From Patagioenas fasciata (taxonomy: Eukaryota; Chordata; Aves; Columbiformes; Columbidae), in the NCBI RefSeq assembly GCF_037038585.1, contig NW_027288510.1, positions 2,919,001 through 2,983,000 on the forward strand: DNA of 64,000 nt, given 5' to 3'. Every line of letters begins with the position of its first letter. Position 1 is the first letter of the stretch. The position numbers were made by a program, and so were the translations under genes. This document shows, piece after piece, positions 1 to 64,000 of the stretch. The notes under the pieces were generated by a model, which saw only the letters and a program-made list of their open reading frames with translations, was not told where the DNA came from and made no database searches.

Positions 1-204
1 TCCTTAAAAAGTAGTTGTTAGACAAAGAATGAACCTCTAACCTTCCAACTCAAAACCAACCCCAACTTTCTGACAAATTCTACGCAACCTGGGATAAAAT
101 CACAGCTGGTATTTTAAGATCTGCTACTGAAGAAGGGTAGATGAGAAGTCACTTCTCCTCCTCGCTCCCAGGCTGTGAGCTTGATGTCTCTCTCTTCAAC
201 CCAG

Positions 205-3200
205 ATTTTCATGACCAACCTGAAGCGCCGGAAGGACAGGCGGGATCGGATGCTGCGGACTCTCTACGAGCAGGAGATTGCAGTCAAGATAGCAGAGGCC
301 GTGGATGGGAAGTGAGTTTCGGCTGGGGTTGCTGATGTTTGCAAAGAGGGGGTTTTGCTGGACACCATCTCCTTGGGTGCCCTGACCTCCCTCCTGCTGG
401 GGATGGATGGGCTGAGGGAGAGGTGGACGTTTTATTAACCTAACTGCCCCTGCTTTGGGGCAGTTTTACTCTGTTTGTGTCTTCTTTTGTCATTGGTCTT
501 CATGAGAGAACCAGGGCGGTGTGGGTCAGGCTGATAGAATCACAGAATCATTTGGGTTGGAAAAGCCCCTCAAGATCATCGAGTCCAACTGTTCCCCCAC
601 CCCTGGCACTGCCCCATGTCCTGAGAACCTCATGTCCGTCTGTCCAGCCCTCCAGGGATGGTGACTCCAGCACTGCCCTGGGCAGCCTGTTCAATGCCCC
701 ACAGCCCTTTGGGGAAGAAATTGTTCCCCAGATCCAACCTAAGATGAAAATCAGGTTAAAATCATACTCCTTTCTGTGAACTGTAACACTTGCACACAAT
801 TAGAAAGCAGCGAAAGTGTGTGAGAGCAATCATCTCCTGAGAGATTTGTCTGTCCTCGTGCTACAAAGCTGTTGGGCTACAGTATTAACCCTGACACAGC
901 CCTTACTTTAAGGCATGTTAAGATGTTTTTATCTTGAGAAATCAAGGCAGAAATTTTTGGTCTGGGACTCGCAAAAAGGGAAGTGGGAACCCCCATGCCA
1001 TCTGGTGGTCTCGGAGACTTGCGCACCCATCAGGACCTCTTAGGAAAGTATTTGAAGCCAAGCTCCTGACATATTGATGGTCCCACAAGAAGTCGTTGGC
1101 AGAGTTAAGGATATCATTTCTAAGCTCGATTTAGAATGTAAATCAGTTAGTTAATTTTTCTCCCGGTTTTTGAGCAAAGCAAGTGCAGGAATTTCGTGAG
1201 TTACAGCTTATCTCTGAACATCAGCAGCGCTTCCCCCGTTGCGTCTGTGTCCGACTTGAATTTGCTTTCTATTTAAATGCTGATAGGTGTTCTCTCTTTC
1301 TCAGAGCGCTGAACACGAGTCGGCTCAAAGCTCTCAGCATCGACACCGGGACCCGTGCTCCTCGCGGCCCCTCACCCGGGGAGAGATCGGCTGCTTCCTC
1401 AGCCACTGCTGCATCTGGGAGGAGGTGAGGGGGGTGCGGGTGCCCTGGGGAGGGTGCTGAGGGCAGGAGCAGTGGGGAGGCACACGGACGGTCCCAGGAC
1501 AAATCTAATACCGGTTTCTGGAAGTGTAGGGTGGTTTTACTTGGTTTGTAGGGGATCGCGTACAGGGGTTCTCTTGAACACATTGCTCAGCTTTCTCAGC
1601 TCTACTCTCCGTTTGCCAAGTGATTTTTATCAGAATGTTTTCACGATTGGTTTTGCAGACCATCTGATAGCCTGTTTGGAGTGAGTTTGTTTAGGAGAAA
1701 GGCAGGAAGGTTTTGAAGAACAAATGGTATTAAAGAAACTCCTGTTTTATTTCCCTGGTTCTTCATGTGTGCTGGAGCAAGTTCCAGTGGCTCTGCTAAC
1801 TGCTTTTTTTTGAGCTGGTCTATCATAAATAAATTTAGCAGCAGGGATCTCTGTTACTTGAGCTAACAGGTGTTGTTTGGGTTGTAGTAGCTGTAGCTTC
1901 CATCTGTCCTGGTCACCTGGGGAGTCACACTTGAGAGGATCTGGGCTGTGCTGGTTGGAGGTGCTGGAGTTACACAGCCTGACATCAACGGGAGGGATCA
2001 TTTCGAGCGAGGTGGGATGTGGAGGCAGGGAGAACAACTTGGTGCTTAGAGAAGACTGGTCTAAGGCAGCAGCTGCCCAAATGTGACTGTGATGGTTGGA
2101 TGATCCAAATACCTTTCAGCCAGCAGCAGGGACTTCAGCACTGAGAAATCAGGCAATGATTTGGGGCTTGAGACTTCTGCATCACCAATGGTCAGATGGT
2201 AAGATGGGAACCCACTCGCAGGATGCCTTTGCATGTGTGTTCTTGAAGTTGCCAGGGCCAGACTTTGGATGTGCTGGATCATTCTCCAGATTCCAGAAAC
2301 ACTTTTTTTCCCGAACAGAAACAGGTTTTTCTGAACAGCGGTTTTGTTGTCAAAGGAGGAGGTGGTCGTGCAAGATGGTAGCTCACGGGGTTGAGGTGCT
2401 GCAGCATCACATGGAGGGTTTTTCTAGGTTGCAGATGCTCAGCCACAGGATATTTTTGGACAGCTCGTCCCAGCTGAGCTGTGAATCTGGGGCTGGTTCT
2501 CCAGCCTCCCTACCTGTATGGTCCAGAGGGCCAGGACCAGGTCAGGATGATCCCCAGAGATTTCGGGGCCGCTGTGATCACTTCTGAACCATCTTGTTTC
2601 AGGTGGTGAACAGAGAACTGGAGAAGACGCTTGTTATTGAGGACGAGTTCAAGAGGAAGCTCATGAAGCTGATGGATGACATTGAACAAGCCCAGCTAGG
2701 CTGGGAGCTGATGTAAGTCACTGGCCCTCGTGAAGCTCTGGGCACACAGGGGACATGAGCAGCAGAGATGGAGGGTGATGCTGGAGTGCAGGGAAAGGTG
2801 GCAGAGGCTTCTTGATGGCTCTTCCCATCAGGATAACTCTGCTTCTGGGCCAGGCTGGTGCTGGGGTGCCCCGGCTGTGTTGGGTACCACTGGTGCGCTT
2901 TGTGGGCAGTGCTGGTCGTCTGGGGACACCGCTGTGACAGAGGAACTGCCGCAGCTCAGCGCTGAGGCTTGGACCGTGTCATCTCAGCTGCCTTATCAAG
3001 TCTTTCACATCTGTACCACCCGCTGGGGTAAGGTTTGAATGTCTGAGAGTGGTACAGGATAGAAATGTGTCAGGGATTGCTTCTTAGATCCACCCTTTGT
3101 CCTTCCCCGCTTGACATGGACAGTTGTGTGGTCCTAACTGCTGCAGATTCACATTTAGGTTCCGATTTCTGTGGTCTTTTCCCCCTTTAAGCTACATTGG

Positions 3201-4279
3201 CCGGAAAAGGATGCAGGTGCAGGAGCCTGAGAAAGCGGTTCCCAACGTCATGAACCTGGTGGAAGCCGATTACTCGTACTGGACCCTGGGCTACGCGATC
3301 TCCTTCCAGGGGGTTCAGAAGCTCATCGGAGCGGAGCCTTTCGGCAAGATGTTGCCGGTGGATGAATTTCGGCCAGTCATGTACAACAAGCACCCGGTGT
3401 GAGTAGGTCGGATGTCTTCGTTACTTGGGTTCACGTGAGCTTGGTCTTGCTGAATGATTAAGATCTGGTTCGTAGATTTGTGTAGTGTATATCATATGTG
3501 TTAATATCTATATATGCTTATGTATACCCTTGTTTATGTGTGCACACTTAGTGTGGTGCATATAAATGATTAATTTTGGAGCTTGGAGTCCAAATTATTC
3601 ACGTTACAGTTTTCAGCAGGTTGATGACTTGAGTGCTCTGCGGGGCACTTCAGAAAATGGAGCTCACTTGGTGCTCTTCAGCTTCATCTGCAAAAATGTT
3701 GATTTATCAATCAGTACTGAGACCTAAACCAACAAAAGATCAGGTTAATAATCATTCGGTTCTTTAGTGTTTTAATGCTGTTTGACTCAAGCTACGCAAA
3801 ACCTCACGGTGCTTAGTATGCAGCGTGTGATGTTGTGATGCTCACGTTTCATTTTTCTAAAGCTGAATGCAGTGGGTAGAAGGTCAGACCCCACCACAGC
3901 AACGACCTGTGCTGCTTGGGACACATTCACTCAGTGGATGGGCTTGGATCTCGCAGTTATAAGCATTTCACTCTGTCCCTGATGATTTTTCTCTCCTCTT
4001 TAGAGCAAAGTACATGGAGCACTACAAGTCCAGAGACTTGAAAGCCTTTTCAGCAGAACCCCTGCTCGTCTACCCCACGCACTACACAGGGCAGCCCGGC
4101 TACCTTAGCGACACAGAGACCTCCACCATCTGGGACAACGAGACCGTGTCGGCGGACTGGGGCAGAACGCACTCCTGGAAATCCCGGCCGCAGGGCACGA
4201 TCCGCAGCGACGCCAGAACAAGGACGCTCTGCCCTCACAGTCGTCTCTGGACGCGCCGTCCTCCAGGGACGAGCTATGA
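205..4279 (+). pseudogene. COLGALT2: COLGALT2-like procollagen galactosyltransferase, 3' part (five exons), degenerate
   Basis: This is the C-terminal half of a GT25-family collagen hydroxylysine galactosyltransferase, an ER-lumen enzyme. Exons on the plus strand are 205-311, 1305-1424, 2603-2712, 3192-3398 and 4004-4279, each with AG/GT borders. Recognisable pieces are [30 protein letters not shown], a block starting [58 protein letters not shown] and a terminal RDEL retrieval signal before TGA 4277-4279. The wording is closer to COLGALT2 than to COLGALT1. Three lesions are visible. Exon 1305-1424 lacks 13 nt, shifting the frame after SID. Exon 2603-2712 lacks six codons around the conserved EDD segment. 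The last exon lacks one nt near 4215, so RDEL is out of frame with the upstream part. Exon 3192-3398 is intact. Upstream exons lie outside the window. Sequencing error could explain some indels, but three in 0.8 kb of coding sequence favour a pseudogene. Confidence 0.8.
533..745 (-). mobile_element. CR1 LINE 3' end fragment
   Basis: The stretch begins with a gatagaatcacagaatca-like motif, the complement of the short repeats that end CR1 elements. It continues with the typical phrases for 'ggttggaaaagcccctcaagatcatcgag' and 'ccagggatggtgactccagcactgccctgggcagcc'. It is a 5'-truncated CR1 in the first visible intron of the COLGALT2-like gene. CR1 is the dominant avian LINE and supports a bird source. 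Confidence 0.85.
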
Positions 4280-6515
4280 CCGCCCGCGGCCCCGCGGCTC
4301 TGTCGGCGCTGAACCTGCCTCGCGCTTCGGCTTTTCACCCTTGGCAGTGGCGGAGCCGCTCTTCGTGTGGTCTCCATCCCGCTGCTTCGAGTGGCAGAGC
4401 ACAGAGCCTGGAGCTGATGTGACAACTGACCGAGACGCGCAGGGCGAGGCGGGAGATGGAGGAGGAAAAAGAACGAGTGATGCAGACTGGCAGGAAAAAA
4501 AGCAGAGATCTGAACAAAAGCCCTCGCAAGCTTTTGTAAAAGAAAAACCAAACCTTGAATGACGTCTTTCTACAGTTCCTTGTGTAGAATACTGTATTTA
4601 TAAAGATTAATATATAGAGGTGTACAAGTGTTCATACCTTTCTGGATCGCTGTCACTAGGCTGCTGTGTAACTGTTAGTCCTCGTAGGTTCACAGGCTTT
4701 TTATAACCCTGTTCGCTGAGAGAAACTGCGGGCGAGTGTTTGGGTATTTGGGTTTGTTTTTTCAAAGGGAATCAAAATGGTTTCCAAAACCACCCAGCTC
4801 CCTGGAGCAGCGCTCCATGTAGGGTCATCTCCTTCATCGCACGCTGATAGAAAAGGATCGCTGGCTTCCCCTCTGCAAATCACAAAACTTGCCGGATCTG
4901 AACGGGCCTCCCAGTGCGGAGCTGCCATCTTGGCGTGCCTAAAATCCTGGGAGCTGGCAGCAGGAGTGGAGGTTGCAAAAGGGAAGAGTTGGTCCATGCC
5001 ATGTCCTGCTTCACCCCCTGTGCCTCTACTTATTCCTTCAGGAAAACAAATCTCCACAGCCTGTTTGCAGGCCTGTTTAATTAGGCCGTAAAACCAAGTG
5101 TTAGGACTTTCAGGAACTTTAAAATGTTTGGTTACGAACTGCTTGACATTATCCTTATCAAACCAAAGCAACTTACCGAGATGTTGGTGGTGTCATCCGT
5201 ACTGTTCTCGACAGCCCCGACAGAATTATTGTGCGTTACAGGACGGAAAGGCAGCTTGGCTGGATATTTTTTCACGTGAGGAGCAAACTGGTCTCTTTTT
5301 TTGGATGGGTTCTGATGTACTTGCTGCAGAGTATGGTGATTATTTTTAAAAACAAACGATTCTCAGAGGGCAGGTGATACCGGCCTGCACTGCTTGGGTT
5401 GGCTGGGATGTTCTCCTGCGCTTCCCACCGAGAAACTCACCCGCTGGAGATCTGTACGGTTGGGTATGTGTGCCTGGGCTTTCACTTGTGTTTGTTTTTT
5501 AATAACTCCTGACGGATGTTGTGCTTTCTGCTCAAGAAGATGTGTTCTTACCTGTCAGCCGGTTTGATAATACATAAAACCTGGTGCAAAATGGCAGCTG
5601 TGTGTGCTGTTCCGTGGGGTGGGAGCAGGCCTGGCAGGGAAGGCCAGCGCAGGCCGTTCAGCTCTGTCGCTCTACCACGGAGTCCCTGCCCGTGGAAATG
5701 CGCCTGTTGTGCCGGGAAGCCGAGTTCCTTCTGCTCCGCGGGCCGGAGCAGCGTCCATGTTGCGTGGTGAGCGTGCGGAGCGGCTGCGCCGCGGGGGCGT
5801 CGCTCTCTGACAGCTCCTCTCCTTTCCTCCTCAGCTCTGGCTTCACGAGCGGCAGCCCGGCTCTGTGTGAAGCGCGGTGCAGCACGGCGATGCTCCAGAC
5901 GGCGGCAGACGCTTGGCGCGGCCCTCAGCAGCAGGACGTCTGCGAAGCGGAGCATCCAGCGCGGTGCCGCTGTCGGTGTGGGCAGGAGCAGCACGTGTGT
6001 CAGCACAGCTCTGGGTTCCCAGCCGTTCCTCTCCTGACCCGTTGTGATCCCACGGGAGCAGTTTCTCCATGAAACGGCCCTGGTGTTCCTCACAGTTCTG
6101 CCCGCCGGGGGCTGGAGACGGAAGGGACAGACACACTGCAGATTCTGTTTAACTTTGATTTCCCTAAGCAGAGCAGTAGCAATTTATTAAAAACTACTTG
6201 ACACTGCAGCTGGGGTTTTTGCTTTTTTTATTTGTTTGTTTGGTTTGAGGTGCGTGGGTTTTTTTTTTTTAGTTGATTTAGGAAGCGAGTTATTAATAGT
6301 ACAAGAGGTTTGAAGGTTTCACGGACGGGAGAGAAATAATTAAGGATCTAAATGTAATGAATTAGATGAATGTGTCCATTTCATGGCCTCAGTGGAGCCG
6401 ACTGTTCTTTCACCTGTACGTGTGCGTGTAGGTGCACTTTTCTATTTATTTCCATCTGCAAGACCCGGTGGCTGCCCAGCGGTTCCACAGCTCCGACAGG
6501 CGCTGGTTCTCTGCC
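4280..6515. other. Intergenic stretch between the COLGALT2-like gene and the array; no gene recognised
   Basis: After the COLGALT2-like stop there is AT-rich 3'-UTR-like sequence (to about 4,700), then GC-moderate DNA with a GC-rich patch at about 5,600-6,130. A 156-codon minus-strand open frame (4701-5171) starts with a hydrophobic, Cys/Lys-containing segment, but I recognise no domain and see no splice or promoter support. T-rich runs lie at 6,215-6,275. Sequence shared with the tandem array begins at 6,516. Confidence 0.6.
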
Positions 6516-7084
6516 TGTGCTTTCAGCTCCTGGGCTGGTGCTGTCCGGGCTTTCCCTGCTCAGCACTGACTGTGTTTTGGGAAGGCAGGAGCCAGTGCAA
6601 ACCCTTCTCCGCTGTTCTGCTCTTTTTCTGCTCTTTTTCCCCTTTGCTGTGAAGCTCAGCTGCTCCATGAGTTATTGTGTTCTCCTGTGAGCGTGGGGTT
6701 TGTCCTCTGCTGTGGAGCACGAGAGCGAAGCCCCCGGAGCCCCGGCTGGTGCAGACCCCGCAGCGAGGGTGACAGACCCGGAGCCAGGAGCAGTTTCCCC
6801 AGGGTGAGGAGCAAGTGGAGCTGCTCACACCAAGGGCACAGGCAGGGTTGGTGCACGTCACCGGTTCTAAGGCTGTCACCAGAACCTGACAACCTGACAA
6901 CAGTGTGCTGGCTCCCCGGGCAGTTGAAGTACAACCAGAACGCAAGAGGCAGCTTAAATTCGGGGTCGTCTTTTTGCCAGGAGCAACAAATGCCGTGATG
7001 GAGACAACGGGGAAAAGGTGGAAACTCTCAGACCGCGGTGCAGTCTCAGAGAGGAAAAGAGATGAACGAGACACTGATGAGCGG

Positions 7085-8940
7085 GAAGAGTTGACGTATT
7101 TATCATAGAAACATTAAAGGTTATAGAGAGATGGAATGTTACACGAGATCAAATATTTAAATACATTCGCTCCAGACACAAAATAGTGTTAAAAAGTTCA
7201 TCTATTTATTATAGATACATTAAATATTACACAAAGCTCAAACATGATCTAAAGATCAAACATTAAAATCTACTAACTCCAGACAAGAATTGGTGCGAAA
7301 ACGTTTGCATATTTATTATATAAGTATTAAATATTAAATAAAGATTAAATAGAATACAAAATCAAACATTAAAATATATTAACTCCAGACACAAATTAGT
7401 GGTCAAAAGTTAATCTATTTATTATAGAAACATTCAATATTATATGAAGATTAAATATCATATAAAGATCAAATATTATCTAGAGATCAAACACTAAAAT
7501 CTACTAACTCCAGACGAGAATTGGTGGAATAAAGTTCAAGTATTTATTATATAAATATTAAATAAAGATTATGTATTATATAAAGCTTAAATATTAATCC
7601 TAGTAACTCCAGATCAAAAAGTACTGGAAAAATGTTTACGTATTTTTATAGAAACATTCAATAATATATAGAGATTAAATATGATATAAGGATCAAATAT
7701 TAAACTATATTAACTCCAGACAAAAATTAGTTGAAAAAAGTTATGTATTTGTCATAGAAATGTTACATATCTATAAAAACTAAATACTACATAAGGATCA
7801 AATATTAAAATATTTTAACGCCAGACAAGAATTGGTGGGGGAAAAAAGTTCACAGATTTCTTATGTAAATAAAGATTATGTATTAAATAAAGATTCTGTA
7901 TGATATAAAAGCTCAAATCTTAATATATATTAACTCAAGAGAAGAATTAGTGGAAAAAAAGTGACGTATTTATGATAGAGATGTTACATCCATGTAAAGA
8001 TTGAATATGACATAGGGATCAAATATTAGAATATTTTAATGCCAGACAAGAATTGGTGGAAAAAAGTTCAAGTATTTATTCTATAAATATTAAATAAAGA
8101 TGATGTGTTCTATCAAGCTCAGTTATCAGTATCTATTAACTCCAGAAAAAAAGGGTGGAAAAAAGTTTCTCTATTTATTTTATATGCATCTCTAGATATG
8201 TGATATAAAGCTCAAACACTATCTACAGAAGAAACATTAAAATACATTAACTCCAGACAAAAATGGGTTGAAAAACGTTGATATACTTATCATATCAATA
8301 TTAAATATTATACAAGGATCAAATATTGTATAAAGATTTAATAATAAAATATATCAACTCCAGAAAATAATTATTGGGGAAGGTCTATGTACATAGTAAA
8401 TAAATATTAAATATTAGTACATTAAATAAACATATTAAATAAATATTAAACATTAGTACATTAAATAAACATATCACATAAATATTAAATATCAGTATGT
8501 TAAATAAAAAATATTAAATAAAGCTCAAATACTATATACAGCTAAACCATTTCAATATATTAACTCCAAGGAGAAATTAGTGGAAAAAGTTTACGTACTT
8601 ATTCTGTGAATACTGAATATTATACAAGCTAAAATATTCTATAAAGCTAAGCTATTTAAATATAGGAACTCCAAGCAGACATCAGTAGAAAAAAGATGAT
8701 ATAATATTGAAGGTTTCTGTAGAAGTATGGAAAGATTAAATATGATAAACACATCGAGTATTAAAATACATTAACTGCAGACAAACACTGGAAAAAAGTT
8801 AATATACTCGTTATAGAAATATTCAATATGATACAAAGCTCAAACATTATATACAGGTCACATATTAAAATACATGAACTCCAGACTAAAACTGGGGGGA
8901 AAAAAGTTTACGTACTTATAATATAAACAGTAAATCCTAT
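7085..8940. repeat. AT-rich ~105-bp tandem satellite, unit 1
   Basis: About 1.86 kb of very AT-rich DNA is built from some 16-17 imperfect copies of a ~105-bp monomer. The best-kept marker is 'taactccagac(a)aaaattagtgg' followed by 'aaaaaagttta(c)gtatttatta'. Markers recur near 7,169, 7,275, 7,380, 7,505, 7,607, 7,712, 7,818, 7,931, 8,039, 8,140, 8,250, 8,357, 8,563, 8,669, 8,775 and 8,878. It ends about 15 bp beyond the RGL1-like terminal stop codon. No coding potential is visible. Confidence 0.9.
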
Positions 8941-8954
8941 CCAGAGCTCAGCCA

Positions 8955-11592
8955 TTACAACCCATGAAGTGCGGGCTCCTCCTGTGCTGCAGCTTTTCTT
9001 CTCAGGATGCAGTCGAAGTTGCCCTGGGTGCTCATGGCGTAGAACACGTTCGCCTTGGGTGGGATCGCCAGCTCCGCAAGAGAGGGAGCAGAGCGAGCGT
9101 TCATGGGCGCCCCACTCAGCGTTGGGGGTTTATTCTCACCGGCAGCTGGGACAACGTGGCGATGGCGTTTCTGACGTCGCTCCGCATGTTACTCTTGCCG
9201 GCAAAATGCAGCAGAGCTCTTCCAGCAGCAGCAGCAGCAGCAGAGTTCTGCTTCCCCACCTTTGTCCTCGGAGATGATCTGGACCAGCTCGTAATCCTCA
9301 GCCGAGCCAGACTGCAGGTTGTGCTTCTCCATGGCTCGCTGGGTGACAGCAGGAGCCTTCTCTTGGTTACTCAGCTGCAAAGAGGGAGTTGCAAGGAGTC
9401 GCTTGGTAACCAAGTCGCAGATTCTGCCAGACGCTAAAACACGCTCTTTGCGACACCTGGGGGTGGAGTTAGTTCAAGACAACAGACACTGCTCTAGAAA
9501 TGCAGCAGGGAATCACAGCCTCTGCTCTCCTGAGCAACCGCTCGGAGAGGTGAGACCTTGTTCTCAGCAGCCATCGAATCCGCAGCAAGAGCTGCCCCAG
9601 CTGCTGTTTGCAGACATCCATTAATCCACAGTCTCCCCTGCTAAACACTTTCTGCGATGTCCTGCAAAGATTCTGGGCCTTGGAGCTGGGTTTGCTGGGG
9701 AAGGGGCACCTTGTGTCACAGCTCACACACCCCAGTGCTGAGCTGGACACACAACAGCCGGCGCTGGCAGAAGAGCAGGGGCAGCAAAGCCGGCACTTGC
9801 TCAGAGTGCTTCCCTTGGCATTGTTGATCAAATACAAGCTTCAATTTCAAGGCCAGAAACCTTGAGAGATGCTCTTTGCAAACCTCTCATTCATCCCCTG
9901 CTCCACATGTTTTGATTTGTAACATCGGTCACGTTCCCTGTCAAGGAGGTCTGATCGGGGAATAGGTGTTTCCGAAACTAAAAGCACCATTCAAGTCACC
10001 TGGGGTGAAAACACCACCCACAGTAACAGCGCTTTGCTGTTCCCACCGCTCACCAGGATGCTCCTGTAGATGTTGCCGCTTCTGTCCTCTTCTACGCTGG
10101 TGCGGATGACGCAGCTCTCTCCGCTCTGCTGGTTGTAGACTGGCAGGACTGGCGGCACTTCTTTTGATGGAACGGGAGTCACGGGGCCGGGGCACTTCTT
10201 GGAGCACTTGTCATCAGATGGCAGCAAGGGGGGAGACGAGATCAAACACATTCATTACCATTGAATTTCAAAGATCCAAAAGCTAAAGATGACACTCTTC
10301 AGCACAACAGCCTTAACAAGGGCTTCGGCAACCCAGTTAAGGCAGCTTAGGTCAAGAGAGCAGAGTCTGCAGGACAAAGCTCCCTGGGAACGGAACCCAG
10401 CCCAGCCCAGGCTTGGTCTGGGCAGTTCCTGGCAGGTCAAACCACAGGGCTGGTGAGCTCTGACCTCACCTGCTTCTCACTTGCTCAGCTGCTCTGCCTG
10501 CCCCAGAATTAGGCTGGGCTGATGTACATGAGCCCTCCCCCCAAAATCGCCTTTCCCAGAGCTCAGGTCCCTCCATTCCACGGCCAGCAACGCTCCAGTC
10601 AAGATCCACAGGCTTGGGCAAGCGCCTGGGGCCGCCGGCAGCGTCAGCAGCCTCGCACAGGCTGTTTGTGCTGAACACAGGGCCCGGGCCCTACCTTGTG
10701 CTGAGGCTCCTCAGCAGTGTCGGTGGGAGGGACGATGGTGACGGTGCTGTCCCCAGAGCTCCCACCTGGAGCAGGTTTGGGCTGCGCGTTGACGGGGGTG
10801 CTGAGGGCGCTCACCCCCAAGCCCAGGAACGGCCTAGGGGAGAAAAGAAAGCACAACAGAGCTGGGCTGAGCACAGCTGTCACTTGCTTCAACAATCTGA
10901 CCTGCTGTTGTGTTTTCCTATCTCGAGTGGCCTATTGTTTGTGTGTGTATAGCAAATTAGACTCTATCCTTATTTGCTCTGTTTTGCTGCTGCAAATTTG
11001 AATTGAATTTATAATCCAGCACTAAAATCGTTCCTTTGTCTGACACCTTAGAGTTATTTCTGAAGTCTTTAGTCGATAACCCTCCTGGCTACTTACACCA
11101 ATAGAAAGAGACAACAGCAATACGTATTTCTAGCTGGCAGTGTCTCCTCGCAGCACTGCAGTGCTCTGGATCCCCAGCCAGGTTTGTCAGCTGGTGTTTG
11201 ATTTATTCCAGTTCATATTCACACACCAAACCCCCTCCCCGTTGTACTCACAGGCTGAATCTCTTCACCACGCTCTTCTGAGCTCTGCCCGCTGCGGTGC
11301 TCTGGTCAGGAGCTGCTCCTTCGATTTCACGTGACAGACGGAAACTGCAGAACAGGCAATACCGTTAGTTAAATATCTCAAAGTGGCCATATCTGAGAAG
11401 CCCTGCGTCACTCCCACGTCCCAGAGGGTTCATCCCCACGAGGAGGAGCGCAGCTCTGTGCGTGTGTATTTCCACTCTCCGGGAGCAGCTCCTGGCAGCG
11501 CAGAGCTCAAGGCTGAGAGAACCTGAACCTGCCTGCGGGGGAAGAAAAGCTGCTTCGCCAGCTGGGCTGAGACCCTACCTCTCCTCATCACT
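8955..11592 (-). pseudogene. RGL1: RGL1-like copy 1, 3' exons beyond the TGA (linker and Ras-association domain)
   Basis: These exons continue colinearly after the premature stop: the end of exon 13, then 11344-11252 (block ending KSVVKRFSL), 10833-10695 (Ser/Pro linker), 10206-10054 (PVYNQQSGESCVIR, GNIYRSIL), 9374-9260 (KAPAVTQRAMEKHNL, AEDYELVQIISEDK) and 9073-8955 (PPKANVFYAMSTQGNFDCIL, then an early TAA). Together they form a RalGDS-type Ras-binding fold. Phases fit exactly, so reading through the TGA would restore the family plan. The acceptor of the last exon is GG instead of AG at 9075-9074. The tail after RRK is short (about 12 residues) compared with the longer basic tail I recall for RGL1. 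Confidence 0.8.
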
Positions 11593-14500
11593 TCAATGCC
11601 GCTGCCTCCTAAACCACTGCACGAATTTCTCATCTCCTGTCATGCAATAGCTGTTACATGAGGACTGCAACAGCTTAATTTGTGCGATTACTTCAAACTC
11701 CTAAGAAAACAAATAATAAAATAGGAATTCTAATTAGAAAAATCAAGCCAGTCTCGTTAATACACTAAACACACGCAGCAACAGATCCAGGACAAACTGC
11801 CCTCGGACAGAGGAAACCCCGGCACCTTCGCTCCTACTGATCTCTGACCAACAAGGCTCAGGCTGGAAGGCAACGCTCAGCCTTGATTTCTCGGTCCCAG
11901 GTACCCGCTTCGCTCTCTGCACCTTTGACCCACAACTATTTACTGCAGCACAAGGAAGATGGTCACAGACTGCATCTTGTGGCCAGCAAAGGTCTCACGC
12001 CAGCAGGTCTGATGCGCTCCCAGCACACAGAACACGCTCGTGTAACGTGTTCCCGTGAACACCAAACGGGGGGAACGTGCCCCAGACGTAACTCCCGCGG
12101 CAGCGAGTGCCCTGCGGCTCCTCTTCCCCTGCTGCCCGCATCTAAAAGGAATTTCTCTTCCCGCGCCGCCCCGCACAGCCCGGCAGAGGTTCACAGCGTG
12201 CCGGGGACTGTTCCTTCCTCACCCTCTGAGTAACGTGAGCGGCTGTTGGATACGCCCAGCAAAGACAACAGGCCTCGCCAAGAGAACGCTCTAGCAGAGA
12301 GCGTCAGGCACTAACGATCACAGAACAGTCACCGTTCCACTTACCCTTCGCCGCTTCTCAAAATTGATCAGGCCGCCCTGTTGGAAGGACAGAGAAGGGA
12401 TCGGAGGAGAAGAGCACAGGCTCGGCTGGAGTTAATCACAAACAGGATGAACAGGATGAAGTAGCGACACCAAGGGACGGGCCAGAGCTGCCCTGACCAA
12501 AGGCCTCTACAAAGACCCGTTTCCAGCTCTAGGATAAGCCACAGCACTCGTGTACCTGAGTCTATTTGTTAAATACATTCCTCTCTTTTTAAGAACTGCA
12601 CTAGCACCCAGTGGAAGATGCAGGAGCAGACACAGTGTCTGCAAGGGAGGGAGGAGATTTAGGATTCCAAAAATTGCCCCAAATTACCTCGAGATAGTCC
12701 TGAAGGGCTGTGTCCAGCATGACGAGGTCAGTGAGGAAGGTACCCAGGTAAGGTACCGTGCCTTGTGTGACTCCCTGCAAACGGTCAGAGCAATGGTGGA
12801 TTAATTGACTGAGAAGTCATAATTATACTAATTAGAATACTCCTGTGGAAGCAAACCAAATACAACTAGTCTGCTTCACCAAACAGCGCTCTTGTAAATG
12901 ATGCTTTCACGACATCATCCTTGGTATCTCAGCCAGCGGTTCATGTCTGCACAGAGCGGTATATAAGCCAAAGTGCTCATTCGTAACTCCTCTGCGTCAA
13001 ATCTCGCTGTGCGGCACCTCTCGCCCCAGCAGAAAAGCCGGGATTTACAGACCCGTCTTCCCCAAAGCACCGCATACGGGAGCTCATTGGTCAGGAACAG
13101 GGCTGAGCTCGGCTTTGGGTGAGATCACAACCTGGCAACTCAAGCTCATTCCCACCTTCAGCAGCAGCTCCCTGCTCGTCGCAAAGTTGTCACAGTCGGA
13201 GAAGATTTCGCAAAGCTCTTCGAACATCAGCATTGTGTCCCTGTACAGGAAAAGATTAAATGATTTAAGTTGTTTGTAAGCACTCTGAATCAGATCAGGG
13301 GACAATTTTTTTCTCAAGAATCGTTAACAGTTGGGCACAGAACAGATAAAAGCACCAAAACACATCCAGTGACACACTGCACAGCCTTACTTTGGAACGC
13401 AGGCCCTGGTCTTCTTCAGGCGATAAACCGAGGTGGACTGCAAGGCGGAAACGATGGCCTTCAGAGACGAAAAGTTGTTCAGGATCCTACATTGCTGTGA
13501 AAGGAGCGGTTAGAAACACAGGAGCGTTAAACGTCAGCATCACCAATAGTCAGTGCTCTTCTGTCTGCCCCGTGTCCTGCTTGCTGCACATTCTCCCTGC
13601 TAAGCGGGCAGCTCTACAAATACTGAGCATCAAAAATATCACTCCCCGCTACAACCCCCCTGTCCCCTCCCAGCTCCACGGCACCCGCACAAGGAACGTT
13701 AAACAGTCGCGAATAAACGCTTTACACGTCCGATACGGATCCACTTCTCCAAGATCTTCGCTCTTGGCTGTGTCTTTAATTCTTTGCTCTCCAGGATGGT
13801 GCTGAGCACGCAGTTGGTGACGGCGTTGAACTGCGAGATGGTGGCTCTGATGCTCTGTGCCAGCTGTTTGTTCTCTTTCTTGTCCCTTCGGGACCAGATG
13901 CAGCCCAGGCAGTGGTGGGGCACAACGTTCTGGAAGAGTGTCTAGAGGGAAACAGAGGTGTCCAACTCAGCCTGGAGCGCTACTGCCCACAGCAAGAAAT
14001 GCACGGTTACAGTACAAACTGCAGCTGAATCCAGTATGGTATTAAAAGGGAAATATTGGTTTTCTCTCCAGTTTAAAATATACACTTTGGTATAACTCTT
14101 TAGGCCTGACGCCCTAAAAGAACTGTCAGCTAAACTGTCCTGGAAAAATAAAAGACACCTTTCTATCACTTACATTACCAGGGGGAAAGATTTCCATATC
14201 ATGATACTTTTGAAAGAGATTGATACAAATAAGGCAAATCGGAGCACTACAGTTACAAAGTACTTCTACATCTTCAGGTGAGGTAGCCTAAGATACAGTC
14301 AAAATACGCTATTTCTGAGGGGTCAAATGCTAAACTTTGCAAAAGAGGCCACACAGTCTACATCCACACTGTATAACAAAAAGACAAACACCTTCAGAAG
14401 AACTGAAGGAAAAGCCCAATCAATGAAGCAAGTCTGGATAACCAAGCAGAGCTGCGCTCTGTGTCCCAGCAACAGAGCGGTTCTGGAACAACAGACTTAC

Positions 14501-17500
14501 ACCGATATAAGTTAAAAAACAAACAAACAAACAATGAGAAGCCCAGAACTCTTTCCCCGAGCATTTCAAGTAATACCTATGATCTACATACCGCGTCCAT
14601 GTATGTCAGCTGTTCTGCCACCAGGTCTTCTTGGGACAGCGAGAATTCTTCTGGGCCGCTGATCTCCAGTTCCTCTTCCTCGCCCGGGGTGCAGGGAGAA
14701 AGGCTGTGGAACGCGTCTGGCCAGCGGGGAAAACACGAGTCAGTGAATTTATACAGAAAACAAGTAATCAAAGCAGGTATTTGGAAAATCACTACATAGA
14801 AGAACAGAACATGCAAAGGGACCTGCCTGGGGTAACGGCCTCACCGTGCTGCATATTTTAGGGAGATAGAGAAGGTCCAGAAGATTAAATGGGCAAAGAG
14901 AAGGTAGAAGAAAAAGAAATAGGGAGAACTGAGCTGTTCAGGGTCTCTTAGCTGAGAAGTGCCTTAACCCATTCACTAACCATTCTTTGGAAAGAACAAA
15001 CCCACCAACCCCCCCACAACAACTCCTTATTAACACTGCAGAACTTTGATAATCTGCTTGTCAGCATTTACGCATTCTATACTCTGAAAAACAGCTGAAC
15101 TGCAAAGAGACAAGACTGCAATTATACCCCCAAAATATTACGCTGAGAATGCTCTTATGTCCACGTTTCAAGGGAAGAGGAGGAGAAGGGAGAGAGACCA
15201 GTTGGAAAGTTAAAACGTGCTTTGCTAGTACTACTGATGAGGAGAGAAAGTAATGCAAAATATACGAAACCAATCGTGGCTCCAGCAGCTTCAGGACAGG
15301 CCCCCGGACGCCCTGGGCTGGACTCGGCACTAAACCAGAGCTGGATTCAGGGCTGCAGGGCTGTACAGAATTGATCAGCAGCCTTGGCTGCCGCAGCACT
15401 AAGTCTAAACCTGGGCCTTTTCTGCACACCAGTCCTACCGTTATGCGCTCCAGAGCCAACGGGGTCTGAGAAACACGCAGGTAACGTGAGAAAAATGCAT
15501 GTAGTAGAACTCAGTCTGCCTACTAAGGCTGGAAGTTGATTCCAGTACTCATTCACATACCACGTGAGCTCTTACGACTTTTCGGCTCACGGCACAGGAA
15601 GCTTTGTGCTCTGGATAAGGGGATGTGTCAGGCTTGACGCTGGGAGAACACACAGACAGCAGAGAAAGGTACTTTACCATCATTCTCCCATTCTTCTTTC
15701 TGGAACTGCTCCAGGAGGTTCTGCGCCCTCTTCTCCGGGTCAGAGCCGGGCATGTTCTTCTTCAGATAACTCAGCACCTTCTGCAGACACACGTACTCGG
15801 GCGGCTCTCGGAAATCGTCGGCACATTGGTCGAGCCAGGCTTGTAAAATCGATGCCATCGCACTGTGAGCAAATTCAGAGAGAACACATGGGTTGTATGC
15901 AGCAGGTATTGATGCAATCGCATGGATCTGTACCTAATATAACAACAGGAACACTGAGACATTCATCCCCCATGTGAGGGCAGTATGGACACTTCTGTGA
16001 GCACAGAATTTAATTTGTTCTTTTTAGGCAAGAAATATTATTAAGATAATACTTCATAGGAAACTAAAGGCTGCTTCTTCAATTACACCTTGAGAAACCA
16101 GCGCAGTCATTCATATTTTCTCTGTGTTGTGCTCTGCTGCCCACGTCCCGCTCCAGCACCGAACCCTGACTGGGGCTCGCTGGGCGCTGCAAAACCAAAC
16201 TTACGTCCTGAGCACTGTGCTGGATCCGGGGGAATTCTGGGTTCCATGTTCTTCAGAGCCCGAGATCTCCAGGTTTCCGTATCTGAAAAAATGAGATGGC
16301 TGTTTAGAGGAACCTCTACTGAGCAACCCAAACAGCGTAATCCATATACAATTGGCATAAACATATAGATATTGGCATATTCATATACAATTGGCATGAA
16401 GACAAGGGCTTCATGCTGGACAATTCCACCGTGGCTGGGGAAGCTGCGGCAGAGATGAAGGGTTTGCACATATCCCCCGTGCACTGGTCTTTTTTTAAGG
16501 GACAAGCTGTATTGGTTTTCTTGTGTCGGTCCCAGTTTGGTTCCTTAGCGGTCAGACCACGCACGCTTTCCCCACCTGGCGCTTAAGCTTTAATGAGATT
16601 TGGGATGTGGGCAACGTGCATTTACACATGGTGTGTTTACGCTGAAATCCTGAATTTTGCAGGATTCTTTTCTGTCAACATCCCCCTGTCGTGTATAATA
16701 AATGACGGCTCAGTTTCCATTCTGTCCCGGCTCTCACCTGTCCAGGAGCAGTTCCAGGACTGTGCTGGTGGAAGCAAAGGCCCTGTACGTGGAGAGGAAG
16801 ATGCTGATGTATGTGAAGTCATTATCGGCAAAGGCCGTCGGAAGCGTCTCCACCAGCTTTTCCAAAGTTCCAGCTTTCAGGGCCCTGCTGTTGCACGTCT
16901 CGTCCGGGCTGACAGTGTGTCCTGCAGGGAACTGGTCCCCTTCAGCCTACAAAGTGGAAACAAAGACAAAGCACAAAACTCAGACAGAAGCCAGAGCCCC
17001 GACAGAGCTTGCACAACGAAACACAGATTCCATTCCACCTTTTCACAGGAATAGTCCATCTCTAGTTACTAAACAATTTTGTCGGTTTGGGCTCTCCAAA
17101 CACCAAATGCTGTATCAAATACTGGAGGACAATCAAGACATTTCTTATTGAAACAGCCAAGTGTTTCCAGTGCTTAAGCTGTAATCTCCTGGTTGCCTTT
17201 GAAACTGACCATTCTCTCATAACAGGGCCAACCATTCAAAAACCCCGGATGCTTTCTTAGCATCCAGAAGTTTAAGAAAGGTTTCTCAGACTTCTTGCAG
17301 CATGAAAGATCTAAGTTCCTTCACTTACTCCAACCTCTACAAGAAAATACTAAGCAAGGTTTCAAGCTTCTCAGTACTTAAAGGAATTGGTAATAAAGCC
17401 CAACTCACTCAAAATGAACAAAAACAGTTGTATTCCTTTCAACACGGGTTCTATGAAATTTTCAGTTAGAGCTGCATTTCTCTCAGACACATCCACTACC

Positions 17501-20247
17501 AGCCAACACTTTTCAGCTGAAAAGCCTCCAAATCACTCTACAAATGCAGCATCACTAAGAACTCTTCCCATCAGCTGGAAAATGTACAGGAGGTCAAAAA
17601 TACTTTCTGCTGTTTCTCCCGGTAAAAACAGGAGGCAGAGATGGGAAATCTGCCACTCAAAGTCTCTATACTACCAACCTGGACACCACACCAAAGCAAG
17701 TTCTTATATTATTGCCTTGGATCCTGAAGAAAATGTAGAAACATCGCAACATAACATGAAAGTTCTACCCACCTCCTGACCCTCTGGCTCAAACTGCCAC
17801 AGCTGCACCGATTGCAATGAAGTGAGGACACTTTGATCAGCTGGGGGCTTGGCCACCATGCCAGCTTTACTTACCCCGAGCCATCTTGCTCCTTCGCTGT
17901 CAGTCTGCTGGATCTGCGCTCTTCTCAGGCTGTCGCAGTCAACAGCTCCTTCTTGTGCGTCTTCAGCTCCATCCTCAGTTGTGCTCTGCCAGGAAAAGGG
18001 CCAAGAGAAACAAGTCAGAGAGAAAGGAACATGGTCCCTGCACAAGCGCAGGCTGCAGACACCAGCATGCCAGCACCAGGATCTCACAACACCTCAAAAA
18101 CGCTCACTTCAGTTGCCACTTTTTAGCTGCCTTCAGTTACCTGGGCCTTTTTGGGCTTTTAACTGAAAGCAGAGAGGAGCTGAGTGCACAACTTACTGCA
18201 CAAGTCAATGAAAGAGGTAAGAATTAAACCAGAGAGTCCAGATCTCCTGAACCCCACCACTAACAGCCGCTGTATTAACATGCTGATACATGTTGAGGAG
18301 CAAAGCACTAGAGAATTGAAAATAGATGTAACAATTAACTTCAGAAATACATCTACTGGTCCCCCTGCAACCACATAATGCTTTTTCTGCATACATACCA
18401 CTTGAATAATTAAAGTTTCAGGGCTTTACTGACTACCATAGCCTTAAGCACAGCAACAACTCAATTAGAAAGGATTTGAGTGCAGTGCAACCAAATCCTG
18501 GTTTGGGGAAGCTGGGGTTTGGGGTTTTTTTGGGGGTTGCTTTTCTGGTTTTTTTTTACCTCTTTTAACTCTAAAATATCCCTAAGTCATACAGAACTGT
18601 CTGTGCACCAGTGACTTGCCTCTTGAACGCTCTGTGGAACCTCCACGTCTTCCCCAGGTTGGTTCCTCACATTTTCTTCCAGGCTCTGTGGAGTCTCCAC
18701 GTCTTCTTCAGTTGGCTCGCTTGGAGTCTCCTCTGTGCACTCTGCAGTCTCTGTGTCTTCCTCTGTTGCCTTGCTTAGACCGTTCTCAACGCGCTCTGGA
18801 GTCTCTGCGTCTTTGTCTGATACCTTGCTTGTAGTCTCCACATCTTCCTCTCTTGTCTCGCTTAGAGTCTGCTCAATGCGCTCTGGAGTCTCCTCAACGC
18901 GCTCTGGAGGCTCCTCAGTACACTCTGGGCTCTCCACTTCTTCCTTGGTTGGCTTGGTCAGAGTCTCCTCAAGGCTGTGCAGAGACTCCACATCTTCCTC
19001 GTGTCTCTTCTGCCTGGGTGTCCTCCTCCTTGGTCTTCTCCAGCATCTCCAAAGAGACAGGTTCCGAAAGGGGAAGTTCCGAGCCTGTTAGAAAACAACG
19101 GAAAAACAGTTTTGAATTGCAGATAGCAACACATTTACTTTTAACGTCCTTGCAAAAGTACCGGGACAAGATCACATGAACCCTGAAATTCAGACACTAT
19201 TACAATGCAAAAAATAGACAGGATCATAGAAACATTTTGGTTGGAAGAGACCATCGAGTGCAACCGTCAACCCACCCCTGGCACTGCCCCATGTCCCTCA
19301 GGACCTCATCTATGTCCCTTTTAAACCCCTCCAGGGATGGTGACCCCACCGCTGCCATGGGCAGCCTGTTCCAATGTCTAATAACCCTTTCACAGAATCC
19401 CAGAATCCCAGAATGTCAGGGGTTGGAAGGGACCTGGAAAGCTCATCCAGGAGCAGGAACACCCAGCTGAGGTTCCACAGGAAGGGGTCCAGGCGGGTTT
19501 GAATGTCTGCAGAGAAGGAGACTCCACAACCCCCATGGGCAGCCTGGGCCAGGCTCTGACACCCTCACCATGAAGAAGTTTCTTGTCAAATTTAAGAGGA
19601 ACCTTTTGTGTCTCAGTTTGTACCCGTCACCCCTTGTCCTGTCACTGGTTGTCACTGAGAAGAGCCTGGCTCCATCCTCCTGACACTCACCCTTTACATA
19701 TTTATAAACATTAATGAGGTCACCCCTCAGTCTCCTCTTCTCCAGCTCCAGAGCCCCAGCTCCCTCAGCCTTTCCTCCCACGGGAGATGCTCCACTCCCT
19801 TCAGCATCTTGGTGGCTGCGCTGGACTCTCTGCAGCAGTTCCCTGTCCTTCTGGAGCTGAGGGGCCACAACTGGACACAATATTCCAGGTGTGGTCTCCC
19901 CAGGGCAGAGCAGAGGGGCAGGAGAACCTCTCTGACCTACTGACCACCCCCTTCTAACCCACCCCGGGTATCATTGGCTTCCTGGCCACAAGGGCCCAGT
20001 GCTGGCTCATGGTTTTCCTTCCTCAGTGTGATATATCACACTATATTTCAAATTTAATCTCTTTTTTTTAGCCATGCCTTTTAAGAAATGAGAAAGCATT
20101 ACACAAATCCCTTTTATGAAGTGAAACTGCAAAAAGAACTATTACATTTTTTAGCACTAAAGGGACAATTTACCTGGGGAGGGCGGGCGGCGGGGCCCGG
20201 CTCGCTCATACCCGTCCGCAGCAGGGCCCGCAGCCGATCCCGCACAT
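11593..20247 (-). CDS. RGL1: RGL1-like Ral guanine-nucleotide exchange factor, copy 1 (exons 1-13 up to TGA)
   Basis: RGL1-type proteins load GTP onto Ral GTPases downstream of Ras. Exons (minus strand) are 20247-20212, 19084-18620, 17985-17875, 16946-16738, 16282-16205, 15862-15678, 14716-14592, 13941-13726, 13494-13391, 13240-13156, 12774-12688, 12377-12345 and 11700-11579. Phases match throughout, giving 613 codons before TGA 11595-11593. Domains in order are an acidic repeat N-terminus (to about residue 167), a block with [15 protein letters not shown], the Ras-exchanger motif ([42 protein letters not shown]), then CDC25 blocks. These are [92 protein letters not shown] and [19 protein letters not shown]. 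Exon 1 and the GC-AG donor ending exon 2 are inferred. An exon usual between exons 10 and 11 was not found. The TGA would remove the Ras-association domain and, if spliced normally, expose the mRNA to nonsense-mediated decay. Confidence 0.75.
15170..15350. mobile_element. LTR fragment in RGL1-like copy 1 intron 6
   Basis: The stretch ('gaaagttaaaacgtgctttgctagtactactgatgagg' to 'ccagagctggattcagg') parallels 54,955-55,112, which belongs to an ERV LTR. It therefore appears to be a diverged LTR fragment of the same family. The same fragment sits in copy 2 at about 31,398-31,578. Confidence 0.6.
18620..19084 (-). CDS. RGL1-like copy 1, exon 2: Glu/Thr-rich repeat N-terminus
   Basis: This 155-codon exon opens with a basic stretch ([12 protein letters not shown]). 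It then carries about ten imperfect acidic repeats of 12-13 residues (patterns such as [16 protein letters not shown] and [16 protein letters not shown]), each with 'TE..T/E.V/PE' character. It is preceded by a good acceptor (ttctaacag). Its likely 5' splice site is GAG|GCAAGT, matching the GC-AG donor consensus, and joins in phase 0 to exon 3. I do not recall this segment in known RGL proteins. It may be disordered. The exon is intact in both full copies. Confidence 0.55.
19217..20010 (-). mobile_element. Two adjacent CR1 LINE fragments in RGL1-like copy 1 intron 1
   Basis: The first fragment (about 19,217-19,392) is a CR1 3' end with 'ggttggaagagaccatcgag' and 'agggatggtgaccccaccgctgccatgggcagcc'. 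The second (about 19,393-20,010) starts with 'cacagaatcccagaatcccagaatg'. On the minus strand it contains the C-terminal part of the CR1 reverse-transcriptase ORF ([28 protein letters not shown]). Frames are broken. Both lie between the candidate first exon and exon 2. Confidence 0.85.
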
Positions 20248-20660
20248 GGCGCTGTGTCCGCGTCCGCAGGCAGGGCTGCTGCCGGCTCCGCCAGCCCCGC
20301 ACTCCCGCTCTCTCTCGCACCGACCGCTCGCCCCCACGCCAACGGCGGCGACGGCTCCGCCGGCACCACGGCGACCGGACGCGGCCTCGCGGCGGCACGC
20401 GCCGCCCGCAGCCGGCCAATCGCAGCTCGCCGCCGCTCCGCGCGCGCCCCCTTGCCCCGCCCTCAGCCCGCCCGCAGTCCGAGCCCTTGCTCAGCCGGAC
20501 AAGGCGCCGGGAGCGGGACGGACGGACCGAGCCGGGAGCGTGGGCATCAGACTGTGCGTGGAACACAACGTGTGCTGCGGCAGAGCCCGGGGCGAGCGCT
20601 CCCGGAGCTGCTTCACGCACACGCACCACGCGCGGGGATTTTACTCCTGGCCCTTTAAAG
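20165..20660 (-). promoter_or_regulatory. CpG-island promoter of RGL1-like copy 1
   Basis: A ~500-bp very GC-rich, CpG-dense block lies at the 5' end of the minus-strand gene. It contains a CCAAT box (20416-20420) and Sp1-type GC boxes (about 20455-20475), typical of a TATA-less vertebrate promoter. A short candidate first coding exon (20247-20212, twelve codons, Cys/Gly-rich) ends at CGG|GTATGA and joins in frame to exon 2. Long open frames across this block on both strands are an effect of base composition. Confidence 0.7.
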
Positions 20661-20689
20661 ATTCCTAGCACAATTGCTTACATACAGTT

Positions 20690-22745
20690 CTGAACTAGAT
20701 ATTCATTCTGTGGCTTAAAGTGTTAGTTCGTTAGTAGGCTCTTATTATGTAGTTGGTTAACCCTTTAAAATGTTATTTCCCTCTATCAATATAACTTCAT
20801 AAACAAGTTTCCTAACTTTTTACATAGAACTTCACCACCTTTTCCTTTTCCAGGTTCAGAGCCCGTGCCCCATTTGGTTATATCTGTAAACATTAAACAT
20901 CTTCTCAGCACGAACCACAGCTGCATTTCTCACAGTTCCCCTTTTTGCTTTTTATCCCATTGATTCGTGCTTTGACTTCAAAGTTAGCCAGCACCTGCCT
21001 AAAATCATTAATTTATACCCCGTTCCTTTTGTTGCCATTTCAGGATCGATAGGCATGGCTGAGATTTGCATGCCTTGGACTGCTGAATGTAGTAACTGAA
21101 TAAAGCACGGGATCATGCACGGCACAAACAGTAAACGCAGAAATGCACATACTATCACGAACCCTATTTTCTTCCACCAGGCTACAGTTTCGAGACCAAT
21201 ATCCATTAGGTGGACCTGGCCACCAAGTGGGAGGAATAGAGGTACTTGACGAATTTGCCCTCAACGCTAACTGACAAGGGGTTCGTCCAACGTATTCAGT
21301 CATTTGAGACCCCCCACATATCCAGCACGAGGTGACATTTAATTCTCGGGCTGTCTTTTCCATAAGATCTATAAACAGGTTTTTCCCTGCTGTCGGTAAT
21401 TGTAATCCTTTGTCTTTTTGCCTTATTTCCTCATACCAATCACTGCTGTTCTGTACCAATTTCTGTTGCTCTTGCTTTCCTTTTAATTCCTGAGTGGCAC
21501 TCTTAACTAACTCCTCCTTCTACTGATCTTGCACTCCCCCTCCATCTGAATAGCCCCACTCACCACCTTGTGTAAAACAGATCCTCTGTTCTCCCCTAGG
21601 GCAGGAGGCAGAGCCTACAGCGAGTCCACCTTTCTCTAGGTTAGTTGCTACCCATCATTCCTGCCCTTGGATTTCACACTTCTCCAATTTTGTTCTATCA
21701 TAACATCCAGAATTAATAGGAGCGTGATAATGTAGAACATGTTGGGTTAGTCTCCCTATTCTCACACGCTCGTAGCACTTGGTACAGGGATTGGCCAGGC
21801 TAAGTTGGGAACAATAAGTCACCACTGCCAGCAAGGGGATCAGGTCCAGGGTTCTGCACCCTCTGCCTCTCTGGCCGACCAGGCTGCAGCCGCAGCCGAG
21901 TTCGTCATCTTCTCGGCAGCAAGGGCCGTGTCCCCGCCTTTCCTGTTTTTACCGTTAGCGTGGCGACTTTTTATCGTTTCCCAACTCTTGGCCTTCACTT
22001 CCCAGGAACAACAGGAGCAACACGGAATGTGGTTTCTCTGTCTGCACTCTGTTCTCCTCATCACTGGTGGGCTCTAAATTCCCATTCACCCCTTCAGTAA
22101 ATACCTCCCACCATTCTCCGCTATTCTTTTTCTATTCTTCCAGCGGCAACTGGAATCCTCAACCGAGCCCCGGTTTCCTTATCTTCTGTTCTTAGACATT
22201 TCTTACACAATCCTGTCGGTAAGTTCCCTTTGTGGATATGCTTATACCACAGTCCATTTACAACCTAAACATCAGATATAAAATGAGAATTACATATACA
22301 ACTCGGTTCAACACATTTAGCTATTAAGCCATTCTCATTTTCATTTATACTGGGCATTCACATCAATAACACTAATAGTAGTTACATCACCAATCCCGTG
22401 TCAACTTCAATTTCAGTTCCCCTGGTTCTTGAGTTACTTTCCAGGTTCTTTCTTCCGTCAGGGCTCCTCTAACTCGAGAGACGCGTGTCCATCCTTTCCC
22501 TGCCTCCCAACAGCTGTTTCTGTAGTTAACAAAACAAGAAAAGTTCCCTCCCATCATGGGGTTGGAGTTTCTCTTTTCAGGTTTTCATTAGTGTTGCCCC
22601 CATATCTACCAGAAATTCTACTTGTTTGTTCTTTTGGGTTTCTTCTTCCCAATGCGGTGAGCACCACCCAGGCTGCTCACCCAGAAGGACTAAAACTGCT
22701 TCCCAGTGCAACCCCAAACACCCTTCACTTCAGCAGGTGACCGCA
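20690..22745 (-). mobile_element. ERV remnant (env and partial LTR), unit 1
   Basis: On the minus strand the order is a pol-end/env-start region (about 22,620-22,180), env surface-subunit sequence with a CWIC motif in NVTSCWICGGSQMTEYVGR (about 21,460-21,240), and the env transmembrane-subunit end with a hydrophobic anchor (about 21,206-20,952). A polypurine tract (about 20,949-20,938) and an LTR beginning TGTGAGAAATG at 20,934 follow. Stops and frameshifts interrupt env. The LTR runs in the same direction as the RGL1-like gene and gives way to its CpG island near 20,670. The 5' part of the ERV is cut at the duplication junction. Confidence 0.8.
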
Positions 22746-23316
22746 CTTGTGCTTTCAGCTCCTGGGCTGGTGCTGTCCGGGCTTTCCCTGCTCAGCACTG
22801 ACTGTGTTTTGGGAAGGCAGGAGCCAGTGCAAACCCTTCTCCGCTGTTCTGCTCTTTTTCTGCTCTTTTTCCCCTTTGCTGTGAAGCTCAGCTGCTCCAT
22901 GAGTTATTGTGTTCTCCTGTGAGCGTGGGGTTTGTCCTCTGCTGTGGAGCACGAGAGCGAAGCCCCCGGAGCCCCGGCTGGTGCAGACCCCGCAGCGAGG
23001 GTGACAGACCCGGAGCCAGGAGCAGTTTCCCCAGGGTGAGGAGCAAGTGGAGCTGCTCACACCAAGGGCACAGGCAGGGTTGGTGCACGTCACCGGTTCT
23101 AAGGCTGTCACCAGAACCTGACAACCTGACAACAGTGTGCTGGCTCCCCGGGCAGTTGAAGTACAACCAGAACGCAAGAGGCAGCTTAAATTCGGGGTTG
23201 TCTTTTTGCCAGGAGCAACAAATGCCGTGATGGAGACAACGGGGAAAAGGTGGAAACTCTCAGACCGCGGTGCAGTCTCAGAGAGGAAAAGAGATGAACG
23301 AGACACTGAGGAGCGG

Positions 23317-25172
23317 GAAGAGTTGACGTATTTATCATAGAAACATTAAAGGTTATAGAGAGATGGAATGTTACACGAGATCAAATATTTAAATACATTC
23401 GCTCCAGACACAAAATAGTGTTAAAAAGTTCATCTATTTATTATAGATACATTAAATATTATACAAAGCTCAAACATGATCTAAAGATCAAACATTAAAA
23501 TCTACTAACTCCAGACAAGAATTGGTGGGAAAACGTTTGCATATTTATTATATAAGTATTAAATATTAACTAAAGATTAAATAGAATACAAAATCAAACA
23601 TTAAAATATATTAACTCCAGACACAAATTAGTGGTCAAAAGTTAATCTATTTATTATAGAAACATTCAATATGAGATAAAGATTAAATATCATATAAAGA
23701 TCAAATATTATCTAGAGATCAAACACTAAAATCTACTAACTCCAGACGAGAATTGGTGGAATAAAGTTCAAGTATTTATTATATAAATATTAAATAAAGA
23801 TTATGTATTATATAAAGCTTAAATATTAATCCTAGTAACTCCAGATCAAAAAATACTGGAAAAATGTTTACGTATTTTTATAGAAACATTCAATAATATA
23901 TAGAGATTAAATATGATATAAGGATCAAATATTAAACTATATTAACTCCAGACAAAAATTAGTTGAAAAAAGTTATGTATTTGTCATAGAAATGTTACAT
24001 ATCTATAAAAACTAAATACTACATAAGGATCAAATATTAAAATATTTTAACGCCAGACAAGAATTGGTGGGGGAAAAAAGTTCACATATTTATTATGTAA
24101 ATAAAGATTATGTATTAAATAAAGATTATGTATGATATAAAAGCTCAAATCTTAATATATATTAACTCAAGAGAAGAATTAGTGGAAAAAAGTGACGTAT
24201 TTATGATAGAGATGTTACATCCATGTAAAGATTGAATATGACATAGGGATCAAATATTAGAATATTTTAATGCCAGACAAGAATTGGTGGAAAAAAGTTC
24301 AAGTATTTATTCTATAAATATTAAATAAAGATGATGTGTTCTATAAAGCTCAGTTATTAGTATCTATTAACTCCAGAAAAAAAGGGTGGAAAAAAGTTTC
24401 TCTATTTATTTTATATGCATCTCTAGATATGTGATATAAAGCTCAAACACTATCTACAGAAGAAACATTAAAATACATTAACTCCAGACAAAAATGGGTT
24501 GAAAAACGTTGATATACTTATCATATCAATATTAAATATTATACAAGGATCAAATATTGTATAAAGATTTAATAATAAAATATATCAACTCCAGAAAATA
24601 ATTATTGGGGAAGGTCTATGTACATAGTAAATAAATATTAAATATTAGTACATTAAATAAACATATTAAATAAATATTAAACATTAGTACATTAAATAAA
24701 CATATCACATAAATATTAAATATCAGTATGTTAAATAAAAAATATTAAATAAAGCTCAAATACTATATACAGCTAAACCATTTCAATATATTAACTCCAA
24801 GGAGAAATTAGTGGAAAAAGTTTACGTACTTATTCTGTGAATACTGAATATTATACAAGCTAAAATATTCTATAAAGCTAAGCTATTTAAATATAGGAAC
24901 TCCAAGCAGACATCAGTAGAAAAAAGATGATATAATATTGAAGGTTTCTGTAGAAGTATGGAAAGATTAAATATGATAAACACATCGAGTATTAAAATAC
25001 ATTAACTGCAGACAAACACTGGAAAAAAGTTAATATACTCGTTATAGAAATATTAAATATGATACAAAGCTCAAACATTATATACAGGTCACATATTAAA
25101 ATATATGAACTCCAGACTAAAACTGGGGGGAAAAAAGTTTACGTACTTATAATATAAACAGTAAATCCTATC
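23317..25172. repeat. AT-rich ~105-bp tandem satellite, unit 2
   Basis: Near-identical copy of the unit-1 satellite with the same monomer order. The two arrays therefore duplicated as blocks rather than expanding independently. Confidence 0.9.
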
Positions 25173-25185
25173 CAGAGCTCAGCCA

Positions 25186-27820
25186 TTACAACCCATGAAG
25201 TGCGGGCTCCTCCTGTGCTGCAGCTTTTCTTCTCAGGATGCAGTCGAAGTTGCCCTGGGTGCTCATGGCGTAGAACACGTTCGCCTTGGGTGGGATCGCC
25301 AGCTCCGCAAGAGAGGGAGCAGAGCGAGCGTTCATGGGCGCCCCACTCAGCGCTGGGGGTTTATTCTCACCGGCAGCTGGGACAACGTGGCGATGGCGTT
25401 TCTGACGTCGCTCCGCATGTTACTCTTGCCGGCAAAATGCAGCAGAGCTCTTCCAGCAGCAGCAGCAGCAGAGTTCTGCTTCCCCACCTTCGTCCTCGGA
25501 GATGATCTGGACCAGCTCGTAATCCTCGGCCGAGCCAGACTGCAGGTTGTGCTTCTCCATGGCTCGCTGGGTGACAGCAGGAGCCTTCTCTTGGTTACTC
25601 AGCTGCAAAGAGGGAGTTGCAAGGAGTCGCTTGGTAACCAAGTCGCAGATTCTGCCAGACGCTAAAACACGCTCTTTGCGACACCTGGGGGTGGAGTTGG
25701 TTCAAGACAACAGACACTGCTCTAGAAATGCAGCAGGAAATCACAGCCTCTGCTCTCCTGAGCAACCGCTCGGAGAGGTGAGACCTTGTTCTCAGCAGCC
25801 ATCGAATCCGCAGCAAGAGCTGCCCCAGCTGCTGTTTGCAGACATCCATTAATCCACAGTCTCCCCTGCTAAACACTTTCTGCGATGTCCTGCAAAGATT
25901 CTGGGCCTTGGAGCTGGGTTTGCTGGGGAAGGGGCACCTTGTGTCACAGCTCACACACCCCAGTGCTGAGCTGGACACACAACAGCCGGCGCTGGCAGAA
26001 GAGCAGGGGCAGCAAAGCCGGCACTTGCTCAGAGTGCTTCCCTTGGCATTGTTGATCAAATACAAGCTTCAATTTCAAAGCCAGAAACCTTGAGAGATGC
26101 TCTTTGCAAACCTCTCATTCATCCCCTGCTCCACATGTTTTGATTTGTAACATCGGTCACGTTCCCTGTCAAGGAGGTCTGATCGGGGAATAGGTGTTTC
26201 CGAAACTAAAAGCACCATTCAAGTCACCTGGGGTGAAAACACCACCCACAGTAACAGCGCTTTGCTGTTCCCACCGCTCACCAGGATGCTCCTGTAGATG
26301 TTGCCGCTTCTGTCCTCTTCTACGCTGGTGCGGATGACGCAGCTCTCTCCGCTCTGCTGGTTGTAGACTGGCAGGACTGGCGGCACTTCTTTTGATGGAA
26401 CGGGAGTCACGGGGCCGGGGCACTTCTTGGAGCACTTGTCATCAGATGGCAGCAAGGGGGGAGACGAGATCAAACACATTCATTACCATTGAATTTCAAA
26501 GATCCAAAAGCTAAAGATGACACTCTTCAGCACAACAGCCTTAACAAGGGCTTCGGCAACCCAGTTAAGGCAGCTTAGGTCAAGAGAGCAGAGTCTGCAG
26601 GACAAAGCTCCCTGGGAACGGAACCCAGCCCAGCCCAGGCTTGGTCTGGGCAGTTCCTGGCAGGTCAAACCACAGGGCTGGTGAGCTCTGACCTCACCTG
26701 CTTCTCACTTGCTCAGCTGCTCTGCCTGCCCCAGAATTAGGCTGGGCTGATGTACATGAGCCCTCCCCCCAAAATCGCCTTTCCCAGAGCTCAGGTCCCT
26801 CCATTCCACTGCCAGCAACGCTCCAGTCAAGATCCACAGGCTTGGGCAAGCGCCTGGGGCCGCCGGCAGCGTCAGCAGCCTCGCACAGGCTGTTTGTGCT
26901 GAACACAGGGCCCGGGCCCTACCTTGTGCTGAGGCTCCTCAGCAGTGTCGGTGGGAGGGACGATGGTGACGGTGCTGTCCCCAGAGCTCCCACCTGGAGC
27001 AGGTTTGGGCTGCGCGTTGACGGGGGTGCTGAGGGCGCTCACCCCCAAGCCCAGGAACGGCCTAGGGGAGAAAAGAAAGCACAACAGAGCTGGGCTGAGC
27101 ACAGCTGTCACTTGCTTCAACAATCTGACCTGCTGTTGTGTTTTCCTATCTCGAGTGGCCTATTGTTTGTGTGTGTATAGCAAATTAGACTCTATCCTTA
27201 TTTGCTCTGTTTTGCTGCTGCAAATTTGAATTGAATTTATAATCCAGCACTAAAATCGTTCCTTTGTCTGACACCTTAGAGTTATTTCTGAAGTCTTTAG
27301 TCGATAACCCTCCTGGCTACTTACACCAACAGAAAGAGACAACAGCAATACGTATTTCTAGCTGGCGGTGTCTCCTCGCAGCACTGCAGTGCTCTGGATC
27401 CCCAGCCAGGTTTGTCAGCTGGTGTTTGATTTATTCCAGTTCATATTCACACACCAAACCCCCTCCCCGTTGTACTCACAGTCTGAATCTCTTCACCACG
27501 CTCTTCTGAGCTCTGCCCGCTGCGGTGCTCTGGTCAGGAGCTGCTCCTTCGATTTCACGTGACAGACGGAAACTGCAGAACAGGCAATACCGTTAGTTAA
27601 ATATCTCAAAGTGGCCATATCTGAGAAGCCCTGGGTCACTCCCACGTCCCAGAGGGTTCATCCCCACGAGGAGGAGCGCAGCTCTGTGCGTGTGTATTTC
27701 CACTCTCCGGGAGCAGCTCCTGGCAGCGCAGAGCTCAAGGCTGAGAGAACCTGAACCTGCCTGCGGGGGAAGAAAAGCTGCTTCGCCAGCTGGGCTGAGA
27801 CCCTACCTCTCCTCATCACT
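25186..27820 (-). pseudogene. RGL1: RGL1-like copy 2, 3' exons beyond the TGA (linker and Ras-association domain)
   Basis: Exons are the end of exon 13, then 27572-27480, 27061-26923, 26434-26282, 25602-25488 and 25304-25186, matching copy 1. The last exon again has GG where the AG acceptor should be (25306-25305), so this lesion predates the duplication. In exon 17 the residue after ISED is Glu, not Lys as in copy 1. The intronic CAG run just downstream of exon 17 has six units against seven in copy 1. Confidence 0.8.
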
Positions 27821-30800
27821 TCAATGCCGCTGCCTCCTAAACCACTGCACGAATTTCTCATCTCCTGTCACGCAATAGCTGTTACATGAGGACTGCAACA
27901 GCTTCATTTGTGCGATTACTTCAAACTCCTAAGAAAACAAATAATAAAATAGGAATTCTAATTAGAAAAATCAAGCCAGTCTCGTTAATACACTAAACAC
28001 GCGCAGCAACAGATCCAGGACAAACTGCCCTCGGACAGAGGAAACCCCGGCACCTTCGCTCCTACTGATCTCTGACCAACAAGGCTCAGGCTGGAAGGCA
28101 ACGCTCAGCCTTGATTTCTCGGTCCCAGGTACCCGCTTCGCTCTCTGCACCTTTGACCCACAACTATTTACTGCAGCACAAGGAAGATGGTCACAGACTG
28201 CATCTTGTGGCCAGCAAAGGTCTCACGCCAGCAGGTCTGATGCGCTCCCAGCACACAGAACACGCTCGTGTAACGTGTTCCCGTGAACACCAAACGGGGG
28301 GAACGTGCCCCAGACGTAACTCCCGCGGCAGCGAGTGCCCTGCGGCTCCTCTTCCCCTGCTGCCCGCATCTAAAAGGAATTTCTCTTCCCGCGCCGCCCC
28401 GCACAGCCCGGCAGAGGTTCACAGCGTGCCGGGGACTGTTCCTTCCTCACCCTCTGAGTAACGTGAGCGGCTGTTGGATACGCCCAGCAAAGACAACAGG
28501 CCTCGCCAAGAGAACGCTCTAGCAGAGAGCGTCAGGCACTAACGATCACAGAACAGTCACCGTTCCACTTACCCTTCGCCGCTTCTCAAAATTGATCAGG
28601 CCGCCCTGTTGGAAGGACAGAGAAGGGATCGGAGGAGAAGAGCACAGGCTCGGCTGGAGTTAATCACAAACAGGATGAACAGGATGAAGTAGCGACACCA
28701 AGGGACAGGCCAGAGCTGCCCTGACCAAAGGCCTCTACAAAGACCCGTTTCCAGCTCTAGGATAAGCCACAGCACTCGTGTACCTGAGTCTATTTGTTAA
28801 ATACATTCCTCTCTTTTTAAGAACTGCACTAGCACCCAGTGGAAGATGCAGGAGCAGACACAGTGTCTGCAAGGGAGGGAGGAGATTTAGGATTCCAAAA
28901 ATTGCCCCAAATTACCTCGAGATAGTCCTGAAGGGCTGTGTCCAGCATGACGAGGTCAGTGAGGAAGGTACCCAGGTAAGGTACCGTGCCTTGTGTGACT
29001 CCCTGCAAACGGTCAGAGCAATGGTGGATTAATTGACTGAGAAGTCATAATTATACTAATTAGAATACTCCTGTGGAAGCAAACAAAACACAACTAGTCT
29101 GCTTCACCAAACAGCGCTCTTGTAAATGATGCTTTCACGACATCATCCTTGGTATCTCAGCCAGCGGTTCATGTCTGCACAGAGCGGTACATAAGCCAAA
29201 GTGCTCATTCGTAACTCCTCTGCGTCAAATCTCGCTGTGCGGCACCTCTCGCCCCAGCAGAAAAGCCGGGATTTACAGACCCGTCTTCCCCAAAGCACCG
29301 CATACGGGAGCTCATTGGTCAGGAACAGGGCTGAGCTCGGCTTTGGGTGAGATCACAACCTGGCAACTCAAGCTCATTCCCACCTTCAGCAGCAGCTCCC
29401 TGCTCGTCGCAAAGTTGTCACAGTCGGAGAAGATTTCGCAAAGCTCTTCGAACATCAGCATTGTGTCCCTGTACAGGAAAAGATTCAATGATTTAAGTTG
29501 TTTGTAAGCACTCTGAATCAGATCAGGGGACAATTTTTTTCTCAAGAATTGTTAACAGTTGGGCACAGAAAAGATAAAAGCACCAAAACACACCCAGTGA
29601 CACACTGCACAGCCTTACTTTGGAACGCAGGCCCAGGTCTTCTTCAGGCGATAAACCGAGGTGGACTGCAAGGCGGAAACGATGGCCTTCAGAGACGAAA
29701 AGTTGTTCAGGATCCTACATTGCTGTGAAAGGAGCGGTTAGAAACACAGGAGCGTTAAACGTCAGCATCACCAATAGTCAGTGCTCTTCTGTCTGCCCCG
29801 TGTCCTGCTTGCTGCACATTCTCCCTGCTAAGCGGGCAGCTCTACAAATACTGAGCATCAAAAATATCACTCCCCGCTACAACCCCCCTGTCCCCTCCCA
29901 GCTCCACGGCACCCGCACAAGGAACGTTAAACAGTCACGAATAAACGCTTTACACGTCCGATACGGATCCACTTCTCCAAGATCTTCGCTCTTGGCTGTG
30001 TCTTTAATTCTTTGCTCTCCAGGATGGTGCTGAGCACGCAGTTGGTGACGGCGTTGAACTGCGAGATGGTGGCTCTGATGCTCTGTGCCAGCTGTTTGTT
30101 CTCTTTCTTGTCCCTTCGGGACCAGATGCAGCCCAGGCAGTGGTGGGGCACAACGTTCTGGAAGAGTGTCTAGAGGGAAACAGAGGTGTCCAACTCAGCC
30201 TGGAGCGCTACTGCCCACAGCAAGAAATGCACGGTTACAGTACAAACTGCAGCTGAATCCAGTATGGTATTAAAAGGGAAATATTGGTTTTCTCTCCAGT
30301 TTAAAATATACACTTTGGTATAACTCTTTAGGCCTGACGCCCTAAAAGAAGTGTCAGCTAAACTGTCCTGGAAAAATAAAAGACACCTTTCTATCACTTA
30401 CATTACCAGGGGGAAAGGTTTCTATATCATGATACTTTTGAAAGAGATTGATACAAATAAGCCAAATCGGAGCTCTACAGTTACAAAGTACTTCTACATC
30501 TTCAGGTGAGGTAGCCTAAGATACAGTCAAAATACGCTATTTCTGAGGGGTCAAATGCTAAACTTTGCAAAAGAGGCCACACAGTCTACATCCACACTGT
30601 ATAACAAAAAGACAAACACCTTCAGAAGAACTGAAGGAAAAGCCCAATCAATGAAGCAAGTCTGGATAACCAAGCAGAGCTGCGCTCTGTGTCCCAGCAA
30701 CAGAGCGGTTCTGGAACAACAGACTTACACCGATAGAAGTTAAAAAACAAACAAACAAACAATGAGAAGCCCAGAACTCTTTCCCCGAGCATTTCAAGTA

Positions 30801-33800
30801 ATACCTATGATCTACATACCGCGTCCATGTATGTCAGCTGTTCTGCCACCAGGTCTTCTTGGGACAGCGAGAATTCTTCTGGGCCGCTGATCTCCAGTTC
30901 CTCTTCCTCGTCCGGGGTGCAGGGAGAAAGGCTGTGGAACGCGTCTGGCCAGCGGGGAAAACACGAGTCAGTGAATTTATACAGAAAACAAGTAATCAAA
31001 GCAGGTATTTGGAAAATCACTACATAGAAGAACAGAACATGCAAAGGGACCTGCCTGGGGTAACGGCCTCACCGTGCTGCATATTTTAGGGAGATAGAGA
31101 AGGTCCAGAAGATTAAATGGGCAAAGAGAAGGTAGAAGAAAAAGAAATAGGGAGAACTGAGCTGTTCAGGGTCTCTTAGCTGAGAAGTGCCTTAACCCAT
31201 TCACTAACCATTCTTTGGAAAGAACAAACCCACCAACCCCCCCACAACAACTCCTTATTAACACTGCAGAACTTTGATAATCTGCTTGTCAGCATTTACG
31301 CATTCTATACTCTGAAAAACAGCTGAACTGCAAAGAGACAAGACTGCAGTTATACCCCCAAAATATTACGCTGAGAATGCTCTTATGTCCACGTTTCAAG
31401 GGAAGAGGAGGAGAAGGAAGAGAGACCAGTTGGAAAGTTAAAACGTGCTTTGCTAGTACTACTGATGAGGAGAGAAAGTAATGCAAAATATACGAAACCA
31501 ATCGTGGCTCCAGCAGCTTCAGGACAGGCCCCCGGACGCCCTGGGCTGGACTCGGCACTAAACCAGAGCTGGATTCAGGGCTGCAGGGCTGTACAGAATT
31601 GATCAGCAGCCTTGGCTGCCGCAGCACTAAGTCTAAACCTGGGCCTTTTCTGCACACCAGTCCTACCGTTATGCGCTCCAGAGCCAACGGGGTCTGAAAA
31701 ACACGCAGGTAACGTGAGAAAAATGCATGTAGTAGAACTCAGTCTGCCTACTAAGGCTGGAAGTTGATTCCAGTACTCATTCACATACCACGTGAGCTCT
31801 TACGACTTTTCGGCTCACGGCACAGGAAGCTTTGTGCCCTGGATAAGGGGATGTGTCAGGCTTGACGCTGGGAGAACACACAGACAGCAGAGAAAGGTAC
31901 TTTACCATCATTCTCCCATTCTTCTTTCTGGAACTGCTCCAGGAGGTTCTGCGCCCTCTTCTCCGGGTCAGAGCCGGGCATGTTCTTCTTCAGATAACTC
32001 AGCACCTTCTGCAGACACACGTACTCGGGCGGCTCTCGGAAATCGTCGGCACATTGGTCGAGCCAGGCTTGTAAAATCGATGCCATCGCACTGTGAGCAA
32101 ATTCAGAGAGAACACATGGGTTGTATGCAGCAGGTATTGATGCAATCGCATGGATCTGTACCTAATATAACAACAGGAACACTGAGACATTCATCCCCCA
32201 CGTGAGGGCAGTATGGACACTTCTGTGAGCACAGAATTTAATTTGTTCTTTTTAGGCAAGAAATATTATTAAGATAATACTTCATAGGAAACTAAAGGCT
32301 GCTTCTTCAATTACACCTTGAGAAACCAGCGCAGTCATTCATATTTTCTCTGCGTTGTATTATTGGATGTGTTATGAGACAGCTGATACTTGGCCTTTAC
32401 ACAAGCTCCTTGAAGCAAACAGGGCTGTGAATTGTCAAATGAAACAACAGCTCTGCTGCCCACGTCCCGCTCCAGCACCGAACCCTGACTGGGGCTCGCT
32501 GGGCGCTGCAAAACCAAACTTACGTCCTGAGCACTGTGCTGGATCCGGGGGAATTCTGGGTTCCATGTTCTTCAGAGCCCGAGATCTCCAGGTTTCCGTA
32601 TCTGAAAAAATGAGATGGCTGTTTAGAGGAACCTCTACTGAGCAACCCAAACAGCGTAATCCATATACAATTGGCATAAACATATAGATATTGGCATATT
32701 CATATACAATTGGCATGAAGACAAGGGCTTCATGCTGGACAATTCCACCGTGGCTGGGGAAGCTGCGGCAGAGATGAAGGGTTTGCACATATCCCCCGTG
32801 CACTGGTCTTTTTTTAAGGGACAAGCTGTATTGGTTTTCTTGTGTCGGTCCCAGTTTGGTTCCTTAGCGGTCAGACCACGCACGCTTTCCCCACCTGGCG
32901 CTTAAGCTTTAATGAGATTTGGGATGTGGGCAACGTGCATTTACACATGGTGTGTTTACGCTGAAATCCTGAATTTTGCAGGATTCTTTTCTGTCAACGT
33001 CCCCCTGTCGTGTATAATAAATGACGGCTCAGTTTCCATTCTGTCCCGGCTCTCACCTGTCCAGGAGCAGTTCCAGGACTGTGCTGGTGGAAGCAAAGGC
33101 CCTGTACGTGGAGAGGAAGATGCTGATGTATGTGAAGTCATTATCGGCAAAGGCCCTGTACGTGGAGAGGAAGATGCTGATGTATGTGAAGTCATTATCG
33201 GTAAAGGCCCTGTACGTGGAGAGGAAGATGCTGATGTATGTGAAGTCATTATCGGCAAAGGCCGTCGGAAGCGTCTCCACCAGCTTTTCCAAAGTTCCAG
33301 CTTTCAGGGCCCTGCTGTTGCACGTCTCGTCCGGGCTGACAGTGTGTCCTGCAGGGAACTGGTCCCCTTCAGCCTACAAAGTGGAAACAAAGACAAAGCA
33401 CAAAACTCAGACAGAAGCCAGAGCCCCGACAGAGCTTGCACAACGAAACACAGATTCCATTCCACCTTTTCACAGGAATAGTCCATCTCTAGTTACTAAA
33501 CAATTTTGTCGGTTTGGGCTCTCCAAACACCAAATGCTGTATCAAATACTGGAGGACAATCAAGACATTTCTTATTGAAACAGCCAAGTGTTTCCAGTGC
33601 TTAAACTGTAATCTCCTGGTTGCCTTTGAAACTGACCATTCTCTCATAACAGGGCCAACCATTCAAAAACCCCGGATGCTTTCTTAGCATCCAGAAGTTT
33701 AAGAAAGGTTTCTCAGACTTCTTGCAGCATGAAAGATCTAAGTTCCTTCACTTACTCCAACCTCTACAAGAAAATACTAAGCAAGGTTTCAAGCTTCTCA

Positions 33801-36673
33801 GTACTTAAAGGAATTGGTAATAAAGCCCAACTCACTCAAAATGAACAAAACCAGTTGTATTCCTTTCAACACGGGTTCTATGAAATTTTCAGTTAGAGCT
33901 GCATTTCTCTCAGACACATCCACTACCAGCCAACGCTTTTCAGCTGAAAAGCCTCCAAATCACTCTACAAATGCAGCATCACTAAGAACTCTTCCCATCA
34001 GCTGGAAAATGTACAGGAGGTCAAAAATACTTTCTGCTATTTCTCCCGGTAAAAACAGGAGGCAGAGATGGGAAATCTGCCACTCAAAGTCTCTATACTA
34101 CCAACCTGGACACTACACCAAAGCAAGTTCTTATATTATTGCCTTGGATCCTGAAGAAAATGTAGAAACATCGCAACATAACATGAAAGTTCTACCCACC
34201 TCCTGACCCTCTGGCTCAAACTGCCACAGCTGCACCGATTGCAATGAAGTGAGGACACTTTGATCAGCTGGGGGCTTGGCCACCATGCCAGCTTTACTTA
34301 CCCCGAGCCATCTTGCTCCTTCGCTGTCAGTCTGCTGGATCTGCGCTCTTCTCAGGCTGTCGCAGTCAACAGCTCCTTCTTGTGCGTCTTCAGCTCCATC
34401 CTCAGTTGTGCTCTGCCAGGAAAAGGGCCAAGAGAAACAAGTCAGAGAGAAAGGAACATGGTCCCTGCACAAGCGCAGGCTGCAGACACCAGCATGCCAG
34501 CACCAGGATCTCACAACACCTCAACAACGCTCACTTCAGTTGCCACTTTTTAGCTGCCTTCAGTTACCTGGGCCTTTTTGGGCTTTTAACTGAAAGCAGA
34601 GAGGAGCTGAGTGCACAACTTACTGCACAAGTCAATGAAAGAGGTAAGAATTAAACCAGAGAGTCCAGATCTCCTGAACCCCACCACTAACAGCCGCTGT
34701 ATTAACATGCTGATACATGTTGAGGAGCAAAGCACTAGAGAATTGAAAACAGATGTAACAATTAACTTCAGAAATACATATACTGGTCCCCCTGCAACCA
34801 CATAATGCTTTTTCTTCATACATACCACTTGAATAATTAAAGTTTCAGGGCTTTACTGACTACCATAGCCTTAAGCACAGCAACAACTCAATTAGAAAGG
34901 ATTTGAGTGCAGTGCAACCAAATCCTGGTTTGGGGTGCTGGGGTTTGGGGTTTTTTTGGGGGTTGCTTTTCTGTTTTTTTTTTACCTCTTTTAACTCTAA
35001 AATATCCCTAAGTCATACAGAACTGTCTGTGCACCAGTGACTTGCCTCTTGAACGCTCTGTGGAACCTCCACGTCTTCCCCAGGTTGGTTCCTCACATTT
35101 TCTTCCAGGCTCTGTGGAGTCTCCACGTCTTCTTCAGTTGGCTCGCTTGGAGTCTCCTCTGTGCACTCTGCAGTCTCTGTGTCTTCCTCTGTTGCCTTGC
35201 TTAGACCGTTCTCAATGCGCTCTGGAGTCTCTGCGTCTTTGTCTGATACCTTGCTTGTAGTCTCCACATCTTCCTCTCTTGTCTCGCTTAGAGTCTGCTC
35301 AATGCGCTCTGGAGTCTCCTCAACGCGCTCTGGAGGCTCCTCAGTACACTCTGGGCTCTCCACTTCTTCCTTGGTTGGCTTGGTCAGAGTCTCCTCAAGG
35401 CTGTGCAGAGACTCCACATCTTCCTCGTGTCTCTTCTGCCTGGGTGTCCTCCTCCTTGGTCTTCTCCAGCATCTCCAAAGAGACAGGCTCCGAAAGGGGA
35501 AGTTCCGAGCCTGTTAGAAAACAACGGAAAAACAGTTTTGAATTGCAGATAGCAACACATTTACTTTTAACGTCCTTGCAAAAGTACCGGGACAAGATCA
35601 CATGAACCCTGAAATTCAGACACTATTACAATGCAAAAAATAGATAGGATCATAGAAACATTTTGGTTGGAAGAGACCATCGAGTGCAACCGTCAACCCA
35701 CCCCTGGCACTGCCCCATGTCCCTCAGGACCTCATCTATGTCCCTTTTAAACCCCTCCAGGGATGGTGACCCCACCGCTGCCATGGGCAGCCTGTTCCAA
35801 TGTCTAATAACCCTTTCACAGAATCCCAGAATCCCAGAATGTCAGGGGTTGGAAGGGACCTGGAAAGCTCATCCAGGAGCAGGAACACCCAGCTGAGGTT
35901 CCACAGGAAGGGGTCCAGGCGGGTTTGAATGTCTGCAGAGAAGGAGACTCCACAACCTCCCTGGGCAGCCTGGGCCAGGCTCTGACACCCTCACCATGAA
36001 GAAGTTTCTTGTCAAATTTAAGAGGAACCTTTTGTATCTCAGTTAGTACCCGTCACCCCTTGTCCTGTCACTGGTTGTCACTGAGAAGAGCCTGGCTCCA
36101 TCCTCCTGACACTCACCCTTTACATATTTATAAACATTAATGAGGTCACCCCTCAGTCTCCTCTTCTCCAGCTCCAGAGCCCCAGCTCCCTCAGCCTTTC
36201 CTCACACGGGAGATGCTCCACTCCCTTCAGCATCTTGGTGGCTGCGCTGGACTCTCTCCAGCAGTTCCCTGTCCTTCTGGAGCTGAGGGGCCACAACTGG
36301 ACACAATATTCCAGGTGTGGTCTCCCCAGGGCAGAGCAGAGGGGCAGGAGAACCTCTCTGACCCACTGACCACCCCCTTCTAACCCACCCCGGGTATCAT
36401 TGGCTTCCTGGCCACAAGGGCCCAGTGCTGGCTCATGGTTTTCCTTCCTCAGTGTGATATATCACACTATATTTCAAATTTAATCTCTTTTTTTTAGCCA
36501 TGCCTTTTAAGAAATGAGAAAGCATTACACAAATCCCTTTTATGAAGTGAAACTGCAAAAAGAACTATTACATTTTTTAGCACTAAAGGGACAATTTACC
36601 TGGGGAGGGCGGGCGGCGGGGCCCGGCTCGCTCATACCCGTCCGCAGCAGGGCCCGCAGCCGATCCCGCACAT
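27821..36673 (-). CDS. RGL1: RGL1-like Ral guanine-nucleotide exchange factor, copy 2 (exons 1-13 up to TGA)
   Basis: The gene structure equals copy 1. Exons are 36673-36638, 35510-35046, 34412-34302, 33373-33057, 32601-32524, 32090-31906, 30944-30820, 30169-29954, 29722-29619, 29468-29384, 29002-28916, 28605-28573 and 27928-27807, and the shared TGA is at 27823-27821. All phases hold, giving 649 codons before the TGA. The difference is exon 4, which is 108 nt longer because a 54-nt segment is present three times. This repeats the 18-residue [17 protein letters not shown] unit of the Ras-exchanger motif in frame. The repeated unit spans about one helix-loop element, so the exchanger-motif fold would be altered. 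The linker exon expected between exons 10 and 11 is not found here either. Confidence 0.75.
31398..31578. mobile_element. LTR fragment in RGL1-like copy 2 intron 6
   Basis: Duplicate of the LTR fragment in copy 1 intron 6, in the same position relative to the exons, so it was inserted before the segmental duplication. Confidence 0.6.
33096..33260 (-). repeat. Three tandem 54-bp units inside RGL1-like copy 2 exon 4
   Basis: The unit runs from 'ccctgtacgtggagag' to 'gtcattatcggcaaagg' on the plus strand. It occurs once in copy 1 (about 16,777-16,835) and three times here. The middle unit has one change that turns the Ala before DNDF into Thr. The expansion keeps the reading frame and lies wholly within the coding exon. 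Confidence 0.95.
35643..36440 (-). mobile_element. Two adjacent CR1 LINE fragments in RGL1-like copy 2 intron 1
   Basis: Duplicate of the CR1 pair in unit 1, with a few substitutions, at the same place between candidate exon 1 and exon 2. Confidence 0.85.
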
Positions 36674-37086
36674 GGCGCTGTGTCCGCGTCCGCAGGCAGG
36701 GCTGCTGCCGGCTCCGCCAGCCCCGCACTCCCGCTCTCTCTCGCACCGACCGCTCGCCCCCACGCCAACGGCGGCGACGGCTCCGCCGGCACCACGGCGA
36801 CCGGACGCGGCCTCGCGGCGGCACGCGCCGCCCGCAGCCGGCCAATCGCAGCTCGCCGCCGCTCCGCGCGCGCCCCCTTGCCCCGCCCTCAGCCCGCCCG
36901 CAGTCCGAGCCCTTGCTCAGCCGGACAAGGCGCCGGGAGCGGGACAGACGGACCGAGCCGGGAGCGTGGGCATCAGACTGTGCGTGGAACACAACGTGTG
37001 CTGCGGCAGAGCCCGGGGCGAGCGCTCCCGGAGCTGCTTCACGCACACGCACCACGCGCTGGGATTTTACTCCTGGCCCTTTAAAG
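36591..37086 (-). promoter_or_regulatory. CpG-island promoter of RGL1-like copy 2
   Basis: Copy of the unit-1 island with the same CCAAT box and GC boxes and the same candidate first exon (36673-36638). It differs by only a few substitutions, so both genes should have equal promoter capacity. Confidence 0.7.
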
Positions 37087-37115
37087 ATTCCTAGCACAAT
37101 TGCTTACATACAGTT

Positions 37116-39173
37116 CTGAACTAGATATTCATTCTGTGGCTTAAAGTGTTAGTTCGTTAGTAGGCTCTTACTATGTAGTTGGTTAACCCTTTAAAATGTT
37201 ATTTCCCTCTATCAATATAACTTCATAAACAAGTTTCCTAACTTTTTACATAGAACTTCACCACCTTTTCCTTTTCCAGGTTCAGAGCCCGTGCCCCATT
37301 TGGTTATATCTGTAAACATTAAACATCTTCTCAGCACGAACCACAGCTGCATTTCTCACAGTTCCCCTTTTTGCTTTTTATCCCATTGATTCGTGCTTTG
37401 ACTTCAAAGTTAGCCAGCACCTGCCTAAAATCATTAATTTATACCCCGTTCCTTTTGTTGCCATTTCAGGATCGATAGGCATGGCTGAGATTTGCATGCC
37501 TTGGACTGCTGAATGTAGTAACTGAATAAAGCACGGGATCATGCATGGCACAAACAGTAAACGCAGAAATGCACATACTATCACGAACCCTATTTTCTTC
37601 CACCAGGCTACAGTTTCGAGACCAATATCCATTAGGTGGACCTGGCCACCAAGTGGGAGGAATAGAGGTACTTGACGAATTTGCCCTCAACGCTAACTGA
37701 CAAGGGGTTCGTCCAACGTATTCAGTCATTTGAGACCCCCCACATATCCAGCACGAGGTGACATTTAATTCTCGGGCTGTCTTTTCCATAAGATCTATAA
37801 ACAGGTTTTTCCCTGCTGTCGGTAATTGTAATCCTTTGTCTTTTTGCCTTATTTCCTCATACCAATCACTGCTGTTCTGTACCAATTGCTGTTGCTCTTG
37901 CTTTCCTTTTAATTCCTGAGTGGCACTCTTAACTAACTCCTCCTTCTACTGATCTTGCACTCCCCCTCCATCTGAATAGCCCCACTCACCACCTTGTGTA
38001 AAACAGATGCTCTGTTCTCCCCTAGGGCAGGAGGCAGAGCCTACAGCGAGTCCACCTTTCTCTAGGTTAGTTGCTACCCATCATTCCTGCCCTTGGATTT
38101 CACACTTCTCCAATTTTTTTCTACCATAACATCCAGAATTAATAGGAGCGTGATAATGTAGAACATATTGGGTTAGTCTCCCTATTCTCACACGCTCGTA
38201 GCACTTGGTACAGGGATTGGCCAGGCTAAGTTGGGAACAATAAGTCACCACTGCCAGCAAGGGGATCAGGTCCAGGGTTCTGCACCCTCTGCCTCTCTGG
38301 CCGACCAGGCTGCAGCCGCAGCCGAGTTCGTCATCTTCTCGGCAGCAAGGGCCGTGTCCCCGCCTTTCCTGTTTTTACCGTTAGCGTGGCGACTTTTTAT
38401 CGTTTCCCAACTCTTGGCCTTCACTTCCCAGGAACAACAGGAGCAACACGGAATGTGGTTTCTCTGTCTGCACTCTGTTCTCCTCATCACTGGTGGGCTC
38501 TAAATTCCCATTCACCCCTTCAGTAAATACCTCCCACCATTCTCCGCTATTCTTTTTCTATTCTTCCAGCGGCAACTGGAATCCTCAACCGAGCCCCGGT
38601 TTCCTTATCTTCTGTTCTTAGACATTTCTTACACAATCCTGTCGGTAAGTTCCCTTTGTGGATATGCTTATACCACAGTCCATTTACAACCTAAACATCA
38701 AATATAAAATGAGAATTACATATACAACTCGGTTCAACACATTTAGCTATTAAGCCATTCTCATTTTCGTTTATACTGGGCATTCACATCAATAACACTA
38801 ATAGTAGTTACATCACCAATCCCGTGTCAACTTCACTTTCAGTTCCCCTGGTTCTTGAGTTACTTTCCAGGTTCTTTCTTCCATCAGGGCTCCTCTAACT
38901 CGAGAGACGCGTGTCCATCCTTTCCCTGCCCTCCCAACAGCTGTTTCTGTAGTTAACAAAACAAGAAAAGGTCCCTCCCATCATGGGGTTGGAGTTTCTT
39001 CTTTTCAGGTTTTCATTAGTGTTGCCCCCATATCTACCAGAAATTCTACTTGTTTGTTCATTTGGGTTTCTTCTTCCCAATGCGGTGAGCACCACCCAGG
39101 CTGCTCACCCAGAAGGACTAAAACTGCTTCCCAGTGCAACCCCAAACACCCTTCACTTCAGCAGGTGACCGCA
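37116..39173 (-). mobile_element. ERV remnant (env and partial LTR), unit 2
   Basis: Near-identical copy of the unit-1 ERV remnant: env surface part about 37,885-37,466, transmembrane end 37,632-37,378, LTR start about 37,360. It again leads into the CpG island of the RGL1-like gene. The same env stops are shared, so the ERV was already defective when duplicated. Confidence 0.8.
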
Positions 39174-39749
39174 CTTGTGCTTTCAGCTCCTGGGCTGGTG
39201 CTGTCCGGGCTTTCCCTGCTCAGCACTGACTGTGTTTTGGGAAGGCAGGAGCCAGTGCAAACCCTTCTCCGCTGTTCTGCTCTTTTTCTGCTATTTTTCC
39301 CCTTTGCTGTGAAGCTCAGCTGCTCCATGAGTTATTGTGTTCTCCTGTGAGCGTGGGGTTTGTCCTCTGCTGTGGAGCACGAGAGCGAAGCCCCCGGAGC
39401 CCCGGCTGGTGCAGACCCCGCAGCGAGGGTGACAGACCCGGAGCCAGGAGCAGTTTCCCCAGGGTGAGGAGCAAGTGGAGCTGCTCACACCAAGGTCACA
39501 GGCAGGGTTGGTGCACGTCACCGGTTCTAAGGCTGTCACCAGAACCTGACAACCTGACAACAGTGTGCTGGCTCCCCGGGCAGTTGAAGTACAACCAGAA
39601 CGCAAGAGGCAGCTTAAATTCGGGGTCGTCTTTTTGCCAGGAGCAACAAATGCCGTGATGGAGACAACGGGGAAAAGGTGGAAACTCTCAGACCGCGGTG
39701 CAGTCTGAGAGGAAAAGAGATGAACGAGACACTGATGAGCGGGAAGAGT

Positions 39750-40015
39750 TGACGTATTTATCATAGAAACATTAAAGGTTATAGAGAGATGGAATGTTAC
39801 ACGAGATCAAATATTTAAATACATTCGCTCCAGACACAAAATAGTGTTAAAAAGTTCATCTATTTATTATAGATACATTAAATATTATACAAAGCTCAAA
39901 CATGATCTAAAGATCAAACATTAAAATCTACTAACTCCAGACAAGAATTGGTGGGAAAACGTTTGCATATTTATTATATAAGTATTAAATATTAAATAAA
40001 GATTAAATAGAATAC
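39750..40015. repeat. AT-rich ~105-bp satellite remnant, unit 3
   Basis: Only the first two to three monomers remain before the deletion junction at about 40,015, which joins '...gattaaatagaatac' to 'tgctctagaaatgcag'. Confidence 0.85.
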
Positions 40016-40579
40016 TGCTCTAGAAATGCAGCAGGGAATCACAGCCTCTGCTCTCCTGAGCAACCGCTCGGAGAGGTGAGACCTTGTTCTCAGCAGCCAT
40101 CGAATCCGCAGCAAGAGCTGCCCCAGCTGCTGTTTGCAGACATCCATTAATCCACAGTCTCCCCTGCTAAACACTTTCTGCGATGTCCTGCAAAGATTCT
40201 GGGCCTTGGAGCTGGGTTTGCTGGGGAAGGGGCACCTTGTGTCACAGCTCACACACCCCAGTGCTGAGCTGGACACACAACAGCCGGCGCTGGCAGAAGA
40301 GCAGGGGCAGCAAAGCCGGCACTTGCTCAGAGTGCTTCCCTTGGCATTGTTGATCAAATACAAGCTTCAATTTCAAAGCCAGAAACCTTGAGAGATGCTC
40401 TTTGCAAACCTCTCATTCATCCCCTGCTCCACATGTTTTGATTTGTAACATCGGTCACGTTCCCTGTCAAGGAGGTCTGATCGGGGAATAGGTGTTTCCG
40501 AAACTAAAAGCACCATTCAAGTCACCTGGGGTGAAAACACCACCCACAGGAACAGCGCTTTGCTGTTCCCACCACTCAC

Positions 40580-43500
40580 CAGGATGCTCCTGTAGATGTT
40601 GCCGCTTCTGTCCTCTTCTACGCTGGTGCGGATGACGCAGCTCTCTCCGCTCTGCTGGTTGTAGACTGGCAGGACTGGCGGCACTTCTTTTGATGGAACG
40701 GGAGTCACGGGGCCGGGGCACTTCTTGGAGCACTTGTCATCAGATGGCAGCAAGGGGGGAGACGAGATCAAACACATTCATTACCATTGAATTTCAAAGA
40801 TCCAAAAGCTAAAGATGACACTCTTCAGCACAACAGCCTTAACAAGGGCTTCGGCAGCCCAGTTAAGGCAGCTTAGGTCAAGAGAGCAGAGTCTGCAGGA
40901 CAAAGCTCCCTGGGAACGGAACCCAGCCCAGCCCAGGCTTGGTCTGGGCAGTTCCTGGCAGGTCAAACCACAGGGCTGGTGAGCTCTGACCTCACCTGCT
41001 TCTCACTTGCTCAGCTGCTCTGCCTGCCCCAGAATTAGGCTGGGCTGATGTACATGAGCCCTCCCCCCAAAATCGCCTTTCCCAGAGCTCAGGTCCCTCC
41101 ATTCCACTGCCAGCAACGCTCCAGTCAAGATCCACAGGCTTGGGCAAGCGCCTGGGGCCGCCGGCAGCGTCAGCAGCCTCGCACAGGCTGTTTGTGCTGA
41201 ACACAGGGCCTGGGCCCTACCTTGTGCTGAGGCTCCTCAGCAGTGTCGGTGGGAGGGACGATGGTGACGGTGCTGTCCCCAGAGCTCCCACCTGGAGCAG
41301 GTTTGGGCTGCGCGTTGACGGGGGTGCTGAGGGCGCTCACCCCCAAGCCCAGGAACGGCCTAGGGGAGAAAAGAAAGCACAACAGAGCTGGGCTGAGCAC
41401 AGCTGTCACTTGCTTCAACAATCTGACCTGCTGTTGTGTTTTCCTATCTCGAGTGGCCTATTGTTTGTGTGTGTATAGCAAATTAGACTCTATCCTTATT
41501 TGCTCTGTTTTGCTGCTGCAAATTTGAATTGAATTTATAATCCAGCACTAAAATCGTTCCTTTGTTTGACACCTTAGAGTTATTTCTGAAGTCTTTAGTC
41601 GATAACCCTCCTGGCTACTTACACCAATAGAAAGAGACAACAGCAATACGTATTTCTAGCTGGCGGTGTCTCCTCGCAGCACTGCAGTGCTCTGGATCCC
41701 CAGCCAGGTTTGTCAGCTGGTGTTTGATTTATTCCAGTTCATATTCACACACCAAACCCCCTCCCCGTTGTACTCACAGGCTGAATCTCTTCACCACGCT
41801 CTTCTGAGCTCTGCCCGCTGCGGTGCTCTGGTCAGGAGCTGCTCCTTCGATTTCACGTGACAGACGGAAACTGCAGAACAGGCAATACCGTTAGTTAAAT
41901 ATCTCAAAGTGGCCATATTTGAGAAGCCCTGGGTCACTCCCACGTCCCAGAGGGTTCATCCCCACGAGGAGGAGCGCAGCTCTGTGCGTGTGTATTTCCA
42001 CTCTCCGGGAGCAGCTCCTGGCAGCGCAGAGCTCAAGGCTGAGAGAACCTGAACCTGCCTGCGGGGGAAGAAAAGCTGCTTCGCCAGCTGGGCTGAGACC
42101 CTACCTCTCCTCATCACTTCAATGCCGCTGCCTCCTAAACCACTGCACGAATTTCTCATCTCCTGTCACGCAATAGCTGTTACATGAGGACTGCAACATC
42201 TTAATTTGTGCGATTACTTCAAACTCCTAAGAAAACAAATAATAAAATAGGAATTCTAATTAGAAAAATAAAGCCAGTCTCGTTAATACACTAAACACAC
42301 GCAGCAACAGATCCAGGACAAACTGCCCTCGGACAGAGGAAACCCCGGCACCTTCGCTCCTACTGATCTCTGACCAACAAGGCTCAGGCTGGAAGGCAAC
42401 GCTCAGCCTTGATTTCTCGGTCCCAGGTACCCGCTTCGCTCTCTGCACCTTTGACCCACAACTATTTACTGCAGCACAAGGAAGACGGTCACAGACTGCA
42501 TCTTGCGGCCAGCAAAGGTCTCACGCCAGCAGGTCTGATGCGCTCCCAGCACACAGAACACGCTCGTGTAACGTGTTCCCGTGAACACCAAACGGGGGGA
42601 ACGTGCCCCAGACGTAACTCCCGCGGCAGCGAGTGCCCTGCGGCTCCTCTTCCCCTGCTGCCCGCATCTAAAAGGAATTTCTCTTCCCGCGCCGCCCCGC
42701 ACAGCCCGGCAGAGGTTCACAGCGTGCCGGGGACTGTTCCTTCCTCACCCTCTGAGTAACGTGAGCGGCTGTTGGATACGCCCAGCAAAGACAACAGGCC
42801 TCGCCAAGAGAACGCTCTAGCAGAGAGCGTCAGGCACTAACGATCACAGAACAGTCACCGTTCCACTTACCCTTCGCCGCTTCTCAAAATTGATCAGGCC
42901 GCCCTGTTGGAAGGACAGAGAAGGGATCGGAGGAGAAGAGCACAGGCTCGGCTGGAGTTGATCACAAACAGGATGAACAGGATGAAGTAGCGACACCAAG
43001 GGACAGGCCAGAGCTGCCCTGACCAAAGGCCTCTACAAAGACCCGTTTCCAGCTCTAGGATAAGCCACAGCACTCGTGTACCTGAGTCTATTTGTTAAAT
43101 ACATTCCTCTCTTTTTAAGAACTGCACTAGCACCCAGTGGAAGATGCAGGAGCAGACACAGTGTCTGCAAGGGAGGGAGGAGATTTAGGATTCCAAAAAT
43201 TGCCCCAAATTACCTCGAGATAGTCCTGAAGGGCTGTGTCCAGCATGACGAGGTCAGTGAGGAAGGTACCCAGGTAAGGTACCGTGCCTTGTGTGACTCC
43301 CTGCAAACGGTCAGAGCAATGGTGGATTAATTGACTGAGAAGTCATAATTATACTAATTAGAATACTCCTGTGGAAGCAAACAAAACACAACTAGTCTGC
43401 TTCACCAAACAGCGCTCTTGTAAATGATGCTTTCACGACATCATCCTTGGTATCTCAGCCAGCGGTTCATGTCTGCACAGAGCGGTATATAAGCCAAAGT

Positions 43501-44467
43501 GCTCATTCGTAACTCCTCTGCGTCAAATCTCGCTGTGCGGCACCTCTCGCCCCGGCAGAAAAGCCGGGATTTACAGACCCGTCTTCCCCAAAGCACCGCA
43601 TACGGGAGCTCATTGGTCAGGAACAGGGCTGAGCTCGGCTTTGGGTGAGATCACAACCTGGCAACTCAAGCTCATTCCCACCTTCAGCAGCAGCTCCCTG
43701 CTCGTCGCAAAGTTGTCACAGTCGGAGAAGATTTCGCAAAGCTCTTCGAACATCAGCATTGTGTCCCTGTACAGGAAAAGATTCAATGATTTAAGTTGTT
43801 TGTAAGCACTCTGAATCAGACCAGGGGACAATTTTTTTCTCAAGAATCGTTAACAGTTGGGCACAGAAAAGATAAAAGCACCAAAACACACCCAGTGACA
43901 CACTGCACAGCCTTACTTTGGAACGCAGGCCCTGGTCTTCTTCCGGCGATAAACCGAGGTGGACTGCAAGGCGGAAACGATGGCCTTCAGAGACGAAAAG
44001 TTGTTCAGGATCCTACATTGCTGTGAAAGGAGCGGTTAGAAACACAGGAGCGTTAAACGTCAGCATCACCAATAGTCAGTGCTCTTCTGTCTGCCCCGTG
44101 TCCTGCTTGCTGCACATTCTCCCTGCTAAGCGGGCAGCTCTACAAATACTGAGCATCAAAAATATCACTCCCCGCTACAACCCCCCTGTCCCCTCCCAGC
44201 TCCACGGCACCCGCACAAGGAACGTTAAACAGTCGCGAATAAACGCTTTACACGTCCGATACGGATCCACTTCTCCAAGATCTTCGCTCTTGGCTGTGTC
44301 TTTAATTCTTTGCTCTCCAGGATGGTGCTGAGCACGCAGTTGGTGACGGCGTTGAACTGCGAGATGGTGGCTCTGATGCTCTGTGCCAGCTGTTTGTTCT
44401 CTTTCTTGTCCCTTCGGGACCAGATGCAGCCCAGGCAGTGGTGGGGCACAACGTTCTGGAAGAGTGT
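40580..44467 (-). pseudogene. RGL1: RGL1-like copy 3, central exons only
   Basis: Only exons 8 to 16 remain: 44467-44252, 44020-43917, 43766-43682, 43300-43214, 42903-42871, 42226-42105, 41870-41778, 41359-41221 and 40732-40580. The promoter, acidic N-terminus, Ras-exchanger motif and first CDC25 block are missing because the unit ends at 44,557. The last two Ras-association exons are missing through the 2.1-kb deletion. The shared TGA is present at 42121-42119. It cannot make a working exchange factor. Confidence 0.9.
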
Positions 44468-44557
44468 CTAGAGGGAAACAGAGGTGTCCAACTCAGCCTG
44501 GAGCGCTACTGCCCACAGCAAGAAATGCACGGTTACAGTACAAACTGCAGCTGAATC

Positions 44558-44735
44558 AGAGGCCTCGCTGCTCACAGGGGGGACAGCAGGCAGTGACAGG
44601 CCCGGGGATGACAGGCCCCCCCTCCCCTAGGGGGCGCTCGGCTGGGCCAAAGGACGTTTCCTTGCTTTATATTTTCTACCACATTCATCTGGAGACGAGG
44701 AGGAAAGCCATCAGACAGTACCACTGTTCAAAAAC
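44558..44735. mobile_element. ERV-derived fragments at the right end of the array
   Basis: 44,557-44,640 (with 'ccctcccctagggggcgctcgg') is the reverse complement of 58,107-58,190. The following 44,641-44,720 ('gctgggccaaaggacgtttccttgc') matches 58,488-58,558 directly. These two pieces of the right-hand ERV region are rearranged here and truncate array unit 3. Confidence 0.75.
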
Positions 44736-44737
44736 AG

Positions 44738-45112
44738 GTACAGGCCTGGACTAAGATGTTTACAAAAGGTGTTTTTCCACTAATTGTTGTTAAAAACACA
44801 CTAAACTCATGTGATGTTTGTCTCCCTTGTTTTCCCACTCTTTCACAGACCAGGCCCAAGGACATTCACACATCCCATGCACTTGGGGGCGGTTATCCGG
44901 CCCGAGATACCATTCTCACGAGTCTGGGCTATAACTTTTTACAATTACGAGAAATGTACTTCAAAGTAATCTGTCCAAGGCCCTTTATATATTATTATGT
45001 TAGTATTATGTCTTTGACTGTCCAGATGGTCACGTTAGTATTGATCTTCCTTTATCATCCAGGTGGCTGGAACCGCACATCTTGCTTTTCCACATTTACT
45101 TTCCAACATGAG
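44738..45112 (+). repeat. Left arm of a ~370-bp inverted repeat
   Basis: The arm is the reverse complement of about 49,846-50,205 with modest divergence; both carry 'aaaaacacactaaactcatgtgatgttt', 'gcacttgggggcggttatccggcc' and 'ggctggaaccgcacatcttgcttttccacatttactttcca'. Each arm encodes a signal-peptide-like segment beginning MSLTVQMV, reading plus here and minus in the right arm. After 45,112 the two diverge. Confidence 0.85.
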
Positions 45113-46440
45113 TCCTCAAGACATTACCTTAGAATCTCTCCCATATGGCCAGTTGAACAGCTTGTCAGAGGAAACAAGGTGAAGTGGGTGCACTCTGATG
45201 AAAACAAGGTTTCATACAAGTTAATCATTGTTTTACTTATCTAGTAATACTATATAACAGATTTAAAGCAGTGCAGAGAATGCCACGTTGTACACCTCGT
45301 GTTGCAAACATCGGCACTGAGCGTATTTCTGATATGAAATACAGGTGGATGCCTCTTGCAAAATTTTTGTTTCCTTATAGAATGTTTTTCCATTTTGTTT
45401 TCCATTGTCTGGACTGCTTTTCCTATTTCTCTTTTTTTTTTTCCATCCTAGGATGTGAATGTAACTTCCTACGATCGGCTCTTTGGGAAAGAGAGTGAAA
45501 TGCAGGTGTTCACTTTGCTCTAGTTGGGAGGGGAGCAAACACAGCAGTTTTGACTATTGATGTGATTCAGAGCAGCACATCAGGCACATGCGCTGGGTGC
45601 AGCTTTTTAGTGCAATACTTGCAGAATCATGAGGGTAAAAACCTCCTCTGCTGAGGCCACGACATGAGGGGCAACGTGTCGGGCAGAGTGACAGAGAGGA
45701 CCCAGGTGTCCGGGCACCGGCACAGCAGTGGGAGCATGGACACGGACACACATCCACACGCAGGCGTAGCTTTGCTGAAGGGATTTACTGATCATGAGAG
45801 GGAAATGGCCCAGGGCTCCCAGGGGATCAGACGGGGTCATCCAGGGATGATCATCTCCTCATGTCACTGGAGGGGGACAGGACACGGCTGTCACCATCAG
45901 TTTCAGTTCTGAAATCAGAGCCCAAAATGAGATCTCCAGTGTCAGCTGGGACATGAGGGGAGGCTTCTCCCCACCGTCTCTCTGCAGAGACCCAGGGAAG
46001 GAGAGAAGAGTTGGAGCCCTCAATCAACCCAGGACAAGACTCGGTTCTCCTGAGATCCATGTGGCACCCAGAGCTCCTTGGCCAGTGTGTCATTAGCCCC
46101 GGATGCCCCTACATCTCCAAGAACCCTGCCCAGCCCTCAGGGTGATCCTTGGGGTCTGTAAGGCCCCAGAGCCCCAGCCCGGCCTGCACGGTGACCCTCT
46201 GGGTCCGTAGAGCCCCGCTGGGTGCAACAAAAGTCATGGGGGCAGCTCTGTCCAGCGTGGCCTGGGACACAGGGCATGGACAGTCTCCTCTGTTTGCTTC
46301 TAGATCCACGTTCTGCCCACCCAGGACCCTTTGTGGGGCTGGAGATGCCCTGATGCTGCTCACCAGCAATGGAGGAGATGGGTGCACTAGCACTTCAGCA
46401 TCTGGAAGATCTGGAACCTGGTGTTTCTGCTGCAAAACAT
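45113..46440. other. No gene recognised
   Basis: An exon-like patch lies at about 45,459-45,514 on the plus strand: a long T-run, 'catcctag', then an open segment reading DVNVTSYDRLFGKESEMQ. I recognise no family. The rest is moderately GC-rich DNA with no supported gene. Confidence 0.4.
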
Positions 46441-46869
46441 CATCCACCCTGAGAGACAGAGGGAGCTGGGGAGAAAGGTTGGGTGAGGGACACACTTGGG
46501 TGCACTGGGAGGCAGGGGAAAGCGATGGGGTCCTTGGGAAGGTGACTCCAGGGAAAATGGGGTGCGTGAGTTTGTGTGGTGGGGCACAGAAAGCAGTGGA
46601 GGTCCTGGGGAAGGGGCTGTGTCCTGGGGTATCGTGGGGTGCACTGGGCTGTAGTGGGTTGTGATGGGGTGGAAGGGAATGCAATGGGAGCCCTGGGCAA
46701 TGGGGCATCCCTGGGAAAACACTGGGGAGCAGGGATGTTCTGTGGGGCTGCAGGGGGTGCATGGGAGTGTACTGGGGCACACTGGCATGTTCTGGGGAAC
46801 ACTGGGATGCCCTGGAGTTTTGTGGCCGTGGGAGGGAGGGTGTGGGGCAGCAGAACTTGTGACACCTAC

Positions 46870-47851
46870 CGCAGCCCTCTTCACTCGCCCCAGTTTGAGT
46901 CCCTGCTGTAGAGAGACCATGAGACCTCACTGGTCACTGGGATGTCCCAGCCCCAGCGAGGGAGGGGAGGACCAAGGTGCCCTCCAGTTCCCAGACTGGA
47001 TGTCCTCCAAGTCCGCCCCACTACTCACATGCAGGAGAGACCCTCCACTTGCTTCCAGCAATGTTCCTGGAAATGCCTATGAAAGAAGAGAAAGGGGTTG
47101 GAGACAAATGGGGCTGTGGGTGGGGCACAGGTGTCCCCAGCCCCACCCAGGCCCATGGATTCTCCCTCATCTGAGCGTGAAAATCCCTTCTGCTCCCCCC
47201 AACCTCATTCCTCCAAGTTTCACCTGGGATACCTGTTCATGGCGGACCAGGGCTTGGGTTGGAGAAAAGGATAACATGGGAATTTGGGGCCTCCAAGGAG
47301 GACGGTGGCTGGGGGGGACCCAGAGGCAGGGCACTGTTGTGAACTCGCAGAACCCAAGGGACCGGGCTGGGGGTGCTGGAGGGACAGGACTGCATGGGAT
47401 GCAAGCGAGGGGTAAAGAATTCAAGGGGAGGGGACACGGGGAATTCAGGTGAGGTTGTTGGTGGGGGCAGGAGGAAGAGGACAGCAGAGGAACAAAACGC
47501 GGGGATCGGGAAAGTGTTTGGGAGGGGGTGTTCAAGGAGGGGGATCTGGGGGCACTACCGCAGGGGACAGGGTGAAAGGCAAAGGGCGGAGTGGAAAGAT
47601 GGAAAGAAAGGCATTGGCATCCATCAAAGAGAGGGCATTTGGGGACCCTCTATAGGACACAGAGGAGATCCTGAGGAGGAGATACCTGAGGGGTCTTAAA
47701 GGATGGAATGGGGAGGCCCAAAGAAGAGGGGTGTGGGGGCACCAAGACAAGAAACTGGGAGCGGCCCTCACTGGAGCCTCACCTGCGCATCCTCCAGGGT
47801 GCACAGCAGGATGGTGAAGAGCAGGGCCACACTGAGCACTGCGACCTTCAT
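46870..47851 (-). CDS. Candidate small secreted peptide gene, unidentified
   Basis: Three phase-0 exons have good borders. 47851-47783 encodes a typical signal peptide (MKVAVLSVALLFTILLC, 23 codons) before CAG|GTGAGG. 47076-47029 follows 'ttcatag' (16 codons, AFPGTLLEASGG). 46905-46870 follows 'ctctacag' (12 codons, GLKLGRVKRAA) and contains an RVKR furin-type site. A TATA-like GATAAAGG lies about 55 bp upstream of the ATG. The last exon is uncertain: the next acceptor (46,449) gives GG then TGA in phase 0, for a product of about 53 residues. Another frame there encodes VDDVLQQKHQVPDLPDAE. The phase-0 mini-exon layout recalls SCPP-type genes, but I recognise no family. Confidence 0.45.
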
Positions 47852-47903
47852 CTTCCTCTGCGGTGCAGCGAGTCCTGGGTGATGCCAGAAAAGGTGAGGG
47901 CAC

Positions 47904-47912
47904 CTTTATCCC
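47904..47912 (-). promoter_or_regulatory. TATA-like box upstream of the candidate secreted peptide
   Basis: On the minus strand it reads GGGATAAAGG, about 55 nt before the ATG at 47,851. This spacing suits a start site about 30 nt downstream and a short 5' UTR. Confidence 0.45.
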
Positions 47913-48361
47913 TCCCAGGAGGACTCCTTGCCCCTCCCCACGCCTCCAGCCCCCAGGGCAAAGCTTGGCAGAGACACCCGCCCTGGCAACCCAGCCTTGG
48001 CACAGAGTCACTCCCGCCTTGAGCACTGATCCAGCTGCCTTCCCTGGCATCAGTGCCGCTTCCTGCATGGGGCAGCTGCACGGGGAAGGGCCCAGGCATC
48101 CACAGTGGTGAGGGGGGACAGCAGTGTGTCCCTGACAGCCAGACACCCTATGGTGATGACCCACTGCTCCAACTCGAAACCATCCTGCAACAACCCCAAA
48201 AGCCTGATCCCCCCACCTGCCAGTGCCCCTCACCTCCCAGCACCACCATCTCCCAGTGCCCCTCAACTCCCAGGCCAGTCTTTCCCTATGGAACCCCCCC
48301 TAGAGATGACACCAGCCTCAAATCTGGGGTCTCTAAGCACAATTATCTCTGAGCCCTTTCC

Positions 48362-49723
48362 AGCCCCTTAAATAAATGAGGGGCTGGGAGTCACTCCTCT
48401 TCTTGGGGCACCAGGGACCCCAGGATTAGGGAACTCTGGGAGGTGGGAGGACAGCTGGGGCAATGTGGACAGCTGGTGACTGGGATCCTCAGTCACTGGT
48501 GGCGCTGCCCATGGGGAGCACTGGTGAATCCTGGGCTCTGGGAGAGGAGGGCTGGGCTTGGGGGAAGTGCTGGGGTGGTGTGAGTGCCCAGCTCCAGCCC
48601 ACCCCATTTCCCTTGCACCGCCAGCCCCCAACTGGTCCAGTCTGCAGCCACAGCTGAGAACAGAGCAGAGGGAACATCCCCTGCCCTGGCTCTCACCTGT
48701 CCCTGTCCGGGGTCACTGTGCCCTCCCAGACAACCTGGGTCCCGCCCTGTAGAGTTGATCCCACATGGTGGGTCCCAGTGTCCCTGTCCCCAGCCCTGTC
48801 CCTTCCTGGGACTTGGCCACAGCTCACCAAAGGCCCTTGTCCCCACCGAGTGTCCCTTCAATGCCCCCATCTTCGGCCCAGGCCAGCGCTGTCCCTGAGC
48901 AGGACGTGGCCATCCAGAGGGACGTGATGAAGCGGGCGCTTGTTCCCAGGCAGCCGCTCGGAGCTCATTGCAGGACGGAGCTCCCCTGGCACGAGGAGGG
49001 ATGTTTGCTCCCACAGCGGCTCTGATCAGCTCTGTTTGCCCAGGGCCCATGGCACAAGAAGCCCGTTCACCAAGATCGGTGCCTCACAGAGTGACCGATC
49101 AGGGGATCCAGGGCAGTTAAAGCAGCCTGGAAGCCTGGGCTCCCCCAGCCCTGGCAGCGGGCAGAGCCCACAGAGAAGGGCAGTGCTGGGGCAGCGGGGA
49201 GGAGCAGGTCCTGGGGCACCCGCACGCCTGGGGCTCCCTGGCTGCCCTGGGCACAGGCTGGAGCCCAGAGGCCGGGGGGTCCCAGGGGAGCAGCTGGACA
49301 GCCGGGGTGCCGCTCTGCTTCGGGACAGCCTGGGGAGTCCTGCCGGAGCGGGGCTCAGAGCAGCTGGGGGATGGAGCTGTGTCCCCAGGGGCACGGCCTC
49401 CCCTGCCCTCTCCCCCGCCCGCCTTGCAGCTCTCCCTGGCTTTTTGCGGGGCGCGGGGTTCCCTTCACTGCGCCCCTGGCCCAAACATCCCCATCCTGGG
49501 GGCCCTGGTCAGCATCCTCTGGGCACTGTGGGGCAGTGTGACAGTGGGGGAATCAATGGGTTTATAACTCCAGTCTCAGTGGCTGCTGCCCGGGCGACCT
49601 GGATGTTGAGCGGTTTCCAGCACCAGTCTGTGCTCACTGACTGGAGCAGAAGAGGGATCTCAGATTCCCAAGACCCGATTTCTGTCCCTGCAGAGCTGGC
49701 AGCCCTTCAGGGACATACCTGTG
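48362..49723. other. GC-rich DNA without a recognised gene
   Basis: Moderately to strongly GC-rich sequence with long open frames on several strands that overlap each other and lack splice, promoter or family support. I read these as composition effects. Confidence 0.4.
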
Positions 49724-50089
49724 TTTGCTTTGATATTCTTCAGTGGCTGACTCTGGGCTGTGTGAGCATCTCCATGATGTACTTTTACAACCATGTTCTC
49801 CGTACAGACAGCAACACCTTGCCACAGTTCAGCAGCCTCTTGGAAAGTAAATGTGGAAAAGCAAGATGTGCGGTTCCAGCCATCTGGATGATAAACGAAG
49901 ATCAATACTAACATGACCATCTGGACGGTCAAAGACATAATACTAACATAATAACATAGAACGGGCCTTGGACAGAGTACTTTGAAGTACGTTTCTCATA
50001 ACTGTAAAAAGTTATAGCCCAGACTTGTGAGAATGGGATCTCGGGCCGGATAACCGCCCCCAAGTGCATGGCATGTGTGAATGTCCTTG
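49724..50089 (-). CDS. Candidate exon: signal peptide plus possible ZP-like N-terminus
   Basis: Reading leftwards, a pyrimidine-rich acceptor (gttcacag) precedes a stretch with an in-frame Met, the hydrophobic segment MVMLVLIFVYHPDGWNRTSC, and then VAVCTENMVVKVHHG. It ends at ACACAG|GTATGT near 49,724. The V-x-C-x-E-x-M-V-V-x-V pattern resembles the start of a zona-pellucida (ZP-N) module, and the hydrophobic segment could be a signal peptide. I found no later ZP exon to the left. It could be a lone exon remnant or an unrelated secreted protein; the ZP idea is weak. Confidence 0.3.
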
Positions 50090-50205
50090 GGCCTGGTCTG
50101 TGAACGAGTGGGAACGTAACTGAAATAAACATCACATGAGTTTAGTGTGTTTTTAATAACAATTACTGGAAAAACATCTTATGTAACATCTTGGTCCAGG
50201 CCCAC
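49846..50205 (-). repeat. Right arm of a ~370-bp inverted repeat
   Basis: Counterpart of 44,738-45,112 in inverse orientation. Together the arms bracket about 4.7 kb that shows no ERV sequence and holds the candidate secreted-protein gene. The arms could be two copies of one exon/promoter region or of an unrecognised element. Confidence 0.85.
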
Positions 50206-51600
50206 ATCTGTCCCCAAGGAACGTATTTTGGTGTTGGGGCAGGGGAGGAGCACAGACAGGCAGCCCGGACCCCTGGGTCCTCTGCCCTGCTCGGGGAGGG
50301 GAGGTCGTTCCCTGTATGATGGGCTCAGCACTCCTGGGCTCACAGGAGATGTCACCCCCTCCAGAAGCCATCTGCTGTTCACAAGGCCACCAGTGCAGCA
50401 AGTCAACATTCATTTGATGCAACCAGTCTGTTAGAGCCAGTAATCCTGTGTAAAATCGATGCAAAATTACCACTGTGCTTAACTACAATGTGCCATGGAA
50501 CAACCAGGCACTGACAAATCTCTCTGTTTTCCCTGGGAAATCACATTTGTGGCACTTTTACCCCCAAATCTCAGCAGCAGCGTTTGTTAACACCGGTTAA
50601 CAGCTTTGGGTACCCAGAGCTGCCTTCAGCTCACGTGAAAACGTCTCCTCGTAACGCCCAGCGTGAGCCCAAGAATGACGCCTCCCCAACGCCCAAACTG
50701 AGGAACCTCAAGCAGTGCCCCCTTCTCCAAGGGCTGCGTTACAATCTGTGACAGAAAGGGGCTTCCACAGCCTGTAAAAGCTCCACAAGGAACTGGAGAT
50801 TCCTGGGTCTCAGAGTAATTCTAGAGCTCAAGTGGTGACAGCCATCAGCTCCAGCTCAGACAATACATGCCAACGCCCATCACTGACCCAGGAAGGCAGC
50901 TCTTCCTGTCCTGCCCAACGCCTTCAAATCCAGCACACTTTGTCCCTCCAACAGGAGGCAGCTGATTGATTTCTAACACCACTCTTCTCTGTCTACTTCG
51001 AGATGAACCAGACATACGTTATACAAGCAACCAAGTCCCCGCCTGGAAGCAGCGGAGCCTTTTGCCTTCTCCTTCCCACCCCACTTTGCAGGAGAAGGAA
51101 AACAAACGGCAGAAGAGACGCTGAGAAATTCAACCACCACATGGAGAGGGAACCTTTGAGAGCGGGAAAACTTATCCGTACAATGGAGAGAGCTACGCTG
51201 AATGAATAACACTGAAAACGAACCCTTCTTGCAGGGTAAAGTGCACAGCAATTCAAGACCTGCTGAACAGACCCCTGCCATTCTCAGCAATAAACAACCC
51301 CCAAGGCTCAACCAGCCAGCCAGGGTCACTGCTCTAAATCCAAGCGCAGCTGCACCGACCTGAGCCAGCACGGACACAGCCGCCTCCCTTGGCCCACACG
51401 AAGCTGCACAGGCCACGCGCTGCTCCAACAGGAACGTGCTGGGGACACCCGGGTTTCTCATGGCGGCCTCTGCGCTGTCACCTGCACAAAGCACCAAGAG
51501 ACCGGCAGCTGTGGGCTCAGCTCCGGGGGTTCCCGGAACCGGGGTCTCCAAGGGCCCGTTCGCACACGGACCCTTGTGCGCGCGCCCCGACCGCGGGCGC
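50206..51600. other. No gene recognised
   Basis: Mixed-composition DNA. A 219-codon minus-strand open frame (50973-51632) runs out of the GC-rich block at 51.6 kb, but it has no recognisable domain. A CRE/ATF-like 'tgacgcaatt' near 51,864 (minus strand) could mark a promoter for a minus-strand transcript. Confidence 0.35.
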
Positions 51601-51611
51601 CTCTCCCGCCC

Positions 51612-51820
51612 CCATCCCGACCCGCCGCTCACCTCCCCGGACCCGCCGCTCGCTCCCCCGGACCCGCCGCTCGCCTCCCCGGACCCGCCGCTCGCTCCCC
51701 CGGACCCGCCGCTCCCCGCCCCGGACCCGCCGCTCGCCCCCCCGGACCCGCCGCTCGCTCCCCCGGACCCGCCGCTCGCTCCCCCGGACCCGCCGCTCGC
51801 TCCCCGGACCCGCTCAGCAG
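51612..51820. repeat. GC-rich minisatellite (18-21-bp unit)
   Basis: About ten copies of 'ggacccgccgctcgctcccc(cg)' in tandem, some shortened to 18 bp or altered to 'ctccccgcccc'. Proline/arginine-rich open frames here are only the repeat read in frame. It lies in a CpG-rich block (51.55-51.95 kb). Confidence 0.95.
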
Positions 51821-52599
51821 CCTCGGCTCAGCAGCCTCCGCTCGCCCCAGCCCTGTAGCCGGAAATTGCGTCACCGGGAGGGGCGAGCCGAGCGGCGCTG
51901 CCGGCAGGACCCCGCCAGAGCTGTCCGATTATTCGCCTGACCCGCCAAATTTTTATACGAAATGTGACTGAGTTGAACAGTTATTAAAATAACAAAGTCT
52001 CTGGCAGCCGTGCCGTCATGGTGGCTCAGAGAGTGGAAAACCCCCTGAACTGCAGGTCAGCCTCAGCTCTCAGATGAGCTCCTCCCCGCCCTCCGCACCG
52101 CTGACCCCGCAGCACAAAGCGCGACCGGCGCGTCCCGCGGGCGGACTCGGTGTCCGCGCTCGTTCGTCGCCTCCTCGCTGGCTGCAGCGGGACTGAGGGG
52201 CTGTGGGTTCCAAACCTGCGGTTTGCTGCCCTTGCACAGAGGAGAAGGCTCGGCTGCTGAGAACAGGTTCCGTGTTAAACTCGGCTGAAGAGAAGTTTCT
52301 CCTCCTGGGATCTCAGAACAGCAGCAGCTCCAAGGAACTGACAGAGCATGGGCCGCGGGCATTTCTCAGTGTCTGTGCTGAGAGGTTTGATCTGGGCGTT
52401 GTTAATGCCAGAAAGAGGTGGAAAGATAGAGAGATAAAGATGAGGGGTCGTGCTGCACAGAGTTACAGCATTTTTGCAAATGAGGAACTGAAATACGTAG
52501 CTTACGCTTTTTCTATGGATAAACAACATTTAATCCAATTCCTTAACTGTATTCCTTGAACACGTGTTCGTTAGAGCACAAGCCAAACAGCGCTGGGTG

Positions 52600-52960
52600 C
52601 ACGGGCGATTCACTCTTTGTACTGGACATTCACATTAACAGTGCTGATAGTGGTTACATCACCAATCCCGTGTCCATTTCAATTTCAATTCCCCTGGTCC
52701 TTGGGTTACTCCCCAGGTTCTTTCTCCCGTCCGTGGTCCTTTAACTCAAGAGCCGTGTGTCCACCCTTTCTCTGCAGTCCGAACGGCTGGTTCTGTAGTT
52801 AATGAGGCAAGAAAAGGTCCTTCCCATCGTGGGGTCAGAGTTTCCTCTTTCCAGGTTTTAATTAGTGCTTTATCCCCAGGTTGTATTTTATGAATCGGAA
52901 ACCCTAAAGGCAGAGTCTGATTTAAAATCTCTTTCTCCCTTCATTTAGTTCCTGCGACTA
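52600..52960 (-). mobile_element. ERV pol/env-junction fragment
   Basis: The stretch ('tggacattcacattaacagtgctgatagtggttacatcaccaatcccgtgtcc' onward) parallels 22,345-22,620 in array unit 1 and, in reverse, 55,660-55,830. It is a diverged, untranslated piece of the same ERV family, followed by an integrase-end-like phrase ('ccctaaaggcagagt') also seen at 63,304. Confidence 0.7.
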
Positions 52961-53597
52961 TAAACTTCATATGCAATTTCAATTAGCTGAGCAATAGTTA
53001 CATCCCTCAGCTCCTCCCTTTTGTAGTTTCTTACACTAATTTCAGACCCAGATCAGTCTGTGCGCAGAACAACACTGACTGCAACACAGCTAACCCAGAA
53101 TTTCACATTCACATCACTTCCCCCTCTCATTTACTCTCATGTGTACAGATGCATCTGAACGGGGAGCGTGGTGGCACTTTAATAATGGAACCGGTTCTCA
53201 TTTTGTAATTATCTCCCCGAACAAAATTCTTTTGGTACCAAATATAAACGTGCGAAGTAAAAGGCTGAGCTCAGACACGCAAACCGCACGCCAAGCTCAA
53301 ATATACAAACAGATCACAATTACATTCATTGAAGACAATATCTCGATTTTAGCCTTGCGCCTTTGGGCCGCTCGCTGCTCAGCCGGGTGGAGGCACCGCT
53401 GGGGCTCCTGACAAACAGGGCAGTGCGGCTGGAGCCCCATCGGCACCCGCCCCGCTGCTCCAGCGAGCTGGGCTGGGCAAGGCTTTGATTGGTGTCCATC
53501 TGGGTGATACAACTGTTATCCCAAAACCAGGGGTCTGTACTCGGTGTGCACACGGAAGAAAAGCCACATTTAGTACACCGAGATGAGACACAGCCTG

Positions 53598-54044
53598 TCA
53601 AAAGCAGCACGAAAAACACACGTTCTCACTGTTTTCCCTACACACTACACTGAATTCTAAACAATGTAGCCTTGTATTAACTTTCCAAACATTAACATAA
53701 TGTGTTTTCCAGTAAAACATAGGCTGTGTTGTAAATCCAAAGCGAGTAATGCCATGGTTTGCACAGTTCTGATGTGAATATTGGTGTTTGTGCCCAGCAA
53801 CACATTGTATTTCATTGTGAATGCGCCAGAATATTTCCGGTCTGACTTTGTGTTGTACAGATAATGTCAGATTGGTTTTAGATCGTGTGGGTTCAAGGTT
53901 TGCACAGCTGAACGTGCTGCCGTGGTGTGCGTCTGTCTGTCCAGAGCCGGTAACGTGTATGTTTGTACAGCTTGTGTGTGATTTCTGTTTCTTGCAATAA
54001 CAATTGTTTGGAGTGTGGTTTTTGCCATTTTCACATTGTATCAC
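53598..54044 (-). other. 148-codon Cys-rich open frame of unknown origin
   Basis: A continuous minus-strand frame has about a dozen cysteines, many histidines and N-glycosylation sequons (NHT, NLT). It sits among ERV fragments, so it could be a surface-glycoprotein remnant. I recognise no domain, the frame begins without a visible signal peptide, and chance cannot be excluded. Confidence 0.25.
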
Positions 54045-54805
54045 TCAGCTCTTGTTTTTCAATGCTTTTTTTTTTGCCTAATGGTTTTTGGAAAAGTTCT
54101 CAAAAACCACTGAGAAACCGTTATTGTTAAACTTGGTGCTGTTTCTTTCTTGTGAGTTGGGGCTTCAAAGAAATACCCAAACCAATACATTCCATACATT
54201 TGGAAGACAGTTCTGTGCAGCTAAATGATTCCTTTTCTTGTCCTTAAATACTTGGGCATTTGTGCTAGAACTGTGTAACAGGAGTGATATTGTTGGGGCA
54301 CCTCTGAGTGTAAGTTTGTCTTGGATAGATTGCCATGAATGTAGACACTGCTGCTCCACAAAGTGATGTTCTGAAGTTCTGCATTTGATCTTTTCACTTC
54401 ATCTGATGGAGCAGTGGAGTTTAATCATTTGTCTGCAAATGAAACTCCCTAAAAGGCAGTGTACAGGGAACCTGCGGCAGGGAGCTCCTGATTCCCACCT
54501 GACTCCTCCAAAGGCCTCTCTTAAAAGTGAACAAAAGCCAACAAAAGCTGCGGCCCCTCCCTCCTGGGCCACTGCGGTGGGCGCCTCCCCTGAGACCACA
54601 GGAAGGTCCAGGCTCCTTGTCCTGAGTGGTCAGGGCATCGCTGGCAGGTGGCACCTGCTCGCCTGCTCAGGGCCACTCTTGGGTGCCTTCATGGCCCAAA
54701 ATCCCCGGGGATGCCACAGGGCCACCCACTTTTTCCTCGCAGAGGGCACCAGTGCCCAGGAGGCCTGGACATAGAGGTGGGCAGGGAAATGGAGATAGGC
54801 TGGTG

Positions 54806-55335
54806 TCGAGGGTTAAGATTGCGGGGTGACAATCAAACCCTGGCAGATGTGTTGTCAACCTCCTCTCTCCCCCACTTCCCCCTTTTGCCCCTCCCTCTCC
54901 CCCCTTCCCACTCAGCACAGGTGATTGAGAGGGAAAGAAGGACAGAGAGAAGAGAGTTGGAAAAGTTCAAGATGTTTTACTAATGCTACTGATAAGAATA
55001 GAGAAAATAACACAAATATACAAAACCAATCTTGAAAGTCTCAGCAACTGCAGAGCCAGCACCCAAAGTCCTGGACTGGACTCTGCAGCCAACCGGAGCT
55101 GGATTCAGTCTCTCACTGGCCTCCGTTCGCAGGGACGACCAGCAAGGTCCTCTCCTGATGTCGGCCATAAGCAGAAGGGAAGGAAAAAGGCAAAAGGGAA
55201 GGAAAAGGGACGAGATCCTCGTGATCTCCCGCTTTTATATGAAGTATTCACGTGAATGGAATGTTATACACAGTTGGTCATCAGTTTCTCGTTGCCCCTC
55301 TCGTGAGATGTCCATCCGTGCTTATCAATAAGTTT
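54806..55335. mobile_element. ERV LTR
   Basis: This LTR-like block starts TGTCGAGGGTTAAGATTG. It contains a C-rich tract, the segment also found in intron 6 of the RGL1-like copies, and 'cttttatatgaagtattcacgtg', and ends near 'ttatcaataagtttt'. No adjoining gag was recognised. Its right part is repeated in inverse orientation at 55,481-55,632. Confidence 0.6.
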
Positions 55336-55632
55336 TCATTCCATTGCTACGTTTATGTCCTGGTTTTGTTAAAAACAAGTTTCTCTTTTAGTGAATTTGC
55401 CTGTCAGCTAAAGCCTTCATGTCAACTGCATTTTCCTGGAGAACCCAACACATGTTTTGGTTAAACCCAGCAAGGGAATGCAAACTTATTGATAAGCACG
55501 GATGGACATCTCGCGAGGGGGGCAATGAGAAAACTGATGACTGAGCGACTGACCAATGGTGAATAACATTCTGTTCACGTGAATACTTCATATAAAAGTG
55601 GGAGATCACGAGGATCTCGCCCCTTTTCCCTT
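55201..55632. repeat. Inverted LTR segments (arms 55,201-55,335 and 55,481-55,632)
   Basis: The left arm 'gacgagatcctcgtgatctcccgcttttatatgaag...cttatcaataag' recurs as reverse complement 'cttattgataagcacgg...gatcacgaggatctcgcc', with about 145 bp between the arms. It could fold into a large hairpin. Confidence 0.85.
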
Positions 55633-55639
55633 TTCCCTT

Positions 55640-57258
55640 TCTTTCCTCATGGCCTTTTTCTTGTTTTGTTAACTACAGAACCAGCTGTTTGGAGGGCAGA
55701 GAAAAGATGGACACACGTCTCTCAAGCTAAAGGACCCCTGACGGAAGAAAGAACCTTGAAAGTATCTCAAGAACCGGGCAAACTGAAATTGAAGTTGACT
55801 CGGGGTTGTAAATGGACTGTGGTATAAGCATATCCACAAAGGGAACTTACCAACAGGATTGTGTAAGAAATGTCTAAGAACAGAAGATCAGGAAACCGGG
55901 GCTCGGTTGAGGATTCCAGTTGCCACTGGAAGAATAGAAAAAAAATAGCCAAGAATGGTGGGAGGTATTTACTGAAGGGGTGAATGGGAATTTAGAGAGT
56001 CCGCCAGTGATGAAAAGAATAGAGTGCAGACAGAGAAACCAAATTCCGTGTTGCTCCTGTTGTTCCTGGGAAGTGAAGGCCAAGAGTTGGGAAACGATAA
56101 TCGCCACGCTAACGACAAAAACAGGAAAGGCGGGGACACGGCCCTCGCTGCCGAGAAGACGACGAACTCGGCTGCGGCTGCAACCTGCTCGGCCAGAGAG
56201 CGTGGAAACCTGGACCTGATCCTCTTGCCAGGAGCGGTGACTTATTCTTCCCAACTTAGCCTGGCTAATCCCTGTACCAAGTGCTACGAGCGTGTGAGAA
56301 TAGGAAGACTAACCCAGTATGATCTACATTATCACACTCGTATTAATTCTGGATGTTATGATAGAACAAAATTGGAGAAGTGTGAAATCCAAGGACAGAA
56401 ATTATGGGTAGCAACTAACCTAGAGAAAGGTGGACTCGCTGTAGGCTCTGCCTCCTGCCCTAGGGGACAACAGAGCATCTGTTTTACACAAGCTGGTAGG
56501 AGGGGCTATTCAGATGGAGGGGGAGGGCAAGACAAAACTTGAAACAGAGAGGAGTTTAATAAATGCCCCATAGGAGGAATGCAAACTTGGAAAGATGGTG
56601 AATGGCCTGCACAAAGAATATTTGAATACTATGATCCAGCCACATGGGCCCAAGATGGAAACTGGGGATCCCGTACCCCTATATATATGCTAAACCAAAT
56701 TATTCGGTTGCAAGCAGTGGTTGAAATAATAAGCAACCAGACGGCTGAGGCACCGAATCTCATAGCGAGACAATTGTCTCAGACCAGAGCTGCAGTGTAC
56801 CAAAATCAGGGAGCGTGAGATTGGCTTTTAGCTGAAGAGAGGGGGGCGTCTGTGGGAAACTGAATACTTCGGAGTGTTGTTTGGAAAGAGATAACGATGG
56901 GGAAGCCATAATGAAAATAGCAGAGGAGATAAAACGCGTTGCACATGTACCAGTACAGAAATGCAATTCTATACTTACTAGCCATTGGTGGGGTAACTTA
57001 TTTGGGGGAGCCTGGTGGAAGAAAATAGGCTTCATGATAGTATGTGCATTTCTGGGTTTACTGTTTGAGCCACGTATGACCCCCTGCTTTGTTCGGTTAA
57101 TACATTCAGTAGTCCAAGCCATGCAAATCTCAGGCACGCCTATAGATCCTGAAATGGCAGCAAAAGGAACGGGGTATAAACTAATGATTTTGAAAGATAA
57201 CACCAAACTGGACCTGGCCATCGCACTGGGAAGAAGAAACCCAAAAGGAAAGCGCTAG
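55640..57258 (+). pseudogene. env: ERV env gene, plus strand, decayed
   Basis: The order is a pol-end/env-start region (55,660-55,830), surface-subunit sequence (about 55,990-56,540, with NPCTKCYERVRIGRLTQY), then a second block (56,579-56,818). A transmembrane-subunit block (56,855-57,258) follows, with a C-x7-C-C motif (CGKLNTSECC) and a membrane anchor (KIGFMIVCAFLGLLFEP). Stops at about 56,540 and 56,818 and frame changes break it. It belongs to the same family as the minus-strand env in array units 1 and 2. It cannot make a full glycoprotein. Confidence 0.8.
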
Positions 57259-57520
57259 GAAGTGCAGTGAGCGGGGTCACCACGCCAAAGAGCGCGAGCT
57301 CCCGCTGCAGCCCAACAGATGCCATTGCTGCCGGGGCACCAGCCGCCCGGTCATCAGCTGCCCCAGAAGAGCAACACGAATGTTTTGTTCAACATGAGAA
57401 TTTGTTTGTTCTTTGAGGGAGAAAGATAAGTCTTCTCCTGTCGAAGCAGCCTTCTTACTTGTGGTCCGAGAAAAGGTTAAATAGGGAATCATCACGTTAG
57501 TACAAGAATTTACTAACCTT

Positions 57521-58075
57521 CCCGAAAAGGGGGGAACTGACAGAGGGAACTAACTAACTAACTAACCCATTATGTTAAGAAAAAACAGAACCTCGTCGAA
57601 TGCCAAGGTAAGAGGTTTTACAGCACCTAGATGTAAACTTGAGAAGACGAGATAACGAAGATTTACAGCAAAAGGGGGGAACCAGTCTGATTTCAATCGA
57701 CTTGGCAGCTTGGGTTCCAGTCCACTCAACATAATGAGCCAAAGGTAAAGAGGTCACTGTGACGAGGCTGAAGGAGCCTTCATCCAAAGACCCTCCTCAA
57801 GACCACCAGATGGCACTGCGCAGGTGCAACAGGGAGGGGTCAAGGAGGAGACTACGGAAATGATCACCTGGGACTCATTTTAAGAAGCGGGAAAGGTTAT
57901 GAATATGTAGAGGCGTTCCTGGGGTCATTATGAATACGTAACACCTTACTGTATTAAACACACCTCATTCAGCTTCTTTGGGGAACTGAGCAATTGCTGA
58001 GCTGACACCAAGTCCTGCTGTGTCCCTGTCACCCGCAGAGTGCCCGCATCCTCCCCACGGTAGCGGGCATTGTGA
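57521..58075 (+). mobile_element. Putative polypurine tract and 3' LTR of the plus-strand ERV
   Basis: Purine tracts 'gaaaaggggggaac' (57,522-57,535) and 'agcaaaaggggggaacc' (about 57,666) follow env. The downstream stretch has promoter/poly(A)-like parts ('tgtattaaacacacctcattcagcttc' at about 57,950) and a C/G-rich U5-like end. LTR borders are uncertain because no 5' LTR partner is visible. Confidence 0.4.
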
Positions 58076-58609
58076 CAAAGGTTCTATGTCAGCTGGGTGG
58101 GGCAGCCGAGCGCCCCCTAGGGGAGGGGGAGCCTGTCAGCCCCGGGCCTGTCACTGCCTGCTGTCCCCCCTGTCAGCAGCGAGGCCTCGGAAAAGTTTCC
58201 AAAACATCCCCAGACTTGGGTCCAGCGTGGCCAAAAGTCTCCAAGAGACAAGTCGGAAAGAAGGATATGGAACAAAGGAGAAAGCGAAGGGAGCAAGCCA
58301 AAGGGAGGGAAGAGGAAAATCTAGTGCCGGGCTGCAGGACTGAAATGGAGGAATGGAAAGACAAAAGCCAGGAAGCAGGAGAGTTTGAGAAAAGGAGAGA
58401 GGAAAAAAGAGACATGCAGCCAGACGAGGGGTCAGTGAGAGAGGCTGGGACAGAGAACAGGATGAGAAGGAAATAAGGCAAGGCTGGGCCAAAGGACGTT
58501 TCCTTGCTTTATATTTTCTACCACATACATCTGGAGACGAGCAGGGAAGCCATCAGACCTGATGGATTAGGCCCAAACAAAAACCCCGGCTACTTGAGAC
58601 ACTTAGACT

Positions 58610-60270
58610 AAGCCTAAAATGCAAAGATCTCTCCATAAGGATGGGTTTTATACTCTACTTCCACAATCTGCTGGCAGTACAAAAGAATAAGCGGCAGATC
58701 TACTTAGGCTGAGTCACGGTGGTTTTGTGCAGAAGGATGTGGAACAAAGGGAGAAAGCAAAGGGAGCAGGACAAAGGGAGGGAAGAGGAAAAACCAGTGC
58801 TGAGCTGCAGGACTGAAATGGAGGAGGTTTTGCATTTTCTTATGATACAGTTGTATAGGTGGCTTCAAGCCTAGACAACACGATTTCACGTTTTTCTTCT
58901 GGAGTTATGCATTTGCTGTTCTTTCTTTCTTCTTGTTCTTTTAGCAGGATCATTTTATCTGAGCATGGCAGTGGCCCTAAAGGCACTTGCTTTGATAGAG
59001 CTGTCCAATAAGGTGTTGAACAAGTCCTCGCAGACACGCAATGATGTAGCATGCTATAGAAATCAGTGCTTCTGTTACTTCGATTAAAGAAGTAATTTCT
59101 CTCAATATTCCAAACCAAGATTCTAACAATCCCATGAGTGGACTATCTACACCTGAATTCTCAGCCAATTCTTCTGCTGAAGCTGTGGTTAGACATATAT
59201 CACCTTTTTCTGCCAACATCGTATCTGGGACCATGTTATTTTCCCATGCCATTCTACTAGTAGCATCTAATTGCTTGGTGATGCATTTAACTGCTTGTCT
59301 AGTATAACTTATAAATAAATGTTATTTATCCCGTCTACATTCTTGTTTGTAGTTACCTACCAAAACAAAAAGGACTCAGAACCCGCAGCTAACTTGACTT
59401 CTTGCTTTGTGTTCCTTGGGGACTCCTCTGGGGACCCCAATCTAATTGAAATAAACCCTGTCATCAGAGGAAAGCCCTCAACTCCTTTTTCTGTTGCCCT
59501 GATGGATCACAGTGTTCAAATGCCAGGGTAAAAGGAATTTCCAATTGTACGACGTCACAGGTACCTTCCCAGTGGGGGATAAAATGGAATGAAGTGTCAT
59601 CTTCCCACAGTACCACCAAAGATCCACTCAAGAAGCATTTGAGGACATATGAGGACCAACTTCCCGTGTCTCTGCACACCTACTCATGTTCCTAGGAACT
59701 TGGTATCATTCCTGCCGCGTCGTGAGAGACAGGCAGTATGATTTTCAATTATTCCTGAAAATGCCAGGGGGATTTTGATATTTTTCCCTGCAAAGCTGGA
59801 AACAGTAGGGAGAGAGTATGACACGACTTATTTCTCCATGCCGTAGAGTCTTGGCATAAGGCTAAGACGCACTCCATCCCCTGTCAATCTTCGCTCCACC
59901 CCAGAGGGAAGGGTACCACTTGGGCCACAGGCCTTCCTGCTGCACAGGCATAGCAATTGCTCGTTTAGGCTTTGCACCATATATTTGATCCATTCTACCC
60001 AGGCATTTGTACCTCCATATATTTTGAACCTTCCCAGGGCATCTTTTCTACTAATGTCTATTTGTGATCCATAAACCCCACTTACTGAATCATCTGCTCT
60101 CTGTCTTGCAATTAGCAAAGGGTTGCACTGCAGAGACTCACATCCTGGGAGAGACTGTCCTTTAGATAGGGTCATTTTTCTTTGCAACTCTATAACCGTT
60201 CATTGCTCACTGTCCATCCCCTAAACTCTGTGCTCCAAATAACACTGTACCAGGAGGGGCAATGAGAGCA
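58610..60270 (-). pseudogene. env: ERV env remnant, minus strand, copy A
   Basis: Minus-strand reading gives a surface-subunit block (60187-59828) and a transmembrane-end block (59252-58840) with a hydrophobic anchor (LISIACYIIACLRG) and a charged tail. It is broken by stops. Copy B of the same region follows at 61,411-62,800, with offset 2,801 over the left part. A purine-rich ~100-bp segment here (58,731-58,830) also resembles 58,258-58,350. Confidence 0.7.
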
Positions 60271-61410
60271 CAGGCGGCGGCTTTCCCCGGCCCCAACCAC
60301 CGCCTGCCCGCCCCAGTCCGCCGCAGCGAGCCCGGCCGCCCATCCCCGCCCAGAGTTCCTCCCCACCCCCCGCCCCGGCCTTTCGCCAGCGAGTTCGCCT
60401 CCCCCCCGGGAAGCCGGGGCGTCCCTGCCGGCTCCGTGCCCGGGGTGGACGGGGGTGGACGGCGGGGGGGGGTGGGGGGGGGGGGGTGGACGGGGGGGGG
60501 GGGGGGCGGCACGCGGGCGTCCCGCGGTTTCTCAGCCCCGCTGTCGGAGGCCTAACCCCCTCACCTGCCCGTGCTGCCGCCTCCCGCGCTTCTTCCTCGG
60601 TGGCTCGCTCGCTCGGTCCCTCGGCCCGCTGCCCGCCCCGGCCGCGGGCTGAAGAAGAAACCGACCCCGCCAGCGGCTTTGCCTCCCCCCGGGGAGGCAC
60701 AGAGACACCGCGTCCCCGTCCCCGTCTCCCCGTCCCGGCCCGCCTGCCTCCCTGCCTACCCGCGCGCGGGGTTCCTCGGCCGATCGGCAAGACGCTCCCG
60801 CGCTGGCCTCCCCGCGACCGCCCGCCCGACGGGCTTGACTCCGAGCGACTGACCGTTGGGCACCTGGCGGGGGGCAGGGGGCCGGTTGCCGGGCGGCGGG
60901 GAGAGCGCGCATGCGCGGCGCGCGCAGTTGCCGACCCCCTCCGGCCCTTCCCGCGGGTGGGCCGGAGGGGGCGGGGGGCAAGGCGAGGGCGGGAGAGACC
61001 GCGCTTTGGGGTGCGGGCGGGGGGGGGGGGTGTTTGTGCTCGCCGTGCAGTCTGAGCCGGAACACGAAGTGAAATTATACGGCGGCGGCAGGTGCGGGTG
61101 GGGGGCACGACGACACCACCACGACCCCGCCGCCCCTGCCGAAATAAACCCCCACCAAAAAAAAAAAAACCACCGCCACGAAACCCGCATCCCCACGCCA
61201 CGCGCGAGCCCCGAAACTCCAGACACGGACTCGCCGAGCGTGTGCACGGATCGCGAGGGTCGAAAAGCTCGACTCGTAGAGTCGCGTACACTGTCCCGCA
61301 GCCACCCGCGAGAGGCTCGCTCGGTCGCGTCCAGATCCTGTCCCTGCGTAGGACCAACCGCCCCGCCGTTCCGGTTCAGTCCTTGCCCGCCGGTCCCGCT
61401 TACTTGGAGT
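60271..61410. promoter_or_regulatory. GC-rich CpG-island-like insert between the two env copies
   Basis: About 1.1 kb with dense CpG, long G-runs (60,458-60,508 and 61,016-61,030), a palindromic NRF-1-like site 'gcgcatgcgc' (about 60,907), and an A13 run at 61,158. Neither env copy contains it. It looks like a CpG-island promoter region, but I can assign no gene. The long open frames (up to 378 codons on the minus strand) are low-complexity Pro/Arg/Gly products of the base composition. Confidence 0.5.
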
Positions 61411-62800
61411 AAGCCTAAAATGCAAAGATCTCTCCATAAGGATGGTTTTTATACTCTACTTCCACAATCTGCTGGCAGTACAAAAGAATAAGCGGCAGAT
61501 CTACTTAGGCTGAGTCACGGTGGTTTTGTGCAGAAGGATGTGGAACAAAGGGAGAAAGCAAAGGGAGCAGGACAAAGGGAGGGAAGAGGAAAAACCAGTG
61601 CTGAGCTGCAGGACTGAAATGGAGGAGGTTTTGCACTTTCTTATGATACAGTTGTATAGGTGGCTTCAAGCCTAGACAACACGATTTCACGTTTTTCTTC
61701 TGGAGTTATGCATTTGCTGTTCCTTCTTTCTTCTTGTTCTTTTAGCAGGATCATTTTATCTGAGCATGGCAGTGGCCCTAAAGGCACTTGCTTTGATAGA
61801 GCTGTCCAATAAGGTGTTGAACAAGTCCTCGCAGACAAGCAATGATGTAGCATGCTATAGAAATCAGTGCTTCTGTTACTTCGATTAAAGAAGTAATTTC
61901 TCTCAATATTCCAAACCAAGATTCTAACAATCCCATGAGTGGACTATCTACACCTGAATTCTCAGCCAATTCTTCTGCTGAAGCTGTGGTTAGACATATA
62001 TCACCTTTTTCTGCCAACATCGTATCTGGGACCATGTTATTTTCCCATGCCATTCTACTAGTAGCATCTAATTGCTTGGTGATGCATTTAACTGCTTGTC
62101 TAGTATAACTTATAAATAAATGTTATTTATCCCGTCTACATTCTTGTTTGTAGTTACCTACCAAAACAAAAAGGACTCAGAACCCGCAGCTAACTTGACT
62201 TCTTGCTTTGTGTTCCTTGGGGACTCCTCTGGGGACCCCAATCTAATTGAAATAAACCCTGTCATCAGAGGAAAGCCCTCAACTCCTTTTTCTGTTGCCC
62301 TGATGGATCACAGCGTTCAAATGCCAGGGTAAAAGGAATTTCCAATTGTACGACGTCACAGGTACCTTCCCAGTGGGGGATAAAATGGAATGAAGTGTCA
62401 TCTTCCCACAGTACCACCAAAGATCCACTCAAGAAGCATTTGAGGACATATGAGGACCAACTTCCCGTGTCTCTGCACACCTACTCATGTTCCTAGGAAC
62501 TTGGTATCATTCCTGCCGCGTCGTGAGAGACAGGCACCATATATTTGATCCATTCTACCCAGGCATTTGTACCTCCATATATTTTGAACCTTCCCAGGGC
62601 ATCTTTTCTACTAATGTCTATTTGTGATCCATAAACCCCACTTACTGAATCATCTGCTCTCTGCCTTGCAATTAGCAAAGGGTTGCACTGCAGAGACTCA
62701 CATCCTGGGAGAGACTGTCCTTTAGATAGGGTCATTTTTCTTTGCAACTCTATAACCGTTCATTGCTCACTGTCCATCCCCTAAACTCTGTGGTCCACTG
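61411..62800 (-). pseudogene. env: ERV env remnant, minus strand, copy B
   Basis: Nearly identical to copy A but lacking about 241 nt (copy A 59,736-59,977; junction near 62,536, 'gacaggca|ccatatat'). Beyond the duplicated part it continues into ERV sequence toward pol, so B is in the original provirus context and A is the extra copy. Confidence 0.75.
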
Positions 62801-63059
62801 TACCAGGAGGGGCAATGAGAGACAGTAACAAAAACTGTGCACTTCTTTAAATCATCCTTAGACTCAGGCCCCTTGGACACGTTTCTTTTCATAACTCCAT
62901 TCTCTTTAGCTCTGTACATCCCCACAGTTAAGGATGTGGCAATCATCTACTCAAATTGTTAGGGAACCTTCAGTTTCAGTGACGTTTGTTAAGTAACCCA
63001 TTTGTAAATTCTACATACACAGGATTAACAATCCCCAAAGGTTTCATTTCATTTTCATC

Positions 63060-64000
63060 TCTGTATCTTTAGTCGAAGGGGGTCATCAGTTGTCAATACT
63101 TGCCACTCGTCATTGTCCTTTGGAGGTTCGATTGGCTCTTTAATCCGTGTCTAATGAGTCCACCCTTTCTCAGCTGGTCGTACCACTGTCTCGGTGAGCA
63201 GCAGAACTTGAAATGCTCCTTCCCAATCTGGCTGAAGCTTCCGTTTCTTTCCAGGATTTGACCAGGACCCAGTTTTCCGGCTGAAACTTGTGAGCTGCAA
63301 ACTCTAAAGGCAGAGTTTGTGCCAGACGGCCTTGTGCCTGAGAGAAGATAGGCAAGACAACCCGAGTATACAGTTTTTGAGAAATAAATCCTTAGTTTCA
63401 AACTGTGGAGGTCCACCTGTTATTAAACTTTTGCTACCACTGCTGCTGCGGCAGTGCTCAGGAGGAAAGCTTCTCCCCAGCTGGCAAGGTGATCAACCAA
63501 CACTAGTATGTATTTAATTCCACCAGCTACAGGCAAATCACCTTGAATATTTTGAGAGAGTTGTAAACTTGGACCCTGCCCTCCTGCAGGCTGCTTTTTA
63601 AGTGCCTTTTTATTTAGTCTTTTACAAACCACCCATCTTTCACAAATTTGCTTGGCTATAGTATAAATTCCCGTATTACGTCACACATTGCTTGTGTTCC
63701 CCAATAACTCTCCTGATGTAGAATCGCTAATACCTCCCTCATGATTTGCTTATTTAACATTTCTCTACCATCTGGGAGTACCCATTTCCCACTCTGTTCC
63801 CTGGCTCCTAATTCTTGGAGGACTTCTTCTTATTTTTCATCAAAAACTGGAATTTCCTGTGAGGCCAGGACCTCAAGCGTGAGATAACTTACAGTTATCA
63901 CTTCAGGTTTTAAGGCTGCTTCTCAGGCCATTTCATCTGATAACCAATCTCCCCTGACACAAAAGGAGTTTCCCCTCTGATGTCCCAATGGACATCATGC
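63060..64000 (-). pseudogene. pol: ERV pol remnant: RNase H end and integrase
   Basis: Reading leftwards from the window end are an RNase H-end-like segment (about 64,000-63,880), an integrase N-terminal region with His/Cys pairs (LHQESYWGTQAMCD, then CERWVVC; 63,750-63,620), a catalytic-core piece (DLPVAGGIKYILVLVDHLAS; 63,560-63,470) and a C-terminal domain (63,416-63,093). Several stops interrupt it. It continues into env copy B, giving pol-env order on the minus strand. The upstream part of the provirus lies beyond the window. Confidence 0.75.

Follow-up and report, generated by a model that had tools for sequence, protein, structure and literature searches.

Two full copies and one partial copy of an RGL1-like gene occupy much of a 64,000-nucleotide stretch of the Patagioenas fasciata genome (the window, 64 kb), and they are very probably duplicated, unprocessed pseudogenes of a columbid-specific, RGL1-derived family, stemming from one member that was dead before it was amplified. 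As in other unprocessed pseudogenes, introns are kept, disabling lesions are shared among copies, and both parts of the gene drift neutrally. An initial annotation had left two readings open, namely that selection favoured a Ras-uncoupled exchange factor while the rest decayed, or that the gene died before amplification. The evidence below argues for the second, with the amendment that loss of a splice acceptor probably preceded the shared stop codon.

Self-BLAST of the 64-kb window resolves repeat units of 16.2-16.4 kb that are 99.3-99.9% identical to one another. These units and the genes they carry are as follows.

6516-22747, repeat unit 1, 16.2 kb (self-BLAST)
22748-39175, repeat unit 2 (self-BLAST)
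39176-44557, repeat unit 3, partial (self-BLAST)
20247-8955, minus strand, copy 1 of the RGL1-like gene, 18 exons
20200-20690, minus strand, CpG island across the copy 1 start (CpG o/e 1.05-1.17, GC 0.77-0.78, in 200-bp steps at 20200 and 20400)
20212-20247, minus strand, copy 1 exon 1
18620-19084, minus strand, copy 1 exon 2, acidic repeat N-terminus, GC donor
17985-17875 and 16946-16738, minus strand, copy 1 exons 3-4
16282-16205, 15862-15678 and 14716-14592, minus strand, copy 1 exons 5-7
13941-13726, 13494-13391, 13240-13156, 12774-12688 and 12377-12345, minus strand, copy 1 exons 8-12, RasGEF domain (Pfam)
11579-11700, minus strand, copy 1 exon 13, which holds the TGA
11593-11595, minus strand, TGA stop in copy 1 exon 13
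11344-11252, 10833-10695, 10206-10054 and 9374-9260, minus strand, copy 1 exons 14-17, past the stop, most of the RA domain
8955-9073, minus strand, copy 1 exon 18, acceptor at 9075-9074 reading GG, not AG
25186-36673, minus strand, copy 2, same exon set, TGA and GG acceptor as copy 1
about 36600-37100, CpG island at the copy 2 start, as in copy 1
33093-33263, minus strand, copy 2 exon 4, a 54-bp unit present three times, adding 36 residues within RasGEF_N
40580-44467, minus strand, copy 3, exons 8-16 only, TGA as in copy 1, lacking exons 1-7 and 17-18

Joining exons 1-12 of copy 1 to the first 35 codons of exon 13 yields 613 codons whose exon lengths and phases show no frameshift, and copy 2 agrees, bearing out the earlier description of a phase-perfect frame that ends at TGA 11595-11593. 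Splice sites follow the GT/AG rule except for the GC donor after exon 2 and the GG acceptor of exon 18; the latter, previously noted as a dead acceptor in the 3' part, is indeed present in copies 1 and 2. A second possible start lies just 3' of exon 1 of copy 1 and is the one chosen in the public model P0002. Upstream of the TGA, Pfam recognizes RasGEF_N (65 bits) and RasGEF (192 bits, positions 2-181 of 181), and downstream it recognizes RA (52 bits). Because domains are matched on both sides of the TGA, the gene identification is far beyond chance. The family has RasGEF_N, RasGEF and RA in this order, and in the window copies RA is found only past the TGA. The proposal that a shared stop cuts off the Ras-association domain stands. 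Copy 2 differs by an in-frame 108-bp expansion of RasGEF_N, amounting to two additional 54-bp units. Copies 1 and 2 each retain an intact CpG island at the start, which counts against the pseudogene reading.

Several other elements share the window. In units 1 and 2, the gene is flanked on its 3' side by an AT-rich tandem array with a period of about 106 bp (7097-8364 and 23378-24595). Each of these units also holds one minus-strand ORF (21040-21519 and 37466-37945) that by eye, from a motif, resembles retroviral env; a Pfam search of ORF 21040-21519 gave no match. The adjoining segment 21527-22265 is 92% identical to 55804-56532 on the opposite strand. A SNORD45 snoRNA is located at 50804-50888 on the minus strand (54.3 bits), and no exon of a host gene, sought beside it by eye in translated frames as RABGGTB, was recognized. 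A 1.1-kb direct repeat (58601-59735 and 61402-62536, 99.4% identical) lies near a CpG-rich region at 60.2-61.3 kb.

By sequence comparison, the window genes belong to a columbid-specific family derived from RGL1. The family is nearest to RGL1, not to RALGDS, RGL2 or RGL3; nearly all non-columbid hits among the 120 of 1226 matches listed are named RGL1, and identity to the listed RGL1 proteins is mostly 66-76% over the shared part. The best structural-chain matches of the RA domain are RGL and RGL1 (1ef5, 7scw). The closest proteins are P. fasciata models P0001-P0005 and P0018, with 87-99% identity over the aligned part, and RGL1 proper resides at a separate locus (contig C6, 13.115-13.156 Mb). 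All 20 of 20 relatives of the acidic N-terminal exon (residues 1-185) come from Patagioenas, Columba or Caloenas. We also scored positions that are 98% or more invariant in 100 other RGL1 relatives. Before the stop position, every one of 17 family sequences is altered at 30 to 44 of the 238-263 invariant positions covered; the short P0018, partial copy 3 and P0003, whose model is wrong in this part, were left out. The pigeon's own RGL1 (P0017) has 0 of 263 altered before the stop position and 4 of 65 after it.

Public gene models annotate truncated proteins from this family, including a P0001 cluster of 13 members; an AlphaFold2 model of P0001 (mean pLDDT 38.9) was left out of the analysis. 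Among Columba models, P0010 and P0013, which have the intact codon, run into intron 15 and P0008 runs into intron 12, and none has an RA domain, which may reflect annotation or be real. In Caloenas nicobarica, models P0124-P0128 are RGL1-like with a long N-terminus, and four of the five are preceded by a P450 domain (PF00067). P450 sequence like that of the Caloenas models was sought within the 64-kb window and none was found.

Elsewhere in the host genome, copies of the gene are abundant. The exon-13 site has 148 matches with up to two mismatches, and at least 109 copies carry the exact TGA, the 100 among the matches listed sitting on 12 contigs; counts of so large a family from a genome search are lower bounds. 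Exon 6 has 122 matches with up to three mismatches, and 86 of the 100 listed are exact and outside C6. Exons before exon 8 are absent from window copy 3, from copy L042 on C30, and from the single copies on C8 and C10. At the stop codon, 32 of the 100 exon-13 sites listed read TTA (Leu): 27 on C6, 3 on C19, and 1 each on C8 and C10. The C6 sites form an array of 27 tandem copies at 37.75-38.31 Mb, in which 25 of 26 gaps measure 19.6-21.3 kb. Four copies on C36, near 1.87-2.75 Mb and 3.58-4.46 Mb, recur at a fixed offset of 1,711,263 bases; either a large segment is duplicated or the assembly is at fault, and in the latter case the copy count would be inflated by 4. Confinement of the array to the W chromosome was considered and is unlikely: CHD1 is a Z/W marker, and the four CHD1-like exon matches fall on C47, C48, C16 and C23, none of which holds any of the TGA copies listed.

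The relatives on other contigs also suggest an order for the two shared lesions. The TGA differs from TTA, the codon of the C6, C8, C10 and C19 relatives, by a single T>G change. The exon-18 acceptor pattern has 130 matches in the host genome with up to two mismatches, and of the 100 listed GG is present in 89 and AG in 11 (7 on C6, 2 on C19, 1 each on C37 and C47). A GG acceptor together with TTA at the stop codon is seen in the copies on C8 and C10; because of this combination, the acceptor was probably lost before the TGA arose, although these two copies are nearly identical and partial and count as one observation. On C37, one TGA copy (583622) has AG at its 3' end (581099), and therefore back mutation or conversion does occur.

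We examined selection in 36 of the at least 109 TGA copies, comprising the 3 window copies and 33 others (L042-L074) that were hand-picked for spread over contigs. The comparison covers exons 8-13; exons 1-7 were compared for the pair of window copies 1 and 2 alone. Before the stop, these copies carry 25 nonsynonymous (N) and 5 synonymous (S) variants, which are not independent owing to shared descent and possible gene conversion among the copies. Variants per site are 0.0511 for N, 0.0356 for S and 0.0509 for introns, giving a pN/pIntron of 1.01 (95% interval 0.63-1.54); S variants are too few, but within chance (P 0.13). With N per site equal to the intron value, purifying selection on the RasGEF part was not detected across exons 8-13 of the 36 copies. 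No nonsense codon precedes the stop in any of them, and about 1.1 would be expected among 30 changes; like the truncated proteins in public models, this weighs against the pseudogene reading. In 13 TGA copies compared over exons 8-17 (L045, with a misaligned 3' end, L050, a misaligned deletion copy, and copy 3 were set aside), N per site is 0.0306 before the stop and 0.0331 after it, with 0.0297 in introns. The TGA copies sampled thus evolve neutrally on both sides of the stop, and equal neutral rates in the two parts are what the initial annotation had said would indicate a plain pseudogene. The same drift, shared by copies of a family with at least 109 TGA members, fits its alternative suggestion that the gene died just before amplification.

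Physical decay is also visible among the 36 copies. The exon-10 donor is GG in 3 and GC in 1, and in one copy exons 11-12 and most of exon 10 are missing. The RasGEF residues L501 and/or W505 are lost in 14 of 36. Leu and Trp occupy these positions in every non-columbid relative that has the motif (164 of 164), in all 19 columbid proteins that cover them and lack this TGA, and, by alignment, in RGL2, RasGRF1 and RalGPS1. In the window, the REM and RasGEF part is damaged in all three copies: copy 1 carries W505R, copy 2 has 36 additional residues, and copy 3, which lacks exons 1-7, carries both L501R and W505R.

These observations bear on the possibility that some TGA copies encode a selected, Ras-independent Ral exchange factor consisting of REM and RasGEF without RA. 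The RasGEF_N and RasGEF profiles are nearly complete before the TGA, L501 and W505 are both kept in 22 of the 36 sampled copies, and the truncated product is annotated in public models. RA-less relatives are, moreover, accepted in print, as one source leaves RGL4 off its list of RA-containing proteins (PMC8163975). We nevertheless consider such a factor very unlikely, given the neutral N rate before the stop and the lack of a clean copy among the three in the window. Likewise, the solved RGL2 exchange construct (4jgw_A) extends about 16 residues beyond the TGA position. If the downstream exons are spliced, the TGA also predicts nonsense-mediated decay, for which the 50-nt rule is established. 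A selected, Ras-uncoupled exchange factor, as first proposed, is therefore not what the copies indicate: the part before the stop changes as fast as introns do (25 N : 5 S), and RasGEF residues and splice sites are being lost.

Comparisons with intact lineages yield a different picture of the family. Before the stop position, the C6 copy L040 and the C19 copy L075 differ by 18 N : 28 S (w, or dN/dS, 0.18-0.20; C19 exon 8 not covered), and after it by 16 N : 11 S (w 0.43). A second C19 copy, L076, was set aside in favour of L075, as its 48 N : 22 S after the stop versus C6 reflects a misaligned exon 17. Within the 27 C6 copies there are 3 N : 3 S in exons 11-13 (pN/pS 0.29) and 6 N : 6 S in exons 13-15 (pN/pS 0.32). 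The intact lineages on C6 and C19 are under constraint. By Fisher tests, the 25:5 ratio of the TGA copies differs from the 18:28 between C6 and C19 (P 1.5e-4) and from the 9:9 within the C6 array (P 0.022); against the 13:10 of the copy 1 to C6 divergence, P is only 0.063. Frame and splice sites are kept in exons 12-15 of the 27 C6 copies save for one exon-14 donor, and a 3-nt deletion in exon 14 is common to all. Two C6 copies read across exons 3-18 have an open frame and a complete RA domain, one of them with a broken exon-14 donor. Tentatively, and with somewhat less than an even chance of being right, we suggest that pigeons have a functional, strongly amplified RalGEF family, with at least 27 selected, intact-codon copies on C6 and a new acidic N-terminal exon, of which the more than 100 TGA copies would be a dead and still spreading offshoot.

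A further alternative is that selection kept the truncated lineage as an RA-less gene for a time after the TGA arose and released it only recently. Copy 1 versus C6 gives 13 N : 10 S with w 0.37 before the stop and 16 N : 5 S with w about 0.97 after it, as such a history might produce. However, the C8 relative, which has no TGA, shows a similar contrast with C6 (14 N : 10 S, w 0.40 before; 17 N : 7 S, w 0.74 after), as does the C6-C19 pair above; therefore much of the contrast predates the TGA. The RA half was already faster in lineages without the TGA, such that comparison with a single outgroup can mimic RA-specific decay, and we judge this alternative very unlikely as well.

At the protein level, changes are not in excess past the stop and the window copies do not stand apart from intact Columba models, so relaxed and dead copies look alike by these measures. 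Branch lengths before and after the stop are 0.063 and 0.088 on the window stem and 0.051 and 0.073 on the Columba path to P0009. Three-taxon counts for copy 1 versus P0009 are 21 v 18 before and 15 v 12 after. Copy 1 is altered at 40 of 263 RGL1-invariant positions before the stop and 14 of 65 after it, with 36 and 11 for P0009. When copies are compared with one another, RGL1-invariant positions account for 12 of 18 and 7 of 12 differences among intact Columba models and for 9 of 12 among TGA copies. By this count the intact models are no better preserved than the TGA copies, a point against the pseudogene reading.

Rescue by splicing or early polyadenylation could in principle keep some copies coding, either through an in-frame skip of exons 13-15, which total 354 nt, a multiple of three, or through ends in intron 14 (AATAAA 11207) or intron 17 (AATAAA 9134). 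Model P0003 skips exons 12-13, and P0003, P0006 and P0129 extend beyond the exon-17 donor, but all three are predicted models. The two AATAAA motifs on the gene strand within 8400-20300 are, by our estimate, not above chance, and rescue would not alter the neutral drift of exons 8-13 in any such product. We consider this explanation, too, very unlikely.

Under the pseudogene reading, the ancestor of the window lineage would have lost the exon-18 acceptor and later acquired TTA>TGA in exon 13. The dead gene might then have been carried passively in segments, mostly of 14-21 kb, that spread to at least 12 contigs and, multiplying in tandem, reached at least 109 copies. The pre-stop frame would be open mainly through recent amplification (divergence between copies 1 and 2 is 0.6%), not through retention. 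Copies 1 and 2 differ by 6 N : 0 S, or 8 : 0 with copy 3, counts too few to be used alone, and about one disabling change would be expected between them under neutrality in 1839 bp; the open frame (P 0.35) is therefore no evidence for selection. The 27-copy C6 array appears to be the working version: all its copies have TTA, and the two followed across exons 3-18 also have the AG acceptor and a complete RA domain.

That a frame is open tells little when copies are this nearly identical; in the TGA copies sampled, the half still open changes as fast as introns do. Truncated copies are listed as proteins in public models, which matters for gene-family counts in birds. With a constrained array and a large dead array in one genome, the family offers a natural setting in which to ask why one is kept and the other multiplies. 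In the literature on RGL1 in pigeons, Columba or Columbidae and on the band-tailed pigeon genome, we found no paper on an amplified RGL1-like family. Related sources describe four RA-bearing RalGEFs (PMC12630027), RA structures (PMC10576006) and a table of Ras partners (PMC5558186).

The family resembles several known systems in part. It shares with RGL1 the common order of RasGEF_N, RasGEF and RA, but has other first exons (the acidic repeat), a shorter linker and altered invariant positions, and the window copies add the TGA and a dead last acceptor. A would-be product of the window copies parallels RGL4/Rgr, the RA-less RalGDS relatives, in being a RasGEF without usable RA, although there is no sign of constraint in the TGA copies sampled; the RGL4 side of this comparison draws on PMC8163975. 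Lineage-specific tandem or segmental amplifications that carry dead passengers are also similar, given near-identical tandem units, at least 109 copies sharing one nonsense change, and neutral drift in those sampled. Unlike in those systems, the passenger here is a signalling gene, and an intact sister array of 27 copies persists on C6 in the same genome.
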